64,000 nucleotides of DNA. Origin: Veillonella parvula. Its GTDB lineage: Bacteria > Bacillota > Negativicutes > Veillonellales > Veillonellaceae. The notes beneath the pieces were generated by a model. The model saw nothing but the letters and a program-made list of their open reading frames with translations. It was not told where the DNA came from and made no database searches. The DNA lies in the NCBI RefSeq assembly GCF_036456085.1, contig NZ_CP138632.1, positions 1,531,001-1,595,000 on the forward strand. The letters are read 5' to 3'. Shown here one piece after another: positions 1 through 64,000 of this stretch. The stretch's first letter is position 1. Each line of letters opens with the position of its first letter. The translations under genes and the position numbers were made by a program.

Positions 1-725
<725 letters not shown>

Positions 726-726
726 A

Positions 727-1080
727 TTATCTATACCTCTCAATATAATCCTTTTTATACTTAACAGCCAATGTAATTGCATCCTTAGGCGTTTTCATAG
801 ATTTTTTAACAAAACCATTCGTCAAAACAATGCATTTTCCCACAAAAAAGAAATATAATATCCTAGAAATATTTGAACCTTGTTTTGTACGCAACTCATA
901 AATGCCCTCTTCTAAATATTTAGACTGAGGCTCTCTCAAACGATTGCCATATAATTCGAGTATCTTTAGATCTCGAATTGTTTTAGCTCGCTGCTTATCT
1001 GAAAGTTCATTTAAGAATACTTTTGCTGGTTTATCTCCACTTAGAGTTTCATAAAAAACAACAGAAAACGTATCCATCAT
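727..1080 (-). CDS. HigB/RelE-superfamily toxin (Gp49-like)
   Basis: 117-residue basic protein of the phage-derived Gp49/HigB group in the RelE superfamily; members cleave mRNA on the ribosome. Visible family features are an N-terminal FYETLSGDKP segment, a central LRTKQGSNISRILYF strand block, and the GFVKKSMKTPKDAI motif, where basic residues normally carry catalysis. It starts with two consecutive ATG codons behind AGGAGGAAT; the second may be the one used. It ends one base before the antitoxin start, so the two are co-transcribed and translationally linked. Located between purA and an MFS gene, consistent with a transferable addiction module. Confidence 0.8.
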   Translation of the reverse strand: MMDTFSVVFYETLSGDKPAKVFLNELSDKQRAKTIRDLKILELYGNRLREPQSKYLEEGIYELRTKQGSNISRILYFFFVGKCIVLTNGFVKKSMKTPKDAITLAVKYKKDYIERYR

Positions 1081-1218
1081 ATTCCTCCTAATACTAGAAG
1101 AAATCTTTACCTCAATTATATGTTAAAACATATATCCAGTAAAGATACAGAAATATAGAGATATAAAAATTTAAAGTCTTACTATATCCAATATAGATAA
1201 CTGGTTTATTAAAGTAAA

Positions 1219-1253
1219 CAAATGGGAGGTGACCAATGGTCACCTCCCATTTA
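1219..1253 (-). terminator. Intrinsic terminator after the MFS gene
   Basis: A perfect inverted repeat of 16 bases per arm (AAATGGGAGGTGACCA and its complement) around a single base, with A/T runs on both sides. It sits between the MFS stop and the higB-like start, so it ends MFS transcription and insulates the toxin-antitoxin pair. Confidence 0.8.
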
Positions 1254-1353
1254 TTGACATTTTAACGAGTCAAAATATTCTATTTTAGTTCTTTTATACG
1301 ATTTTGCTACTTACATGCTATTATGTCTTTAATATGACCCTATTGCAGCGATG

Positions 1354-2526
1354 TTATTTTGGTTCTTTTAGCCAGAAGCTCATTAAGAGCCCTATCAACC
1401 CTACAGGTATTAATGTCATCAATGCCGTTTGTACGTCATAAATATCTGCTAGATGTCCTACATAAGGTGCCACAAGGCCACCTAAGGTAATGCCAAGGCC
1501 TAGCGTAATACCAGATGCAAAGCCCGCATTTTTAGCAAGGTATTTTTGACCTAACACCGTAATTGGCCCGTATTGTGAGAACACACCAAAGGCCATCGGT
1601 ATCATGGCACCAAAGAAGCCCCAAATATTAGACACAAATATAAATACTAAAACAGAAGGCAAGAAAATCAGATTACCTAAGCGTACAGTTTTAAGAAATC
1701 CAAGTCTATCAGATAAAGCCCCTCCCATATAGGTAAGAACGGCCCCCATCGCAAAGTACGCAGTAAGGGCCAAACTAGATGCACTAGCTTCACCATTAAT
1801 AACGGTAATATACAAAATAGGAATAAAAATAGCCAATACAGAGAAGAGTATAGATCGAGAGGCAATCACAAAAAATAACTTACCAAAGCTCGCCCAATCA
1901 TTTGTAGCAGTACTAAGAACCTTAGAACGACTTTCACGGTTACCAGTATCAACAGTATCAGCAGTATCATCGGTATCAGCTTCACCCTCGCCCATAAAGG
2001 CATAGAGATATAGCAATACGCCAAGTAGCGCGATAATCGTAAATACCCAAAGGAATTGTCCCCCAAAGACATATACACCCCCAGCGAGGAGAGGTCCAAG
2101 TGCAAAGCCAGCGCTACCACCGACTGCAAAGCGCCCCATAGCATTACCAAGCTCATGAGATTGCGTACGATTTACCAGTAGAGCTGCCTCAGGATGGAAT
2201 AATGCGGCCCCTACCCCGGCCAAGAGCGACAAAGCAAGAATCATTTCGTAACTCGTAGCAATCGCTATAGCACTAATGGATACCAATGTAACCGAAAAGC
2301 CTACAGGAATGAACCACGGCACGCGCCAACGATCTGCTACATAGCCCAAAATAGGCTGAGCTATGGATGCAACTACGGTGTTACAAAATATAATAAACGC
2401 CGATTGATAATAATTAAGTCCAAAGTTAGTAATAAAGAATGGTATCAACGCAGCTAATGAACCTTGCCCAAAGTCATTAATGCAGTGAAAAATAGGTGGT
2501 CCGTACTTTCTTATGATACGTTTCAT
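1354..2526 (-). CDS. MFS exporter, fosmidomycin-resistance (Fsr) family
   Basis: 390-residue inner-membrane transporter with about 12 hydrophobic segments. The N-terminus (HCINDFGQGSLAALIPFF) and the GVGAALFHPEAALLVN region match the Fsr subgroup of the major facilitator superfamily, proton-driven drug exporters. The start MKRIIRKYG is chosen because AGGAGG lies four bases upstream; the longer frame has no such site. The loop between the two halves (about residues 180-205) carries an acidic Asp/Thr-rich stretch made of repeated ACDT-type codons, unusual for the family but in a variable loop. Substrate unknown; drug efflux is the family role, not shown here. Confidence 0.85.
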   Translation of the reverse strand: MKRIIRKYGPPIFHCINDFGQGSLAALIPFFITNFGLNYYQSAFIIFCNTVVASIAQPILGYVADRWRVPWFIPVGFSVTLVSISAIAIATSYEMILALSLLAGVGAALFHPEAALLVNRTQSHELGNAMGRFAVGGSAGFALGPLLAGGVYVFGGQFLWVFTIIALLGVLLYLYAFMGEGEADTDDTADTVDTGNRESRSKVLSTATNDWASFGKLFFVIASRSILFSVLAIFIPILYITVINGEASASSLALTAYFAMGAVLTYMGGALSDRLGFLKTVRLGNLIFLPSVLVFIFVSNIWGFFGAMIPMAFGVFSQYGPITVLGQKYLAKNAGFASGITLGLGITLGGLVAPYVGHLADIYDVQTALMTLIPVGLIGLLMSFWLKEPK

Positions 2527-2646
2527 ATAACCTCCTAATACAAAACAGGTAGGCACAGCCAACGCCTATTGCATGTACCATTGTACCATAGGCTGGTTGG
2601 TCTATACCTACCCTAATTTTATATGTTATGTGGAAAGCGCCTACAA

Positions 2647-3942
2647 TTATAGGCCAAAGCGAGCCATGATTGTATCTACATGTCTTAGCAATTTATATGG
2701 GTCGAAGCATGCATCAATTTCCTCATCAGTCATGTATTTCTTAATATTTTCATCAGCTTTTAAACCTGTTGCAAAGTCTTTGCCTTCAAGCCAGCGTTCC
2801 ATAGCATGTTTTTGAATCCAACGGTATGCTTCGTCACGTACCGCTCCTTTATCTACAAGGTGTGTCAAAATTGTTTGGCTAAATACGAGTCCCCCTGTGA
2901 GGTTAAGATTTTTAAGCATGGTTTCAGGGTATACCAACAATTTATCAATGGTGCGAATTGTTAAGTGAAGCATGTAATTCAAAGCGATTGTCGCATCTGG
3001 CAAGATCACACGTTCCACGGAGCTGTGAGAAATATCGCGTTCATGCCACAATGCTTGATCTTCGTAAGCAGATTGTGCATAGCCACGAAGCAAGCGAGCC
3101 ATACCACAAATTCTTTCACATGTAATAGGGTTACGTTTATGAGGCATCGCAGAGGAACCCTTTTGTTTAGGGCTGAAATATTCTTCTGCTTCTCGTACCT
3201 CTGTACGTTGTAAGTGACGGATTTCCAATGCGATTTTGTCTAATGTACCGCCTACAACAGCAATGGTAGACAACAACTCAGCATGGCGGTCACGTTGCAC
3301 CACTTGCGTAGCGATTTTAACAGGTTCAAGGCCTAATTTTTCGCATACGTATTGTTCTACGAATGGATCGATATTGGAGTATGTACCAACAGCGCCAGAC
3401 AATTTGCCAACGGCAACACTTTTACGAGCATGTTCCATGCGTTCAATATCACGTTCTACCTCTGCCATCCACAACGCCAATTTCAATCCGAATGTAGTTG
3501 GTTCGCCGTGAATACCGTGGGTACGGCCAATCATAGGAGTATATTTGAACTCAGCGGCACGACGACGCAATACTTCGTGCAAATGCTTTAAGTCATCAAT
3601 TAAGATATCGCAGGCTTGTTTCATCATGTACCCAAGCGCCGTATCTTTCACGTCTGTAGAGGTAAGACCAAGATGGATGTATTTAGCCGCTTCAGGACCT
3701 ACGTATTCGCCCACTGCTGTTACGAAGGAAATGATATCATGGTTTGTTTCCTTTTCGATCTCATGAATGCGCTCAACGTCGAAATTGCCCTTTTCCCGAA
3801 TTGTTTTCGCCGCTTCTTTAGGAATGACGCCCAACTCAGCTTGTGCCTCAGATGCGAGGGTCTCCACCAATAACATTGTGTCGAATTCGTTGCGTTCGCT
3901 CCAAATATGGCCCATTTCTTCTCGTGTATAACGTGGTATCAT
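2647..3942 (-). CDS. purB: Adenylosuccinate lyase
   Basis: 431-residue fumarase/aspartase-superfamily enzyme acting twice in purine synthesis: SAICAR to AICAR plus fumarate, and adenylosuccinate to AMP plus fumarate. Diagnostic motifs are the superfamily signature GSSAMPHKRNP at about residues 263-273 (the serine is the general base of the flexible loop), GRTHGIHGEPTTFG near 135-150, and LGLTSTDVKDTA near 91. Full length for the bacterial ~430-residue class. Likely has its own promoter upstream, as about 145 bases separate it from the protease gene. Confidence 0.96.
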   Translation of the reverse strand: MIPRYTREEMGHIWSERNEFDTMLLVETLASEAQAELGVIPKEAAKTIREKGNFDVERIHEIEKETNHDIISFVTAVGEYVGPEAAKYIHLGLTSTDVKDTALGYMMKQACDILIDDLKHLHEVLRRRAAEFKYTPMIGRTHGIHGEPTTFGLKLALWMAEVERDIERMEHARKSVAVGKLSGAVGTYSNIDPFVEQYVCEKLGLEPVKIATQVVQRDRHAELLSTIAVVGGTLDKIALEIRHLQRTEVREAEEYFSPKQKGSSAMPHKRNPITCERICGMARLLRGYAQSAYEDQALWHERDISHSSVERVILPDATIALNYMLHLTIRTIDKLLVYPETMLKNLNLTGGLVFSQTILTHLVDKGAVRDEAYRWIQKHAMERWLEGKDFATGLKADENIKKYMTDEEIDACFDPYKLLRHVDTIMARFGL

Positions 3943-4088
3943 GATGTCTCCTTTGCATGATAAAAGCTAGATTTATAGGATTATTGTACCATATGTGAAA
4001 GCTCCATTCAACGAACAGAGCTAAATTTTCCGAATGATAATTATATTAATTTTACTTATTGTTCGTATTTATTAAATTAATTATCACT

Positions 4089-5036
4089 TTAACGATTTTC
4101 TTTAAGACTTTGCTTGAGATTATATACCTCTATCCCTTCATTGATACGTTGTATTCGCTTAATCATTTTTGGATGAGTAATAAACAAGCGACTGAAAAAT
4201 CCTGTACTTTCACAATCATATAATTCACCATTCTCTAGAATACCAATTTGTTCAGTAGCAAGTCCTAATGAAACTAGACCATCACGCAGCTCCCGCCCCA
4301 AACCAATCGAAACGGCATAGGCATCAGCAGCATACTCTCGACGACGGCTATCAAAATAATAGGTAATCCACTTCGGTAATAGAAGTACATATTTCACGAT
4401 TGCAATCATAACGATAAGAATTAATTGAATAATACGTACTACGATATTAACAATTGGTATAATAGCCAGTATATTTAAAGCAAAATTTAGATATATTACA
4501 AGATTTAAAATTAATTGCCCTAGTCGATCCATAGCATAGGTAATGGTTAAATAGATAGTATCACGATGCCGTAAATGGCCTAATTCATGGGCAAGAACAC
4601 CTAATAAATGCCGTTTATCTAACGAATACAAGGCTCCTGTATAAATCGTAATGTGATTTAATCCAGATGCAAAGGCATTAATTTCCTCATCTGTACGCAT
4701 GCGCAATATCAGTGAGTTACGTGCTACACCGCTAAATGCACATAATTCCTCAAACAGCGGTTCAATATATTCAGATTCTTCTGCATTTGGTTTTCTTTCA
4801 CCTTGCAATACATGGACAATCCAACTAAAAGGTGGCAAAAATAATCCGATGGCCACAATAATAGGCAACGCAAAGGATATAATAATATATACATCGAGCT
4901 TATCCACTAAATGTAGCGGTTTTATAAGCCAGTCCCATGAAAACGGATACACATATTGAACTACAGATTCTAAAATAGGAAAAAATACAAATACAATAAT
5001 AACATTAACAATATAGGTAAGAATAACTTGAATCAT
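4089..5036 (-). CDS. M48-family membrane zinc metalloprotease (HtpX-like)
   Basis: 315-residue membrane protease. Two transmembrane segments at the N-terminus (about residues 5-30 and 50-75) are followed by the zinc motif HELGH at about residue 150 within VLAHELGHLRHRD, two more hydrophobic segments near 165-215, and the downstream EYAADAYA motif that supplies the third zinc ligand. This architecture is that of HtpX/M48 proteases, which act in membrane-protein quality control. GAGAGATT precedes the ATG. It is divergent from the small membrane protein at 5217. HtpX orthology proper is not certain, since several M48 subfamilies share this layout. Confidence 0.88.
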   Translation of the reverse strand: MIQVILTYIVNVIIVFVFFPILESVVQYVYPFSWDWLIKPLHLVDKLDVYIIISFALPIIVAIGLFLPPFSWIVHVLQGERKPNAEESEYIEPLFEELCAFSGVARNSLILRMRTDEEINAFASGLNHITIYTGALYSLDKRHLLGVLAHELGHLRHRDTIYLTITYAMDRLGQLILNLVIYLNFALNILAIIPIVNIVVRIIQLILIVMIAIVKYVLLLPKWITYYFDSRRREYAADAYAVSIGLGRELRDGLVSLGLATEQIGILENGELYDCESTGFFSRLFITHPKMIKRIQRINEGIEVYNLKQSLKENR

Positions 5037-5216
5037 AATCTCTCACTTTGATTTCTCATATAGTTATATAGTAATAAATTAATTTATAATATATCATAGC
5101 TATACATTGTGATATATAATAAACATACAGACTAAATGTACTGCGAATAATTGCTCAATCTATACACGAGCTTTATACTAATAGTAACAAACATTTCTAC
5201 TATGGGGGAGGCTTTC

Positions 5217-5627
5217 ATGGCAACTTTAAATCGTAAGGAACGCCGCGCACAGCGCAACGAATCTAATACTATAGGTATTCTATTACGTCTATTCTTTGGG
5301 CTCAGCTTTATCGGCTTGGCGGTAGTCCTTTTTGGCGAGTTTGATTATAACTTTATCTTCTCCATCTTTACGGCAGACATCGTAGTATCTTTAATTTACG
5401 TAATGACGAATAAATCGCGTATTACTACATCCTTAGCAGTAAACACAAATGTACGCGTTATCATCGCATTTCTCATCATGTTGATTACCATGTTCTTCTA
5501 TGCTTTTGCATTGTGGCGAGCTGATCAATTCAGCACTCCTATGCAAGTCACATTATTCATCGGCGGCGCCATCGTATATCTAGCCGTCTTCAACTCCACG
5601 AAAACAATACTTACCAATCAAAATTAA
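5217..5627 (+). CDS. Small four-helix membrane protein, function unknown
   Basis: 136 residues. A basic N-terminus (NRKERRAQRN) is followed by about four hydrophobic segments (near residues 20-40, 45-62, 78-97, 105-122), predicting an inner-membrane protein with cytoplasmic positive end. I do not recognise a family. The start is taken at 5217 because GGGGGAGG lies 4-5 bases upstream; the upstream in-frame extension lacks a ribosome binding site. Transcribed away from the M48 gene, with a terminator about 115 bases downstream. Confidence 0.7.
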   Translation: MATLNRKERRAQRNESNTIGILLRLFFGLSFIGLAVVLFGEFDYNFIFSIFTADIVVSLIYVMTNKSRITTSLAVNTNVRVIIAFLIMLITMFFYAFALWRADQFSTPMQVTLFIGGAIVYLAVFNSTKTILTNQN

Positions 5628-5740
5628 TACAATACATATAATTAATCCTTGAAATATAACTCAACATGACTCAGATAGAACAAGTATTTCATAGTAATAC
5701 ATAGTATCAATCAATACAATCATTTTTTACAACCATAACA

Positions 5741-5786
5741 AAGAGGCATATCCCATACTAATGTATGTAAGATATGCCTCTTTATT
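5741..5786. terminator. Bidirectional terminator between the small membrane protein and tonB
   Basis: AAAGAGGCATATC pairs with GATATGCCTCTTT across an 18-base loop, followed by T-rich sequence on both strands. It overlaps the tonB stop codon and serves the convergent genes on either side. Confidence 0.8.
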
Positions 5787-6612
5787 GTCCTAATACAACA
5801 GGAACTGCTAGATATACAGGTTCCCCTCTTCGATTGATAATAGAACCACTGCTTTTAACGATGCGCATTGCTTCCTCTTTGACTGGTTGCGGTACATCCT
5901 CTGCGATGAGCGGTGTATGTTCTCCTACGATGACATGTCCATTAACGTCAAAGTTAACGCGCACTACAACCTTACCTGTTACAATTGACCCCTTCCCCTG
6001 TTCTTGTACAGTTCGTAAATATTCTTGGGGGTTGATATCCGACTTTTGTAAAAGCGCTTGTTGCCCTGGTGTTAGGAGCCCCCACGCAAGATCAGATAGG
6101 AAGGATAAATCACTAGCTTCGGCAAAGCCGTTTCCATTCGCATTCGGATCAGATGTTATATCCTTACCTATAGGAGCATTGTCAGGCTTAGAGGATTTCC
6201 CGTCTTTGGAATCATTTCCACCCGTAACTACAGCTTGTTCATTATTAGTCGTTTCCGATTCTATGGCCTTGGGAACGGCCCATTCACGACGAGCATTAGA
6301 TGTAGTCTTATTGGCATTTAAATTGTGAGCACTTTCATCACCTGTATTTTCCGTTACAAGAGGATCTGCCTTAGGCGCAGGCCCTTCTGGAGTCGGAGGT
6401 TCAACCGGTGGCTTATCCTTAGGTATAGGCTCAATAGCGGTAGTTTTCGCATCACTTTCACTATCCTCAGGCAGATGAAAGCTAACCTCTGCGGCATCAT
6501 AAGCCACACCGGTTCCAACGATACCACGCAAGGAAAGCCCCATGCCAGAGATAAGCATGATGGTAATGCCTAAAGATATAATAAAAGGTTTCAGATAATG
6601 TGATTCAAACAT
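5782..6612 (-). CDS. tonB: TonB-like energy transducer
   Basis: 276-residue protein expected to span the inner membrane once (about residues 8-28) and reach through the periplasm to outer-membrane receptors. After the anchor comes a Pro/Glu/Lys-rich stretch (PKDKPPVEPPTPEGPAPK), typical of TonB spacers, then a low-complexity linker and a C-terminal TonB/TolA-type domain with VVVRVNFDVNGHVIVGEHTP. The start MFESHYLKP is preferred because it begins five bases after the exbD stop with GGAAG upstream. The C-terminal domain lacks the classical YP motif, so the receptor-binding face may differ. It is the last gene of exbB-exbD-tonB; the operon supports a diderm cell envelope. Confidence 0.85.
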   Translation of the reverse strand: MFESHYLKPFIISLGITIMLISGMGLSLRGIVGTGVAYDAAEVSFHLPEDSESDAKTTAIEPIPKDKPPVEPPTPEGPAPKADPLVTENTGDESAHNLNANKTTSNARREWAVPKAIESETTNNEQAVVTGGNDSKDGKSSKPDNAPIGKDITSDPNANGNGFAEASDLSFLSDLAWGLLTPGQQALLQKSDINPQEYLRTVQEQGKGSIVTGKVVVRVNFDVNGHVIVGEHTPLIAEDVPQPVKEEAMRIVKSSGSIINRRGEPVYLAVPVVLGQ

Positions 6613-6616
6613 GGAA

Positions 6617-7021
6617 TCACTTCCGTTCCGTAGCGACGCTAATATATTTAGCACCGTTCACCTTGAGCATGTCCAAAAGCTCGATAACATCGTTATAATA
6701 TACATCTTTTGAAGCACGAATCACAAAGGCTTGTTGAGGTGCTTGTGTAACGATAGATTTGACCTCTTGCGCCAAGCGATCCGAAGAGATTTCCTGATTA
6801 TCGATATACAGCGTGTGCGTTGTGGTCAAGGTAATGGTGATAGGTTCGATAGATTTCGCTGTAGACGTCGATGCAGATGGTAAATTAAGCGGAATTTGTT
6901 GCTCTGTATTCATGTACAGCGTGCCTACCATGAAAAATACTAATAAAAAGAATACGATATCAATCATGGGAATAATCATGATGGTAGGCTCTTTTTTAAC
7001 CCCTAACGTGCGTCGTCTCAT
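6617..7021 (-). CDS. exbD: ExbD/TolR-family biopolymer transport protein
   Basis: 134 residues: short cytoplasmic N-terminus, one transmembrane helix (about residues 14-36) with the conserved membrane aspartate in MIPMIDIVFFLLVFFMVGT, then a periplasmic domain. That aspartate carries protons in the ExbB-ExbD motor that drives TonB. It overlaps exbB by four bases and is followed by tonB, so all three are translationally coupled. Confidence 0.93.
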   Translation of the reverse strand: MRRRTLGVKKEPTIMIIPMIDIVFFLLVFFMVGTLYMNTEQQIPLNLPSASTSTAKSIEPITITLTTTHTLYIDNQEISSDRLAQEVKSIVTQAPQQAFVIRASKDVYYNDVIELLDMLKVNGAKYISVATERK

Positions 7022-7623
7022 ATATCATGTTCCTCGTTGTACGCATCAAGAATGTTGCCGCACTCATGTTCTAATGTCGCCACAGAATCATTGACCTTTG
7101 CCGCACAGTAACTGTGAAAGCCAAGGGCAATAATGGCCACGGTCAAACCTGTAGCCGTTGCCACTAAGGCTTCAGAAACACCACCTGTAATAATGGTCGG
7201 AGCCCCAATGTCGCCACCTACCACGGCAAACGCACGAATCATACCGAGGACCGTCCCTAGCAACCCCAATAACGGAGCCATTGTTACAATCATGCTGAGC
7301 CAACTAAGGCCGCGTTTTAAACGTTCATCAGCGTACGACACTACATCTTGAAGGCGGTTTTCCAAGCCATTATAATTCTTTGCACTGCGGATAGCACGGG
7401 CAAATAAAGAACCAAGTTCCTCTGTATCCCGTTCCAAAACACTTGGTAACATAATCCAAGATTGATTCTTCTCTAAGACCTTATTAAAACGGCGCAAATC
7501 CTTTGTAAACTTGCGATATAGAAAGATACGTTCAATGCCAATCATCAAGGTAAACAGTAAAAAAATCACCAGCGGATACATAACAAATCCACCAGCTACA
7601 AATAAATGCGCTATACTACTCAT
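7018..7623 (-). CDS. exbB: ExbB/TolQ/MotA proton channel protein
   Basis: 201-residue inner-membrane protein with three hydrophobic helices. The signature ALLATATGLTVAIIALGFH-type segment (about residues 145-175) and the LLGLLGTVLGMIRAF helix (about 110-130) are diagnostic. It forms the pentameric stator for ExbD and TonB and converts proton motive force into TonB movement. The start MSSIAHLF is chosen for its GGAGG seven bases upstream. First gene of the operon; a promoter should lie in 7630-7800. Confidence 0.92.
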   Translation of the reverse strand: MSSIAHLFVAGGFVMYPLVIFLLFTLMIGIERIFLYRKFTKDLRRFNKVLEKNQSWIMLPSVLERDTEELGSLFARAIRSAKNYNGLENRLQDVVSYADERLKRGLSWLSMIVTMAPLLGLLGTVLGMIRAFAVVGGDIGAPTIITGGVSEALVATATGLTVAIIALGFHSYCAAKVNDSVATLEHECGNILDAYNEEHDI

Positions 7624-7803
7624 ACTAACCTCCAAAAGCCACATACTTTTAGGCTCTATCCGGGTTAATTATACCACGTTTTATCCCACCGAAAACAGAT
7701 ATAGAGCGTAAAACCACAACATAAATAGATATAGGATGACTTGCAAGATAAATATAGACTAATTCGCTAGATAGACATAAGCTAGCTAAAGTCCACAGGA
7801 TAA

Positions 7804-7854
7804 AATTAGGGTTATAGGGCAAAACCAACACGTTTTGTCCTATAACCCTAAAAT
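7804..7854. repeat. Long near-perfect hairpin upstream of exbB
   Basis: TTAGGGTTATAGGGCAAAAC is followed after six bases by its complement with one G-T change. It is not followed by a strong T run. It may be a structured 5' region for exbB or the second half of a double terminator with the hairpin at 7862-7908. Confidence 0.6.
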
Positions 7855-7861
7855 TAAAATA

Positions 7862-7908
7862 CAAAAAGGCTGCACTAGAAATGATATACATTCTAGTACA
7901 GCCTTTGA
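7862..7908 (-). terminator. Terminator of the small two-helix membrane protein gene
   Basis: AAGGCTGCACTAGAA and its near-complement (one mismatch) around a 10-base loop. Read on the minus strand it ends in a run of five T. It lies 17 bases after the stop of the gene at 7925. Confidence 0.75.
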
Positions 7909-7924
7909 TACGTTCCTAAATAGA

Positions 7925-8182
7925 TTAGTCTTTTTTAATAAAGCCTACAATGAAGCCACCTACTGACAGTGCAATGCCTAAACCGCTACAGAACATACCA
8001 ATAGAATACCACAATGTGTAAGATTGGTTATTCTCAGAAATCGCCTTTGCTGCCGCTTGAGCATTTGTAGCATTTCTCGCAATTTCCAAATTAGCCGCCC
8101 CTGGATCTGGATTTAATAATAGAATCGCAATACCAATAATTAGAACGACTACACCTACAGGTAATAATAATTTTTTGTTCAT
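7925..8182 (-). CDS. Small two-helix membrane protein, DUF3185-like
   Basis: 85 residues: a signal-anchor-like helix (about 4-24), a short polar segment rich in Asn/Ala (about 28-55), and a second Gly-rich helix (about 58-80) ending GFIVGFIKKD. This resembles the small DUF3185-type membrane proteins, but the match is by layout only. Good ribosome binding site (GAGGGGC) before the ATG, and its own terminator. No function can be assigned. Confidence 0.65.
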   Translation of the reverse strand: MNKKLLLPVGVVVLIIGIAILLLNPDPGAANLEIARNATNAQAAAKAISENNQSYTLWYSIGMFCSGLGIALSVGGFIVGFIKKD

Positions 8183-8323
8183 TTGAATGCCCCTCTCGTA
8201 ACATTAAACGATTAATAAATAATATAACTTAATTATACACTGATTTTTGCATTTTAAAAAGATGAACTTATATATTAATCAACTTTTATTAGACAATTAA
8301 TGGGAACTAGTTATTATGACATA

Positions 8324-8392
8324 GAAAAAGGCATAGTATGCAACTACTATTGGTCCAAATCCAACAGTGAACATTGATACTATGCCTTTTAC
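8324..8392 (-). terminator. Terminator of the mutase operon
   Basis: AAAAAGGCATAGTAT pairs with ATACTATGCCTTTT over a loop of about 36 bases; the minus-strand 3' side is T-rich. It is placed about 140 bases after the meaB stop. No ORF is seen between. Confidence 0.65.
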
Positions 8393-8529
8393 AAATACAT
8401 CTTTAATTATATCGAAATACATACGATTGCTAACGGAGTGCGTATTAAGATAAGTTATGCCGGTTTATCTAATATATATTTAGCAATACCATATATATTT
8501 AACAATACAATATGTATTTACCGATCTAA

Positions 8530-9783
8530 TTATTGTAAGGACTTATCGAAAACGCCAATAAGCTCTTCAACGGCTTGAGATTCGCTCATTTCACCGTCTA
8601 AGACAGCAGCTTCGACTTCGCCCATGCGACCTTGAATGACTACATTGTTAAAGAATAGGTTGTGCAAGTGTTCGTCAATCATATCGCGTACCCAACGGAG
8701 GGATTGTTCTTGACGGCGTTTTAAGAAGACCCCATTTTCTTTGCCTTGTTCAGTAAATTCTTGGATAACATCCCACAATTCATCGAGGCCATCCTTTGTA
8801 ACAGCTGAACATGTATAGGCTTGAGTCTTCCATTTTTCCGTAGCTGGACGAATGTAATGTAACATCCGGTCATAATCGCTACGAGCAATGAGAGCCCGTT
8901 TGAGGTTATCCCCATCAGCCTTGTTGACCACAATAGCATCAGCAAGTTCCATAACGCCTTTTTTGATGCCTTGCAATTCATCGCCTGCCCCCGTTAAAAC
9001 GATGAGCATAAAGAAGTCTACCATGGAACGCACGGTAACTTCGCTTTGCCCAACCCCAACGGTTTCAACGAGAATAATATCGTACCCAGCAGCCTCGCAA
9101 AGTAGCATAGTTTCTCTACTTTTACGAGCCACACCGCCTAGCGTACCACCAGCCGGCGATGGACGAATATAAGCATCTGGATGTTTCGTCAACGTTTCCA
9201 TCCGCGTTTTATCACCCAAGATACTGCCTTTTGTGACTTGGCTCGTAGGGTCTACAGCCAGTACGGCAACCTTGTAACCCGCTTCAATGAGCATGTTACC
9301 GAAGGCTTCAATAAACGTACTTTTACCGGCCCCAGGCACACCAGTAATACCGATGCGCAACGCCTTGCCCGTACGAGGCAATACGGCTTGCAACACTTGT
9401 TGAGCTAGTTTGAAATGGTCCTTATTATTACTTTCTACTAATGTGATAGCCCGTGAAAGTATAACGCGGTCCCCCTGCTCGATACCGCGTACATAATCAG
9501 CGACAGTTAATTTCTTTCGCCGCTGTACGGGACGTACCGCTGGAGCCAGATGAGCAGAGCTGGATAAGAGGCCGTCATGCATTTCCTTGACGCCTTTCAT
9601 TACGTGACACGCATAAGTGTCATCTTTCTTCGCTTCTTCTGGCACCCAGTCGGGACGATAGGTACTACCCTCGGTGCTTGCGTTTTTTACACCTAATTCA
9701 GGGGCCTTACCTTCACCAGTGGTGAAAGTTGCGTCCTGTGTATTGCGCAATTCATCCGGAGTAGGCCGTTTGTTATCAGTCAT
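8530..9783 (-). CDS. meaB: Methylmalonyl-CoA mutase-associated GTPase MeaB
   Basis: 417-residue G3E-family P-loop GTPase that chaperones adenosylcobalamin loading into, and protects, methylmalonyl-CoA mutase. Walker [10 protein letters not shown] lies at about residues 146-154; [10 protein letters not shown] (switch/Walker B region) and the base-binding NKAD follow. Its N-terminus is about 100 residues longer than typical MeaB and polar. The ATG overlaps the mutB stop by eight bases, which couples its translation to the mutase it serves. Final gene of the operon. Confidence 0.95.
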
Positions 9784-11965
9784 GAGACTCGTCTTGAACG
9801 TGACTAGTCAATGTTTCTAGTAATTTTTTCGCCGCTACTGGCAAAACTGTACCAGGGCCAAAGATAGCCACTGCGCCATGTTCGCGTAGGAATTCATAGT
9901 CCTGAGCAGGGATTACGCCGCCGATGGCAACTAAAATATCTCCACGGCCCCGCTTGTTGAGTTCCTCTACAAGTTGAGGCAATAATGTCTTATGCCCCGC
10001 CGCAAGAGAACTAAATCCGACAATATGAACGTCATTATCCACCGCATCTTGTGCTGTTTCTTCTGGAGTTTGGAACAAAGGTCCGATATCCACGTCAAAG
10101 CCCATGTCCGCGAAGGATGTCGCGATAACTTTGGCACCACGGTCATGACCGTCTTGGCCCATCTTCGCAATCATGATACGAGGACGACGACCTTCGAGTT
10201 CTTCAAAGTTATCCGCCATTTGGCGTACTTCTTTGATTACATCGTCATCTTCAAATTCGCTGGAGTATACACCGGAAATAGAGCGAATAACCGCTTTATG
10301 ACGACCGCATACCTTTTCAACAGCAAAGGAAATTTCACCCAAGGATGCACGAGCACGAGCCGCTTCAAGTGCAAGGGCAAGCAAGTTGCCTTCGCCCGAT
10401 TCTGTAGCCTTTGTGATCGCTTCAAGACAGGATTGAACCTTTTCTTCATCCCGGTTAGCACGCAATTGTTCGAGACGACGAATTTGCGCTTCCCGTACAG
10501 CCGTGTTATCTACGTCGAGGATATCCAATGGATCTTCTTTATCTAGACGATATTTATTGATACCAATAATCGCTTCACGACCGGAGTCGATACGAGCTTG
10601 GCGACGAGCAGCAGCTTCTTCGATACGCATCTTAGGAAGACCAGTATCAATCGCTTTCGCCATACCGCCAAGAGATTCGATTTCTTGAATATGACCCCAA
10701 GCGCGACGAATCAATTCATCTGTCAACGCTTCTACATAGTAGGAACCGCCCCATGGGTCGATAACCTTACATACCTTAGTTTCATCTTGGATGTAAAGCT
10801 GAGTATTACGCGCAATACGTGCGGAGAAGTCCGTAGGCAACGCAATAGCTTCGTCAAGCGCATTCGTATGTAGAGATTGCGTATGGCCCAAAGCCGCGCC
10901 CATCGCTTCCATACATGTACGAGCCACGTTGTTGAACGGATCTTGTTCTGTAAGAGACCAACCAGATGTTTGGCTATGAGTACGGAGTGCCATAGATTTA
11001 GGATTTTCAGAGCCGAAGCTATTGATAATCTTAGCCCACAACATGCGAGCTGCACGCATTTTTGCCACTTCCATGAAGTAGTTTTTGCCGATTGCCCAGA
11101 AGAAAGACAACCGTGGTGCGAACTGGTCAACATGAAGCCCCGCATTAACACCGGTACGGATATATTCGAGACCATCGGCCAATGTGTAACCTAATTCGAT
11201 ATCTGCAGTAGCGCCCGCTTCTTGCATATGGTAGCCTGAAATGGAGATACTGTTGAACTTAGGCATGTACTGGGATGTATACGCAAAGATATCACCGATA
11301 ATACGCATGGATGTAGCTGGAGGGTAAATATAGGTATTACGTACCATGAACTCTTTCAAGATATCATTTTGGATTGTACCAGCCATAACCTTTTTATCTA
11401 CACCTTGTTCTTCACCAGCCAAGATGTAGAACGCCATTACTGGCAATACGGCGCCGTTCATTGTCATGGATACGGACATTTGATCAAGAGGGATACCAGA
11501 GAATAGAATTTCCATGTCGAGGATGGAGTCTACCGCAACACCCGCTTTACCAACGTCACCTACTACACGAGGATGATCGGAATCATAACCACGGTGAGTA
11601 GCAAGGTCAAAGGCGATAGACAAACCTTTTTGGCCTGCTGCCAAGTTACGACGATAGAACGCATTGGATTCTTCCGCTGTGGAGAAACCAGCGTACTGAC
11701 GTACTGTCCAAGGACGAGTAACATACATTGTGGAATAAGGTCCACGCAAGAATGGAGGTACACCAGCCATATAGTCAAGGTGTGTCATTCCTTCATAATC
11801 CATCTCTGTATAGAGAGGTTTTAGTTGGATTTGCTCCATTGTTGTATTATATAAATCTTCAAAGCTTTTTCCTGTTTCTTTTTGAAGTTCAGCAAGCCAT
11901 GCATCGCGAGATGTTGCTGTCTGAGATCCCAAGCCAAGAGAGGAGAAGTCTGGATTTTTAAACAT
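9776..11965 (-). CDS. mutB: Methylmalonyl-CoA mutase, large (catalytic) subunit
   Basis: 729 residues. An N-terminal TIM barrel binds the CoA ester ([18 protein letters not shown] near residue 85) and a C-terminal flavodoxin-like domain binds B12 through DGHDRG at about residues 605-610, with GFSSLAAGH and GGVIPAQD downstream. The histidine of DxHxxG is the lower axial cobalt ligand. The reaction is succinyl-CoA to (R)-methylmalonyl-CoA, the entry into propionate formation in Veillonella-type lactate fermentation. It starts four bases after the mutA stop. Full length for the family. Confidence 0.97.
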
Positions 11966-11969
11966 GAGC

Positions 11970-14132
11970 TCACATCCCTTTCTTATCTTGTAACGTATTC
12001 AAGATTTCGTAACAATTTGCACGAACAGAAATGAAGTCGTCTACGCCAGCTTCACGGTATACAGGTTCTAAGTCCTTAGGAGGTGCCCCTGCTAAAATAA
12101 CCGTTACATGCGGCATAGTTTCTTTCAATTCCTTAGCGAGTGGTGGTACCAATTCTGGATAGGTATCATCTGTAGAACAGATAACAACTACATCAGCACC
12201 ACTTTCACGAGCAGCCTTCGCCGCATCAGCCGTTGTTTCATGGCCATCATTTTTGATAACTTCAAAAGCCCCTACTTCGAAGAAGCCTGTGGAGAAGTCC
12301 GCACGAGGTTTATGTTGAGGGATTGGCCCCATGTTAGCCAAGAATACCTTCACATTATCTTTCGTACGTTGTTTATAATTCTCAGTGCGCATGCGAAGTG
12401 CTTCAAACTGTTCAGTCCAGCGATGAGCTGCAATGGATTCAATCGTTTCGGAAGCAATATCGCCAGCATCTAAAGCCTTGCGGATTTGACGTATTGTTAA
12501 TTTTTGTAATGCACCGAGTTCAATAAGGCCAATCAAAGCGCCTGGCTCTGTCGTACCTGCTTCTAGGGTAGCCTGTGCTTTCACAACCGCATCTGGCTCC
12601 GCACTCGCCAAGTACTCTTCGATTTGAGCAACCCGTTTTTGACGCAATGTTTCTTGATTTTCTGGTTTTGGATCAAGCAATTCTTCAGTCATATTCGCAT
12701 ACATGTTGTTACCTACAGCCACATCTTTGCGGAATGCAAGGTTTTTGAAGCGTTCATCAAGAACTGCTTTAACTTGAGCTTGTGGATAGCCTTCTTTCAA
12801 GGCTGCTATTATACCACCTTTAGCCTCAATAGTTTGGAATTCAGCCCAAATTTTTTCGCATAATTCAGCTGCCAATGTTTCCACATACCAAGAGCCACCT
12901 ACAGGGTCCACTGGTTGACGCAACTCGAATTCAGTTTGCAACATAACTTGAATATTACGGGCAATACGGCGAGAGAAATCGTCAGCTTTGCGAATTGGTT
13001 GGTCAAATGGGGATACTTCAAGGCTATTCAAACCGCCTACAACGCCAGAGAATGCTTGTGTTGTATTGCGCAACAAGTTTACATATGGGTCGTATACAGT
13101 TTTTGTGAAAGCCGATGTTCTGCCGTGTACATGAACAGCACGGTCAGCTTCTTCGGCACCGAACGCTTCCATGATGCGCGCCCAAAGCACACGTAATGCA
13201 CGTAATTTAGCAATTTCCATGAAGAAGTTTGCACCCAAGGAGAATGTAAACATCATGCTGTTAGCAATAGTGTGAATATCGATGTTACGTTGTGCTAATT
13301 GACGCACATAGCAAACTGCTGTTGCCAATGCATACGCAACCTCTTGTACATCGTTCGCGCCACCATTAGCGTATACATCACCAGATACGAGTACAGTTTT
13401 AAGCTCTGGAGCTTGCTCTTTAGCCCATACAACAGTATGTGCCATTTCATCAAAGGCTGTATCTAAAGACATATGCAATGTACCATCTTTAGCCCAAACA
13501 CCAATAGGGTCTGCACCAACGAGACCTTTCAAGTCAGAGGTTTGTTTTTTAGATCCTTTCACCGTAGCGGCTAACATACCGAGCAAGATAGCTGCAGAAG
13601 CACCTGTTTCAATATATAAAGGATTTTCCTTTAAATTAAAGCGCTCAATCAATTGTCTACAATCATCCATAGTAGACAGAGATGTACCGCCGATACCAAC
13701 AGCTGCGCCTACTTGCACATCTTGATCATGGCGTGTTGCTTCATCAAGGCGAATATTGTGAATGGTGCCGCCTTTTACAATTTCGTATAAACTTGCATGA
13801 TTAGCATCCTTAGGAAAGGATTCGTCTACATATTGGGATACACCCCAAGAGTCTTTAATATAACCACTTGCCTTTGTGCCACGTAGGAACTCACCTGCTC
13901 CAGGATATACACCCTTTGGAATTTTTTCTCCATGCAATGCAGGCGTGTAAATTGGTTGTAACGTAATTCCCTCATAGGTTTTAGTGAACATCTTCTTGTG
14001 GAAGTCGCCACCTTTTAACGCTTTTTCAACCTCGGCCTGCCATTGTTCATACGTAGGTTTCTTAAACTCATCAAAGGATACAGGTGCTAATAAATCACGT
14101 TCAGCATCCTTTGAAGTCTTTTTGTCAGACAT
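11970..14132 (-). CDS. mutA: Methylmalonyl-CoA mutase, small subunit
   Basis: 720 residues, with the same two-domain plan as the large subunit. The C-terminal B12 domain lacks the DxHxxG cobalt-binding motif (the region reads [17 protein letters not shown]), as is normal for the non-catalytic small subunit of heterodimeric mutases. AGGAGG lies seven bases before the ATG at 14130-14132. First gene of mutA-mutB-meaB. The 5' leader is about 450 bases and contains a cobalamin riboswitch and a terminator-like hairpin, so expression is probably set by B12 supply. Confidence 0.96.
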
Positions 14133-14310
14133 ATATGTGCCTCCTTTTCAACTCGAAACCATACCGAGAAACAGCGCACCGTACCTGCGAATTGTTAGAT
14201 ATATGAATCACTCGAGCTTTATCTTATTGGACCACATCAACCTCAAAATGTGTCCATCGGTTTAATGTCTATAAAACTTGACGCATATACTCAACATCCA
14301 CTCTAAGGGC

Positions 14311-14343
14311 AATAAAAAACGTGCCACCTAAAGTGACACGTAA
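14311..14343 (-). terminator. Riboswitch-associated intrinsic terminator in the mutA leader
   Basis: On the minus strand CGTGTCAC and GTGGCACG (one G-U pair) flank a five-base loop and are followed directly by six T. It lies about 30-50 bases past the riboswitch core and about 180 bases before mutA, so it is placed to act as the expression platform. Confidence 0.8.
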
Positions 14344-14369
14344 GGTTTCTTATTGAAAGGTACACTAAA

Positions 14370-14597
14370 AAATACTGTAGCCAGCATACCCCAATCCCCT
14401 TCCTATCGCTCGTAGGTACATAACGGTGATTATCAAATAGGCAGTTCTCCTGGCTCGGGATCATCACCTCGCTTTCGCCTTCCCAGATTACTCCAGTGAC
14501 ATATATGAAAGCAGGCTCATCCTTACAGTGGCGGGACCGCATCGGCTTATACCGATTTCTCTATTAAGTCTTACGACACCTATTCTCTATATTCGTT
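14370..14597 (-). ncRNA. Cobalamin riboswitch
   Basis: Read on the minus strand, the region holds the hallmarks of the AdoCbl riboswitch in order: GGTGTCGTAAGACTTAATAG at the 5' side, the GCGGTCCCGCCACTGTAA core at about 14523-14540, and the B12 box GAGCCAGGAGAACTGCC at about 14440-14457, followed by a hairpin region for the kissing loop. It is oriented toward mutA. The divergent rarD on the other strand is not its target. The boundaries are approximate. Confidence 0.9.
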
Positions 14598-14766
14598 GTT
14601 CTAAGTCCAATATAGTGTAACAATATGCACAAAGTCAATGAACATAACATTTAATCATAAGTACCAAAACTAAAGTTATAACTGAAAATCATATGCAATA
14701 ACTAAAATGCATGAGTTAAGAATTTAAGGATTAATGATATAATAAGTACTATCACGAGGAGGCATT

Positions 14767-15663
14767 ATGGACCATACAAGTAAAAAAGGGTTAATCACAG
14801 CCCTTAGTTGTTATATAATTTGGGGCTTACTCCCTCTATATTGGGCATTATTAAACCATGTTTCACCGTATAATATACTGGCACAACGCATTATCTGGTC
14901 AGGTATTTGCATGGCGATCGTTGTATTTGGCCTACATTTTAAACAATTCAAAAAGGACTTTCAATTACTAAAAGAACAACGTTCACAACTATTCCTACTT
15001 TTAGTTGCGGCAGTCATCATCAGCGTAAACTGGTTCACCTACATTTGGGCCATCGCCAATAATCAAGTTATGAACACGAGCCTTGGCTATTACATCAACC
15101 CACTCTTCAATGTAGTATTAGGTGTCATCCTATTTAAAGAGGTTCTATCGATACCCAAAAAGCTGAGTGTCCTTATCGCTACCATCGGCATCGCCTTACT
15201 CACCTATCAAGTAGGATCCTTGCCATTAGTATCGATGATTCTCGCCGTTTCCTTCGGTCTCTATGGGGCTGTAAAAAAGAAACTGCTCATCTCTCCCTTT
15301 ACGAGCATCGCCTTTGAGGCCTGGCTATTAACACCACTAGCCTTACTATATACGACTATGGTCGATAATACCGTGTGGTCCTATTTCGGCACAGACTGGT
15401 ATACAACCATGTTGCTCATAGCCTGCGGTCTAACTACATCTGTCCCATTGGTGCTATTCTCCTATGGTGCACAGCTATTACCGCTCAATCTACTAGGCTT
15501 CTTGCAATATGTATCCCCTACCATTGCCTTGTTGCTAGCCATCTTTTACTTTGGTGAAAGCTTTGGCACACCGCAGATGATTGCCTTCAGTTGTATCTGG
15601 ATAGCCTTAGTATTATTCTCCTTATCAAGCCAAATTACAACGCGCATTAGCCTTAAAAAGTAA
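14767..15663 (+). CDS. rarD: RarD-type EamA/DMT family permease
   Basis: 298-residue inner-membrane protein with ten predicted helices, two EamA repeats. The N-terminus KGLITALSCYIIWGLLPLYW and SVNWFTYIWAIANNQVMNTSLG-type segment (about residues 87-110) are typical of RarD, named for chloramphenicol resistance though the true substrate is unknown. ACGAGGAGG precedes the ATG. It is divergent from the mutase operon and has its own terminator. Confidence 0.9.
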   Translation: MDHTSKKGLITALSCYIIWGLLPLYWALLNHVSPYNILAQRIIWSGICMAIVVFGLHFKQFKKDFQLLKEQRSQLFLLLVAAVIISVNWFTYIWAIANNQVMNTSLGYYINPLFNVVLGVILFKEVLSIPKKLSVLIATIGIALLTYQVGSLPLVSMILAVSFGLYGAVKKKLLISPFTSIAFEAWLLTPLALLYTTMVDNTVWSYFGTDWYTTMLLIACGLTTSVPLVLFSYGAQLLPLNLLGFLQYVSPTIALLLAIFYFGESFGTPQMIAFSCIWIALVLFSLSSQITTRISLKK

Positions 15664-15681
15664 TACATCTACTAATCAACT

Positions 15682-15726
15682 AAAAAGCTGTATCAAATGA
15701 CATTCTCATTTGATACAGCTTTCTTT
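15682..15726. terminator. Bidirectional terminator between rarD and the DUF3829 gene
   Basis: AAAGCTGTATCAAATGA and its exact complement with a six-base loop, T-rich on both outer sides. It serves the convergent genes. Confidence 0.88.
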
Positions 15727-15768
15727 TATATAAACGTATTAATCTAACTTATTTTAATCTAATTTATT

Positions 15769-16668
15769 TCAATCTAACTCATTCATATTGGTCGTATTCA
15801 GATTAGAAATGTAATGGTTATAGGCCTCAATCATACGATTATAGTCATTATCTTGTTTTGATCCCATATAGGTACGAATTGCACCAATCGTAGAGTTTAC
15901 AGAAGTCTTAACAGAATCATACTTAGGACTAGTAATGCCATTTGATACATCACCAATAGCTTGCAACTCTTGATTGATAGCATTTACATCTAATTGTTTT
16001 TCACTATCGATCTTTTCTAGGACCGCAGTAAGTCGCAAATGAACCTCTTGTGCTGCAGCTGCATTTTTCTTGCCTGCATCACGCAATTGTTGTAACCGTT
16101 GTTGCAAGCGGTCCGTATTGATTTTATGCATAACATTATCAAAGTCAGCATAAATAGGAACAAATTGTTCATACAATTGAACATATTTAGGACCTAATTG
16201 TTGCTCCTTAGCATAGTTATCTGTGGTATACCCTTTAGATTTATAGTATGCATCGAGCTCTTCGGCCACCGGTGTAATTTCATTCAATTTTGAAAGCAAC
16301 TTATCTAAAGGCTCCTTCATTTCATCATAAGGAATACCGGCTTGCTTAGCCTCTTCTAATTCTTTTTGTAGCTGCTTAAAGTTCGGTGCATTAAATACAG
16401 TTAAATGCTGCCCCGCTTTTAACTCATTAAGAGTTGGCGTATTCGCATAATCAAACATTACAGCCATGCGATTGTATCGGCTTACAGCTTTCACATATTG
16501 ATTAAATAACTGCACCTGATCCTGCTCAGACCGTTGCGCAATTTCCTTACGGCTCTGTTCAGTACCCTGCCATAACTCTGACATACTACAACCGCTCAAC
16601 AATAAGGGTGATGTTAATGTCGCCGCACACAACACAGCCATTACTACCCTTTTACCAAATGGTTTCAT
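15769..16668 (-). CDS. DUF3829 (YiiG-like) lipoprotein
   Basis: 299 residues. A lipoprotein signal (basic MKPFGKRVV, hydrophobic core, lipobox LLSGC at about residues 22-26) is followed by a helical domain with heptad-like Gln/Leu/Glu content, matching the DUF3829/YiiG family of extracytoplasmic lipoproteins of unknown role. The start at MKPFGKR is chosen for its AAGGAGAGG. It shares the strand with the TPR lipoprotein upstream, separated by about 185 bases, so joint transcription is possible but not shown. Confidence 0.78.
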   Translation of the reverse strand: MKPFGKRVVMAVLCAATLTSPLLLSGCSMSELWQGTEQSRKEIAQRSEQDQVQLFNQYVKAVSRYNRMAVMFDYANTPTLNELKAGQHLTVFNAPNFKQLQKELEEAKQAGIPYDEMKEPLDKLLSKLNEITPVAEELDAYYKSKGYTTDNYAKEQQLGPKYVQLYEQFVPIYADFDNVMHKINTDRLQQRLQQLRDAGKKNAAAAQEVHLRLTAVLEKIDSEKQLDVNAINQELQAIGDVSNGITSPKYDSVKTSVNSTIGAIRTYMGSKQDNDYNRMIEAYNHYISNLNTTNMNELD

Positions 16669-16852
16669 GATGAATCCTCTCCTTCCATCAATACACAACC
16701 TAATTTATACATATTAATTATATACTAATATGATTTTTATGAATAGGATTAATATATAAAGGTCATGTATCAATTTTGTCAAGCGACTAATAGAATCAGG
16801 AAACATCATTTCTACTCTAATAGTATTATTAATTGCTCAATAGATTTAAAAA

Positions 16853-17500
16853 CTATAACCCAACCAATGTTTTAAATCGCCTATTATTGTGAAAGCGTTC
16901 AAAATGGTCTTGTTCGGCTGCAACAGCTTTTACAGAAGGATCAATTTTTATAGCCTTTTCTAGCCAATCAAGGGCCTTAGTATCTTCCCCTTGGTCTGCA
17001 TAAATGGTAGCAATACCATACACAGACCAGGTGTTACTAGGGTCCTTTTCCAATACCTTTTCAAACCATTGTTTAGAATCGTTTAACTGACCTTGTAGCT
17101 TATAAACCATAGCCATATTATAGTAATTGGCCACATTATTAGGGTCTAAATCATAAGCCTTTTTAGTATCTGTCAACCCTTTAGCTACATCACCATTTAA
17201 TGCTGTTGCAAAGCCGCGTACAGAATAGGCTTCTCCGTTGTTAGCATCTTGTTTAATAGACGCAGTGGCTTCCTCTATGGCTTTCGAATACTCACCAGCA
17301 GATAAGGCTTGCTTTGCTGTAATTAGATGGTCATCTTGCTTAGTAGTCGCTTGGCTGTTTCCCGCAGCAGATGCAGAGGAACCAGTTGCAGTAGCAGAAC
17401 TAGTTGCATTTGATTCTGTTTTATTACTATTCGTATTTTGATTCAATCCACATCCCGTAAGAGCTATTATTAAAAGAAAGAAAAGCACAAATTTCTTCAT
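16853..17500 (-). CDS. TPR-repeat lipoprotein
   Basis: 215 residues. Lipobox LTGC near residue 15-18, a Ser/Thr/Asn/Ala-rich linker, then about four tetratricopeptide repeats (about residues 65-205: for example GEAYSVRGFATALNGDVAKG and NVANYYNMAMVYKLQGQL). TPRs form a protein-binding solenoid, so it is likely an envelope scaffold or assembly factor. The start MKKFVLF has GGAGAATTCTTA upstream. Partner unknown. Confidence 0.82.
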   Translation of the reverse strand: MKKFVLFFLLIIALTGCGLNQNTNSNKTESNATSSATATGSSASAAGNSQATTKQDDHLITAKQALSAGEYSKAIEEATASIKQDANNGEAYSVRGFATALNGDVAKGLTDTKKAYDLDPNNVANYYNMAMVYKLQGQLNDSKQWFEKVLEKDPSNTWSVYGIATIYADQGEDTKALDWLEKAIKIDPSVKAVAAEQDHFERFHNNRRFKTLVGL

Positions 17501-17549
17501 TAAGAATTCTCCGATCATTAATTATATACAAGACTCCTTAGCATGATGA

Positions 17550-17579
17550 TATAATATTAAATACCTCCCGAAAGGAGGT
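17550..17579 (+). promoter_or_regulatory. Promoter and RBS-sequestering hairpin of the small toxin
   Basis: A perfect -10 TATAAT at 17550-17555 (weak -35) would start RNA at about 17562. The first bases, ACCTCC, pair with GGAGGT just before the start codon through a five-base loop. The Shine-Dalgarno is therefore hidden in the full-length RNA, a feature known from type I toxin mRNAs. Confidence 0.6.
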
Positions 17580-17585
17580 GGTATA

Positions 17586-17693
17586 TTGCAGGAGCTGTTT
17601 TATGCACTCTGGGGCACCTTGCTTGCCCCTATTATTGTTGCCTTAGTTGTAACTACCTACAGCTACTGGCTTAACAATAAAAACAAAAAATAA
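17586..17693 (+). CDS. Fst/PepA1-like type I toxin, 35 residues
   Basis: Short ORF starting with TTG seven bases after GGAGG: MQELFYALWGTLLAPIIVAL, then a tail with SYWLNNKNKK. One membrane helix with a LAPIIVALVV core, an aromatic-Trp-Leu YWL boundary and a charged Asn/Lys tail is the Fst/Ldr/PepA1 pattern (PepA1 of Staphylococcus also has APV..G and SYWL). Such peptides insert in the inner membrane. A strong terminator follows at 17698-17732. A candidate antisense RNA lies opposite the 3' end. Activity is inference; the call rests on pattern. Confidence 0.68.
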   Translation: MQELFYALWGTLLAPIIVALVVTTYSYWLNNKNKK

Positions 17694-17697
17694 GCAA

Positions 17698-17732
17698 GAA
17701 AAAGGACGAGCTGCCACTCGTCCTTTTTTTTG
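17698..17732. terminator. Terminator of the small toxin gene
   Basis: AAAGGACGAG and CTCGTCCTTT around a short loop, followed by a run of eight T on the plus strand and an A/T-rich run on the minus, so it can serve convergent transcripts. Confidence 0.85.
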
Positions 17733-17768
17733 GTTATATTGCAGGTAATTTCATACACTCTACTACCT
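17700..17768 (-). ncRNA. Candidate antisense antitoxin RNA
   Basis: On the minus strand a TATACT -10 lies at 17775-17780 and points into the toxin terminator, predicting a ~70-base RNA that overlaps the toxin mRNA 3' end. A CTACCTACG near its start resembles ATACCTCCC at the toxin 5' end (a direct repeat on the DNA), as in Fst-type par loci. The -35 is weak. Hypothesis only. Confidence 0.35.
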
Positions 17769-17956
17769 ACGTTTAGTATACCACATTTCTTAGAAAAATA
17801 AAGAATTAGCAATAAATCTCATAAAATCCCTAAAAAACTATTACTAATTTTAACATAATTTGCGAGCAATATTAAAGCAACATTAATATAAACTACCAGT
17901 TACTTTAGCATAAACTACTAGCAACGTTAACGTAAATAGCAATAGATATACAAGAC

Positions 17957-20779
17957 TTATTTCTTAGCCTTAGAACAACGATCTAATAGGAATGCAACGC
18001 CAACGAATGGGATGCCACCGCTTTCACCAAGACCGATTTCACAGGTAGAGCTGGAGCTTACACCTAGTGTTGCACCGTATTCAGCGATTTCAGCAGCAAG
18101 GTCTTTGGTAGCACATTTGTTAAGTTCTGGTGTAAAGAACCCTTTTTGACCAGCAAAGCCATCGCATGCAAAAGATTTAATGTTAAATACATGGTCTGTG
18201 CATAGACGAGCCAAATCTTCAATATATTGAGATTTATTCAAGGATTTAATCTTACATTGTTTGTGTACGATGACCCGTTCATCACATTTTTCAATATCGA
18301 GATGAGGCACAACGTATTTACACAAGAATTCAGAAATATCGTTGATTTCTAAGTCTGGCATGTGTTTGAAAGCATGGTTGAAACATGCACTATGATCGAT
18401 CACGATTGGATATTTACCGTTTTGAGATGCTTGCATCAATGCATCGTGTAAGTCCTTAACAGCACGCTCATGAACGTCATTATAGTTTTCAAAACTCAAG
18501 CCACAGCAGAGGTTTTCGATATGTTGAGGGTAGATAATATCGATATGGGCCTTGTTGCAAAGGCTTTCCACTACTTGTTGCAAGCTGCGTTCATCATCGT
18601 AACCTTGATTAGGTTTGAAAGCGCGGTTCGCACAGGTACTAAAGTATACAACCTTTTCAAAATTAGTCGGTTTAATGCGACTTCTCAATCTGTAGCGATT
18701 AGCCTTAGGAGTTGTTTTAGGTACATATGGTGTAACACCTGTTACGCCATGTAAGCCTTCAGTAATCTTGGAGATCGCTTTTTGTGTAATGATAGATCCT
18801 GCAATGCCTTCAAGACTTACACCAGCACGGCACATTTGAAGTGTAGTAGGGAAATTATCGTAAATCTTCTTAGCCAATTCTGGTGCTGGAGGATCGATGC
18901 GGCGCATAGATAATGCAATTTGAGCCGTATCGATGCTGAGTGGGCAAAGGCCTTTACACATGGAGCACGCAGCACAGGTATCTACACCAAAGTATTCATA
19001 GCCTTTTTTAAGCTCTGCAGCCAATGTGAAATTGCCTTCGTTTTCAAGGCGTTTTGTTTCACGCAACAATGCAATACGTTGACGAGGAGTCAATGTTAAA
19101 TTGCGGCTTGGACAATGTTTTTCACAGAAACCACATTCCATACAGATTGTAAAAGCATCATCGATAACGCATTGAGCTTTAAGATTTTTCTTATACACAT
19201 CTGGGTCATCAGTAATGATAACATCAGGATTCAAGATACGTTCAGGGTCAAAGATAGCTTTAATACGACGGTTGATTTCGTACGCTTTACGCCCCCATTC
19301 CATTTCAATAAATGGTGCCACCATACGGCCTGTACCATGTTCAGCTTTTAAAGAACCACCGAAGCCAGAGACGCGTTCAGACATTTCTTTTACCAAGTCA
19401 CCGAAGTTCTTAGTATCTTTAGGATCGCTGAAGTCAGGTGTAATGTTAAAGTGAACATTACCAGATAACGCATGGCCAAAGATTACGCCACCGTCTACGA
19501 AATCGTATTTGTGGAATAATTCGGTAAGCATTTCGATGCCCTTAGTGAAGTCTTCGATTTGGAAGCATACGTCTTCTGTAATAACAGTGGTGCCTTTTCT
19601 ACGTTGACCACCAACGATTGGCAAAATGCCTTTACGGATAGCCCACCAAGAATCGTATTCTTTAGGATCTTGGGAGTAAAGACTTGGAATAGCTGTTGGA
19701 ATATCTTTCAATTTATCTTTAATAAAAGCTAAGTTTTCATCGACAGTTTCTTTGGAGTAGCTTTCAGTTTGGAACAAAATAGCACTTGTACCTTCAGGAA
19801 CTTCGCGAACGAAGTCAGGCACATTGTCTAGCGCTTGAACGGCCTTAAGGGATTGATAGTCCATCATTTCCGCAGCAACAACCTTGTCACGACCCATATT
19901 AGCCAAGGCTACAACAGCAAGAGATGCATCGTTCAATGTTTTAAAGAACATGAGACCGCAGCCTTTATACGGTACGTCCTCAACAGTGTTATATACGATT
20001 TCAGACACGAAACCTAATGTACCTTCAGAACCGATGAACAAGTGGTTGATGATATCGATAATATCTTCAAAATCAACAAGGGAGTTCAAGCCGTAACCTG
20101 TGGTATTTTTGATTTTGTACTTATGGTGAATCAAGTGTGTCAACTCTTCATCGGCCAAAATATCCTTACGCAATTGTAAGATATCCTCTACCATTTGAGG
20201 TTTTTCTTTAAGGAATTGATCAATACTCTTTTGGTCAGACGTATCAAGGATGGAGCCATCTAATAACACAACGCGAATGGACCGAATTGTTTTATAAGAG
20301 TTTTGCGCCGTACCACAGCACATACCAGAGGAATTATTATTCAAGATACCACCTACTAATGCTGTGGCAAGCGTTGCAGGATCTGGACCAATTTTACGAT
20401 TGTACGGTTTCAATAAATCATTCGCATCGGAACCGATAACACCGCATTCACATTTCAAGGCTTTCCCATCATCAATAACTTCCATTTTCTTGAAGCCATC
20501 ATTACATACGATGAGCACATCTTCACTGGAGCATTGACCAGACAAGGAGGAGCCGGCCGCACGGAATGTAAATGGTGTCCCACATTGTTGACACAAACGA
20601 ATAAGTCGTCTTACTTCTCGTTCATCTTCAGCTTTAACAACTACCTTTGGTAAATAGCTATAGCAAGACGCATCAACGCCATATGCATAACGACGTAAAT
20701 GATCGGTGTATACGCGACCTTTACAAATCTCATTTGCCTCCTTGGCAAAACGTTCATAATCTCTAATAAGTGTACTCAC
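17957..20779 (-). CDS. FAD- and Fe-S-binding oxidoreductase, D-lactate dehydrogenase type
   Basis: 940-residue fusion. The N-terminal FAD_binding_4 (PCMH) domain covers about residues 40-230 (TFRAAGSSLSGQC, DPATLATALVGGILNNN), then the FAD-oxidase C domain with GHALSGNVHFN and EHGTG. Two ferredoxin-type clusters follow: CMECGFCEKHCP at about 545 and CAACSMCKGLCP at about 598. Cysteine-rich CCG motifs come near the end (CCGLSF at about 756). This fusion matches quinone-linked D-lactate (or 2-hydroxyglutarate) dehydrogenases. In a lactate fermenter, D-lactate to pyruvate is the obvious candidate reaction; the substrate cannot be fixed from sequence. Monocistronic, good AGGAGG. Confidence 0.85.
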   Translation of the reverse strand: MSTLIRDYERFAKEANEICKGRVYTDHLRRYAYGVDASCYSYLPKVVVKAEDEREVRRLIRLCQQCGTPFTFRAAGSSLSGQCSSEDVLIVCNDGFKKMEVIDDGKALKCECGVIGSDANDLLKPYNRKIGPDPATLATALVGGILNNNSSGMCCGTAQNSYKTIRSIRVVLLDGSILDTSDQKSIDQFLKEKPQMVEDILQLRKDILADEELTHLIHHKYKIKNTTGYGLNSLVDFEDIIDIINHLFIGSEGTLGFVSEIVYNTVEDVPYKGCGLMFFKTLNDASLAVVALANMGRDKVVAAEMMDYQSLKAVQALDNVPDFVREVPEGTSAILFQTESYSKETVDENLAFIKDKLKDIPTAIPSLYSQDPKEYDSWWAIRKGILPIVGGQRRKGTTVITEDVCFQIEDFTKGIEMLTELFHKYDFVDGGVIFGHALSGNVHFNITPDFSDPKDTKNFGDLVKEMSERVSGFGGSLKAEHGTGRMVAPFIEMEWGRKAYEINRRIKAIFDPERILNPDVIITDDPDVYKKNLKAQCVIDDAFTICMECGFCEKHCPSRNLTLTPRQRIALLRETKRLENEGNFTLAAELKKGYEYFGVDTCAACSMCKGLCPLSIDTAQIALSMRRIDPPAPELAKKIYDNFPTTLQMCRAGVSLEGIAGSIITQKAISKITEGLHGVTGVTPYVPKTTPKANRYRLRSRIKPTNFEKVVYFSTCANRAFKPNQGYDDERSLQQVVESLCNKAHIDIIYPQHIENLCCGLSFENYNDVHERAVKDLHDALMQASQNGKYPIVIDHSACFNHAFKHMPDLEINDISEFLCKYVVPHLDIEKCDERVIVHKQCKIKSLNKSQYIEDLARLCTDHVFNIKSFACDGFAGQKGFFTPELNKCATKDLAAEIAEYGATLGVSSSSTCEIGLGESGGIPFVGVAFLLDRCSKAKK

Positions 20780-21277
20780 TTCTATTTCCTCCTATCCTTT
20801 CTTAAGGAATCTATTACTTTTAGTATACGCCGTTCTCATTCTCCTCACTATAATTATGCATAATTTATATCTCTTCTAATAAAAATCGATATGCATTACC
20901 TTTTTATTTCCTCAGTTGAAAGTACATCTCATTAGCATTATCATGTACCCATTTTTCCTCATATACAATCAAGAATCCTTATTTATTAAGCATGTATAGA
21001 TATAGTCAGTAATTATATGCTAAAACCTCTCTAAATAACGATTCGTACTACCTATAATTCTATAGTAAATACATTACTAACATTATGCATAAAAATAGTA
21101 TGATTTATATATTTTAAATTTTTCATTCTCATTTATAGTTCTCTATGACTTTTAGTTATACCCTTTTATAAAATGCTGAAAATACAGAAAGCCCTCTAAT
21201 GATAAACACTTACGAATCACCATTAGAGAGCTTTACTAAATTATGCTTATTAAAGATAGATTAATTATAAAACCATA
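20780..21277. other. Gene-free stretch with the TSUP terminator
   Basis: About 500 bases of very AT-rich sequence with no credible ORF. It holds the D-lactate dehydrogenase promoter region near its left end and a hairpin (AGCCCTCTAATG with CATTAGAGAGCT) at 21187-21235 that terminates the TSUP gene on the minus strand. Nothing else is recognised. Confidence 0.6.
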
Positions 21278-22072
21278 TTATCCCAAAATACCAGATTTAA
21301 GAATGAGACGTACCGCCAATGCAAAGACAGCTATGCTCATGAGGGCGAGGATAGCTTTTGCTTTGAGACGTTTTGCAATACGAGCACCTACTTGAGCACC
21401 AAAGATAGCGCCAATACTAGTAGGGATAGCAATACTAAATATGATGTGGCTTTCAATTAAATGTGTAATAACCCCCACCGTTGTTGATACGGCGAGAATA
21501 GATTGACTTGTAGCCGTTGCCATATGGGTAGGAAAGCCCATGAGATAAATCAAAGCCGGCACATGGATGAGGCCACCACCGATACCAAAGATACTCGAAA
21601 TAAAGCCAACAAAAAAGCTAATACTAATACCGATAGGTTTACTATAGCTCAACTGCTCAAGAGTAAGGCTTTCTTCCTTTCTTTCCCCTTTTCTAAAATT
21701 TTTAAAACCAATCAATACGGATGCACACAGCATAAAGCATCCAAAGGCAAACATAAAGCCTTTACCAGAGAACCATCCAGACATTTGGGCACCTAAAATA
21801 GCCCCCGGGAAGGTAGCAAGACTAAAGATGATAGCAGCGTTAATGTATACCTTTTTTTGCTTAAGATACGCTATAGATCCAGAAATGGCGTTACACATAA
21901 CAGAAAAAAGCGATGTTCCTACGACCATAGATGGAGACCACTCTGGGAACCAGTACATAAAGAGAGGCACAAAGACAAGTCCCCCACCGGCACCGATGAT
22001 GGTGCCAAGCATAGCTGCTAAAAAGCCAACTACGGTAAAGAATATATAAAATGCCACTATATTATCAAGCAC
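21278..22072 (-). CDS. TSUP (TauE/SafE) family anion permease
   Basis: About 264 residues, eight hydrophobic segments in two repeats. The repeat signatures GTIIGAGGGLVFVPLF (near residue 25) and FVGFISSIFGIGGGLIHVPAL (near 150) are typical of the TauE/SafE family, which moves sulfite or sulfonate-type anions. A GTG start at 22070-22072 is preferred because GGGAGG lies seven bases upstream. Starting earlier would overlap the GNAT gene by 40 bases and lacks a site. It follows the GNAT gene by 25 bases, so the two are likely co-transcribed. Confidence 0.82.
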   Translation of the reverse strand: MLDNIVAFYIFFTVVGFLAAMLGTIIGAGGGLVFVPLFMYWFPEWSPSMVVGTSLFSVMCNAISGSIAYLKQKKVYINAAIIFSLATFPGAILGAQMSGWFSGKGFMFAFGCFMLCASVLIGFKNFRKGERKEESLTLEQLSYSKPIGISISFFVGFISSIFGIGGGLIHVPALIYLMGFPTHMATATSQSILAVSTTVGVITHLIESHIIFSIAIPTSIGAIFGAQVGARIAKRLKAKAILALMSIAVFALAVRLILKSGILG

Positions 22073-22097
22073 ATTAAAACCTCCCATGCCGTTTGAA

Positions 22098-22547
22098 TTA
22101 TTGTTTCTCCATATATACAAAGGATAATCCCGTTTCATCCTGTATTTCTCTAACGGCTTTATACCCCATTTTTGTATATAACTTTATATTAATCCAGCTT
22201 TTCGTACATGTATATAATACACGCCGGTCTTGACTGCATTGTTCATCTACGAAAACTAATAACTTCCGAGCCAACCCTTGTTGCCGATAGTTTGGATGCA
22301 CCATCAAGCGACCGACCTCTACCACGCCATCGTCATATTGATAGCGAATACCTCCGATGATTCTTCCCCCATCATCTACCAGTTTATAGGTATGCCATTG
22401 GGTGAAAGTAGCTTTAAACTCCTCTTCCGACTCCATCAATGCAGGAACCATTCGACTTCCAATCATCTCCGCTTCGCTTTCAAATGTAAGCAATTGCAAA
22501 CGGTACAGATCCAATACATCTGACTCAGTAGCTTTCACAATTTTCAT
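22098..22547 (-). CDS. GNAT-family N-acetyltransferase
   Basis: 149 residues with the GNAT fold. The acetyl-CoA pyrophosphate loop appears as VHPNYRQQGLARKLL (about residues 83-97, the RxxGxA motif), preceded by the VGRLMV strand. A C-terminal INIKLYTKMGYKAV motif gives the usual Tyr/Phe-Gly. AGGAG precedes the ATG. Substrate unknown. Confidence 0.85.
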   Translation of the reverse strand: MKIVKATESDVLDLYRLQLLTFESEAEMIGSRMVPALMESEEEFKATFTQWHTYKLVDDGGRIIGGIRYQYDDGVVEVGRLMVHPNYRQQGLARKLLVFVDEQCSQDRRVLYTCTKSWINIKLYTKMGYKAVREIQDETGLSFVYMEKQ

Positions 22548-22599
22548 AAACTACTCCTAATATATACCACGAATCAACGATTAGCTTTAGATATAATGA

Positions 22600-24144
22600 C
22601 TAATTTGATTGGAAAAATTCCTTAGCCGCCTTCAATCGGCCACGTTCACAGGAGACTTGTAATTCATCGCCTGGCTCGAGCTTCACATCACCAAGGGGCA
22701 CAATGTATGTGCCGTTGCGACGAATGCTTACGATGAGCGTCCCATCTGGCAAGGCCAAATCTTGTAATTGTACATCTGTATAGTTTGCCACCACAGGCAC
22801 CTTCGTTTGAAAGAAGGTTTGCACCGATTCTAGATTGCTTTGACCACTCATGGCTTGCAACAAGGAATCGTAAATCGGCGGTTCTTTTAAAAGCTCCGCC
22901 ACAAGATAGGCCACGAGCGTAACGATACCGATAGCATAAATATTAGAGAAACTATCCGTCATTTCAAGAACGAGCAAAATCGCCAAAATTGGGGTCCGCA
23001 TAGCGGCCGCTAACATGCCACCCATGGCACAGATAACGAACTGTGGTACAAAATCAGGAGAAATAAGTCCTAAGGTTGAAAGTAAGCTTTCACAAAAAGC
23101 ACCTGTTGCGGCACCAATTACAAGCATGGGCAAAAATATGCCCCCTTGAGCACCACTGCCATAGCAGAAGGTGGTAAGTAAAATCTTGCCTAATACGATG
23201 CCACCTAAGAGCAATACGCCATGAGATTGAAAGGCAAGCTGACCCACAAGGTCATTGCCCCCACCCAAGAGGAGCTGCGAATCAAAGCCAATGGCTGCCA
23301 CTGCCACAAAGGTAAGGGCTAATTTCAAGAATCGAGAACATTTGAACCAATCAAAGAACCTCTTGAAAGCAAAAATCATACGGCAGAATAACACGCCACA
23401 TAGCCCCATGATAACACCAACCATGAGCAATATTGGAAAATATTCAATAGGAACCCCTGAGGTCACCGTAAAGCCTAACGCTGGTGTAAGTCCAAAGATA
23501 CTAACTGTAATATAGTTAGAAATCAAAGTTGCCACGAAGGTTGGTACAACGAGATACGGATAAAAGCTTTTATGTACCTCTTCAAAGACGAACATCGCTC
23601 CCGATACGGGCGCACTAAAGGCAGCTGTTAAGCCTGCCCCAGCACCTGCGGATGTCAAAATACGCTGTTCTCGTAGCCCCGAATTCATCCAGTAAGACAC
23701 GATTTTGCCGGCAGAACCACCAATCTGTACGGCTGGCCCTTCACGACCTACGGAAAATCCTGCAAAGCCGGTCAGTACGCCACCAATCATTTTAGATACT
23801 AGCGTTCGATAGGGCTTCATATCAAAGAGACCTAACATTTCCCCTTCTATTTGAGGAATGCCCGAACCACCAGACAATGGCGCCCACGCTAGCAATCGAT
23901 CTACGATAAACGCAAAAATGACCATTGCCACAAGCCAACCTATGGCCCATTCCATGGTAATGCCTTCCATCAAATGCCACCTGATATGCTCTGATTCAAG
24001 TATCAAATAGCGGTATGATGCCCCAAAAAAACCTGCAATCACCCCAACAAGAGCACCCTTTGCAATGAGCTCCGTTAAGAGCACTCGATTCATGGACATA
24101 TCTGCCAAGGTAGAACTACGCTTATTAAATTTCCATAATTTCAT
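22600..24144 (-). CDS. ClC-family chloride channel/antiporter with C-terminal TrkA_C domain
   Basis: About 514 residues. The ClC core contains the three anion-filter motifs: GSGIPQIEG near residue 95, GREGPAVQIGG near 133 (its Glu is the gating glutamate), and GGIFLPMLVIGAATG near 333. After the membrane part, a soluble RCK/TrkA_C-like domain (about residues 440-510, with GTLIVSIRRNGTYIVPLGD and EPGDELQV) probably senses a ligand. This fusion is common in Firmicute ClC proteins. The start MKLWKFNK is chosen for AAGGAGG. Likely a chloride/proton exchanger. Confidence 0.92.
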   Translation of the reverse strand: MKLWKFNKRSSTLADMSMNRVLLTELIAKGALVGVIAGFFGASYRYLILESEHIRWHLMEGITMEWAIGWLVAMVIFAFIVDRLLAWAPLSGGSGIPQIEGEMLGLFDMKPYRTLVSKMIGGVLTGFAGFSVGREGPAVQIGGSAGKIVSYWMNSGLREQRILTSAGAGAGLTAAFSAPVSGAMFVFEEVHKSFYPYLVVPTFVATLISNYITVSIFGLTPALGFTVTSGVPIEYFPILLMVGVIMGLCGVLFCRMIFAFKRFFDWFKCSRFLKLALTFVAVAAIGFDSQLLLGGGNDLVGQLAFQSHGVLLLGGIVLGKILLTTFCYGSGAQGGIFLPMLVIGAATGAFCESLLSTLGLISPDFVPQFVICAMGGMLAAAMRTPILAILLVLEMTDSFSNIYAIGIVTLVAYLVAELLKEPPIYDSLLQAMSGQSNLESVQTFFQTKVPVVANYTDVQLQDLALPDGTLIVSIRRNGTYIVPLGDVKLEPGDELQVSCERGRLKAAKEFFQSN

Positions 24145-24342
24145 AACATCCTCCTTAGCAGTGACCAAAACCAACCTTTCCTCTGCCGACATAGGTCTAC
24201 ACGAACTATGCATTCATATCCTTAGTATACTTATGTAAACCACCATTTTCAAGAAAGGATTACGTATAAAAATAGCTTTCTCACGGAACATGAGATAAAA
24301 GGTCCGAGTCACAAAACAATAGGTAACTCTTTAAACACAAAG

Positions 24343-24370
24343 CAAGCCACCTCTAAAAAGAGATGGCTAG
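24343..24370 (-). terminator. Terminator after the Fe-ADH gene
   Basis: AGCCACCTCT and AGAGATGGCT (one G-T pair) with a short loop, T-rich on the minus-strand 3' side. It lies about 70 bases after the dehydrogenase stop. Confidence 0.6.
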
Positions 24371-24442
24371 TTTTATTAAGCAAGTGTGTAAATGTATTTT
24401 CTTTACACATTCGGAGGCATTTGAAATATGTAAAGACGCTAA

Positions 24443-25594
24443 TTAGAATATGGAATCATAGATGCCGATTATTTCTTCTAAGGATGCGTCCCGTGGGTTA
24501 CCAGGTGTACATGCATCGTTGAAAGCAGATTCAGCGAGGAATGGAATGTCTTCTCGTTTCACGCCCGCTTCGCTAAGGGATTTAGGAATGCCTACATCAT
24601 CAGCTAGCTTTTGGATGACATCGATTGCTGCTTGACGATAGGTTTCTTGATTCATGCTATCTACATCAGGAACGCCCATAACACGAGCGATTTCACGGTA
24701 TTTTTCACCTGTAGCAGGGGCATTGAATTTCAATACTGCTGTTAACAGCATGGCACAAGCCTTGCCATGAGGAATATCGTACACAGCACTCAATGGATGA
24801 GCCATGGAGTGAACAATGCCGAGGCCTACGTTGGAGAAGCCCATGCCCGCGATGTATTGACCTAAAGACATGGCTTCACGACCTGTATAATCACCAGCCA
24901 CAGCGCTGCGCAAGGAACGACCGATGATTTCGATAGCTTTCAAATGGAGCATATCAGTTAGCTCCCACGCACCTTTTGTGATATAACCTTCTACGGCGTG
25001 TACGAGGGCATCCATACCTGTGGCAGCGCAAAGACCTGTTGGCATAGATGCGGACATATCAGGATCCACGATGGCAACGATTGGAATGTCATGAGGATCA
25101 ACACAAACGAATTTGCGGTTCTTTTCAACATCCGTAATAACATAGTTAATAGTAACCTCTGCTGCCGTACCAGATGTAGTAGTAACAGCGATGATTGGCA
25201 AGCACGGATTCTTAGTAGGCGCTAAACCTTCAAGGCTGCGTACATCGGCGAACTCAGGGTTCGTAATAATAGTAGCAATCGCTTTACTTGTATCGATTGG
25301 ACTACCACCGCCAACGGCAACGATAACATCAGCGCCAGCCGCTTTACAAGCCTCAACACCAGCCGTTACGTTTTCGATGGTAGGATTTGGTTTGATACCG
25401 TCGTAGACTTCATAAGCAATACCTGCCGCATTAAGCAACTCCGTAACCTTTGTAGCCACTTTAAATTCAAATAAATCTGGCGTAGATGTAACGAGGGCTT
25501 TTTTGAAATGGCGATTCTTAATTTCGTTCACAATCTCCTGAATCGCGCCTTGTCCAAAATAGGACGTACCGTTCAACATTATTCTGCGAGCCAT
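24443..25594 (-). CDS. Iron-containing (type III) alcohol dehydrogenase
   Basis: 383 residues. NAD-binding GGGSPIDTSKAIA near residue 93, DIPHGKACAML and HAVEGYITKGAW in the iron domain, with the metal-binding His residues in HSMAHPLSAVYDIPHG (about 260-275). This is the FucO/1,3-propanediol/butanol dehydrogenase superfamily; the physiological aldehyde or alcohol cannot be told. The start MARRIMLN is chosen for AGGAGTGAAG upstream. Monocistronic with its own terminator. Confidence 0.9.
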   Translation of the reverse strand: MARRIMLNGTSYFGQGAIQEIVNEIKNRHFKKALVTSTPDLFEFKVATKVTELLNAAGIAYEVYDGIKPNPTIENVTAGVEACKAAGADVIVAVGGGSPIDTSKAIATIITNPEFADVRSLEGLAPTKNPCLPIIAVTTTSGTAAEVTINYVITDVEKNRKFVCVDPHDIPIVAIVDPDMSASMPTGLCAATGMDALVHAVEGYITKGAWELTDMLHLKAIEIIGRSLRSAVAGDYTGREAMSLGQYIAGMGFSNVGLGIVHSMAHPLSAVYDIPHGKACAMLLTAVLKFNAPATGEKYREIARVMGVPDVDSMNQETYRQAAIDVIQKLADDVGIPKSLSEAGVKREDIPFLAESAFNDACTPGNPRDASLEEIIGIYDSIF

Positions 25595-25633
25595 ATACTT
25601 CACTCCTAACAAAACAAACTATACAATAAAAAA

Positions 25634-25679
25634 TAAACCGACAGAGAATCACTTTACTTATTAATTCTCTATCGGTTTA
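25634..25679 (-). terminator. Terminator of nagZ
   Basis: AAACCGACAGAGAAT and ATTCTCTATCGGTTT (one mismatch) with a 14-base loop; the minus strand continues as ATTTTTTATTG. It lies about 170 bases after the nagZ stop. Confidence 0.75.
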
Positions 25680-25847
25680 ATAAAATCCTTGAAAGCTCGT
25701 TATGTATACACTATATATTTTTCTATTGTAACGATTCTAAAGTTTGTCTCCATTAAGTGTCAACTCAGATGCGATTTCAATGAATAGTACTTCCACTTTC
25801 TATATTCGTTATACGCTTAATTAATTCCTACCAATAAAATAAATAGC

Positions 25848-26996
25848 CTAAGAAATTTTGCTCATTTTCATAAGCAAGATACGTTTCACCGATTCATCGA
25901 GTCGTTCTTTCGAGATACGACCGTCTTTCACGGCTTTCATAAGGCCATTATAAGCCTCTTGCATGTGTTCGTATTCGTGACATACGAGCAAGATATCGCT
26001 ACCTGCTAGGATAGATTGCACCGCCATATCGCCAAAGGTATAGTGATTTGCAAGGGCACCCATGTCCATATCGTCCGTTACCACAACGCCATTGTAGCCT
26101 ATGTCCTTGCGCAACCAATCCGTAATAATCGCTTTCGATAAACTAGCAGGATGATCTGGATCGATTTGTGGGTACATCGCATGAGACACCATGATTGTAT
26201 AGGTATTCGGTTTAGACTGTTTGATAAGGTCTATAAATACCTTTGTGTCCTCTGAAAGCAATGTTTCTTTAGATACAGGAACGATGCTTGTATCTGCGTG
26301 CAAGTCTACATCGGTCTTACCAATGCCCGGAAAGTGCTTATAGGAATACCACAAGCCCGCTTCATCGTAAGCCTTGCCAACGGCGCCTGCATAGCGAACG
26401 ACCTCATCAGGGTTCGTACTATAAGAACGGCCATAGGTTAATCCCAAGTCCGCCACAGGAGCAAAGTTAATGTTAAAGCCCAAGTCTTTTAGTTCCGCAC
26501 CAGACTGTTTTGCCAAGGATGCAGCCTGTTCAATAGGTGCCTTACCTAGCTCCTCAGCAGGAGGAACCTTGATGAGCTGATCCTCCATGCGCGCTACTGT
26601 ACCGCCCTCTTGGTCGATGCCGAGGAACAATGGCGTTAAGCCCGCGTTTTTACCAGCCTTATTAATATCTGCAATGAGCGTTTTAACTTGATCCTTGGAC
26701 TCCATATTTCGATCGAACAAGATGATGCCCCCCACACGGTACTCGTTGAGCATAAATTTAGCGTCATCGTTTAGCGTTGTGCCGTGAATGCCAATCATCA
26801 ACAATTGACCCACCTTGTCTGCATCGGACATATTCGCCACTAACTTGTCCACCTTTTGCTCTGGTGAAAGTTCGCTTTGTGCCACAGACTCATAGGTCAC
26901 AGGCTCTGCCTTTGAAGTAAATGGATTATGTAAACCGCAACCCGTTGTGAGTGCTAATGCACCAATCATAGTGGCTGCTATGAAACGTCGAAACAT
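25848..26996 (-). CDS. nagZ: GH3 beta-N-acetylhexosaminidase, lipoprotein
   Basis: 382 residues. Lipobox (LTTGCG) at about residue 20, then a GH3 TIM barrel: GIDQEGGTVARM (near 128), KHFPGIGKTDVDLH (near 222, with the catalytic loop His/Asp), and VVTDDMDMGA (near 307) containing the nucleophile aspartate. It removes GlcNAc from muropeptides or related glycans. In Gram-positive relatives the secreted form acts outside, and the lipobox here suggests the same in the periplasm. The start MFRRFIAAT has GGGAGG upstream; the longer frame is rejected. Confidence 0.9.
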   Translation of the reverse strand: MFRRFIAATMIGALALTTGCGLHNPFTSKAEPVTYESVAQSELSPEQKVDKLVANMSDADKVGQLLMIGIHGTTLNDDAKFMLNEYRVGGIILFDRNMESKDQVKTLIADINKAGKNAGLTPLFLGIDQEGGTVARMEDQLIKVPPAEELGKAPIEQAASLAKQSGAELKDLGFNINFAPVADLGLTYGRSYSTNPDEVVRYAGAVGKAYDEAGLWYSYKHFPGIGKTDVDLHADTSIVPVSKETLLSEDTKVFIDLIKQSKPNTYTIMVSHAMYPQIDPDHPASLSKAIITDWLRKDIGYNGVVVTDDMDMGALANHYTFGDMAVQSILAGSDILLVCHEYEHMQEAYNGLMKAVKDGRISKERLDESVKRILLMKMSKIS

Positions 26997-27111
26997 GCAT
27001 ACCTCCCTTAAAGCTCTAAAAAGTATTATGTATAGTATATCAAAAAATATAAACGAGCCCAACATAACCAACACACGACAAGTAGCAGTATAGTATATGT
27101 ATCTTACAAAA

Positions 27112-27177
27112 CAAAAAGATTGTTACTCGAGAACCCAACGGGTATATCCATTGAGAGAATCAAATAACAATCTTTAT
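27112..27177 (-). terminator. Long-loop hairpin downstream of the BFD gene
   Basis: AAAGATTGTTA pairs with TAACAATCTTT over a ~39-base loop. On the minus strand it is followed by TTTTTGTTTTGT. Probable terminator of the [2Fe-2S] gene, or a leader structure for nagZ. Confidence 0.5.
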
Positions 27178-27193
27178 ATGTTTCATTTTTGTT

Positions 27194-27279
27194 GTGTAAA
27201 TATTATAGTTTACATTTTGGGGTGTAAACTATGTATCTTACATTTTGGATGTGTAAAATGTGTATGTTACATTTCGCAA
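27194..27279. repeat. Three tandem 28-29 bp repeats with alternating TGTAAA/TTTACA half-sites
   Basis: Three copies of a GTGTAAA-N8-TTACATTT unit follow one another. TGTAAA-type half-sites start near 27195, 27223 and 27252 and TTACA-type half-sites near 27209, 27237 and 27266: six half-sites, regularly spaced at about 14 bases. The block lies between the BFD stop and the nagZ promoter region. It looks like an operator array. The cognate regulator is unknown. Confidence 0.65.
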
Positions 27280-27280
27280 A

Positions 27281-27514
27281 TTAAATTTTGCCTTGTTCTT
27301 TCATTTCAGCTAAGAGCTTTACGATGCGAGGCCCACAGCCTTTACCACCACAAGCGCCCGTGCCAGCTCGAGTTACTTCTTTTACTTGTGGAAATGTATG
27401 AGCACCATTTAAAATGGCTTCTTTAATCGTTTTGCGCGTAATACTACGGCAAGTACACACCTTTGTAAGCTTGTCCAGAATCGCCTCTGGCACTTGATTT
27501 TCTTCAAAATTCAT
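27281..27514 (-). CDS. Small BFD-type [2Fe-2S] protein
   Basis: 77 residues forming one Fer2_BFD domain. The ligands CTC (C20 and C22) and ACGGKGC (about C55 and C60) match the C-x-C ... C-x4-C pattern of the bacterioferritin-associated ferredoxin family. Between them lies the usual helical ITRKTIKEAILNGAH segment. Such stand-alone domains donate electrons or sense iron. Not next to a bacterioferritin here. Good GAGGAATT upstream. Confidence 0.85.
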   Translation of the reverse strand: MNFEENQVPEAILDKLTKVCTCRSITRKTIKEAILNGAHTFPQVKEVTRAGTGACGGKGCGPRIVKLLAEMKEQGKI

Positions 27515-27829
27515 ATGTAATTCCTCTTCTATTCACTTGAATATCTATATACAGTATCAATTTAGTATATCGATTTACTATATCAATAGTATCTAATGAA
27601 ATACTATAATATTGCTATATCGAAAATTTACGATTTCCGTACTCATTATAACACAATCGAGGAACTATATCGATAGTTTTTAATATAAAATCTAAAGAAC
27701 AGTCAAAAGTTAACCTGCTACCATAAAAAACAGTAGAATGTACAAATACACGATATATATACTAAATCTATCTATAAAAAACTACCATAAAGATATTATC
27801 TTTATGGTAGAGACTTTCACAAAATATAA
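27515..27829. other. Gene-free AT-rich stretch with a terminator
   Basis: About 315 bases without an ORF. A perfect 12-bp hairpin (CTACCATAAAGA with its complement, five-base loop) at 27782-27810 terminates the M50-like gene. The rest is very AT-rich upstream sequence of the BFD gene. Confidence 0.6.
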
Positions 27830-28456
27830 TTATAGTATGAGCCCAATAATGGCAAAGTAGATTTTAAATATCGTTTGTTGTAATGGACGAATAACCATAG
27901 AAATAATGGGTGTGTTAATAAGGATGATAAAGAATAGTAAATTAAGCATCCCTAATTGGTAATATTTCATCTGCCACTCTGTAGGCAACCACGGCAAGAT
28001 GATATTAAATCCAGGCAATGGTGGGAACGGAATCAAACAGAAGATTGATAAGCCAATACTATATAAAATAATATATTGCATAACCATGGCAAGACCTTGG
28101 GACTCCATGAGGCCTAATTTTCCAAGAAGCATATATATAAAGGTGAATATGAAGCCTGCTATAAGACCTGCCACAGGACCTGCAAAAGCAAGCAAGCTTA
28201 TATCACGTCGTGGATCTTTAAAGTAAGACGGATTAATTGACATAGGTTTTGCCCAACCGAAGCCAACAAGAATAATACAGATGGTACCAATTAGATCAAG
28301 GTGCGCCATTGGTGACAATGTGAGGCGTCCCGCCAGACGCGGCGTTGGATCACCAAACCAAGTTGCTACCTTCGCCTCTGCATATCCAAAGATAGAAAAA
28401 ACGATCATAATAGCAGGAATACTTGCTAATATCTGAACCGGATTTAAATCAAACAT
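27830..28456 (-). CDS. M50 (site-2 protease)-like membrane protein lacking zinc ligands
   Basis: 208 residues, about five hydrophobic segments. The sequence after the first helix, GDPTPRLAGRLTLSPMAHLD, is the hallmark of the compact M50B site-2 protease family. In active members HExxH lies just before this and a PPLDG-type motif near the C-terminal half gives the third zinc ligand. Here the first site reads FGYAEAKVATWFGD and the second FPPLPGFNI, so both His, the Glu and the Asp are gone. It is probably a proteolytically inactive relative. It is followed after 10 bases by the carboxymuconolactone-family gene on the same strand, upstream in transcription. Confidence 0.8.
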   Translation of the reverse strand: MFDLNPVQILASIPAIMIVFSIFGYAEAKVATWFGDPTPRLAGRLTLSPMAHLDLIGTICIILVGFGWAKPMSINPSYFKDPRRDISLLAFAGPVAGLIAGFIFTFIYMLLGKLGLMESQGLAMVMQYIILYSIGLSIFCLIPFPPLPGFNIILPWLPTEWQMKYYQLGMLNLLFFIILINTPIISMVIRPLQQTIFKIYFAIIGLIL

Positions 28457-28465
28457 AGAACTCCT

Positions 28466-29236
28466 TTATTGTTTAGCTTCCCATGCGGTGTAGCCTTCTT
28501 GAATGCAACGAAGAGCATTTAAGGTACGAGGATAGCCGATATACGGCACGCATTGAGATACGATGTTAATCAAATATTGTTTGCTGTTCCCTACGTTCAA
28601 ATTGCCTTCTACATGAGCCTTGAGTTGAGCTTTACAGCCACCTTGAGCCGCAAGGAAGCAAAAGGTAATCATTTCACGATGAGCCACGCTAAGGCCTTTA
28701 CGCGTATAGTAATCGCCGAACATATTGGCAAGCCATTTATTGATGTGACGAATATCTTCTGGTCCTTCTTGGTAAGAATTACGCATAGACTCGCCGAAGA
28801 TTTCCACTTGTTTTTCTACGCCTTTTTCAAGACGAGACTCGCCAGTAATCGTGCTACGAGATGGATCAACAATAGCTTCTCCTCGATAGTCAAAAATCTT
28901 ATTGGTCACTTTAAAGAATGGGCGCACACGTCCGATGCCAAGATAGGGCACCGCTTGATAAATGAGCTCTACCACTTCATCAGGAATAAGACCAAAGTTT
29001 AATGCTGCCGGTAGCATTAATGCATATTCATCAACAGCAGAGGCGCCTACTAATGTTGCAAGAATGGCTAAGAAGCGATCCTTTGCTGGTACATTACGGC
29101 CTTCTTCGGTAATGACTTCATCAAAGGCAAAATTATCAAACAATACTTCAAACTCTGGATCAATATAACCTGCTGGGGCTGCAATATCAGGGAACATACG
29201 CTCCGTGTAGGCTTGAGCAAATTCAGATTTAGACAT
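28466..29236 (-). CDS. Carboxymuconolactone decarboxylase (AhpD-like) family protein
   Basis: 256 residues with two CMD-type helical halves: LAILATLVGASAVDEYALMLPAALN near residues 55-80, and HREMITFCFLAAQGGCKAQLKAHVEG near 185-210. The second half has a single Cys in GGCKAQLKAH rather than the CxxC of peroxidase-active AhpD. It probably acts as a decarboxylase-like or redox protein; the substrate is unknown. The start MSKSEFAQ has GGAGG upstream. Probably co-transcribed with the M50-like gene. Confidence 0.8.
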   Translation of the reverse strand: MSKSEFAQAYTERMFPDIAAPAGYIDPEFEVLFDNFAFDEVITEEGRNVPAKDRFLAILATLVGASAVDEYALMLPAALNFGLIPDEVVELIYQAVPYLGIGRVRPFFKVTNKIFDYRGEAIVDPSRSTITGESRLEKGVEKQVEIFGESMRNSYQEGPEDIRHINKWLANMFGDYYTRKGLSVAHREMITFCFLAAQGGCKAQLKAHVEGNLNVGNSKQYLINIVSQCVPYIGYPRTLNALRCIQEGYTAWEAKQ

Positions 29237-29258
29237 AAAAAACCTCCATAAACAACAC

Positions 29259-29287
29259 TGGTGAAAGCCCAAAAGGAGCTTTCACCA
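29259..29287. terminator. Hairpin carrying two inverted GTGAAAGC motifs
   Basis: CTGGTGAAAGC and GCTTTCACCAG are separated by seven to eight bases. It lies between the secreted-protein gene and the CMD gene. No long T run follows. The two arms are inverted copies of the window-wide GTGAAAGY motif. Confidence 0.6.
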
Positions 29288-29325
29288 GCAATAGTTATGT
29301 AATTATTACGGCACGAGCCATCAGA

Positions 29326-29724
29326 TTATAACGCTGGGAATTCGAAAGTTGTGCCGTATACTTCTTTCCAAGCAGCCATGAACATATTGAACTCATTTGT
29401 TCCAGGTTGAATTTGGTAAACTTGACCATCTGGAGCGTAACGATATACAGTATGTAAGCTTGGATGAACAAGATATTTGAACAATGTAGCTTCCCCATAT
29501 TCGTTATTATGCATGTTAATTACATTAACACCAAATACATGGTTACGGCTGCTATCGATACCTTTAAACTCAGATGCTTTATCAAAGAAATACGTTTCTG
29601 TACCATTTGCACTATTTGGAACCTCTGGGTAGTTAGCTAACCCATTCCAGTTTGCTGCGTTTGCAACACCACCTACTAATAATGTACCGGCTAATACAAA
29701 TGCACCTAATAAATTTTTATTCAT
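29326..29724 (-). CDS. Small exported protein, function unknown
   Basis: 132 residues with a clear Sec signal peptide (MNKNLLGAFVLAGTLLVGG, cleavage predicted after ANA) and a ~110-residue mature domain with many aromatic residues and the repeated-looking HxVFGVNVINMHNNEYGEA strand pattern. No family is recognised. The start at MNKNLL is chosen for AAAGGAGAG upstream. Likely periplasmic. Confidence 0.72.
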   Translation of the reverse strand: MNKNLLGAFVLAGTLLVGGVANAANWNGLANYPEVPNSANGTETYFFDKASEFKGIDSSRNHVFGVNVINMHNNEYGEATLFKYLVHPSLHTVYRYAPDGQVYQIQPGTNEFNMFMAAWKEVYGTTFEFPAL

Positions 29725-29878
29725 AATGCTCTCCTTTGTGCCACGAGGGCAAATCACGAATCAGTCATACTCTCACATGACCTGAATACAATACGCTATA
29801 GGTATAGTATATCACATTTTTAATAAAATTTTTAGATTTCCAAGGTTACAGAATATATGCATATGAGATTGTATCAAA

Positions 29879-30397
29879 TTAGCCCTTCATGTTCTCTGCT
29901 GTTTTTGCGTTTGCGTTATCGATTGCTTCTAGTAATTTATTGAGCAACATACGCAATTGACGTGTTTCTTCTACGTCAAAAATAGGACCTGACGCTTCAG
30001 CCAAGCGTCGTGGTATATGAACAGCTACATCACGTAATGCTTTGCCCGTGTCAGTAAGAGTTACCATAACTACGCGTTCATCTTGACGGCTGCGTTTGCG
30101 TTTCAAGAATGCTTTTGCTTCTAATTTCTTTAAAAGCGGTGTTAATGTACCGGAATCAAGGCGCAATACTTGGCCCAATTCCTTAACGGATAAATCACCA
30201 TATTGCCACAATGCCATCATTACGATGTATTGAGTATATGTTAAATTTAAAGGATCTAAGTGATTACGATATGCATTAACAATTTCCTTCGCCACTACAT
30301 AAAGTGGAAAGCTCAATTGATTTTCCAATCTTAAATATTCTGAATCAGGAACATCTTCTTTATGTTTGTACCCTTCAAGTACACCAATTTCTGCCAT
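29879..30397 (-). CDS. MarR/OhrR-family transcriptional regulator without the sensing Cys
   Basis: 172 residues. The winged helix-turn-helix is clear: LTYTQYIVMMALWQYGDLSV, LRLDSGTLTPLLKKLEAK, and the wing RSRQDERVVMVTLT. The N-terminal LENQLSFPLY aligns with the LDNQLCFALY region of OhrR, but the peroxide-sensing cysteine is serine, and there is no other cysteine in the protein. It is divergent from a nitroreductase gene 376 bases away, which may be its target. GGAGG precedes the ATG. Confidence 0.88.
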   Translation of the reverse strand: MAEIGVLEGYKHKEDVPDSEYLRLENQLSFPLYVVAKEIVNAYRNHLDPLNLTYTQYIVMMALWQYGDLSVKELGQVLRLDSGTLTPLLKKLEAKAFLKRKRSRQDERVVMVTLTDTGKALRDVAVHIPRRLAEASGPIFDVEETRQLRMLLNKLLEAIDNANAKTAENMKG

Positions 30398-30433
30398 ATT
30401 CTACCTCCATATGCACACAATTATCTACTAATT

Positions 30434-30447
30434 AATTGTACACAATT
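30434..30447. promoter_or_regulatory. Candidate MarR operator
   Basis: Perfect palindrome AATTGTACACAATT about 40 bases upstream of the marR-like start, within the divergent region. The size and AT-rich dyad suit a MarR dimer. Autoregulation is inferred. Confidence 0.5.
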
Positions 30448-30773
30448 TTACGGTAAACAGTCAACGTAAAAAGCCTACTTTGAACAGATATTTTTAAATT
30501 TGTCAATTAATAAATATTTATTTTCTTATTCGTTAAGAATTAGGCGCTTCTATAGAATTTATGGGTAAAAATGATACCATAAAGTTGTTACTTTTATTTA
30601 TAAATTAATTTGATATTTGAAGATTATAGTTTTTGTTTTCAAGGAAATCTTCTTTCGTTACAGGACCCTCTCCTAATAAATAACTTAGTAAAAATACGTC
30701 CTTTTCTAGGTCCTTCCTTGTAGTATAATAAAAGAAACTCTATATCAAATCCCATTTGTCATAGGAGGACCAC

Positions 30774-31364
30774 ATGAATACCTTAGAATGTATTAAAACT
30801 CGTCATAGTACACGTAAATTTAAAGCTGATCAATTATCTAGAAAGCTCATCGATCAAGTACTCGACGCAGGTCGTCGTGCTCCATCTGGTGGCAATACAC
30901 AATTAACACATTTCATGGTCATTACGAACCAAGTCGTGCTCAAAGAACTAGTAACACTTATTCAAGAAGAATACGGCAAAATGCCGATTACAGAAAATAC
31001 ATTACCTTACATGGTGAATATCATTAAGATGTCCGCCGAAGGCAAATTTGTATTCCACTATAATGCACCTGTGCTCATCGTATTAGCTAGCAAACCAAAT
31101 TATGCCAACAACTTTGCTGACGTGTCATGTGCTATGCAAAACATGATGCTCGCTTGCAACGAACTAGAACTTGGCAGCTGCTGGGTTAACCAAATCCGCC
31201 ATCTGCAAGATAACGAACGCATTCAAGCTAAAATGCGTGAACTAGGTCTGATCGAAGACGAAAAAGTCTACGCTAGCCTTGCTATCGGCTATCCAGATAT
31301 GCCAAATGGCCTTAACCGCCGTGAAATCGAGCCAAAAGGCTATCCTGTAACATATATTGATTAA
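30774..31364 (+). CDS. Nitroreductase-family flavoprotein
   Basis: 196 residues. The FMN-binding N-terminus IKTRHSTRKF is followed by DAGRRAPSGGNTQ and a LGSCWVNQIRHL segment, with AIGYPD near the C-terminus, all typical of the NfsA/NfnB-type FMN reductase superfamily. It reduces nitro compounds, quinones or flavins with NAD(P)H; the natural substrate is unknown. AGGAGG upstream. Divergent from marR. Confidence 0.88.
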   Translation: MNTLECIKTRHSTRKFKADQLSRKLIDQVLDAGRRAPSGGNTQLTHFMVITNQVVLKELVTLIQEEYGKMPITENTLPYMVNIIKMSAEGKFVFHYNAPVLIVLASKPNYANNFADVSCAMQNMMLACNELELGSCWVNQIRHLQDNERIQAKMRELGLIEDEKVYASLAIGYPDMPNGLNRREIEPKGYPVTYID

Positions 31365-31404
31365 TCAACACTAAAAACCATCGATTTCATACTATAAGTT
31401 AAAC

Positions 31405-31466
31405 AAAAGCGCTATCTATCCCTAACGAAACTCAAATAGAGTTGTGGGATAGATAGCGCTTTTTAT
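31405..31466 (+). terminator. Terminator of the nitroreductase gene
   Basis: AAAAGCGCTATCTATCCC pairs perfectly with the complement at 31445-31462 over a 22-base loop, followed by TTTTTATT. Confidence 0.88.
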
Positions 31467-31548
31467 TGACTATATTATTTTTTAACGCTCACCGATTTAG
31501 TAATCAAATCGATGCACACTCCATACTTATATGTATAATAAACTACTA

Positions 31549-32018
31549 TTAAGCCTCAAACACGCGTTTACGCGCTGCTTTCACAAGAACGGAATGATCA
31601 TCATCTACTACGTGGTTAGATTTGTAAGCCCAACGCAATAGTAATGCAGAGTTTGCCACTACGAGGAGGCTACCGCCGTTGTGAACAAGGGCGCCCCAAA
31701 CTGGGGATAATGTACCAATCATAGCCAAAATGATAGCTACAAAATTCAAAAGCAAGGAGAAAGAAAGATTAATTTTAATAGTAGTCATCATGCGTTTAGA
31801 TAATGCCACTAAGTGAGGAATTTCCTTTACATTATCGCTGCCGGCGTTGCCAATACGAGAGCACAAGGACAGAACACAACGAGTATGGTTACGGCACGAA
31901 TGATTTCTCCAGTTACCACATAGGCGCCAACCGTGGCCAATAACGCAATCACTACAATCCATGTGGCCCAACGGTCAGCCAAGCTAACGATTTTCGCATT
32001 ACCTTGTGTCAATAACAA
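31549..32018 (-). pseudogene. Remnant of a heavy-metal P-type ATPase
   Basis: Two overlapping frames each carry part of a P1B ATPase. The first (from 32018) reads DRWATWIVVIALLATVGAY and then FCPCALVLATPAAIM, the CPC metal site, then stops. The other frame resumes at DNVKEIPHLVALSKRMM and ends with the last two membrane helices (GALVHNGGSLLVVANSALLL). The N-terminal metal-binding and A domains are missing, as is everything between CPC and the C-terminal helices, including the DKTGT phosphorylation site. This is a gene with large deletions and a frameshift. Probably non-functional. Confidence 0.85.
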
Positions 32019-32331
32019 AATATGTACAATTATTCATATACACTCAAAAGTACAGGAAAAATGCGGATTCAATAAGATTATATTATTCATGCATAGCCTC
32101 ATTACGCAAATACATGAACAGTTATTCATATATATATTTGCAAATTGATAATTTTTACATAGAAGATATTTTGATATTTTCAACCTATTCAATACTATTT
32201 CACCCTAATCAATGTTATCCATAATTCAGTTTTCTAATAACTATTTATTATAATAAAAAATTAAGTATAGTCGACTACATACCCTACATGGTATTATTAC
32301 AAATGACATGTTGTAGAAAGGATGTGTAACG
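32019..32331. other. Gene-free AT-rich stretch upstream of the organophosphate transporter
   Basis: About 310 bases. No credible ORF and no clear structured RNA. Probably contains the promoter of the transporter gene and decayed sequence from the broken ATPase. Confidence 0.5.
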
Positions 32332-33654
32332 ATGTCGATTTTCTCTCCTGCTCCTCATATTGAACGTTTACCAGAGGCGCAAATCGATTCCACCTACAAA
32401 CGTCTTCGACGCGAAGTCTTTGCAGGTACATTTATTGGTTATGCTACATTCTATTTGATCCGCCAAAACTTTAGTTTGGCTGTTCCGTACATGATTGCTG
32501 AGTACGGCTACACTAAAGCGGATCTCGGTATAGTTATGACCATCTTATCCGTAGCTTACGGCGTAAGTAAATTTGTTATGGGTAATGCGTCTGACCGCTC
32601 TAACCCAAAATACTTCTCCACAGTAGGTCTATTGCTTAGTGCTTTAGTTATGTTATTATTCGGCACCTTACCAGGTGTTATGAGCAGTATTCCTATCATG
32701 TGCGTTCTTGCCTTATTAAACGGTTGGTTCCAAGGTATGGGCTACCCTCCATATGCAAAAAACATGGTAACTTGGTTCTCCCGTTCCGAACGCGGTGCTT
32801 GGTGGTCTTGGTGGAACGTGTCCCACAACCTAGGTGGCGGCATTATCGCTCCTCTTGCTACGCTTGGCATCTACCTATTCGGTACATGGCATAGTATCTT
32901 CTTCTTCCCTGCCCTTATTTCTATCGTGTTAGCGATTATTACCTTTGTATTGTTGAAAGATACGCCTCAATCCTGTGGCTTACCGCCTATCGAAGAATAC
33001 AAACACGAAGTAGTTCATACACATACAGAAAATGAAGAAAAAAGTACTTTTAAAGAAATCTTCTACAAATATATTTTGCATAATAAATACTTATGGTATC
33101 TTGCGATTGCGAACATCTTTGTATACTTCATCCGTTACGGCGTAGTTAGCTGGGCACCGACCTACTTAACCGCTGTGAAAGGCTTCACAAAAGAAGGTTC
33201 CCGTTGGGCTTACTTCTTATACGAATGGGCTGGTATTCCAGGCATGCTTGTAAGTGGTTACTTAAGTGACCGCGTATTCCGCGGCCGTCGTGCTCCAGCT
33301 ACGATTTGTTTTATGTTATTCGTTATCTTAGCGATCCTTGTATACTGGTTTAACCCTGCAGGCAATGTCCTCATCGATAACTTAGCACTCATTGCTATCG
33401 GCTTCCTCATCTACGGTCCTGTTATGATGATTGGCCTTCAAGCAGCAGATATGGTGCCACGTGTAGCAACAGGTGGTGCTACTGGCCTTACAGGCCTTCT
33501 TGGTTACCTCATCGGTTCTGCTGGTGCTGGTGCTTTCATGGGTCTCATGGTTGACCTCTACGGTTGGGATGGTGGTTTCATTGCCCTCGTTGGTGCATGT
33601 ATCCTATCCATCGTATTCCTACTCCTCACCCTTGGAGACAAAGGACAACAATAG
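32332..33654 (+). CDS. MFS organophosphate:phosphate antiporter (GlpT/UhpT/PgtP family)
   Basis: 440 residues, 12 predicted helices. The N-terminus YATFYLIRQNFSLAVPYM, with the substrate-phosphate-binding Arg in YLIRQN, and GWFQGMGYPPYAKNMVTWFS (about residues 128-147), GAWWSWWNVSHNLGG (about 154-168) are diagnostic for the organophosphate:Pi antiporter family (glycerol-3-phosphate, hexose-phosphate, phosphoglycerate). Which of these it carries cannot be told from sequence. AAAGGATG upstream. Its own strong terminator follows. Confidence 0.9.
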   Translation: MSIFSPAPHIERLPEAQIDSTYKRLRREVFAGTFIGYATFYLIRQNFSLAVPYMIAEYGYTKADLGIVMTILSVAYGVSKFVMGNASDRSNPKYFSTVGLLLSALVMLLFGTLPGVMSSIPIMCVLALLNGWFQGMGYPPYAKNMVTWFSRSERGAWWSWWNVSHNLGGGIIAPLATLGIYLFGTWHSIFFFPALISIVLAIITFVLLKDTPQSCGLPPIEEYKHEVVHTHTENEEKSTFKEIFYKYILHNKYLWYLAIANIFVYFIRYGVVSWAPTYLTAVKGFTKEGSRWAYFLYEWAGIPGMLVSGYLSDRVFRGRRAPATICFMLFVILAILVYWFNPAGNVLIDNLALIAIGFLIYGPVMMIGLQAADMVPRVATGGATGLTGLLGYLIGSAGAGAFMGLMVDLYGWDGGFIALVGACILSIVFLLLTLGDKGQQ

Positions 33655-33734
33655 AATACGTACCATATAATACGTTACGTACTATATAATACGTAATGTA
33701 AAATACATACTGTGCAACTCACTGTTGTATATAC

Positions 33735-33780
33735 AAAACTCCCCTAGTAATCTTAGGATTACTAGGGGAGTTTAATTTTT
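33735..33780. terminator. Strong bidirectional terminator
   Basis: AAACTCCCCTAGTAATC and its perfect complement with a four-base loop, T-rich on the plus side. It serves the transporter on plus and the ATPase-like gene on minus, which ends directly beside it. Confidence 0.92.
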
Positions 33781-34553
33781 TATGCGACGCACAAGGAGCC
33801 GTTTAATACTTTCAAATTATACACGAGACCGAGTCGCGCCAAGCCGTGCAATGCAGCAGCTGTTACAGGATTAATAGATCCTAACACGCCAGCACCGATG
33901 ATAGCAACGTGGAACAAAATGGACACGATGAGTAGGCCCAAATGGCATTGTTTCGCCTCTTTTGAAAGCCCCGCCGTCGGAGAGTTTTCATCTACAAGGG
34001 ACCCCATCATGAGTGCTACAAGAACGAGTTCCAAAGAGCATGGACAAAGGATAACTAGCAATGTAATGGTATGCATAAAGTTCTGTGTCAATGCATAGGA
34101 ACCCATAGAAAGTAACATGACGGCCACAACAATGACGGATGAATAATTGTTGATGCCCTGACGCAAGGCTACAAGCTGTGTAGGCATGGTCGGCAACATG
34201 TCATCATCCAATGTATAGTGTACGTCGCCCGTAATAAGCTGCTCTAAGAAAAAGCCACCATGTACGATGAGACCTACATAAGCCGCCGTATGATAATCTC
34301 CAATCGCAATGAGCGCCACCATGGCTATCACGATGAGAAAATTAGCATGAATCTCTAAATGATCCAAAATACTTTGCACGCTGTTGATGAGCAATGGCAA
34401 GCCACAAATGATGACCGTTACCCACGCCAAATCAATAGCTGGGTTCATAGGCTCCGTAAGCGCATCTAATATGATAAATAACAAGCCGAGTGCCAAAATA
34501 GCCCCCTGCGTGCGCAGAGACACCTGCGCTGATAAAGACTGTAAAAACTTCAT
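33780..34553 (-). CDS. P-type ATPase-derived membrane protein lacking all catalytic domains
   Basis: 257-residue intact ORF with a good GAGAGG site. It resembles the membrane part of a P1B (heavy-metal) ATPase: a helix pair ANFLIVIAMVALIAIGDYHT, GLIVHGGFFLEQ (TM3-4 region), the CPC helix as LVILCPCSLELVLV, then C-terminal helices GVLGSINPVTAAALHGLARL. The cytoplasmic actuator (TGE) and the phosphorylation/nucleotide domain (DKTGT, GDGxND) are missing, yet the frame is open throughout. It cannot pump with ATP. It is either a decayed gene caught in frame or a repurposed membrane protein. A broken P1B ATPase lies 1.8 kb away. Confidence 0.72.
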   Translation of the reverse strand: MKFLQSLSAQVSLRTQGAILALGLLFIILDALTEPMNPAIDLAWVTVIICGLPLLINSVQSILDHLEIHANFLIVIAMVALIAIGDYHTAAYVGLIVHGGFFLEQLITGDVHYTLDDDMLPTMPTQLVALRQGINNYSSVIVVAVMLLSMGSYALTQNFMHTITLLVILCPCSLELVLVALMMGSLVDENSPTAGLSKEAKQCHLGLLIVSILFHVAIIGAGVLGSINPVTAAALHGLARLGLVYNLKVLNGSLCVA

Positions 34554-34855
34554 ATAGACCTCTCTATAAATCAGATACCGGCCTTACTTAATCCGGAAAT
34601 ACCTTTTACTTCTATAAATAATACTATTAACACTTATATTGCTAACGCCTAAAATACCCATAGGGGTATTGCTATGGTGTAATTATTATACAAAACATAA
34701 AAGAAATATACAAATCAAAATTTTTGATAAATGAGGGGTCCTAGTTGTGAGCTCTAATTTCTTTATTAAAACGTAGAAAGAACAGGTTCCTAAAAACGAC
34801 TTAGCTCGCTATGGAGGCTTTTAGGGACCTGTTCTTTCGGTTAACTAATATGAAA
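34554..34855. other. Gene-free stretch with a terminator
   Basis: About 300 bases. A hairpin with 19-base arms (AAAGAACAGGTTCCTAAAA and complement, 23-base loop) at 34777-34838 terminates the ArsC-like gene on the minus strand. The remaining sequence is AT-rich and upstream of the ATPase-like gene. Confidence 0.65.
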
Positions 34856-35209
34856 TTAGAGCTTCAACGCCTCAATCCATTCTGCTTCTTTAAATCCAAC
34901 AAGTACTTTGTCTTCAAGAACCAAGATAGGACGTTTTACAAGCATGCCATTAGATGCTAATAATGCTAGTTTTTCTTCTTCACTAAGGTTCGGCAATTTA
35001 TCCTTTAATTGTTGTTCACGGTAAATCATACCAGAAGTATTAAAGAATGCTTTCAAATCCTTGCCAGATTGTGGATACCAAGCAGCAATTTCCTCTGCTG
35101 TAGGGTTTTCGGACTTGATGTCACGATCTGTGTACTTAATGTTGTGATCATCTAAGAATTTCTTTGCTTTTTTGCATGTTGTGCATTTAGGATATTCAAC
35201 GAATAACAT
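34856..35209 (-). CDS. ArsC/Spx/YffB-family thioredoxin-fold protein
   Basis: 117 residues. N-terminal redox motif CTTC (residues 9-12) in YPKCTTCKKAKKFL, then LKAFFNTSG and the conserved LVKRPILV with its basic residue. This is the arsenate reductase/Spx/MgsR superfamily. The length and the CxxC pattern also fit YffB or MgsR; true arsenate reduction or RNA-polymerase binding cannot be assigned. AGGAGAACC upstream. Confidence 0.85.
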   Translation of the reverse strand: MLFVEYPKCTTCKKAKKFLDDHNIKYTDRDIKSENPTAEEIAAWYPQSGKDLKAFFNTSGMIYREQQLKDKLPNLSEEEKLALLASNGMLVKRPILVLEDKVLVGFKEAEWIEALKL

Positions 35210-35295
35210 AGGTTCTCCTTATATCAATATTCAATGTTGTAATGACTTACTAATTTAAGATAATTGTACCAAATACATCGAAAATTATCAATCTC

Positions 35296-35616
35296 TTATT
35301 GACAATCTACGGGTTCTAATGAAGCACAATGTGCAATAGAGGATAATACTTCATCCATCCCCTCACTAAGTTTTGCTGTACGCAAATCAACATCCATCTG
35401 TAAACGCAAGAAATACCCTTCCGAAACATCAAAGTATTTCGCTAAACGCAACGATGTATCTGCTGAAATAGATCGTGTACCATTCAATATTTCTTGAATC
35501 CGTGAAACAGGCACATGTATATCCTTAGCCAATCGATATGCAGATAGTCCTAATGGATCCATAAACTCTTCTTTTAATATTTCACTAATGGTAGGTGTAG
35601 GAATAAACTTTTCCAT
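35296..35616 (-). CDS. higA: HigA/VapI-family antitoxin
   Basis: 106 residues. The HTH of the HigA/VapI type is clear: TISEILKEEFMDPLGLSAYR, VSRIQEILNGTRSISADTS, LRLAKYFDVSEGYFLRLQ. It neutralises the HigB toxin upstream and probably represses the shared promoter through the palindrome at 35932-35958. It starts 17 bases after the toxin stop with GAGAGG upstream. Confidence 0.92.
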   Translation of the reverse strand: MEKFIPTPTISEILKEEFMDPLGLSAYRLAKDIHVPVSRIQEILNGTRSISADTSLRLAKYFDVSEGYFLRLQMDVDLRTAKLSEGMDEVLSSIAHCASLEPVDCQ

Positions 35617-35632
35617 ATTAATTTCCTCTCTA

Positions 35633-35917
35633 TTAATGATAATCTACAATTTCTACATCATAAAAACTACTACTATCTTTCACTTTAAAACACAGTCTAT
35701 ATTGACCATTAATCCGCAAACTATACTGACCAAATCGATCTCCTTGCAACAACTCCAAGCGATTACCTGGTGGCCAACGTAAATCTTGTAATGATTCAGC
35801 ATTATCTAACAATAGTAATTTACGAAGAGCTAACCTTTGTATAAACGGAGAAAAGCGTTTAGAAAAGCTTTGATAGTAAACTTTTTCTGTTTCCTTATCC
35901 TTAAATCCGATAATCAT
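35633..35917 (-). CDS. higB: HigB/RelE-family toxin
   Basis: 94-residue RelE-fold endoribonuclease of the classical HigB type: MIIGFKDKETEKVYYQ, LRWPPGNRLELLQGDR, QYSLRINGQYRLCFKV, VEIVDYH. The C-terminal basic and aromatic residues are those used for ribosome-dependent mRNA cleavage. Toxin first, antitoxin second, as usual for higBA. The pair is unrelated in sequence subgroup to the module at 453-1080. Confidence 0.93.
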   Translation of the reverse strand: MIIGFKDKETEKVYYQSFSKRFSPFIQRLALRKLLLLDNAESLQDLRWPPGNRLELLQGDRFGQYSLRINGQYRLCFKVKDSSSFYDVEIVDYH

Positions 35918-35931
35918 AGAATCTCTCTTTC

Positions 35932-35958
35932 AATTATACCTGTTAAACAGGTATAATT
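35932..35958. promoter_or_regulatory. HigA operator palindrome
   Basis: A perfect 13+1+13 dyad (AATTATACCTGTT, central A, complement) 15 bases before the higB start codon, overlapping the expected promoter. Its size suits two HigA dimers or one dimer with extended contacts. Confidence 0.75.
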
Positions 35959-36273
35959 CAATAACATATACTTGATGAAAAACTATACATAGAATTAAAA
36001 TTATTCTACAAATAATTTTAATAAAGAGATTCTATAAAACATCATCTAATTCCTACACTTGAGATGACTCTATTGGCCACCTATTTCGGAATGTAATCAA
36101 TTTACCCTATCGTCATAATTGAATTAAAACTATCATTAATTCCCACTTCAACTAAATTAATTTTAAAAAGTAAAAAGACCTACATCCTCGACCGTATCAT
36201 GTATAAAATACATATTAAAGGTTGAGAGAATATAGGTCTCTTATAAAAATCTATGTATTATTTATAATACTAG
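35959..36273. other. Gene-free AT-rich stretch with the DUF554 terminator
   Basis: About 315 bases without an ORF. A bulged hairpin (AGACCTA...TAGGTCT outer stem) at 36175-36240 terminates DUF554 on the minus strand. Nothing else is recognised. Confidence 0.5.
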
Positions 36274-36990
36274 TTATAGCAAAAATGTAAGTCCCATTGC
36301 CACGAAGATGGCTGGCAAAAGGTTTGCAATACGTACTTTGCCAGGCCAGATGAGGTCGATACCAACGCAGAAAATCAGAATAGATCCAACGTAGGATAGG
36401 TTATCGATGGCACTAGGTGTCATCAATGGCGCTGCAATATGTGCCATAGCCGTAATGAGCCATTGCGTAATACCTACAGGAATAAAGGAGAACAGCGCCC
36501 CTTTACCCATAGAGGATACCATAACCATAACGATGATGCCGTCGAGGATGCCTTTTAAAAGTAATGTCTGATAATTTCCAGTAAGGCCATCTTGAATGGA
36601 ACCAAGTACACCCATAGCACCTACGGTAAACGTCAAAGATGCCGTGATAAAGGCGTGCGTAAACTTTGGATCACCAGCGTTGCCAGTGCGAGCTTTCACC
36701 CAGTCACCAAATACGGTAATCCAATGATTGAGGTCAATAATTTCGCCAATAACGGCACCTACAACCATGCTAATAATCATCAATAGAGGGCCCGTTGTTT
36801 GTAGAGATCCATTGACAATGACGAGCATATACTGCATGGCCCCGCTCATACCGAGGAGAAGCACGATAATACCGCTCACAATCATGAGCGTTTGCTTTAA
36901 ATTTTCTTTCATAAAGCGACCAAACGCGAGGCCACATAGGCTGCCAGCTATAATGAGGCCAATATTAATGGCCGTTCCCAAACCAATCAT
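36274..36990 (-). CDS. DUF554 family membrane protein
   Basis: 238 residues, about seven helices rich in Gly. GTAINIGLIIAGSLCGLAFG, TFTVGAMGVLGSIQDGLTG and LLKGILDGIIVMVM are the conserved DUF554 (YdfK-type) blocks. The family is a putative transporter or channel of unknown substrate. Length is usual. Confidence 0.92.
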   Translation of the reverse strand: MIGLGTAINIGLIIAGSLCGLAFGRFMKENLKQTLMIVSGIIVLLLGMSGAMQYMLVIVNGSLQTTGPLLMIISMVVGAVIGEIIDLNHWITVFGDWVKARTGNAGDPKFTHAFITASLTFTVGAMGVLGSIQDGLTGNYQTLLLKGILDGIIVMVMVSSMGKGALFSFIPVGITQWLITAMAHIAAPLMTPSAIDNLSYVGSILIFCVGIDLIWPGKVRIANLLPAIFVAMGLTFLL

Positions 36991-37194
36991 ATATTTCCCT
37001 TCTTTAATTGTGAAAGTAACACTATCAATTTACTTCAGTATAGCAATCATATCGAAATAAATCAATTTATATGGCATAAAATATATAATATGAAATTGGA
37101 TTAATTAAAGTTTTTTAGGACCATACATATAGCCTGATTAATGCTGCTATAGGTTTTCCTAATACAGTATGACTCCTTTTATAACATTATATAT

Positions 37195-37343
37195 AGCAAA
37201 AAGCCTCTATCCAATAAGGATAGAGGCTCTGTATAGTTTATAGCGTTGAGAGAGAACTAATGATAGACCCGCTTAGGAGAGAGAGAGTATATGTGTTTAT
37301 ATATAAAGCGGGCCGACATGAGATGAGTCGCTATCGCCTCATC
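37195..37343 (-). ncRNA. Candidate structured small RNA with a CU-rich loop
   Basis: A promoter-like pair TTGTTG (37373-37378) and TACACT (37350-37355), 17 bases apart, points left. The predicted RNA has a GATGAG/CTCATC hairpin, then GCCCGCTT/AAGCGGGT closing a loop that holds CTCTCTCTCTCC (anti-Shine-Dalgarno-like), and ends in a perfect terminator (AGCCTCTATCC/GGATAGAGGCT plus five T) at 37199-37229. No ORF or ribosome binding site. The terminator may alternatively belong to tag upstream. Confidence 0.5.
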
Positions 37344-37441
37344 GACTTTAGTGTACACCCAATTCCACATAACAACAAATTCAATTATGTAAACACAAGT
37401 ATGCATAAAAACTATTGTTAACTAATTTATACTTATCACCC

Positions 37442-38041
37442 TTACGCTTCATCGTCTACAGGTAACCGTACGATATCTGCTGTTTTATTAATCTCCTCAA
37501 AGCAAGGGCAGTCTTTACCGTGATCATTGATAAGGCCACTAGCTTGTAGATGCGAATAAATTGTAACAGGACCTACAAACTTAAAGCCCCTCTTCTTTAA
37601 GTCTTTACTGATCCGTGTAGATAAACCATTCTTTGTAGGAAAATGACCTTCTGGATGGTTTTCATAAATAATCGTTTTATGATTGGTAAACCCCCAAATA
37701 TAGTTACAAAACGAACCAAATTCAGATTGAATACGTTTAAAAGCAGCAGCATTACTTATCATAGCTTCAATTTTAGAGCGAGACTTAATCATGCCCTCTG
37801 TATTCATGATACGTTCGACATCGCTTTCACCATAAGCAGCCACCGTATCAATATCAAAATGATCAAAACATTCTCGAATGATGTCTCGTTTATTTAAAAC
37901 CGTAAGCCAGCTGAGGCCACATTGAAAGCTTTCGAGACAAAGATGTTCAAACTGAAGTTGATCATCATGAATTGGTCGGCCCCACTCATAATCGTGGTAT
38001 TCATGATATAAAGGCGTCGTCGGCCATTCACAAGTCGTCAT
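37442..38041 (-). CDS. tag: DNA-3-methyladenine glycosylase I
   Basis: 199 residues. Tag-family motifs: CEWPTTPLYHEYHDYEWG at the N-terminus (Cys and His zinc ligands), LESFQCGLSWLTVLNKR, EGMIKSRSKIEAMISNA, and the C-terminal NDHGKDCPC with the remaining ligands. It removes 3-methyladenine from alkylated DNA. The ATG shares a base with the stop of the upstream membrane protein (TGATG), so the two are translationally coupled, with GGAGGTG as ribosome binding site. Confidence 0.95.
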   Translation of the reverse strand: MTTCEWPTTPLYHEYHDYEWGRPIHDDQLQFEHLCLESFQCGLSWLTVLNKRDIIRECFDHFDIDTVAAYGESDVERIMNTEGMIKSRSKIEAMISNAAAFKRIQSEFGSFCNYIWGFTNHKTIIYENHPEGHFPTKNGLSTRISKDLKKRGFKFVGPVTIYSHLQASGLINDHGKDCPCFEEINKTADIVRLPVDDEA

Positions 38042-38538
38042 CACACACCTCCATGCGCCCATACGAGGACGTCATACATGAGCGCTACTACGAGGCCCAT
38101 TACGAGATGACCACCCACGTAAAATGGCACTAAATAATAAATGAATAAAAGTAAGGAATGCAAGGCTTTGCGGAGCCATACAATCGGCGTAGATGTGTCG
38201 TCACCTACCTTACTATCAAGCCAATTATGGACTGCGTAAATAGGCGTTCCTAGACGGCGAATCCAGTCTGGAACACGTACCCCAGGATTCAAACCAGGGC
38301 AATAGAAGATCACTAAGGGCAATGCCACCACATCAATGACGAGCAATAGCGTTAACATAAAAGCAAACCAATCTAATTCGCCTTCCCACGTGAAGGGTTG
38401 TGACATGAAACGGGCACCCCACAAATAGGCTTTGTATACGATATACGGTTCTAATAGCCATAATAAGGGCTTCACTACACTCATGGGACTACCTACACCA
38501 AACAAAAAATAATAAAAACTACGCATTTGCGTAGTCAT
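38041..38538 (-). CDS. Membrane protein of unknown function, coupled to tag
   Basis: 165 residues with about three to four hydrophobic segments and many aromatic residues (PMSVVKPLLWLLEPYIVYKAYLW, MLTLLLVIDVVALPLVIFY). Family not recognised. The exact start is uncertain: no clear Shine-Dalgarno before the first ATG, and an internal ATG at MSVVKPL has GTAGG upstream. Overlaps tag by one base. Confidence 0.65.
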   Translation of the reverse strand: MTTQMRSFYYFLFGVGSPMSVVKPLLWLLEPYIVYKAYLWGARFMSQPFTWEGELDWFAFMLTLLLVIDVVALPLVIFYCPGLNPGVRVPDWIRRLGTPIYAVHNWLDSKVGDDTSTPIVWLRKALHSLLLFIYYLVPFYVGGHLVMGLVVALMYDVLVWAHGGV

Positions 38539-38862
38539 TTCATATATACAACATTCCGATTATATCGACTGAATACCAAGGATACAGCGATTTTCTAGGC
38601 TAGAAAATCACTTTATACACACCATTTTTCCAGTCCTTACATACGTCGATTTTCATACTAATATTATATCAGATTTTGCACTTCTTGTGGGATTATATTT
38701 TATAAAAATTTTATCAATTTACACTATTTATAGTACTGATTAACAAAAGAAGTCACTATATAAGCCATCCCTCTTTATTTTATCATTCTAAAAAGCCCTT
38801 TATCCTTTTTAATAGATAAAGGGCTGCATATATGTATTAAGACTTTCACTAATAAAAGCAGT
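38539..38862. other. Gene-free AT-rich stretch with a terminator
   Basis: About 320 bases without an ORF. A hairpin AAAGCCCTTTATC/GATAAAGGGCT at 38791-38826 with a T run on the minus strand terminates the fragment at 38863. A GTGAAAGT motif lies at 38843-38850 (minus). Confidence 0.6.
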
Positions 38863-39138
38863 TTAGTTGTCACTAATAATAATTTTCGTCACCTTGCTGC
38901 CATTGTGCTCGAAAAATATACCTACAATATTGTCACTGTTATAGCGTAGATATCCATAGAACCATCGATTATTAAAGTCTATAAAATCAGGACGGCCATA
39001 GATGTCCATCACTTTTTTCAAGGAATCGCCAACAGCAATGCCACGGGCAGTCACGGCATCACGATTGCTGACAGTCATATACCATACGATAGGACGACTA
39101 TCTTGCATCAAAGAATGTCCTACAGGAAGTAGTAGCAT
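38863..39138 (-). pseudogene. 5'-truncated copy of the exported protein at 50625-51200
   Basis: The 91-residue ORF aligns with the C-terminal half of the protein at 50625: shared RGIAVGDS, VYGRPD (here IYGRPD), NNRWFYG and NRDA (here SNRDA). The signal peptide and the first ~110 residues are absent, and the frame opens without a good ribosome binding site. A remnant left by duplication or deletion at the edge of the accessory island. Confidence 0.7.
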
Positions 39139-39264
39139 GTAAGCAAAACACGCTCCATGTCACTTAAAAATATAGTCATTTAGTTATATAATTATACTTA
39201 ATAACATAACCTACGGATTACTACAATACCAATAAATACAGAAATGTAAGCGGGAGATACCACC

Positions 39265-40599
39265 ATGACTAAACTACCACTATTAGCGTGTACTTTCATC
39301 ATGAGCACTATATTATCACCAATAGGAGCCATCGATGTTAATATTCCTGGTGCAGATTCGAAGATTCCAAAGGATGCCTACGTAAACTACCAAACCACAA
39401 ACCCTGATATTGAAAAGGATGTAGCAAACTATGTGAAAACATTAAAGTTAACGGACAAGGCTAACGGTATTAATAAAAACGAAATTAAGTATACTAAAGC
39501 AGCCTCTATATATCGCGGTCAACATTACCATAATACGGTCATTTCCGTTCATGATCAATACAACCAAATTCGCCTTTCATTCCCCGTAGCAGGCATAAAA
39601 AGTGATTATCATATAGGACGTTACCAAAATCCAAGTCGAACCATTGAGGACTATCGAGTGTTAACCAATAATGGAAGTCTCAATTTAGAAATTGACTACG
39701 CAGATTTTAAAGACTACGACTGGCGTAACACCAAAACAGCTTATGAAAAGCTAACAGACAAAGACGTCCGTAATTTCTTGCAAGACAATGCAAAACGAAA
39801 GTCCTCAAAACAGATTTCTGATATAAAGGGTACTGTATTTTCATATCCTACTGTTACCTACAGCACTTGGGATAGCATGAAGATGCCACACTTTGAAAAC
39901 GGTAAAAAAGCAACGCTCACCATCGACACGATTAATTTTAAATTTAAGGGCTATAACATGCGTCATCCCTTATATCACGCAGGGTTTGTCTATTATGATA
40001 ACAACCCCGTTCTGAACAAGGTTCCTACAGATAAATTATTGGCTAATTATGTGCTTCCCTCTGTACAAAACCTAAATGAATTAAATCAATATTCACGCAT
40101 AGAAAGCTTAAACGGTGTACAATACCGCGTACCAAAAGACGCCATATACGAAGGTGAAAGTAAGGGCTCTGAACACCAAGATATTAGATACTACAAAAAA
40201 GGAGATATAACATTCTTTGTTTCTACTGACAATGTTCCTAGAAACCCATATGCGCACGAACTTGTTATAAACGGTCATTACAATTTTAAAACTGATTTAA
40301 ATACGTTCTGGGATATTTACCGTTACCATCCATCAGCATCAGACTATATCAATTACTCAGTTGTATGGAACAATAACATCCCTGGTCTATCCATACACAG
40401 CTATGAACCTAATAAGGATGATCACATCCTAACCTTTAACTCCTATGATGGGACCTATAGCTTTACCTATATCATCTTTTATCCAAGTTTTTTACATGCT
40501 AAAGAGGTTCAAAAATTACGAAATATGATTGAGTTCTTTGACTCTACCAATAATCCTAGTTTTAAAATGCAAGAACACGTTCTATTTCCAGAAGCATAG
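39265..40599 (+). CDS. Exported protein, divergent member of the IPGAD paralog family
   Basis: 444 residues with a Sec signal peptide (MTKLPLLACTFIMSTILSPI). The mature start IDVNIPGADSKIPKDAYVNY parallels PGADASIPANAYENYR in the paralogs at 41802 and 51236. Later shared blocks are LANYVLPSVQNLNELNQY, the YRVPKDA strand, and VVWNNNIPGLSIHSYEPN. Family unknown. Probably a periplasmic or surface protein. Encoded on the opposite strand from its two paralogs. GGGAGATACCACC precedes the ATG. Confidence 0.75.
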   Translation: MTKLPLLACTFIMSTILSPIGAIDVNIPGADSKIPKDAYVNYQTTNPDIEKDVANYVKTLKLTDKANGINKNEIKYTKAASIYRGQHYHNTVISVHDQYNQIRLSFPVAGIKSDYHIGRYQNPSRTIEDYRVLTNNGSLNLEIDYADFKDYDWRNTKTAYEKLTDKDVRNFLQDNAKRKSSKQISDIKGTVFSYPTVTYSTWDSMKMPHFENGKKATLTIDTINFKFKGYNMRHPLYHAGFVYYDNNPVLNKVPTDKLLANYVLPSVQNLNELNQYSRIESLNGVQYRVPKDAIYEGESKGSEHQDIRYYKKGDITFFVSTDNVPRNPYAHELVINGHYNFKTDLNTFWDIYRYHPSASDYINYSVVWNNNIPGLSIHSYEPNKDDHILTFNSYDGTYSFTYIIFYPSFLHAKEVQKLRNMIEFFDSTNNPSFKMQEHVLFPEA

Positions 40600-40635
40600 A
40601 CGATTTATATCAACACCATTATAAAATAGCTTTCA

Positions 40636-40712
40636 TAAGCATTATATTATACAAATATATAAATTAACTAACAAAAGTCGAGCAACTAAACGATAGAAGC
40701 TCGACTTTTTTA
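40636..40712 (+). terminator. Terminator within a relic of the cassette flank
   Basis: AAAAGTCGAGC/GCTCGACTTTTTT forms a plus-strand terminator at 40673-40711. The preceding 40 bases (AAGCATTATATTATACAAAT and on) closely match the flank found beside the toxin promoters of the type I modules, so this is a partial copy of that flank without the toxin. Confidence 0.7.
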
Positions 40713-40804
40713 GTACTAGAAAACTAAAATATACTTAGTTAAGATGCAGCATTCACGGTATCCCAAAGAATTGTATGTATGTCTTCATTTGTTATGTGGA
40801 CAGA

Positions 40805-41341
40805 CTAGTCCTCTATGGCGTCAACTACTTCGCCAATGTACATATAATGTGGTTCCCAACGATCATGCCCAGCTTGTGTATATACAGCAGGATTAGATGC
40901 GTAATAATCTTTTACCTTTTCTGCCAAATAGGCTTCATCGAATTGGTGTTCATATAGCTTTTTACATACAAAAGTTAACTCTGCTTCTTTGAAAGTTACC
41001 CCATCGCCTGCCACAACTGGTGTTAGGCCAGAATTTGCCACCTTATTTTCGTCGCGGCCAGAATGAGAACCTAAATAACCAAGAGCCTTGTGATAGCTTT
41101 CAGGGAAGAAACTAACTGTAAAAGTATCATATTTAGCCATAAACTCTTGAGTGTAACGCGCTGGATGGATGTACACCGTCACAGTGGATATATCGCCACC
41201 ATTAGGGCCCCATATGTTGCCCATACTGCCCCAACTAACCGTACATGTATTAAAATCATCAAGCGTTCCAGCCGTAACAAGAGCCCAACGATTCTCAAAC
41301 ATAGTAAAAGCTTTATAATCCTTTGTTTCAAATGGTTTCAT
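40805..41341 (-). CDS. Flavin reductase-like / flavoredoxin-type FMN protein
   Basis: 178 residues. NRWALVTAGTLDDFNTCTVSWGSMG, the TVYIHPARYTQEFM motif and FTVSFFPESYHKALGYLGSHSGRDENK are typical of the FMN-binding split-barrel flavin reductase family. No added redox domain. Possibly an electron carrier or flavin reductase of unknown partner. GGAGG upstream. It lies beside the type I module A, which is read away from it. Confidence 0.85.
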   Translation of the reverse strand: MKPFETKDYKAFTMFENRWALVTAGTLDDFNTCTVSWGSMGNIWGPNGGDISTVTVYIHPARYTQEFMAKYDTFTVSFFPESYHKALGYLGSHSGRDENKVANSGLTPVVAGDGVTFKEAELTFVCKKLYEHQFDEAYLAEKVKDYYASNPAVYTQAGHDRWEPHYMYIGEVVDAIED

Positions 41342-41364
41342 AAGAACCTCCAGTTTATCTCAAT

Positions 41365-41393
41365 TTGACGATATAAATCTTTATCCCTATAAT
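41365..41393 (+). promoter_or_regulatory. Promoter of antisense RNA, module A
   Basis: TTGACG at 41365-41370 and TATAAT at 41388-41393 with a 17-base spacer, near consensus. It drives transcription toward the toxin 3' end. Confidence 0.8.
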
Positions 41394-41399
41394 ATAGGT

Positions 41400-41515
41400 A
41401 GATAGTCAGACGAGTAGTGCCGTCAGGCTCATCTCTGAAAACAAAAAAGCTTGAGAAATGGCCTTTCAGTTATCGAATCATCTAAGATAACGAAGGGCTA
41501 TTTGTCTTTTGTGAG
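41400..41515 (+). ncRNA. Antisense antitoxin RNA, module A
   Basis: Predicted from the promoter at 41365-41393. It begins with GATAGTCAGACGAG, contains a hairpin, and ends in the shared hairpin GCCTTTCAGTTATC/GATAACGAAGGGC before TATTTGTCTTTT. It overlaps the 3' part of the toxin mRNA. 3' end approximate. Confidence 0.6.
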
Positions 41516-41599
41516 ACAAATAAGCGCTATTAAAGCTCCAAAAGCAATAACCACAGTTATCACCTGTAATAAGAGCATGATTATTTCATAATCACTCAT
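41498..41599 (-). CDS. 33-residue hydrophobic type I toxin, module A
   Basis: Reads MSDYEIIMLLLQVITVVIAF then a second hydrophobic run and LICLTKDK. A short acidic N-terminus, one membrane helix and a charged Lys/Asp tail match the holin-like/TxpA-type toxin pattern (often annotated putative holin-like toxin). GGGAGGG lies about nine bases upstream. Promoter on the minus strand: TTGTAT (41684-41689), 17 bases, TATAAT (41661-41666). Three further copies are at 43344, 52749 and 56685. Confidence 0.75.
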   Translation of the reverse strand: MSDYEIIMLLLQVITVVIAFGALIALICLTKDK

Positions 41600-41801
41600 A
41601 GGCTTATCCCTCCCTTCGATGACGAAGAGAGGCCCAACCTCGTCTAACTATCCTATGCTTATTATATAGCGAACTAATATGCGATACAATAAGCCTTATA
41701 TTATACAAATATATGAATACAGTAATAAAAGCCGAGCTAATTCTATGAATTAAAAGCTGGCGGTAATCGCTTACACCATAAAAACTTTAAAACTACATTT
41801 C

Positions 41802-43061
41802 TTATTGAGTTAATATATTAATCCATTCCATATACCACGGTATAAATACTGGGCTCTCTTCAAGTTTCTCCTTATAAGACCCTTCTTCTCGCCATTGTGA
41901 CTCTTTTCGTAATCTTGCCGCATCATCAAAGCCCACATATTCGATCATATCTCTCAGTTGTTTATGTGTATAAGATGTTTTACTTTCATCATAATTAATA
42001 CGATAACTGTAAACGTATACAGAATCTCTCACAACATGACGAAGATAGGATTCACTATTAGGCTTATAGGAATCAACTAAAGAGCCTGCAATCCCATTGT
42101 TCCATACTACTGCATACTGTGTAGGTGTGTCTAAATCATTATATTTATGTAAAAAATATAATGTTGGGATCTTAATAATCGTTACATCTGGCTTTTCTTT
42201 CTTGATTAAGCTATGTATTACCCGCATTTTAAATCCTGTATCCTCATAGGTTCTTACATCATATGTCTCGTCTTCCACAGTTTCACTGATGAGCTTAGCC
42301 GTTTTAGGAATACGATAGTTAAAATTACCCCAATGCTCAACATTAGTATAAGCATCTAATCCAGATAATGATTCGATAGATGGAATAATATAATTACTCA
42401 TCACCACTTCAGGCGCTTTATCTTGATATGGATCCTCTGTATTTACCCAACCGCCATAGGTAATGCCATAAGATGTATTTGTATCATTTGGTGTAAATTC
42501 CGTATACATTACATGGGCATTATTTGACATGAGCTTCCAAGATGTGTTCCGTAATCCTGGATACATATATTTTCCTTTACTTTCAGAATATTTATTAAGC
42601 TCTTTAGCATACGGTGGACCGACAACTAAAAACGCACTAAGGCTTCGAACAGCAAACAAGGGCCCTTGTTTTCCGGATGGAGACTCTACAACATCACCGC
42701 GTAAGCTAACATTTGGTACGGATAATCTGATATTCTTATCCCCTTCATGAAGCAACACAACTGTAGACTGCGAATAATCTGCAAGCTCCGAAGCCTTAAC
42801 AAAACCAGACCGTTCTCGATATAACTTATCCAATTTAGATGCGGGATTTACAGACTTCGATTCTACAAATTGAATATATGACTCTACCTCTTGCTCCGCC
42901 ACCTTATTAATATGTCGATAATTTTCATACGCATTAGCAGGAATACTCGCATCCGCCCCAGGCACAGGTGGTTGCCCGGCTGGCACTTCGATCTGTACAG
43001 CACTTACATTTATGGTGAAAGCAGTTGCTAGTGCCATCATAATTACACTTTTACGTAACAT
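41802..43061 (-). CDS. Exported protein, IPGAD paralog family
   Basis: 419 residues. Signal peptide MLRKSVIMMALATAFTINVS, then IEVPAGQPPVPGADASIP. It is clearly paralogous to the gene at 51236: the two share the signal region, MSNYIIPSI/MSNYVIPSI, FNYRIPK/FTYRIPK, VWNNG, HKQLRDMIEY/HIQLRNTVEY. Function unknown; a periplasmic or surface-exposed role is inferred from export. The start MLRKSVI has GAGAGGG upstream. The upstream palindromic element at 43091-43160 is shared with 51236 and 54131. Confidence 0.8.
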   Translation of the reverse strand: MLRKSVIMMALATAFTINVSAVQIEVPAGQPPVPGADASIPANAYENYRHINKVAEQEVESYIQFVESKSVNPASKLDKLYRERSGFVKASELADYSQSTVVLLHEGDKNIRLSVPNVSLRGDVVESPSGKQGPLFAVRSLSAFLVVGPPYAKELNKYSESKGKYMYPGLRNTSWKLMSNNAHVMYTEFTPNDTNTSYGITYGGWVNTEDPYQDKAPEVVMSNYIIPSIESLSGLDAYTNVEHWGNFNYRIPKTAKLISETVEDETYDVRTYEDTGFKMRVIHSLIKKEKPDVTIIKIPTLYFLHKYNDLDTPTQYAVVWNNGIAGSLVDSYKPNSESYLRHVVRDSVYVYSYRINYDESKTSYTHKQLRDMIEYVGFDDAARLRKESQWREEGSYKEKLEESPVFIPWYMEWINILTQ

Positions 43062-43090
43062 AGTACCCTCTCTCAATTTTTATAAAATAA

Positions 43091-43160
43091 ATAAGCACAA
43101 CCTTGTTAACATAAGTATACTATGCAGATAAGGCTGTGCCTATGATTAATAATTTTATAA
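43091..43160 (-). promoter_or_regulatory. Conserved palindromic upstream element, copy 1
   Basis: GCACAACCTTG and TAAGGCTGTGC flank CATAAGTATACTATG, so an outer inverted repeat surrounds an inner one that contains a TATACT -10 on the minus strand. Followed by a conserved TATGATTAATAATTTTATA. Nearly the same sequence occurs at 52492 and 54743, each time just before an exported-protein gene. Confidence 0.65.
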
Positions 43161-43210
43161 TTTAATATATAGGATTTACCTATATTAATATTTATAAGGT
43201 TCATCTCAAT

Positions 43211-43239
43211 TTGACGATATAAAATAACCTTACTATAAT
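43211..43239 (+). promoter_or_regulatory. Promoter of antisense RNA, module B
   Basis: TTGACG, 17 bases, TATAAT, as in module A. Confidence 0.78.
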
Positions 43240-43245
43240 ATAGAT

Positions 43246-43360
43246 AGATAGTCAGACGAGTAGTGCCGTCAGGCTCATCTCTAAATCAGTAAAACATTAG
43301 GAAATGGCCTTTCAGTTATCTAGTTACACTAGGCAACGGAGGGCTATTTGTCTTTTGTAA
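43246..43360 (+). ncRNA. Antisense antitoxin RNA, module B
   Basis: Predicted transcript from the promoter at 43211, beginning GATAGTCAGACGAG and ending in the hairpin around 43310-43345 that is shared with the toxin 3' end. 3' end approximate. Confidence 0.55.
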
Positions 43361-43445
43361 GACAAATAAGTGCTATTAAAGCTCCAAAAGCAATGACAAT
43401 AGCCAGTACTTGTAACAGGAGCATGATTATTTCATAATCGCTCAT
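43344..43445 (-). CDS. 33-residue hydrophobic type I toxin, module B
   Basis: MSDYEIIMLLLQVLAIVIAF and the same tail as module A (LICLTKDK); three residues differ. Promoter TTGTAT (43530-43535)/TATAAT (43507-43512) with 17-base spacing. The module sits between an exported-protein gene and the CRISPR array. Confidence 0.75.
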   Translation of the reverse strand: MSDYEIIMLLLQVLAIVIAFGALIALICLTKDK

Positions 43446-43572
43446 AGACTTATCCCTCCCTTCAAAAACGAAGAGAGGCCCAACCTCGTCTAACTATCCT
43501 AAAACTATTATAGAGCGAACTAATATACGATACAATAAGCATCATATTATATAAATATATAAATTAACAAAT

Positions 43573-43610
43573 AAAGCCGAGCTACTAAAACAAGGTAGCT
43601 CGGCTTTTTA
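43573..43610. terminator. GCCGAGCTA terminator hairpin, left flank of CRISPR-Cas
   Basis: AAAGCCGAGCTAC and GTAGCTCGGCTTTTT. It lies 18 bases past the array end in the direction of array transcription and separates it from toxin module B. A near-identical hairpin at 50563-50603 flanks the other side of the CRISPR-Cas locus. Confidence 0.8.
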
Positions 43611-43627
43611 TGTCGTTTCACAAATTT

Positions 43628-44059
43628 ATAATCTACTAAATTCTAATTACATTACTCTCAAACCAAATCTTTAAAGAAGGATCTAATTTGCTCGTTTTAG
43701 AGATTTACAGAATTACACTACTCTCAAACTTGTTTAAGCACTTAGACTTACAACATCTTGTTTTAGAGGTTTACAGAATTACACTACTCTCAAACGATCG
43801 AAACAATAACGGTATTCCTGATAAAGTTTTAGAGATTTACAGAATTACACTACTCTCAAACGATCAAATTGATTCTATTATTGGTGTATTAGTTTTAGAA
43901 GTTTACAGAATTACACTTTTCTCAAACAACATATAGTCTTTTAAGCGTGCTTCGTAAGTTTTAGAAGTTTACAGAATTACACTACTCTCAAACAAGGGCA
44001 TCTCTGATTTGCGTAATATGTCCGTTTTAGAAGTTTACAGAATTACACTACTCTCAAAC
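43628..44059 (-). CRISPR. Type II-A CRISPR array: 6 full repeats, 1 degenerate terminal repeat, 6 spacers
   Basis: 36-bp repeats begin at 43694, 43760, 43826, 43892, 43958 and 44024, with a degenerate copy at 43628-43663. All six spacers are exactly 30 bp. On the minus strand the repeat starts GTTTGAGAGTAGTGTAATTC. Repeats vary at positions 9-10 (AGA, AGG, AAG on the plus strand) and one has CTTTTCTC. The degenerate copy at the far end from csn2 marks the trailer, so the array is read on the minus strand, same as the cas genes. This agrees with the plus-strand tracrRNA. Confidence 0.97.
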
Positions 44060-44123
44060 CCCAAATTAAATTTGAGGCTCAAGAGTAACTCGGGCTACCA
44101 CCAGGTGTAATTCTGCATGCTCT

Positions 44124-44798
44124 TTAAATAACACAGAAATCATTATCTAAAATATACCCATTTATAAGGCTTTTATCAAGATTTTCTTTATTAAGAGATC
44201 CAGTTGTTAGACAAACTAACCGTAATTGTCGACTCAACATATTTTGATAAAATGTATTAAGTTCTTCATCATTTAATACTAGATCTAAATTTACAACAAT
44301 ATATAACATAGGAGATAATAGTGTGTCTACCACTTCTATATAGGACATTAGATCCATAATATCGCCTTTACGATTAAACTCAAAATTAAAACTCCCTAAT
44401 TTAATTAGTTCTGCAGTCCCGATTTCGAGTTTATGTTGAATCGATAAAGGATATCCAAACTCTAAAGAATAATAAAAAGAATGTAGTCGATTAACAATAT
44501 CGGCTACCTCTTCTGTCATCAATAAAGCTTCTTTAGATAGCTGGTTTTGTAATTTAGTTAATAAAGTTTTACTATTTACATCCACATATAACGGATTCAG
44601 TATTATATGACTATATTTATCTATACTAAAAGCTTTATCCTTGTCATTTAAGATCCACGGCCCTTCACCACCATTACACTGTATATCAAGCTCTGTAACC
44701 ATACGTCGAAATACTTTACAATCTTCAAAGGATATCACCGTTACCTTATCATGGGATATTTCAAACTCCAATATAGAATCTTGATATAGTAATTTCAT
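44124..44798 (-). CDS. csn2: Csn2, type II-A spacer-acquisition protein
   Basis: 224 residues. The fold pattern (LEFEISHDKVTVISFEDCKVFRRMV, then a helical middle and YIVVNLDLVLNDEELNTFYQ, ending NGYILDNDFCVI) corresponds to Csn2, the toroidal DNA-end-binding ATPase-like protein needed for adaptation in type II-A. It overlaps cas2 by four bases (ATGA). Its presence makes the locus II-A rather than II-C. Confidence 0.88.
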   Translation of the reverse strand: MKLLYQDSILEFEISHDKVTVISFEDCKVFRRMVTELDIQCNGGEGPWILNDKDKAFSIDKYSHIILNPLYVDVNSKTLLTKLQNQLSKEALLMTEEVADIVNRLHSFYYSLEFGYPLSIQHKLEIGTAELIKLGSFNFEFNRKGDIMDLMSYIEVVDTLLSPMLYIVVNLDLVLNDEELNTFYQNMLSRQLRLVCLTTGSLNKENLDKSLINGYILDNDFCVI

Positions 44799-45115
44799 AT
44801 CACGAGCACCCTCTCTGTGGAGTCTATAACTTCACTTTGCTTATCTCCAACTACAATTTCCATTCTTGAAAACTGCTTTTCTGTAACAGTTAACATAAAC
44901 AAGCTGCCACTAGGTGGCTTATTTTTGCGTACATGCTCCATGATAAGATTGGCACTAGTTGTATTAAGAACTAACTTTGAATATACAGACTCTTGTAACA
45001 TAAGAAAGCCAGATACAATTAAATACTTTCTAAAACTCCTATATTCTTTTCGATCTTCCGATGTTAACGTCGGCAAGTCAAACATTACTAGTATTCTCAT
45101 AAATCTATAGCTCAT
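44795..45115 (-). CDS. cas2: CRISPR-associated Cas2
   Basis: 106 residues: MSYRFMRILVMFDLPTLTSE carries the beta-1 strand with the metal-binding aspartate and the usual II-A N-terminus, then KEYRSFRKYLIVSGFLMLQESVYSK. It pairs with Cas1 in the integrase complex. Its start overlaps the cas1 end by 11 bases and its end overlaps csn2. Confidence 0.95.
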   Translation of the reverse strand: MSYRFMRILVMFDLPTLTSEDRKEYRSFRKYLIVSGFLMLQESVYSKLVLNTTSANLIMEHVRKNKPPSGSLFMLTVTEKQFSRMEIVVGDKQSEVIDSTERVLVI

Positions 45116-45980
45116 ATTCTATAAACCTAATTTGATTAACATCTTGAGTACGTAATGCATCAAATACACTTTTACAATAAATACGAATTGCTGCACTAAA
45201 TGTTTGAATAGTATCATTAATCTTTACATCTTCAGATAAAAGTTCTATAAGTGAAAGCTTTACATTACGGTCGAATTCTGTAGGTTTTAACTTGATAACT
45301 ACTGCATCAACAAATCCACGTAATGGTTCCATTAAATCAGATCCTAGATTATACGGATTAAATTGATTACAGTGATTTAGCCCTAGCTGTGTAATATATC
45401 CTAAGGATAAAATTTCTCGATTTACTGCTGAAAGTAATATAGCATATCCATAATTAAGGGCTGCATTAATAGGATTATCTTGGTCCCGAGAAAATGATTT
45501 TCCAAACAAGGCATTGAAATATACCTTTGCGGCATGCCCTTCACGTTGAGTTTCATCGTTTAAGGTCAACTCATCTAGATATTGATATAACAAATCTGCC
45601 TCAGCCAACTCTTGATGCTTCAATAAGTCGGCTTGATTCATAATTTTATGCCGTACAATTTCAGTCCAAATATAAGCTTGTACATCTTTAGACCACTCAG
45701 CTTGCTCCCGGCAGCGTTTACTACTATTATGACTACCGTGTAATGGAAGAACCTCACTAGCAGGGTTGCGTTTCTCATCACAAAAGACAATAGCTACCTT
45801 CTTTTTAATCAATTCATTTAGGAGTACGGCGGTGAGACTCACCGCCGTAGATTCAATAATCAACATATAGATTTCATCAATATATACTTTAGTCGTCTCA
45901 AAGTCCTTGCGAATAATCATGTAATTCATTTTAAAGTCTAACTTCGAACGACTACCTATGACTACTGTGCGCCAACTCAT
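45105..45980 (-). CDS. cas1: CRISPR-associated Cas1 integrase
   Basis: 291 residues. MSWRTVVIGSRSKLDFKMNY and the YGYAILLSAVNREILSLGY region with nearby GLNHCNQFNPYNLGSDLMEP give the catalytic Glu/His/Asp triad of Cas1. It inserts new spacers with Cas2. The start MSWRT is chosen for AGGGG upstream, 28 bases after cas9. Confidence 0.95.
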   Translation of the reverse strand: MSWRTVVIGSRSKLDFKMNYMIIRKDFETTKVYIDEIYMLIIESTAVSLTAVLLNELIKKKVAIVFCDEKRNPASEVLPLHGSHNSSKRCREQAEWSKDVQAYIWTEIVRHKIMNQADLLKHQELAEADLLYQYLDELTLNDETQREGHAAKVYFNALFGKSFSRDQDNPINAALNYGYAILLSAVNREILSLGYITQLGLNHCNQFNPYNLGSDLMEPLRGFVDAVVIKLKPTEFDRNVKLSLIELLSEDVKINDTIQTFSAAIRIYCKSVFDALRTQDVNQIRFIEYEL

Positions 45981-46008
45981 AATAACCCCTAGCACTAATG
46001 CCCACTCT

Positions 46009-49000
46009 TTAAACTATAGTGATTTCATTAGAATATAGACCAGTAATAGATTGATTTATAATTTTAAATTCATCTAAAGTATGAATTTTAACCCCAATTG
46101 TTGAACGAGAAGCAGTTATCCCTAAAGCTTTTACATCAAATGTAGTTTTACTATTAGTAAGTAAATTCAATACCTCAAGCAGATAAATACTTTGCTCCTC
46201 TAACGTCATGTTCATAAATTTACTACGTCCTACCGTAGATAGCTCATCTACTTTATTCCCCTTCATTTTCATGTATAAAGGGGTACGCAATTTACTCATA
46301 AGATAATCATATACAATAAGTCCATCCTTATCAGTTATAGAAACTATATTGGTAGAACCCTCATTATATATGCGGGTTGTTACTGTAGATGCTTTAATAT
46401 TATTATTGTCTTTATGTAGTAAAGCAAACTTCTCAAGCACCTTAATATATACAGCGATATTTGCAGGTACTACTACTTCTACCGCATTATCAATATAGAT
46501 ATTGCTATTAGTCTTCCCGCCCAAATAGTAATAGAACCCATTAACCTTAACAAGTTGATTAATACATAGCTTTCTATAAATAATAGAGATATCTTTCGCT
46601 TGTGGAGTGATAGAGGCTACATAATCAATCAAATCTTGATCTGTTATATTTCGATTTGTTAAATAAATCGGTAGTGGCACAATCTCTTTAACAACTTCTC
46701 CCTTTTTACCAATATATTGAACAATAATAGAATAGGCATTCTTAATTTTTGTCATGCCACCATATTTAGTTACATCTGCAAATACGCTGGATTTTGTTTT
46801 CATTCCAATATAAGCGCCATCTTTAGCCTTCGCTGCGACAGTGGCTTTATATACAGTTGCATCAGCTAAGGCACCAGATTGTTCTAGCAATCGTTTCGTA
46901 ACACGAACATCATTACTAGTCATCATTTTGTTAACTGTATCCATGCTTGTTTTTACATCCCAAGCTTTACCATCTTTAGCATTAGTACATTTGACGTCAT
47001 AGTTGAACATCTTCGCCAGATTATATGTGCGATTAGCCCCATTCTTTTTGAAAAATGCACGGAAGTTACGTGTAAATTTCTCATGGTACACATTACCTAC
47101 TACGATATTTAAATATGCATCTTTAGCGTGATGATGATGGTTTAATGAGCGGACCTTAATAAAGTTATTATCATGGCGGAAATCCGTTACATTCTCAGCT
47201 TTTACAAAGACTACATCAATATCCGGGTAAAGACGACGCAACAATGTTGTAGCAGCCTTAACAGATTGATTAGTTTCTACTAGTTGACGAGCAATAAAGC
47301 CACTTAAATCATCAGCTGTAAGTGGTGTAATGCGAGTAAGGCGCTCATATTTCCGTTCACTAATAAGACCTTGTTGCTTTAAGAATATCCAGAATGCCTT
47401 TTGTGCCTTTTGAATTTCTTTACTAATTGGATATGTATCTGATTTCTGAGCATTTGCAGTTCGTTTACATAACACTAAGTTATCAAAACTATCATCCTTG
47501 GTAAGGCTACGAGGATAAATATGATCAATATCATAGTTATCTGTATTTAACTGACTTAAATCTATAACTTCACCAGTATAAGCACAGCGTCCCATTTGAG
47601 TGTAGTATAAATAAAGCTTTTTACTTCTTAAAGCCGCATCATCATATTTAGCTAGTTCTGATTTTAACCCTCCAAACTCTTCATTCGTAAGTCCACTTAA
47701 TAATGCATCATCTTTTTTTATTGCTGCATATAAATCTGATAATCGTTTTTGGCGAGAATCTTTTTTCTTTTTCTCCGCTTTATTTGACCGTGTTACTTCT
47801 ACAAAGATACGAGCCGGTAAAGCTTTTTTAATATGTACAATTTCATCAACGATGCGCAATGCTTGCCATACCGCACGTTTAACAGCAGGTGAAAGCGCTA
47901 AATCATCGATAATATCATGAGGGTTCACGATTTGACCTTCTGTTAATTTATCATTTATCTCTTGAATACGTTCCATAAATAAAAATCTATCGCCTAATAG
48001 TTCCATCAAGTTATAGCTAAAATCACGCATTGCTTCAATAATGGTTACAGAAGTACCGTCTCCAGCCTTATCACAGCCATCGATACCATTTAGTAATTTC
48101 TTAGAAAGACGTCCCCAATCTCGATATCTTAATTTTGACAATTTTTTGATAGCTTCATCATCAAGGCACGAAGCGAATTTTTTACGCAACGTTTCACGTA
48201 ACATTTTTTTACTTTCACCAAAGATAGTAATATCCGTAATAATCTCTTCGGCCATAGACAAATCAAAATTATTACCAAGAATACGAACCATATCACGATA
48301 AGAGGCTAAATCATTTTTAATTTCTCCATCAAGACCTGTAATCTCAGGTTTATGCTTCTCAGGGATATAATTATTATCCTTTAAGAATTGCTCTATACGA
48401 TTTTTAGTCATCTTCTTATGGTCTTGCTTAAATACGGCCTTAATAAGATGCGCTTTTACCTTTGTCTCTAATGGCTTCCCATCAATACGCACATTATTTA
48501 GCTCGTTAAGCAACATGAACTCACTATATAAAAGAGATGATTTAGGCAGCACATCTTCACCTAACAAATAAGTACATTTATTCGTAAGGTTTTTAATAAA
48601 AGCAGCTGCTGATTTTTCCCGATCAATTTTATCATCAAAATTCCACGGAGTTACTCGTCCAGATGCTTTCCGAACTGCCCAAGCAAAACCACCATTATCT
48701 ACATTATGAGAAGTGTTTAAAGGCCCTACGTAATACGGAATGCGAAACTCAAGCATTTTAATAAGTTTCTCTGCTACAGAAAAACCATCCGCCACTTCAT
48801 TTAAAAATGGGAATTTAGGACCACATTTAGCAAGAATTACTTTAAGTTCTTCTAAATGTAATTGATACGGAATTACGCCATTATCTTTAATCCGTTGTAG
48901 TGGCAATAAGGTTTGTAATTCAATTTCACTAAGAATATACTCTTTATCCTTAGAATCTGGTAATCCCTCTACTACCTTTTTAGTGTACTTATAAAAATCT

Positions 49001-50205
49001 TCACGGTTACAACTCGTTTCCTCTGTACGACCTTGTTTAATATAGTGCACATAGTTATGCAAACCTTTTTCATCAACTTTGAACATCGCATTGTAAATGC
49101 TTCTATCAGACTTTAGTAAAGATTTCAATATAGCTAAATCATCTTTATGCTTGTTAAAAGCTTTTACCTTAGATTCAGAAATAGTAAGACCGGGTTCTTT
49201 AATGGACAGGAGTATAATAGCATCATATACAGATTTACAATCATCAATAATATAAATCTCATCACTCCAAGCTTTAGCTAGCTCATCTCGTTTATCGTCA
49301 TATGTGTCTCCTGTTATTTGAAGCTTTTTAAGGTCTTCTTCTAACTCTTCTACAGAGCCGAACAAGTCTATAAGACTAGCATTTAAACCTAATACTAAAT
49401 TTGCAAATGCTTTAAGTCTTTTTTTATCTTCTTTGACTTGATCTTTTTGAGTTTTACCAGAAGCATTCACTTCATCAGTAATTATATATGTATCAACAAG
49501 ACGTTCTATAGTCTTTGCTTTATCAGATTTTGTTTTCCCTGTTTCCATAAGGATTTGACCGATAGAACCAATTGCAGCACTAGAATCAAAACAATTGAAC
49601 GTAATATTTTCTAAGGCTTGTTTAAGCACATCATCAAGCGTTGAAGCATTTGAATCAAATGAAGCCCCTTCATAGAGAAAATTACCACGGTATTTTAAAA
49701 TATGATGTACTGCCAAGAATAACTTACGAATATCATAAGTACCATCTTTCATTAACTCTGCACGCAAATGATAAATAGTAGGATACGCTTTATAATAATC
49801 TTGATCAGTATAGTTTTTATCGATAAACAAAATATGTTTAGAACTATGACCGGTCGTTTTATCCTCATAGTGGTACTTACTTTCACGAAGGCGCATAAAG
49901 AATGTAGGATCCACCTGTGCCATAGCATCAGCAAATAATTCTTCTAATAGTTTTAAGCGTAATTTACGACGTTCTAAACGACGACGCATAGACCGGAATC
50001 CACGGCGTGCCACAGCGGATTCTCCCTCATCAAACAAACGACTTCCCCACATTTTATGAGATCGAAATTTCAGCAACTCATAGGCCTTATTGGTTACTGC
50101 CCAGCCCACTGAGCTTGTACCAATATCTAACCCCACAAAATAATCTTTAATTGGATATCCTTTCAAATGACTTGAAATAAGTTGGTTCGATGCTTGCGTT
50201 TCCAT
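46009..50205 (-). CDS. cas9: Cas9 effector nuclease, type II-A
   Basis: 1398 residues. RuvC-I YFVGLDIGTSSVGWAV with D27, the arginine-rich bridge helix RRGFRSMRRRLERRKLRLK (about residues 60-80), RuvC-II IFVEVTRSNKAEKKKK near 798, HNH with DIDHIYPRS (His at about 894), and RuvC-III HHHHAKDAYLN near 1025. Both nuclease sites look intact. Length and the associated repeat sequence resemble the Treponema denticola-type branch of II-A. The start METQASN is chosen because AAAGGAGAGG lies upstream. crRNA:tracrRNA-guided double-strand cutting is the expected role; the PAM is unknown. Confidence 0.97.
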   Translation of the reverse strand: METQASNQLISSHLKGYPIKDYFVGLDIGTSSVGWAVTNKAYELLKFRSHKMWGSRLFDEGESAVARRGFRSMRRRLERRKLRLKLLEELFADAMAQVDPTFFMRLRESKYHYEDKTTGHSSKHILFIDKNYTDQDYYKAYPTIYHLRAELMKDGTYDIRKLFLAVHHILKYRGNFLYEGASFDSNASTLDDVLKQALENITFNCFDSSAAIGSIGQILMETGKTKSDKAKTIERLVDTYIITDEVNASGKTQKDQVKEDKKRLKAFANLVLGLNASLIDLFGSVEELEEDLKKLQITGDTYDDKRDELAKAWSDEIYIIDDCKSVYDAIILLSIKEPGLTISESKVKAFNKHKDDLAILKSLLKSDRSIYNAMFKVDEKGLHNYVHYIKQGRTEETSCNREDFYKYTKKVVEGLPDSKDKEYILSEIELQTLLPLQRIKDNGVIPYQLHLEELKVILAKCGPKFPFLNEVADGFSVAEKLIKMLEFRIPYYVGPLNTSHNVDNGGFAWAVRKASGRVTPWNFDDKIDREKSAAAFIKNLTNKCTYLLGEDVLPKSSLLYSEFMLLNELNNVRIDGKPLETKVKAHLIKAVFKQDHKKMTKNRIEQFLKDNNYIPEKHKPEITGLDGEIKNDLASYRDMVRILGNNFDLSMAEEIITDITIFGESKKMLRETLRKKFASCLDDEAIKKLSKLRYRDWGRLSKKLLNGIDGCDKAGDGTSVTIIEAMRDFSYNLMELLGDRFLFMERIQEINDKLTEGQIVNPHDIIDDLALSPAVKRAVWQALRIVDEIVHIKKALPARIFVEVTRSNKAEKKKKDSRQKRLSDLYAAIKKDDALLSGLTNEEFGGLKSELAKYDDAALRSKKLYLYYTQMGRCAYTGEVIDLSQLNTDNYDIDHIYPRSLTKDDSFDNLVLCKRTANAQKSDTYPISKEIQKAQKAFWIFLKQQGLISERKYERLTRITPLTADDLSGFIARQLVETNQSVKAATTLLRRLYPDIDVVFVKAENVTDFRHDNNFIKVRSLNHHHHAKDAYLNIVVGNVYHEKFTRNFRAFFKKNGANRTYNLAKMFNYDVKCTNAKDGKAWDVKTSMDTVNKMMTSNDVRVTKRLLEQSGALADATVYKATVAAKAKDGAYIGMKTKSSVFADVTKYGGMTKIKNAYSIIVQYIGKKGEVVKEIVPLPIYLTNRNITDQDLIDYVASITPQAKDISIIYRKLCINQLVKVNGFYYYLGGKTNSNIYIDNAVEVVVPANIAVYIKVLEKFALLHKDNNNIKASTVTTRIYNEGSTNIVSITDKDGLIVYDYLMSKLRTPLYMKMKGNKVDELSTVGRSKFMNMTLEEQSIYLLEVLNLLTNSKTTFDVKALGITASRSTIGVKIHTLDEFKIINQSITGLYSNEITIV

Positions 50206-50231
50206 AAGTCCTCTCCTTTGGAAATTAATAA

Positions 50232-50260
50232 TTGACATTCATCAAATGCTTAACTATACT
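50232..50260 (+). promoter_or_regulatory. tracrRNA promoter
   Basis: TTGACA at 50232-50237, 17 bases, TATACT at 50255-50260; start expected near 50267. It lies in the cas9 upstream region and points away from cas9. Confidence 0.78.
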
Positions 50261-50266
50261 ATAATT

Positions 50267-50389
50267 AATCCAACTAGTTTTGGAGGTTTACAGAATTACA
50301 TTACGAGTTCAAATACAAATTAATTTACAATGCCTTCGGGCTGCCCGACGTAGGGCACCTACTCTCAATTCTTCGGAATTGAGTTTTTT
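50267..50389 (+). ncRNA. tracrRNA
   Basis: An anti-repeat at 50277-50314 (GTTTTGGAGGTTTACAGAAT and on) matches the array repeat. AAUUACAUUA pairs fully with UAGUGUAAUU of the crRNA repeat, and UCAAAU with GUUUGA, leaving a bulge between, as in functional duplexes. Downstream is a GCCTTCGGGC/GCCCGACGTAGGGC stem-loop region, and the gene ends in a strong terminator CTCAATT-CTTCGG-AATTGAG plus six T at 50364-50389. About 123 nt. Confidence 0.92.
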
Positions 50390-50624
50390 ATTGCCAAAAT
50401 TTACCATTTAAACGTGATATATAATCTATAAGTCGCCAAACACCGTATAATTAACTTCATTTTAGCATAAAACAATAAATTAATTCATATGTTTTTCATA
50501 AATCTTATAATTATACTCATAATCGAGTACATAAAAGTTAATAAATAGTTATGTTTATAAGTAAAGCCGAGCTACTCAAAATTTAACGTAGCTCGGCTTT
50601 TTCGTCTCTTTTATTCTAATATAA
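50390..50624. other. Gene-free AT-rich stretch with terminator, right flank of CRISPR-Cas
   Basis: No ORF. The GCCGAGCTA hairpin (AAAGCCGAGCTAC/GTAGCTCGGCTTTTT) at 50563-50603 terminates the gene at 50625 on the minus strand, and is nearly identical to the one at 43573. Confidence 0.75.
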
Positions 50625-51200
50625 TTATCTATAAATCATAATTTTACTTACTTTATCGCCTTTTTGTTCAAATTGTATGCCATGCATCATATCCGTACGA
50701 TAGCGATATTTCCCATAAAACCATCGATTATTAGAGTCTACTAAATCAGGTCTACCGTATACATTAAGGACTTTTCGCATGGAGTCGCCTACGGCAATGC
50801 CTCTATGTGTTGTGGCATCACGATTCTCGATCATCATATAGGTAACAACTGACTCTACACCATCCATTTTAAAACTCCCAAAGGTAACACCACCATAGGT
50901 GAGTCCTCTACTAGTTTCTTTAGTAGGCTGTCCCAAACTTGCTTTCACACTATCAAAGGTATTACCTAATGAAACACCAAGAACCATCATATCCTCGTCT
51001 GGTAAGTTAGCACCTACAAGTTGTCCTCCCGCATAATGAGTATACTGCTCAGCTTTCGGCCAATCGTAAGACTGTTTCGCTGCATTTGTTTCAAGGCGAT
51101 CCCACGTTTTGCTCAACCAACTTGCATCTGTCACATAACTATAACCACTTACCAATTGCAGGCCGATAACAAGCCCCGTAATCATGTATTTTCTTTTCAT
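50625..51200 (-). CDS. Exported protein with a C-terminal VYGRPD domain
   Basis: 191 residues with a signal peptide (MKRKYMITGLVIGLQLVSGY). The C-terminal half has RGIAVGDSMRKVLNVYGRPD, NNRWFYGKYRYRTD, and a preceding related half-domain VLGVSLGNTFDSVKASLGQP, suggesting an internal repeat of a small SmpA/copper-oxidase-like beta module. Function unknown. It follows the paralog at 51236 by 35 bases and is co-transcribed. A truncated copy is at 38863. AGGAGAGAG upstream. Confidence 0.72.
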   Translation of the reverse strand: MKRKYMITGLVIGLQLVSGYSYVTDASWLSKTWDRLETNAAKQSYDWPKAEQYTHYAGGQLVGANLPDEDMMVLGVSLGNTFDSVKASLGQPTKETSRGLTYGGVTFGSFKMDGVESVVTYMMIENRDATTHRGIAVGDSMRKVLNVYGRPDLVDSNNRWFYGKYRYRTDMMHGIQFEQKGDKVSKIMIYR

Positions 51201-51235
51201 GTTCTCTCTCCTGAACGATCTTATAAACAACTGAA

Positions 51236-52456
51236 TTACATTTTATCTTTACTTTGCATACGGATTACTTTATTCCGCAGTGTCTCAACATTTGCAAAAT
51301 CAGAATATTCTACCGTATTACGCAGCTGAATATGAGAATATGGCGTAGCCCCATCAATATAAACTAAGCTCATTATATATACATTCTTGTCATCACGTAA
51401 GAATCGATGCATTAAAGACGTTTTTCCTGGTTGATAGTTATCTACTAAAAGACTAGGAACGCCATTATTCCAAACAGATGCTGATTGAATAGGTGCATCA
51501 CCTATGATTTGACTTTCTGGCTTTATTTCCGAAATCTCGTCAATAAATGAATAGATATATTTATCATCTACTTTTACAGGTTTCTTAGCTACAATAAGTC
51601 GGATACCTGATCCACGATAGTCTCTCATTTCGGCAGAGTCCTTTAACGATTTCTGTGCTATTAGTTTGAGCCCTTTAGGAATACGATATGTGAAATTATC
51701 CCATTGAATACTTTCACTATAATGATCCATGTCATCTAACGATCGAATCGACGGAATTACATAATTACTCATAACGTGCTCGAGCTTGCCGGTAACAGGC
51801 TGATTTTTGTAGCTAAGACCTACCATATATTCTTGATTCGGTTGATTAAATAAACCAACTACAGCAACCATAGCAGGCGTATTCTCACCGAAAGACTCAG
51901 TTTCAATAGCCCATTTACCATGTGTGATACCCGGATATGTAAACTCCCCTTTTCGCTCTGATTTTAATTTGCCTAATGCATCATCATAATTCTGTTTTGT
52001 ACCAATCGCAAAAAATATGGAATTCTCTCTTACAATAGATAAACGTTCACCATCACTGCGTTTTGGGTAATACTTACTTGCTAATAGTAGTCCAGGAACA
52101 GATGCCCGAATGTTATTACGCTCATCATGCAACAACACAACTGCAGACTCATTAACAAGTAAGTCCATCAACTTCTCCGAATCGCTTGCTATCTGATTGA
52201 CTTCATCTCGTGTTAGTCCCCAGTCAGTTACATACATGTCCATGCGTTTTTTAGATTCAGAATGTAATTTTATAACATCACTAGCTCCTACATTGCTCAA
52301 GCTACCGGCCCGATAGTTTTCATAGGCATTGGCAGGGATATTCGCATCTGCCCCTGGTATAGGTGGCTGTCCTGCTGGCACTTCTATCTGTACAGCGCTT
52401 ACATTCATGGTGAAAGCAGCTAGTACAGCCATGATAATCAAACTTTTACGTAACAT
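51236..52456 (-). CDS. Exported protein, IPGAD paralog family
   Basis: 406 residues. Signal peptide MLRKSLIIMAVLAAFTMNVS and mature start IEVPAGQPPIPGADANIP, nearly identical to the gene at 41802, then diverging with conserved islands (MSNYVIPSIRSLDDMDHY, FTYRIPKGLKLIA, SVWNNGVPSLLVDNYQPG). First gene of a two-gene unit with 50625. The conserved palindromic element lies upstream at 52492-52560. Role unknown. Confidence 0.8.
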   Translation of the reverse strand: MLRKSLIIMAVLAAFTMNVSAVQIEVPAGQPPIPGADANIPANAYENYRAGSLSNVGASDVIKLHSESKKRMDMYVTDWGLTRDEVNQIASDSEKLMDLLVNESAVVLLHDERNNIRASVPGLLLASKYYPKRSDGERLSIVRENSIFFAIGTKQNYDDALGKLKSERKGEFTYPGITHGKWAIETESFGENTPAMVAVVGLFNQPNQEYMVGLSYKNQPVTGKLEHVMSNYVIPSIRSLDDMDHYSESIQWDNFTYRIPKGLKLIAQKSLKDSAEMRDYRGSGIRLIVAKKPVKVDDKYIYSFIDEISEIKPESQIIGDAPIQSASVWNNGVPSLLVDNYQPGKTSLMHRFLRDDKNVYIMSLVYIDGATPYSHIQLRNTVEYSDFANVETLRNKVIRMQSKDKM

Positions 52457-52491
52457 AAAACCCTCTCTTTTTTCTCTCACATTACAACATA

Positions 52492-52560
52492 AATAAGCAC
52501 AACCTTATTAGCATAAGTATACTATGTAAACAAGGCTGTGCCTATTATTAATAATTTTAT
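52492..52560 (-). promoter_or_regulatory. Conserved palindromic upstream element, copy 2
   Basis: GCACAACCTTATTAGCATAA and its dyad partner ending AAGGCTGTGC around TATACT, followed by TATTATTAATAATTTTATA. Same arrangement as at 43091 and 54743. Confidence 0.65.
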
Positions 52561-52615
52561 AATTTAGTATATGTATGATATATCTATAATTGGTATATAT
52601 AAGGTTTATCTCCAT

Positions 52616-52644
52616 TTGACGATATATCCCTTTATCCCTATAAT
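52616..52644 (+). promoter_or_regulatory. Promoter of antisense RNA, module C
   Basis: TTGACG, 17 bases, TATAAT; the same as the other three modules. Confidence 0.78.
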
Positions 52645-52651
52645 ATAAGTA

Positions 52652-52765
52652 GATAGTCAGACGAGTAGTGACGTCAGGCTCATCTCACAAACAAATAACA
52701 TGTAGAAATGGCCTTTTCGTTTTATCTAATTTCCGAAGAAACGAAGGGCTATTTTGCTATTTCTA
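52652..52765 (+). ncRNA. Antisense antitoxin RNA, module C
   Basis: Predicted from the promoter at 52616; begins GATAGTCAGACGAG. The terminator stem region (GGCCTTTTCGTTT...GAAACGAAGGGCT) has diverged from modules A and B but keeps compensating bases. 3' end approximate. Confidence 0.55.
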
Positions 52766-52850
52766 GACAAATAAGCGCCACAAGTGCTCCAAAGGATATC
52801 ATGACTGATAAAATCCCAAGGATAATCATAATGATTTTATAACCACTCAT
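52749..52850 (-). CDS. 33-residue hydrophobic type I toxin, module C (most diverged)
   Basis: MSGYKIIMIILGILSVMISF, then GALVALICLEIAK. The length (33 residues), the IIM start block, the FGAL-ALICL core and the promoter layout are kept, while the acidic residues near the N-terminus and the TKDK tail are lost. It could be a separate specificity or a decaying copy. Promoter TTGTAT (52933-52938)/TATAAT (52910-52915). Confidence 0.68.
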   Translation of the reverse strand: MSGYKIIMIILGILSVMISFGALVALICLEIAK

Positions 52851-52975
52851 AAGCAACCCTCCCTTCAAAAACGAAGAGAGGCCCAACCTCGCCTAACTAT
52901 CCTAAGTCTATTATAGAACGAACTAATATGCGATACAATAAGCATTATATTATATAAATATACGAATAAACTAAT

Positions 52976-53016
52976 AAAAGCCAAGTTATTCCTAACTATG
53001 AATAGCTTGGCTTTTA
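52976..53016. terminator. Hairpin homologous to the GCCGAGCTA terminator
   Basis: AAAGCCAAGTTATT and AATAGCTTGGCTTTT; a diverged copy at the same position relative to toxin module C as the hairpin at 43573 has to module B. Confidence 0.7.
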
Positions 53017-53106
53017 CATTATGTAAATAAGTTAAAAATATATCAGAAATCTAATATGCGTATTTAGGAGCTTTCAAAAGCTAATGAAATATCAGTCCAA
53101 TAATAA

Positions 53107-53547
53107 TCAGAATCGGAGCCAGGTAAGAAACACAAAAATAACAATAGCTAAAACAATAATAGTGCCATACATTAATATCCCTAGCTTTATAACAAAATCT
53201 ATACTATAAAAGATAAATGTCCCCACTAAAGATTGGTCTTTCAAAGAAAAGTACCAAGCTTTCACTCTATAATAAATTTTTGGTTTATCAAACGCTGGAT
53301 ATAGTTTCTCATGCCACAAAATAAGCCACGGTAAAACCCAAATATTCCCGAAGGTAAATATCAATACTGGCAAATAATCCCTTAATGGATATGCTTCTAA
53401 TACATATCGATCATAGAGCAATGTATAGAAAGCCCAAATAGAGATTCCCCAAATAAGTAAAAGCACAAGCTTTATTAGGAGTCCAAAAACAAGTTTTATC
53501 TTTAATCTATGTTTATTCACTGTTTTAACCACTCTAGTGCCATACAT
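53107..53547 (-). CDS. Small membrane protein, function unknown
   Basis: 146 residues, three to four hydrophobic stretches (about 18-45, 55-80, 105-145) with many aromatic residues and a positively charged N-terminus. No family recognised. It begins a few bases after the stop of the exported-protein gene upstream, so it is the last gene of the 54131-53553-53107 unit. The start codon is uncertain. Confidence 0.6.
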   Translation of the reverse strand: MYGTRVVKTVNKHRLKIKLVFGLLIKLVLLLIWGISIWAFYTLLYDRYVLEAYPLRDYLPVLIFTFGNIWVLPWLILWHEKLYPAFDKPKIYYRVKAWYFSLKDQSLVGTFIFYSIDFVIKLGILMYGTIIVLAIVIFVFLTWLRF

Positions 53548-53552
53548 AAATA

Positions 53553-54122
53553 TTACAACTCATCATCATAAGATAGTCCAAAGATCTTTTTATAGATCAA
53601 ATTAGGCAATTTATATTTTTCATCACCAAATTCAGCAGGTAGAATCATAGCTTTTAGATTTTCTGCATATATACGTTGTTGGCGAATTTGTCCATTATTG
53701 TAATAGGTACCGCCATCATTAACGGTCCCTGTAATTCCTGAACTTCCTTGCTTTGCACGCCAAATAGAGATATATGGGGTCTTATCACCTTGTTTTAAAC
53801 TTCTATCATGATCATTAATCAAATGGCGCAAAGAACGATCCATTTGGTAATCGTATTGTACTGAAAGTCCTTGAATCATATTCGCAGCAGGCATGGAAAC
53901 ATAAATGACGGCTTCAATACGACGATGGCCATTCGGCGCCGTTACAGACTTAACAGATGAAAGATCCAAATATTTTCCATCTCCTCTTCCAGAGTCAGCA
54001 CTCGAATCGATGTGTTCAAATCGTTCTGCGTTTAATAAGTCAGCTTGTGATACGGCTTGGATTTGCATTGGCAACACGAGGCAGCTTAGTAACCATAGTG
54101 AAAGTAAATATATGCGTTTCAT
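53553..54122 (-). CDS. Exported protein, function unknown
   Basis: 189 residues. A signal peptide (MKRIYLLSLWLLSCLVLPMQ, then IQA) precedes a mature domain with VSQADLLNAERFEHI and a central beta-rich part. The start at the second of two adjacent ATGs is preferred as GAGGTGG lies at correct spacing. It overlaps the preceding gene's stop region. Similar in size and layout, though not clearly in sequence, to the upstream protein. Unknown role. Confidence 0.68.
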   Translation of the reverse strand: MKRIYLLSLWLLSCLVLPMQIQAVSQADLLNAERFEHIDSSADSGRGDGKYLDLSSVKSVTAPNGHRRIEAVIYVSMPAANMIQGLSVQYDYQMDRSLRHLINDHDRSLKQGDKTPYISIWRAKQGSSGITGTVNDGGTYYNNGQIRQQRIYAENLKAMILPAEFGDEKYKLPNLIYKKIFGLSYDDEL

Positions 54123-54130
54123 CATCCACC

Positions 54131-54703
54131 TCATTGGGCCACAATATCATCAAAATGCTGCTGATATACAGATACAAACATAGCATCCGCTATATCATAT
54201 ATAATAGTATTATTACGGTTAAGTGGGACCTTACGCGTATCGTTTACATAATGCATTGGCTTTGTCGCCCCATCAAATGTATATCTCGCTACATCTACCC
54301 CTGTCATAGCTAAACCAGACTTACTTTCACTAGCCTCAATCAAAGCCAGCATAGACGGGCTCGGATTCATGATACGAGACGAATGAATAAGTGTCGCTAA
54401 CGAATAGTTAGTATCATAATCCACGGTGAGCTGTCTCTCATTGATGATAGATTGATAAGACGTATCCATCACAATATAGTAAGTCCCGCGCAAGGAATAC
54501 TGTGGCGGTGCATAGCGTAGGGCCTCAATCGAATAAGTGTTTAAATAGATATACAAGCCACCACTCTCTATGGGCCCATTAATCGACTGAGAATAAACAA
54601 GCTTAAACTGTGGCGACGTTTTCAATTCCTGATAAGTAATTGCCTCTGTAGGCATGGTGAAAGCCAGCAACACAAGAGCTAGCATCAAAATACGTTGAAT
54701 CAT
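54131..54703 (-). CDS. Exported protein, function unknown
   Basis: 190 residues with a signal peptide (MIQRILMLALVLLAFTMPTE) and a mature part beginning ITYQELKTSPQFKLVY. The conserved element at 54743-54812 lies upstream, as for the paralogs at 41802 and 51236, so it probably shares their control. GAGAGG before the ATG. First gene of a three-gene unit. Family not recognised. Confidence 0.7.
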   Translation of the reverse strand: MIQRILMLALVLLAFTMPTEAITYQELKTSPQFKLVYSQSINGPIESGGLYIYLNTYSIEALRYAPPQYSLRGTYYIVMDTSYQSIINERQLTVDYDTNYSLATLIHSSRIMNPSPSMLALIEASESKSGLAMTGVDVARYTFDGATKPMHYVNDTRKVPLNRNNTIIYDIADAMFVSVYQQHFDDIVAQ

Positions 54704-54742
54704 AAAAACCTCTCTCAAAAAATGAATCTTGTCTCTCAATAA

Positions 54743-54812
54743 AATAAGCACAGTCTTATTAACATAAGTATACTATGCAAACAAGGCTGTGCCTATGATT
54801 AATAATTTTATA
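54743..54812 (-). promoter_or_regulatory. Conserved palindromic upstream element, copy 3
   Basis: AGCACAGTCTTATTAACATA and its dyad partner (AACAAGGCTGTGCC) around TATACT, then TATGATTAATAATTTTATA. Same as the copies at 43091 and 52492. No toxin module is attached here. Confidence 0.65.
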
Positions 54813-54976
54813 TTTTAGTTCCTAATATATATACATTCTCCAACGTTCCAAGAAACTCCTCTTTGTATTTTCCCCAGTTTTTATGGATAATTAAACTATA
54901 CTTGATATATGCACCGCAAGTAGTAAGGGTGATTTAGTATGAATCTCTAGATAGTGTAAATTTTTGGAGGTGTCAT

Positions 54977-56395
54977 ATGGATTCTCTGACTATTATTTGG
55001 GTTATTGTTTGCGCCTATTTATTACTGAATTTATTAGTCGGCGTGTATTGTCATATTCGTGTAAAAGATAGTACTGACTATCTACTCGCAGGTCGTCGTA
55101 TTGGGGTTCTTATGACGGCAGGCACATTAGCGGCTACAGAAATCGGTGGTGGGAGCACCGTAGGTGTAGCAGCGAAAGCGTATGGTTCGTGGGGCTTATC
55201 TGCAGGTTGGTACGTCGTATCTGCAGGGATTGGTGTTATTCTCGTTGCTTTCATCGCACCGCTTTTACGGCGTGCCATGGCAACAACTGTACCGGAGATC
55301 ATCGGCCGTCGCTTCGGCGCGTCCAGTCATCTCATTACTTCCATTCTGTCCATGCTGGCAACAATTACACTAGCAGGCGTACAGATTACAGCAACTGCAA
55401 CCATTATTAGCGTTCTCACCGGACTTTCAACAGAGCTCGCCATCCTCATCTGCGGTGCGGTACTCGTAATTTACACCATGTCCGGCGGTATGTGGAGCGT
55501 AACGATGACAGACGTTATCCATTTCTTCGTTCTCGTTGGGGGCTTCTCCCTCGCGGTGCCGTTTGTGTTGCACAATGTAGGTGGCTGGGAATCGGTAGTG
55601 ACAAAATTGCCACCTGAACAGCTAGGCTTTACAAAGGTGGGTTGGAAAACCATCATCGGCCTTGTCATCATGTACTTCATGACATTCTCCACAGGGCAAG
55701 AGTCAGTTCAACGGTACTTTGCAGCGAAAAATGAAAGAACGGCCGTTCTCGGTTCTATCATTTGCGGGATTATTATGGCTCTATTCGCCTTTGTTCCTGC
55801 CGTATTAGGCCTTGTAGCATTAGCTGAATTCCCCGGAATTGAAGCCAACAATGCAGTGGCAACGGTAGCACTTAACCTCATGCCTCCAGTAATGGCGGGC
55901 TTCGTTATGGCCGCTGTCGTATCGGCCACACTTTCATCAGGCGCAGGCGACCTATTAGGCGCCGCAACTGTATTTACCAAGGATATTGTGGAACATCATT
56001 TTGGTAAAAGCCTCACCGATGATCAGCTCACTAGATATAGCCGTCTATGTGTGCTATTCCTCGGTATCATCGCTATCATAATCTCCCTCGTAAGCAAAGC
56101 CATCATTCCGATGCTCGTATTTGCTTTCACAATGAGATCCGCTGGCCCATTCGCCGCATTCCTACTTGGCCTTACTTGGAAAAATGCAACAGCTGGCGCT
56201 GGCATTTGGTCCATCGTGCTCGGCTCCATCGCAGGCGTGTACTGGGAATTCGTTGGCAACCCATATGGCATCATGTCTATCATCTTCGGTTCCATCGTCA
56301 GCCTCATCGTTTTTGTCGCTGTGGTATTTATTGAAAGATCCATGGGTAAACCACCGGCTCCACCAGCAATTCCTGATGATGTAAAAGAAATATAA
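54977..56395 (+). CDS. Sodium:solute symporter (SSS family)
   Basis: 472 residues, 12-13 helices. The early YLLAGRRIGVLMTAGTLAATEIGGGSTVG block, IYTMSGGMWSVTMTDVIHFF and ATLSSGAGDLLGAATVFTKD are core SSS motifs, including the Na2-site serine pair. The solute is unknown (the proline, pantothenate and acetate branches share these motifs). GGAGG precedes the ATG. Its own terminator follows at 56462-56500. Confidence 0.92.
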   Translation: MDSLTIIWVIVCAYLLLNLLVGVYCHIRVKDSTDYLLAGRRIGVLMTAGTLAATEIGGGSTVGVAAKAYGSWGLSAGWYVVSAGIGVILVAFIAPLLRRAMATTVPEIIGRRFGASSHLITSILSMLATITLAGVQITATATIISVLTGLSTELAILICGAVLVIYTMSGGMWSVTMTDVIHFFVLVGGFSLAVPFVLHNVGGWESVVTKLPPEQLGFTKVGWKTIIGLVIMYFMTFSTGQESVQRYFAAKNERTAVLGSIICGIIMALFAFVPAVLGLVALAEFPGIEANNAVATVALNLMPPVMAGFVMAAVVSATLSSGAGDLLGAATVFTKDIVEHHFGKSLTDDQLTRYSRLCVLFLGIIAIIISLVSKAIIPMLVFAFTMRSAGPFAAFLLGLTWKNATAGAGIWSIVLGSIAGVYWEFVGNPYGIMSIIFGSIVSLIVFVAVVFIERSMGKPPAPPAIPDDVKEI

Positions 56396-56461
56396 TCAAT
56401 TTATTATAATCTGTAACTTAATAATAGACTTAAAAGTGCTATAAAATTACAATTATAAAAC

Positions 56462-56500
56462 CAAAAACTCCTATCGGTGAAAGCCAATAGGAGTTTTCTC
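56462..56500 (+). terminator. Terminator of the sodium:solute symporter gene
   Basis: AAAAACTCCTAT/ATAGGAGTTTT with the loop containing GGTGAAAGCC (a copy of the GTGAAAGY motif). Confidence 0.78.
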
Positions 56501-56551
56501 ATTTTACAATACCATCATCAAACTGTATACCATACACGTGTTCATCATAAT

Positions 56552-56580
56552 TTGACGATATATAATAACCTTACTATAAT
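56552..56580 (+). promoter_or_regulatory. Promoter of antisense RNA, module D
   Basis: TTGACG, 17 bases, TATAAT. Confidence 0.78.
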
Positions 56581-56586
56581 ATAAGA

Positions 56587-56702
56587 AGATAGTCAGACGA
56601 GTCGTAACGTCAGGCGCATCTCGAAATTGAAAAAAGATTAGGAAATGGCCTTTCAGTTATCTAGTTACACTAGGCAACGGAGGGCTATTTGTCTTTTGTG
56701 AG
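56587..56702 (+). ncRNA. Antisense antitoxin RNA, module D
   Basis: Predicted from the promoter at 56552; begins GATAGTCAGACGAG, then a GTCGTAACGTCAGGC hairpin variant and the shared terminal hairpin. 3' end approximate. Confidence 0.55.
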
Positions 56703-56786
56703 ACAAATAAGCGCTATTAATGCCTCAAAGGCAATAACAACCGTTATTACCTGTAATAAGAGCATGATTAATTCATAATCACTCAT
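56685..56786 (-). CDS. 33-residue hydrophobic type I toxin, module D
   Basis: MSDYELIMLLLQVITVVIAF followed by EALIALICLTKDK; it differs from module A at two residues (I to L and G to E). Promoter TTGTAT (56871-56876)/TATAAT (56848-56853), 17-base spacing. The most distal of the four modules, between a symporter gene and dcuC. Confidence 0.75.
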   Translation of the reverse strand: MSDYELIMLLLQVITVVIAFEALIALICLTKDK

Positions 56787-56939
56787 AGGCTTATCCCTCC
56801 CTTCAAAAACGAAGAGAGGCCCAACCTCATCTAACTATCCTAGCTCTATTATAGAACGAACTAATATACGATACAATAAGGAACGAATAATAGGGATATA
56901 TAGATAAATATAAGAAAAACTTCTAGCGAATTAAACCAA

Positions 56940-56984
56940 TGAACTGCACCCCAAAATTGAACACAATTTTTGGGGTGCGGTTCA
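56940..56984. repeat. Hairpin resembling fused IS3-type terminal inverted repeats
   Basis: TGAACTGCACCCCAAAATTG and its near-perfect complement separated by four bases. The sequence resembles IS3-family ends (TGxACTGxxCCCCAAAA). No transposase is present. It may be a miniature element or a terminator derived from one. Confidence 0.5.
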
Positions 56985-57041
56985 AAATAAGATAGAGCCT
57001 TTATCTATTTTCTTATTTATTTATAAATTACCAACTTCAAA

Positions 57042-58403
57042 TTAGTGAATAATCCAAATAGCAATTGTACTTGTAATGAAGGTAACGATTACAGGTACGC
57101 TTGTACGTTTTACAAGATCGAAACTAGAGATATTTGCAATACCAGCTACAGCGATCATAACAGCACTAATTGGGCTGAGTAGGCGGCCTACGCTCGCTGC
57201 ATTTTGCATACCGAGAAGGATTGTTGTCGCATTACCACCTAGGTCAGCTGCAAAATTTGGAACCAATGGAGCAAATGCAAACATAGATGCAACGCCAGAT
57301 CCCATTACGATACTTAAACCTGTAATAACTGTAGATACAATAACACCTACTACATCAGCAGAAATAGCAAGGTCTTGGATAGCAACAACGAATTCTTTTA
57401 CGATACCCAAAGAAGTTAAGCCGAAAGCAAACGTTTCACCTGCAACGATCAATGTTACAGTGTTAGCAAATTGGTCGCCCATACCTTTGAAGAAGGTTTG
57501 GATGCTAGCCGCCATTTTACGGAAGTCACGATGACGGATAAGTTCACAGCCCATAGCGATAAACAAACTAAGGAACATCGCAAGGTTTACATTCATCTTA
57601 ACACCTTGAATACCATATTCACTGAAGCCAAGGATAAAGATTAATGGCAACAATGGTAAGAATATATACGGTAATGGACCAACTTCGAGGTCATCAGATT
57701 TATGAGCCTCCACATATTCCGTAGGAACATGGCCAGACTTTTTATCCAAGTATTTTTGCCATACGAAATGAGCAATAGCAGCCATTAAACCACAGATAAT
57801 ATATACTTTCAACTGATAATCTACAAAGTACTCATGAACAGGCATGTTTACTGTTTTGGATACGAGCAATGTAGTAGCAGAGGCAGGGCCAATATCGAGC
57901 AAGTGACCTGTAGCAACGGCTGCGGCAGCACCTACTGGACTAACGCCTAAACGCACAAGAATTGGGAAGATTGTCACCATCATGAGCATTGCAAGACCAG
58001 AAGCACTTGGAATTACAAGGGACATGAACATATTTAGAATAAATGTAAGCGCCATTACGAGGTACGCAGATTTCATTTTACCAAGAGGTTTAATAGCCGT
58101 TACAACAAGGCGAGAGCTGGCACCAATATGATCCATGTACTTCGCAAAACCAGTACAAGTCATGATCATGAGACCAAGATTTGCCGCATCTTTTGCAGTC
58201 GTAATGTTAATATATTCAAAAGCATCAAAGAAAAGAACCCCTGTGGATTTCTTCGCTTCTACGAAAGATGTTGTATAGCCTAATAAGTACGCCGCGAACA
58301 TCATAATCAGACCGCCCAATAATAATACGGTTTGCGCTTTAAACTTCTTGATAACCAGTGTTCCCGTTATGGCTATAACCAATAAACAAACTAATAAATT
58401 CAT
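57042..58403 (-). CDS. dcuC: C4-dicarboxylate carrier, DcuC family
   Basis: 453 residues, about 12 helices. MTCTGFAKYMDHIGASSRLV, FMSLVIPSASGLAMLMM, GHLLDIGPAS and the C-terminal MQNAASVGRLLSPISAV are typical of the DcuC/YfcC-like family of anaerobic fumarate/succinate exchangers. A succinate or dicarboxylate carrier fits the fermentation. The start at MNLLVCLL has GGAGGG upstream. It is 29 bases after the M20 peptidase gene and likely co-transcribed, which points to a dicarboxylate, amino-acid or peptide-derived substrate. Confidence 0.85.
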   Translation of the reverse strand: MNLLVCLLVIAITGTLVIKKFKAQTVLLLGGLIMMFAAYLLGYTTSFVEAKKSTGVLFFDAFEYINITTAKDAANLGLMIMTCTGFAKYMDHIGASSRLVVTAIKPLGKMKSAYLVMALTFILNMFMSLVIPSASGLAMLMMVTIFPILVRLGVSPVGAAAAVATGHLLDIGPASATTLLVSKTVNMPVHEYFVDYQLKVYIICGLMAAIAHFVWQKYLDKKSGHVPTEYVEAHKSDDLEVGPLPYIFLPLLPLIFILGFSEYGIQGVKMNVNLAMFLSLFIAMGCELIRHRDFRKMAASIQTFFKGMGDQFANTVTLIVAGETFAFGLTSLGIVKEFVVAIQDLAISADVVGVIVSTVITGLSIVMGSGVASMFAFAPLVPNFAADLGGNATTILLGMQNAASVGRLLSPISAVMIAVAGIANISSFDLVKRTSVPVIVTFITSTIAIWIIH

Positions 58404-58432
58404 ACATGTTCCCTCCATTCACAACACAATAC

Positions 58433-59593
58433 TTAAAAGTTTTCCTTTGCTTGTTTGAAATCCTCTTGGATTTTTTCTAGCAAGCCCGGTGTTTCAAGGA
58501 TTTCCTCCACGGATAAAGCTATGCCCTTCGCGCCATACATGATAGCATCCTCTGCGAGTTGGCTTTTACCATTATCTAACCATTCTTGAGAATGACTCGT
58601 CACACCCTTACCTACGAATTTCACACGCAAGCATGCACCTGGCACGCGGAACGTAACACTAGAGAAATCGGTGGATCCTGTCACCTTACGAGGCTCGGAA
58701 ATCTCTGGGGCCCCTACTTTTTCTGCATTTTTTAAAAGTATATCGTTCAAGGTTTGTACATTGACTTTGTTGTCGTACGCCTTAACCTCTTCCCATTCCA
58801 TCGTAGCGCCCACCTGTAAAGCCGCACCTTGCGCCACGTCTTTCACACGAGCCACAACCTCGTCGAGACGAATGCGACTAGAGGAACGAATATACCATTG
58901 GGTACACGCATAATCAGGTACGATGTTCGCGGCTTTGCCACCGTCAGTGATAATGCCGTGCATGCGAACCTCAGTCGGTACGTGCTCGCGCAAGTACTCC
59001 ATGCCGTTAAAGAACAACAACACCGCATCTAACGCGCTGATACCCTTCTCTGGGGCAATCGCCGCGTGAGCAGACTTGCCGTGGAACTTGATATTAACGA
59101 GATTTAGCGCCAAAGACTTGCCGTCTACCGTGGTCGTATCGCTGCCATGCATCATGAAAGCGAGATCTAAATCGTCAAACACGCCTTCACGAGCCATAAC
59201 AAGCTTGCCGCTCGCCGTTTCCTCTGCAGGCGTACCGTACACAACCAACGTGCAAGGTACTTGCAACGTGCGTTTCAAAGCGATTGCCGCCGTGCAAATA
59301 GATGGACCTTGCAAATTATGACCACATGCGTGCCCCAAGCCTTCAAGGGCATCGTACTCGCAAAGCAAGCCGATCTTAGGACCTCCACCGTTTACATAGT
59401 ATACCGCTCTAAACGCAGTCTTAAGACCACTCACCTCGCGGTCAACGGTGAACCCTTCCTTCTCTAATAAATTCGTCAATAACTCATGAGCTTTAAACTC
59501 TTCATTTCCGAGCTCAGGATGATCGAAAATGAAATCATTTAACTCCTTCATGGGCTTTCTTAATGCTTCAATCTCTTGTAAAAGCTGACTCAT
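58433..59593 (-). CDS. M20-family amidohydrolase/peptidase (AbgB-like)
   Basis: 386 residues. Zinc motifs LLCEYDALEGLGHACGHN (about residues 70-90) and the catalytic GTPAEETASGK (about 125), then the dimerisation domain and FSSVTFRVPGACLRV with a final TSHSQEW His. The GHACGHNLQG form is that of the p-aminobenzoyl-glutamate/M20 dipeptidase-2 branch. The substrate is probably an N-acyl amino acid or dipeptide. GGAGG upstream. In an operon with dcuC and downstream of the divergent iclR region. Confidence 0.86.
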   Translation of the reverse strand: MSQLLQEIEALRKPMKELNDFIFDHPELGNEEFKAHELLTNLLEKEGFTVDREVSGLKTAFRAVYYVNGGGPKIGLLCEYDALEGLGHACGHNLQGPSICTAAIALKRTLQVPCTLVVYGTPAEETASGKLVMAREGVFDDLDLAFMMHGSDTTTVDGKSLALNLVNIKFHGKSAHAAIAPEKGISALDAVLLFFNGMEYLREHVPTEVRMHGIITDGGKAANIVPDYACTQWYIRSSSRIRLDEVVARVKDVAQGAALQVGATMEWEEVKAYDNKVNVQTLNDILLKNAEKVGAPEISEPRKVTGSTDFSSVTFRVPGACLRVKFVGKGVTSHSQEWLDNGKSQLAEDAIMYGAKGIALSVEEILETPGLLEKIQEDFKQAKENF

Positions 59594-59768
59594 TTCTACC
59601 TCCAACATACACACTTAAAAATCCTAAATTCATACAACTATAAATACAAATCTTATGAGAATTGTATCTAATAACACAAGTCGTACCCGTACTTAATACA
59701 TTTTAACGCACTTATATTTGTTCCGCATAATGGAACGTTATTCCATATACTGAGCAAAAAAAATAAAT

Positions 59769-60467
59769 TTATAAGGTCGCCCCCATGTGTTTGGAAATAG
59801 TTTGACCTAATACGATCATCACCGATAAATACTCATTGACACGCTCTTCTGTGTAGTCCCCTATAGGACCAGAAATAGTCATCACCGCCTCTAACTTATT
59901 GCCAAAGGAAAAGATAGGAACTGCGATGGACGCCGCATCAGGCACACGATTGCCTCGAGTCACCACATACCCATCATGACGAATTTGGGAGCTTTCATCA
60001 GCACTCATATCCGTATCCTTGAAGTCCGCTAGATAGGCACCAAAGATCTTGCCAGCCGCCCCTTTAAAGATAGGATAAACCGTGCCGATTTTGATATCGT
60101 TCCGCAACGGCTTGTCCGCCGCAACGCGCTCGATACAGATGCGATAATCGCCCTGTGCCAAGAATAAATTCACGGACTGCTGCAACTGATCGCGGATAGC
60201 CACCATGTATGGCTGTGCAATGGCACGCACATCCAAAGATGTAAGAAAGGACTTTGCCATCGGCAAAATGCCCCAAGACAAATGATACTTCTTGGCCCTA
60301 TTGAACTCAACCCAATGATGCGCCTCAAAGGTCTTGAGCAACCGATGGACAGTGGCCTTGGGCAACGCCGTCGCATTCGCCAATTCGGTCACACCCAGCG
60401 GGCCTGCCTCTAATAACTTGAGTATCTCTATACCACGCTCTATTGATTGAACCATATTCATATCCAA
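59769..60467 (-). CDS. IclR-family transcriptional regulator
   Basis: About 230 residues. Winged HTH: SIERGIEILKLLEAGPLGVT, ATALPKATVHRLLKTFEAH; then the effector domain with YRICIERVAADKPLR, GAAGKIFGAYL and SIAVPIFSFGNKLEAVMTISGP. Immediately upstream of, and on the same strand as, the M20-dcuC pair (175-base gap), so it probably controls them in response to a substrate. One of three nearby ATGs may be the start; ribosome binding sites are weak. Confidence 0.88.
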   Translation of the reverse strand: MDMNMVQSIERGIEILKLLEAGPLGVTELANATALPKATVHRLLKTFEAHHWVEFNRAKKYHLSWGILPMAKSFLTSLDVRAIAQPYMVAIRDQLQQSVNLFLAQGDYRICIERVAADKPLRNDIKIGTVYPIFKGAAGKIFGAYLADFKDTDMSADESSQIRHDGYVVTRGNRVPDAASIAVPIFSFGNKLEAVMTISGPIGDYTEERVNEYLSVMIVLGQTISKHMGATL

Positions 60468-60829
60468 AGAAACATACTAGATTATTACCGTTTAATACGT
60501 TTCTATACTCTACTAAAACTAATGATAAATTTAACAATATACATAATCCCTTAGATCACTTTTGATGCCTCTGAAAGACATAAAGTGCATCTAAGTCATT
60601 ACAAACATAACAATAACACATTCATGAAAAATTTAAAAATGACTATGTTGCATAAGTCGTAGTTTCACTACCACAAAAAGAACCATTAACACAATCCACC
60701 GTATTGTGTTAATGGTTCTTTTAATATAACTAAAATTTTATAGAAAGATTGCATTATAGCCAAGCTTTAAGTATTATCCCTACAACAGAATTAAAACTCA
60801 TGTGTTTCTCCAAGCTTAGCAACAAACAC
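60468..60829. other. Gene-free stretch with a strong terminator
   Basis: About 360 bases without an ORF. A perfect 20-bp hairpin (AAAAGAACCATTAACACAAT and complement, six-base loop) at 60676-60721 terminates the M20D gene. The rest holds the iclR promoter region. Confidence 0.7.
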
Positions 60830-61936
60830 TTATTCTCCTAATAGCCGTTCTACTAAATCGATCCAAATAGAAACACCATTTTCTAAGGCACTTGTATCAA
60901 AACTCATGTCAGGATGATGCAAACCTGGCCGCAAATTACACCCAAGCCCAAAGAAACCTGCTTTTAAGCTTGGCTTTTCCACAGTGTAAAAGAAGAAATC
61001 TTCACCACCTGGTGTGTAAATTGGATCAATACAGTTGCTTTCACCAAGAATAGAAGATATAGAGTCAGCTAATAGAGCCGTTGCCTCATCATTTAACTCA
61101 GCCGCAGGAATACGGAAAGAATCCAAAACCTCAACAGTCGCACCGATAGAAGCAGCTGCCCCTTCAATAGCTGGTAAAAACTTAGCACAAAGCTCATCCA
61201 TCGTTTTATTATATTGTGCACGTAAATCCCATGTAACAACCGCTTTCGCTGGAATCGCATTCGTTACGCCAGAGTCACAAAGAAAACGAGTCGCCTTAAC
61301 ACTATAATTATCAGTTGGTTTTAAATGGATAGCATTAACTGCATTAACCGCTTGAACCGCTGCATCCAAAGCATTAATCCCTAAATGAGGGCGGGCACCA
61401 TGAGCTGGCTTGCCATGAAAAGCAATGACCATACGGCAAGAGGATGCATAATGAATCGCAGGGCTAGCCTGCCCATTTTCTGCTTCTTCAAATGGACGTA
61501 CATGCGCACCAAAGATGTATTCTACATCATCAATAGCTCCACCCCTAATCATACTAGTCGCACCAGAACCTAGCTCTTCCGCGGGTTGGAATAAAATCTT
61601 TAACTTACCTCGTTTTACTAATTGCTTTTCTTTAATAATTTGAGCCGCAGCCAACAACATTGACATATGTCCATCATGACCACAAGTATGACGAGATACA
61701 TGTTTACCATCGATAATATGACCAAGCGCATCCATGTCGGCACGAAGCGCTACCACAGGACCAGGTCTACCGCTATCATAGATACCGATGATACCCGTTT
61801 CTCCGCCCACATTACGTGTTACATCGTAGCCGTAACTTTTCATTTTTTCTGCTAAAAATGCGGAAGTCTTGAGTTCTTGAAAACCTTCTTCAGGAATTGT
61901 ATGTAAATAATTATAGAAATTTAATACTTCACTCAT
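60830..61936 (-). CDS. M20D amidohydrolase (hippurate/amino-acylase type)
   Basis: 368 residues. Motifs: ALRADMDALGH (about 60-70), HTCGHDGHMSMLLAAA, LFQPAEELGSGA, and the final GLHHPDMSFD. The metal-binding Asp, His and Glu of the M20D clan are intact. Acts on N-acyl amino acids or related amides; precise substrate not determinable. AGAGGTG before the ATG. Divergent from the yjiH/yjiG pair. Confidence 0.88.
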   Translation of the reverse strand: MSEVLNFYNYLHTIPEEGFQELKTSAFLAEKMKSYGYDVTRNVGGETGIIGIYDSGRPGPVVALRADMDALGHIIDGKHVSRHTCGHDGHMSMLLAAAQIIKEKQLVKRGKLKILFQPAEELGSGATSMIRGGAIDDVEYIFGAHVRPFEEAENGQASPAIHYASSCRMVIAFHGKPAHGARPHLGINALDAAVQAVNAVNAIHLKPTDNYSVKATRFLCDSGVTNAIPAKAVVTWDLRAQYNKTMDELCAKFLPAIEGAAASIGATVEVLDSFRIPAAELNDEATALLADSISSILGESNCIDPIYTPGGEDFFFYTVEKPSLKAGFFGLGCNLRPGLHHPDMSFDTSALENGVSIWIDLVERLLGE

Positions 61937-62133
61937 CGCCAACACCTCTTTCTATAGAATAGCGTCTAACACATTAATTATACTACACAAATATCTGCTT
62001 TTAAATCAGTTTAAATAAAAACTTTTAATAATATATATAACTTTTATAAATGATATTCTTGCACTATTTATTATCTCTACTATATAATTATAAATCATAT
62101 AACTCTATGTGTTTTATGTAGGAGGTTAAAATC

Positions 62134-62814
62134 ATGAGTGACCCTAACAATGAGAAAAACTATACTCAATTTACTAAGAAGGTAACTGTCGGTTGCTATA
62201 TTGCATTAGCTGTAGCAATCCTATTCTTCTCCGGATTACTTAACAATGTAGAAGGTTTTAAATGGCTCTCTGCTTTAGACTTTGCAACTATTTCTGGTAA
62301 ATTTGGTACCATGGTTAACCCTGCAAAAAACACCTTTATTGGGGAAGGTGGCGTCAGCGCTCGCGCAGGCTTCCTCTTTGCCTTGGGCTTAACACCAACA
62401 GTTATGTTGGCATTGGGTGTACTTGAGATTTTAGAACATTACGGTGCAATCCGTGCAGCCCATAAATTAATGACTCCATTATTGAAACCTATTTTAGGTA
62501 TCCCTGGATTAACTGGCCTTGCAATGATTACGGACTTACAAAGTACAGATGCAGGTGCAGCGATTACCAAAGACCTTTACGACAACAATCTAGTTAACCG
62601 TAAAGAATTAACAATCATGACGGCATGGCAGTATAGCGGTGCGGGCATGATTAACAACTACGTAGCCATTGGATCTGCTATTTTTGCGTACTTAACAGTA
62701 CCAATTATCCTTCCACTCATCGTAGTATTTGTTATGAAGTTCTTCGGTGGTGCCGTATGTCGAATCGCACTTAATACAGTATTCAAGGGAGATTTCAAAG
62801 ATGAGCAACAATAA
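62134..62814 (+). CDS. YjiH-like nucleoside-recognition (Gate) domain membrane protein
   Basis: 226 residues, about five helices. The Gate-domain features are GLTPTVMLALGVLEILEHYG, ITDLQSTDAGAAITKDLYDN and WQYSGAGMINNYVAIGS. It pairs with YjiG downstream (overlap 14 bases). In E. coli YjiG and YjiH lie with the isoaspartyl dipeptidase gene iadA, and here with a divergent M20 amidohydrolase, which suggests transport or handling of peptide- or amide-derived compounds. AGGAGGTT upstream. Confidence 0.85.
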   Translation: MSDPNNEKNYTQFTKKVTVGCYIALAVAILFFSGLLNNVEGFKWLSALDFATISGKFGTMVNPAKNTFIGEGGVSARAGFLFALGLTPTVMLALGVLEILEHYGAIRAAHKLMTPLLKPILGIPGLTGLAMITDLQSTDAGAAITKDLYDNNLVNRKELTIMTAWQYSGAGMINNYVAIGSAIFAYLTVPIILPLIVVFVMKFFGGAVCRIALNTVFKGDFKDEQQ

Positions 62815-63265
62815 AGAAACAAATAATCCATTTGATATATTTATTCGTGGTGCACGAAAAGGCTTTACGCTAGCCACTCAAAACTTATTACCAAACGTAT
62901 TGATGGCATACACACTTGCCGAGCTATTACGTATCTTAGGCATCATGGCATTTTTAGGTAACCTATTTGCTCCTGCAATGGCTTTATTTGGTCTTCCAGG
63001 TGAAAGTGTAACAATCTTGTTAACAGCTTGGTTATCCTACTCTGCTGGTATCGGCGTTGCAGTTAACTTACTTTCTAACAATACGATTGATATGATACAA
63101 GTGACTATTTTGGCTCCAGCTCTACTCTTAATGGGCTCCCAAATCCAATACATGGGCCGATTACTAGGTGTAGTTGAAGTACCTAAAAAGTATTGGCCAA
63201 TGCTTATGACGATCAGCGTGGTAAATGCATTGATTTCCATGGTTATCATGAAAATATTTGTATAA
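62801..63265 (+). CDS. YjiG-like nucleoside-recognition domain membrane protein
   Basis: 154 residues. Start MSNNKETNN chosen for AAGGGAG upstream and the overlap with yjiH. FIRGARKGFTLATQNLLPNV, LTAWLSYSAGIGVAVNLL and QIQYMGRLLGVVEVPKKYW match YjiG. Translationally coupled to the partner above. Confidence 0.85.
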   Translation: MSNNKETNNPFDIFIRGARKGFTLATQNLLPNVLMAYTLAELLRILGIMAFLGNLFAPAMALFGLPGESVTILLTAWLSYSAGIGVAVNLLSNNTIDMIQVTILAPALLLMGSQIQYMGRLLGVVEVPKKYWPMLMTISVVNALISMVIMKIFV

Positions 63266-63315
63266 TATCAAGACAACAGAATACTTTAGCACTAATACAA
63301 TAATTGAAACAAACC

Positions 63316-63358
63316 AAAAGGCAGTACTAATATAAAATATAATAGTACTGCCTTTATT
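63316..63358 (+). terminator. Terminator of the yjiH-yjiG unit
   Basis: AAAAGGCAGTACTA/TAGTACTGCCTTT with a 13-base loop, followed by T-rich sequence. Confidence 0.82.
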
Positions 63359-63634
63359 CTTTTAACAAGATACCGAATATCTATATCACTATTAAAATAT
63401 AGAATATGTCTCATTCTCAACATTGCTTAATATGCATAATATACATATTGAATATTCATTCTACGTATGTTTTAATGAAGACAAATACCATTCGTTTATG
63501 ACAAATTAAATATGTATCCTTTATTAGAAAAATTCACTATATTTACACTACATAATAGGTCTTTACTACCATGCTTATATAAATCTTAAAACGCATCATG
63601 GTAGCTTTTTTATTACGTAAAGGAGTATAGATGT
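63359..63634 (+). other. Leader region with a terminator hairpin before the permease
   Basis: About 275 bases, very AT-rich. A CTACCATG/CATGGTAG hairpin with a run of six T at 63566-63612 sits only 23 bases before the permease start, after the yjiG terminator, so it probably regulates the permease by attenuation. No known riboswitch consensus was recognised. Confidence 0.5.
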
Positions 63635-64000
63635 ATGAGTAAGGAGAAATTAGAGTTTGTTGAGCCAGTTGATACGAACACAGATAATGAGTATTCTAGG
63701 AAGCCTGTCCCGTTAGGGGCAAGGAAGTCCTGCTTTTCTCTCACTATCGTTTGGACTGGGTTTGTTTTTCTTGTTACTAGTATGATGGCTGGTGGCGGGT
63801 TAGCTGCCGGGCTGACTTTCAACGAATTACTATTAGCCATGATTCTAGGCAACATTTTCTTATGTATCATCGCAGGGCTAGTGAGTGTAATCGCCTATAA
63901 AACAGGTCTTACCTTTGCCCTTTTGACTCGATACAGCTTCGGTCAGGAAGGATCTAGAATTGCCTCTCTCTTCGTACCTATCGTCAATCTAGGTTGGTAC
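63635..64000 (+). CDS. NCS1-family cytosine/purine permease (CodB-like), N-terminal part
   Basis: 122 codons to the window edge. Acidic/polar N-terminus, VPLGARKSCFSLTIVWTGFV, the first-helix MMAGGGLAAGLTFNELLLAM, GLVSVIAYKTGLTFALLTRY and SFGQEGSRIASLFV are NCS1 signatures. Probably imports cytosine or another nucleobase. The ATG at 63635 follows GGAG; an earlier ATG at 63631 has a stop after three codons. The rest lies outside. Confidence 0.85.
   Translation, partial: MSKEKLEFVEPVDTNTDNEYSRKPVPLGARKSCFSLTIVWTGFVFLVTSMMAGGGLAAGLTFNELLLAMILGNIFLCIIAGLVSVIAYKTGLTFALLTRYSFGQEGSRIASLFVPIVNLGWY

Follow-up and report, generated by a model that had tools for sequence, protein, structure and literature searches.

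The described small RNAs (sRNAs) that come closest to the element examined here are the csRNAs of the streptococcal CiaRH regulon, LhrC of Listeria and NmsR of Neisseria. According to passages of PMC3091779, the csRNAs carry an unpaired region complementary to both the Shine-Dalgarno (SD) sequence and the start codon, with CAU serving as an anti-AUG element in 53 of 61; passages of PMC4507080 present them as several related RNAs that act additively. LhrC1–5, which belong to the LisRK regulon, are described in parts of PMC4132741 as five almost identical copies of 111–114 nt under envelope-stress two-component control, for which Hfq is not needed. NmsR represents sibling regulatory sRNAs that form, by the title of the paper, a metabolism switch (PMC5362039).

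For Veillonella, searches of an open-licence literature collection with partial coverage showed, among the 8–15 top titles listed for each, none on a trans-acting sRNA. Passages of a structured-RNA screen that includes Veillonella motifs name the ilvD and potE motifs (PMC8632094), those of a periodontitis metatranscriptome mention other Veillonella RNAs (PMC7160235), and the main text of a V. parvula biofilm paper contains no sRNA, small RNA or Hfq term (PMC7549365); none of these passages, supplements aside, describes the RNA reported below.

We describe here a putative RNA, sRNA1, encoded on the minus strand of the window (the whole 64,000-nucleotide stretch of V. parvula DNA that was analysed), together with a candidate sibling, sRNA2, elsewhere in the genome. 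We put the probability at roughly 0.6 that sRNA1 is a trans-acting, non-coding small RNA of ~150 nt with two modules that block the start of translation.

Layout and conservation of the sRNA1 locus

The proposed transcript (~150 nt, 37198–37346, minus strand) lies between two genes. Upstream is tag (37442–38062, minus), which encodes a DNA-3-methyladenine glycosylase (Tag; Pfam PF03352, E 3.8e-71) and whose stop codon is ~96 nt from the proposed sRNA1 start on the same strand; downstream is a gene for a DUF554 protein (36274–36990, minus; PF04474, E 1.8e-63). Beyond these, a HigB-like toxin gene (PF05015) is followed by a helix-turn-helix antitoxin-like gene (PF01381) at window positions 35296–35917 (minus). 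sRNA1 is present in one copy in the genome.

The original prediction had placed a promoter-like pair, two hairpins and a terminator in this interval. All of these elements are present where it put them, but it named no strand; they read on the minus strand, in the 5′ to 3′ order promoter, hairpin 1, hairpin 2, a linker with a second CU run, and terminator. When the inverted repeat of the terminator is read on the plus strand no T run follows, and the minus strand was therefore taken. The promoter, as read from the sequence, is a weak sigma-70-like element (37350–37378, minus) made up of a −35-like TTGTTG (37378–37373), a 17 nt spacer and a −10-like TACACT (37355–37350); its hexamers match 7 of 12 consensus positions by our own count, and it does not appear in the consensus scan listing. 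The −10-like sequence GGTGTAYACT is found upstream of sRNA1 in all seven sequences recovered (see below), while the −35 spacing is, by eye, 2 nt longer in three of them. From the −10 position we infer a 5′ end near 37346–37343, and from the T run the 3′ end.

Hairpin 1 (37322–37343, minus) is formed by GATGAG and CTCATC. Hairpin 2 (37266–37314, minus) is a GC-rich stem of GGCCCGCTT and AAGCGGGTC closing a 31-nt loop that contains CACAUAUACUCUCUCUCUCC. The intrinsic terminator (37198–37229, minus) has a 10-bp stem, a 5-nt loop and TTTTT, its letters being GCCTCTATCC-TTATT-GGATAGAGGC-TTTTT at 37227–37198; it is absent from the terminator scan listing, we think because the scan rule lets the stem consume the T run. 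Folding of 37195–37350 gave a z score of −4.65, with none of 200 shuffles as good. Across the whole window the only Rfam match at gathering score is a cobalamin riboswitch (14423–14598, minus, 102.6 bits), and no family fits sRNA1: there is no minus-strand match at the locus up to E 10, and the five matches found there up to that value were set aside, since all of them read on the plus strand and score far short of the gathering cut-offs.

sRNA1 holds a pair of modules in which a CAU triplet precedes a CU run. Module 1 (37276–37293, minus) lies in the loop of hairpin 2 and reads CAU-AUA-CUCUCUCUCUCC, also written CAU-AUA-CUCUCUCUCUC; its CU run is CTCTCTCTCTCC at 37287–37276. Module 2 (37248–37262, minus) lies in the linker and reads CAU-UAG-UUCUCUCUC. 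The original prediction described the CU-rich loop as single-stranded, and that run is predicted to be unpaired (0.99–1.00) in 7/7 sequences; it had missed the second run in the linker (37256–37248) and both CAU triplets. The run of module 2 is predicted to be 0.71–1.00 unpaired in the same seven sequences, against sequence means of 0.41–0.52, all of these values covering the CU runs and not the CAU triplets separately; a third short UC stretch in three of the sequences is 51% unpaired. In both modules CAT and the CU run are kept in all seven sequences and persist while the spacers differ between species, with a 6-base loss in one. The complement of such a module is GAGAGAG-spacer-AUG, that is, a ribosome site with its start codon.

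Runs of this kind are rare in the genome. Alternating CT/TC of at least 9 bases occurs at seven places in 464 kb (the window plus 20 stretches of 20 kb), one in sRNA1, two in sRNA2 and four elsewhere, and the pattern CTCTCTN{4,34}TCTCTCT has four matches in the whole 2.2 Mb genome, which fall only at the two RNA loci. The same pattern written backwards gave 3 + 3 matches, recorded without places; within the 464 kb all five backward matches are at the two RNA loci, and this control is not independent because it reads the same CU runs.

By DNA search, sRNA1 is present in seven of 14 Veillonella genomes and absent from the other seven. A covariance model run against 28 genomes of the family scored at least 166.6 bits only in the same seven genomes, the best score outside them being 34.4 bits; the four weak matches inspected (L245, L257, L246, L249) are terminator-like hairpins without long CU runs and were rejected. 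In the named genomes an exact search pattern occurs at seven loci, four of them in Veillonella (V. parvula SKV38, V. rogosae, V. infantium and V. sp. T11011-6); the three outside the genus have no CU run and were taken as chance. In species without sRNA1, seven tag loci showed no paired CU runs beside tag (six of these, besides the own one, were read with 1.5 kb flanks). Mean pairwise identity among the seven sequences is 0.86 across sRNA1, 0.75 in the promoter stretch and 0.82 in the 5′ flank (37381–37420, the 40 bases before); in the flank just past the terminator (37111–37195) it is 0.24, gaps being counted as differences, and further on it is 0.65. The contrast in conservation is clear on one side only, the body being about as conserved as the 5′ flank.

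RNAalifold applied to the seven sequences returned three helices, corresponding to 30 pairs once one isolated pair is left out. Compensatory change in the hairpins had been set beforehand as a test of the original prediction, and it is seen in all three helices: 5/30 pairs are changed on both sides (2, 1 and 2 per helix), a count reached by 6 of 500 shuffles and drawn from seven sequences of few clades, hence from few events, with shuffles that ignore relatedness. The share of paired cells, 99.0%, and the covariation score, 0.213, are each matched by none of 500 shuffles, and none of six slid controls has a pair changed on both sides. By one measure, further pair types (10), the alignment does not exceed the shuffles, 495 of 500 being as high. 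In hairpin 1, two of six pairs are changed on both sides, in three of seven sequences. Hairpin 2 has one such pair of nine (C-G to U-A, in one sequence), with 96.8% of cells paired and its two outermost pairs each broken in one sequence. The terminator has two such pairs and 100% of cells paired.

A sibling locus, sRNA2

The only other locus in the genome that matches the paired-CU-run pattern is that of a putative CU-rich RNA which we call sRNA2 (plus strand; 915–1090 of the extracted locus L039, ~2133914–2134090 of G000:C1, G000 being the present genome). It is preceded by two-component-system genes, one coding for a histidine kinase (HisKA, HATPase_c) and one for a response regulator (Response_reg, Trans_reg_C); after it comes a gene for a trypsin-like protease with a PDZ domain, which is HtrA-like. 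DNA search found sRNA2 in 12 of 14 Veillonella genomes. Under stricter filters a covariance model run against 61 genomes of the order scored at least 106 bits only in those 12; four other genomes match at E 0.001–0.02, which we take as weak. Fourteen Rfam matches at the locus were below cut-off and were discarded.

The fold of sRNA2 has a z score of −8.55. In a structure alignment of 11 of the 12 copies (the G001 copy was left out; 10 rows are distinct), 11/37 pairs are changed on both sides, a count that 1 of 500 shuffles attains; slid controls reach 0–2, and further pair types are not above shuffles (406/500). Three CU runs are clear, and the CU runs are predicted to be 0.72–1.00 unpaired in all 11 aligned sequences. 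CAU precedes the third run in 11/11, and the other two have no CAU.

sRNA1 and sRNA2 share an identical 19-base element, CACAUAUACUCUCUCUCUC, and their best local alignment scores 38, compared with 29 for the best of 300 shuffles. The exact 19-base match away from sRNA1 had at first been taken for a perfect target mRNA; it is the same-sense element of sRNA2, and frames that start within 40 nt on the complement of the match are at most 52 aa long in nine genomes. By eye there is no upstream site common to the two RNAs. A direct repeat, TTTAAG-N5-TTTATA with an 11-base period, lies at ~855–875 of L039, ahead of the sRNA2 −10 element by 30 nt or more, and is kept in varied form (again by eye) in the aligned Veillonella copies except G001; it is possibly a response-regulator site.

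Candidate targets and competing explanations

The original prediction noted that several genes here use GAGAGG-type sites, and sites of the GAGAGAG/GAGAGG type are indeed found at nearby genes. Three genes of the window are candidate targets, all on the minus strand and all for exported proteins. For the first (41805–43061, 419 aa, start GAGAGAGGGUACUAUG, no Pfam family), the predicted duplex with the sRNA1 loop has −21.8 kcal/mol and covers SD and AUG; for the second (50625–51200, 191 aa, GGAGAGAGAACAUG, no Pfam family), the predicted duplex with the sRNA1 linker has −22.5 kcal/mol; and for the third (54131–54703, 190 aa, GAGAGAGGUUUUUAUG), duplexes of −14.2 to −17.6 kcal/mol are predicted, and in three other Veillonella genomes GAGAGAG stands at the start of a 190-aa protein that matches it. 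These genes lie in a cluster of exported proteins (41805–54703, minus) in which some members are paralogs by eye, several have GAGAGAG(G) start sites and the four that were searched have no Pfam family.

The pattern GAGAGAG-N{2,11}-ATG has 18 matches in this genome. Five run antisense to sRNA1 or sRNA2, another six open no frame above 60 aa, and seven are plausible starts, with GAGAGAG 3–8 nt before ATG. Six of these seven genes are labelled exported (LptC family, a ShlB/FhaC family secretion protein, a 435-aa protein and the three window proteins, the last four without a Pfam family) and one, an OppC-like permease, is labelled membrane. Against a background of 57 exported among 403 sampled genes, 6/7 has a binomial p of 4.9e-5, although three of these six genes sit together in a single cluster and so are not independent. 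One of the six dropped frames measures 60 aa exactly, and in another genome (G002) a frame of that length was counted, as cytosolic; under an equal 60-aa rule the count here is therefore 6/8. Among the matches listed for three other genomes, exported genes make up 6/14 (G005), 3/13 (G006) and 5/18 (G002), or 14/45, after dropping 7, 9 and 6 matches, respectively, without a 60-aa frame, and leaving out the sRNA places themselves and one place in G002 (C10:692671); clearly cytosolic genes are among those counted. The four genomes pooled give 20/52 (p 1.3e-5 against that background, a measurement from one genome only, with orthologs across genomes not independent). Counts of GAGAGAG-N{3,9}-ATG, self-matches included, show no clear difference between genomes with sRNA1 (16, 25, 27, 26, 33, 21, 16) and those without (7, 27, 16, 17, 19, 13, 29).

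In target prediction against ribosome binding sites, as the original prediction had proposed, the sRNA1 loop has predicted duplexes of −10.9 to −24.3 kcal/mol with nine chosen genes (from a program that ignores the folding of both RNAs), and six of the nine span AUG. An energy test over 403 genes was mixed. There, exported genes differ from cytosolic ones for two of four sRNA segments (p 0.0014 and 0.023) and the other two give no exported signal (p 0.22 and 0.49), with reversed segments at p 0.063–0.44. The top 20 hold 4–6 exported genes for real segments, 3–7 for reversed ones and 1–4 for six shuffled ones. For the loop segment the clearest single result concerns multi-span membrane genes (p 0.00065); the plain anti-SD sequence (p 0.015) and the reversed loop (p 0.005) show this trend as well. 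The exported and cytosolic labels follow a crude hydrophobicity rule, which labels a histidine kinase as exported, and the anti-SD letters used in choosing starts are those we take to apply here, not ones from this genome's 16S gene. Because the bias is weaker elsewhere, the genes are not independent and the energy test is mixed, we hold the suggested link to envelope targets as a lead.

A match to the Pfam Hfq family (PF17209) was found in none of the 14 Veillonella genomes, while the same search matched in 5/14 named genomes, including E. coli and B. subtilis; a divergent Hfq in Veillonella is possible.

Several other accounts of the locus have to be set against these data. sRNA1 might belong to the tag mRNA as its 3′ untranslated region and terminator, with no separate RNA or with one cut from it: the element is on the same strand, begins ~96 nt past the tag stop with no terminator listed between, and adjoins tag in all seven genomes that carry it. 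A terminator, however, needs neither the two CU runs nor the CAU triplets that are kept in all seven while the spacers vary; a −10-like GGTGTAYACT is kept upstream, and sRNA2 is not downstream of tag. We regard this explanation as unlikely. That the CU runs are instead a landing site for an RNA-binding protein, making sRNA1 a sponge or carrier RNA with no base-pairing to mRNA, we consider quite improbable. Short motifs that recur in exposed segments of both RNAs would be suited to protein binding as well, and with Hfq not found (0/14) another protein may act; but CAU is kept before both sRNA1 runs while the spacer changes, as pairing to SD and AUG predicts, and start sites with GAGAGAG exist as pairing partners.

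The locus might also encode a short peptide (MSARFIYKHIYSLSPKRV..., ATG at 37319–37317), alone or as part of a dual-function RNA. Its frame is open for 20–38 codons in six of seven genomes, four of five substitutions in the first 17 codons are at third positions (by eye, one deviating genome apart), a 6-base deletion keeps the frame, and in one genome (G010) the site before ATG has an anti-SD duplex energy of −6.3. In the seventh genome, however, a 2-base deletion stops the frame after six codons; the C-terminal end varies, and the sites before ATG in 6/7 are very weak (−1.2 to −2.4, compared with a gene median of −8.4 and a 90th percentile of −5.0), so that a peptide seems to us highly improbable.

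A conserved structure with a predicted exposed pairing region, one mark of the trans-acting anti-SD kind of sRNA, is present; of its own promoter and terminator, another such mark, the promoter is weak and the terminator helix is kept with covariation. The best explanation of the two loci is that sRNA1 and sRNA2 are sibling sRNAs that block translation initiation, their transcription and action being putative.

Proposed function and comparison with known systems

In the mechanism that we propose, CAU would pair with AUG and CUCUCUC with the GAGAGAG Shine-Dalgarno site of target mRNAs, and ribosomes would then be kept from starting on them; several modules per RNA and two RNAs would provide redundancy. 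More weakly, the pair may belong to an envelope-stress response, because sRNA2 sits between the two-component-system genes and the HtrA-like protease gene, and because the strongest GAGAGAG starts here are mostly on exported or envelope genes. Taken further, the two-component system, together with the HtrA protease, might drive the sibling RNAs, so that under envelope stress outer-membrane and exported proteins would no longer be made in Veillonella, which has two membranes and in which no Hfq was found. Such a system would be the independent equivalent of the enterobacterial sigma-E sRNAs and of the CiaRH-csRNA and LisRK-LhrC systems; we offer this wider scheme tentatively and think it rather doubtful as a whole. 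A family of base-pairing regulators with clear target logic, in a diderm Firmicute in which Hfq is not detected, would itself offer a setting for studying sRNA action without Hfq and control of the outer membrane in such cells.

Streptococci and Veillonella belong to different classes of Firmicutes. The likeness to the csRNAs lies in the combination of anti-SD and anti-AUG (CAU) elements, here as two modules in 7/7 sRNA1 sequences, and, as those RNAs are tied to a two-component system, so sRNA2 adjoins a two-component system and an HtrA-like gene. The csRNAs differ in having one unpaired region between two stem-loops, whereas in Veillonella the runs read CUCUCUC and each RNA has more than one module. 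Inspection of the sRNA1 and sRNA2 promoters by eye showed no CiaR site (TTTAAG-N5-TTTAAG); upstream of sRNA1 the sequence at that place is TTTACA-N5-GAATTT, also by eye. With LhrC the shared feature is a series of CU-rich pairing sites, of which two are clear in sRNA1 and three in sRNA2, as predicted here; but LhrC consists of near-identical copies, while the two Veillonella RNAs are unlike in length and sequence, with a best match of 19 bases. NmsR resembles them, by description, as a case of sibling regulatory sRNAs.

sRNA1 would work in the manner of the csRNAs and LhrC. We do not file it as a member of either family, because one defining feature of each was not found in it (for the csRNAs, on inspection by eye only). 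Overall we regard sRNA1 as a candidate small RNA that is well supported and has a sibling; its functional kind would be a known one, its sequence family a new one.
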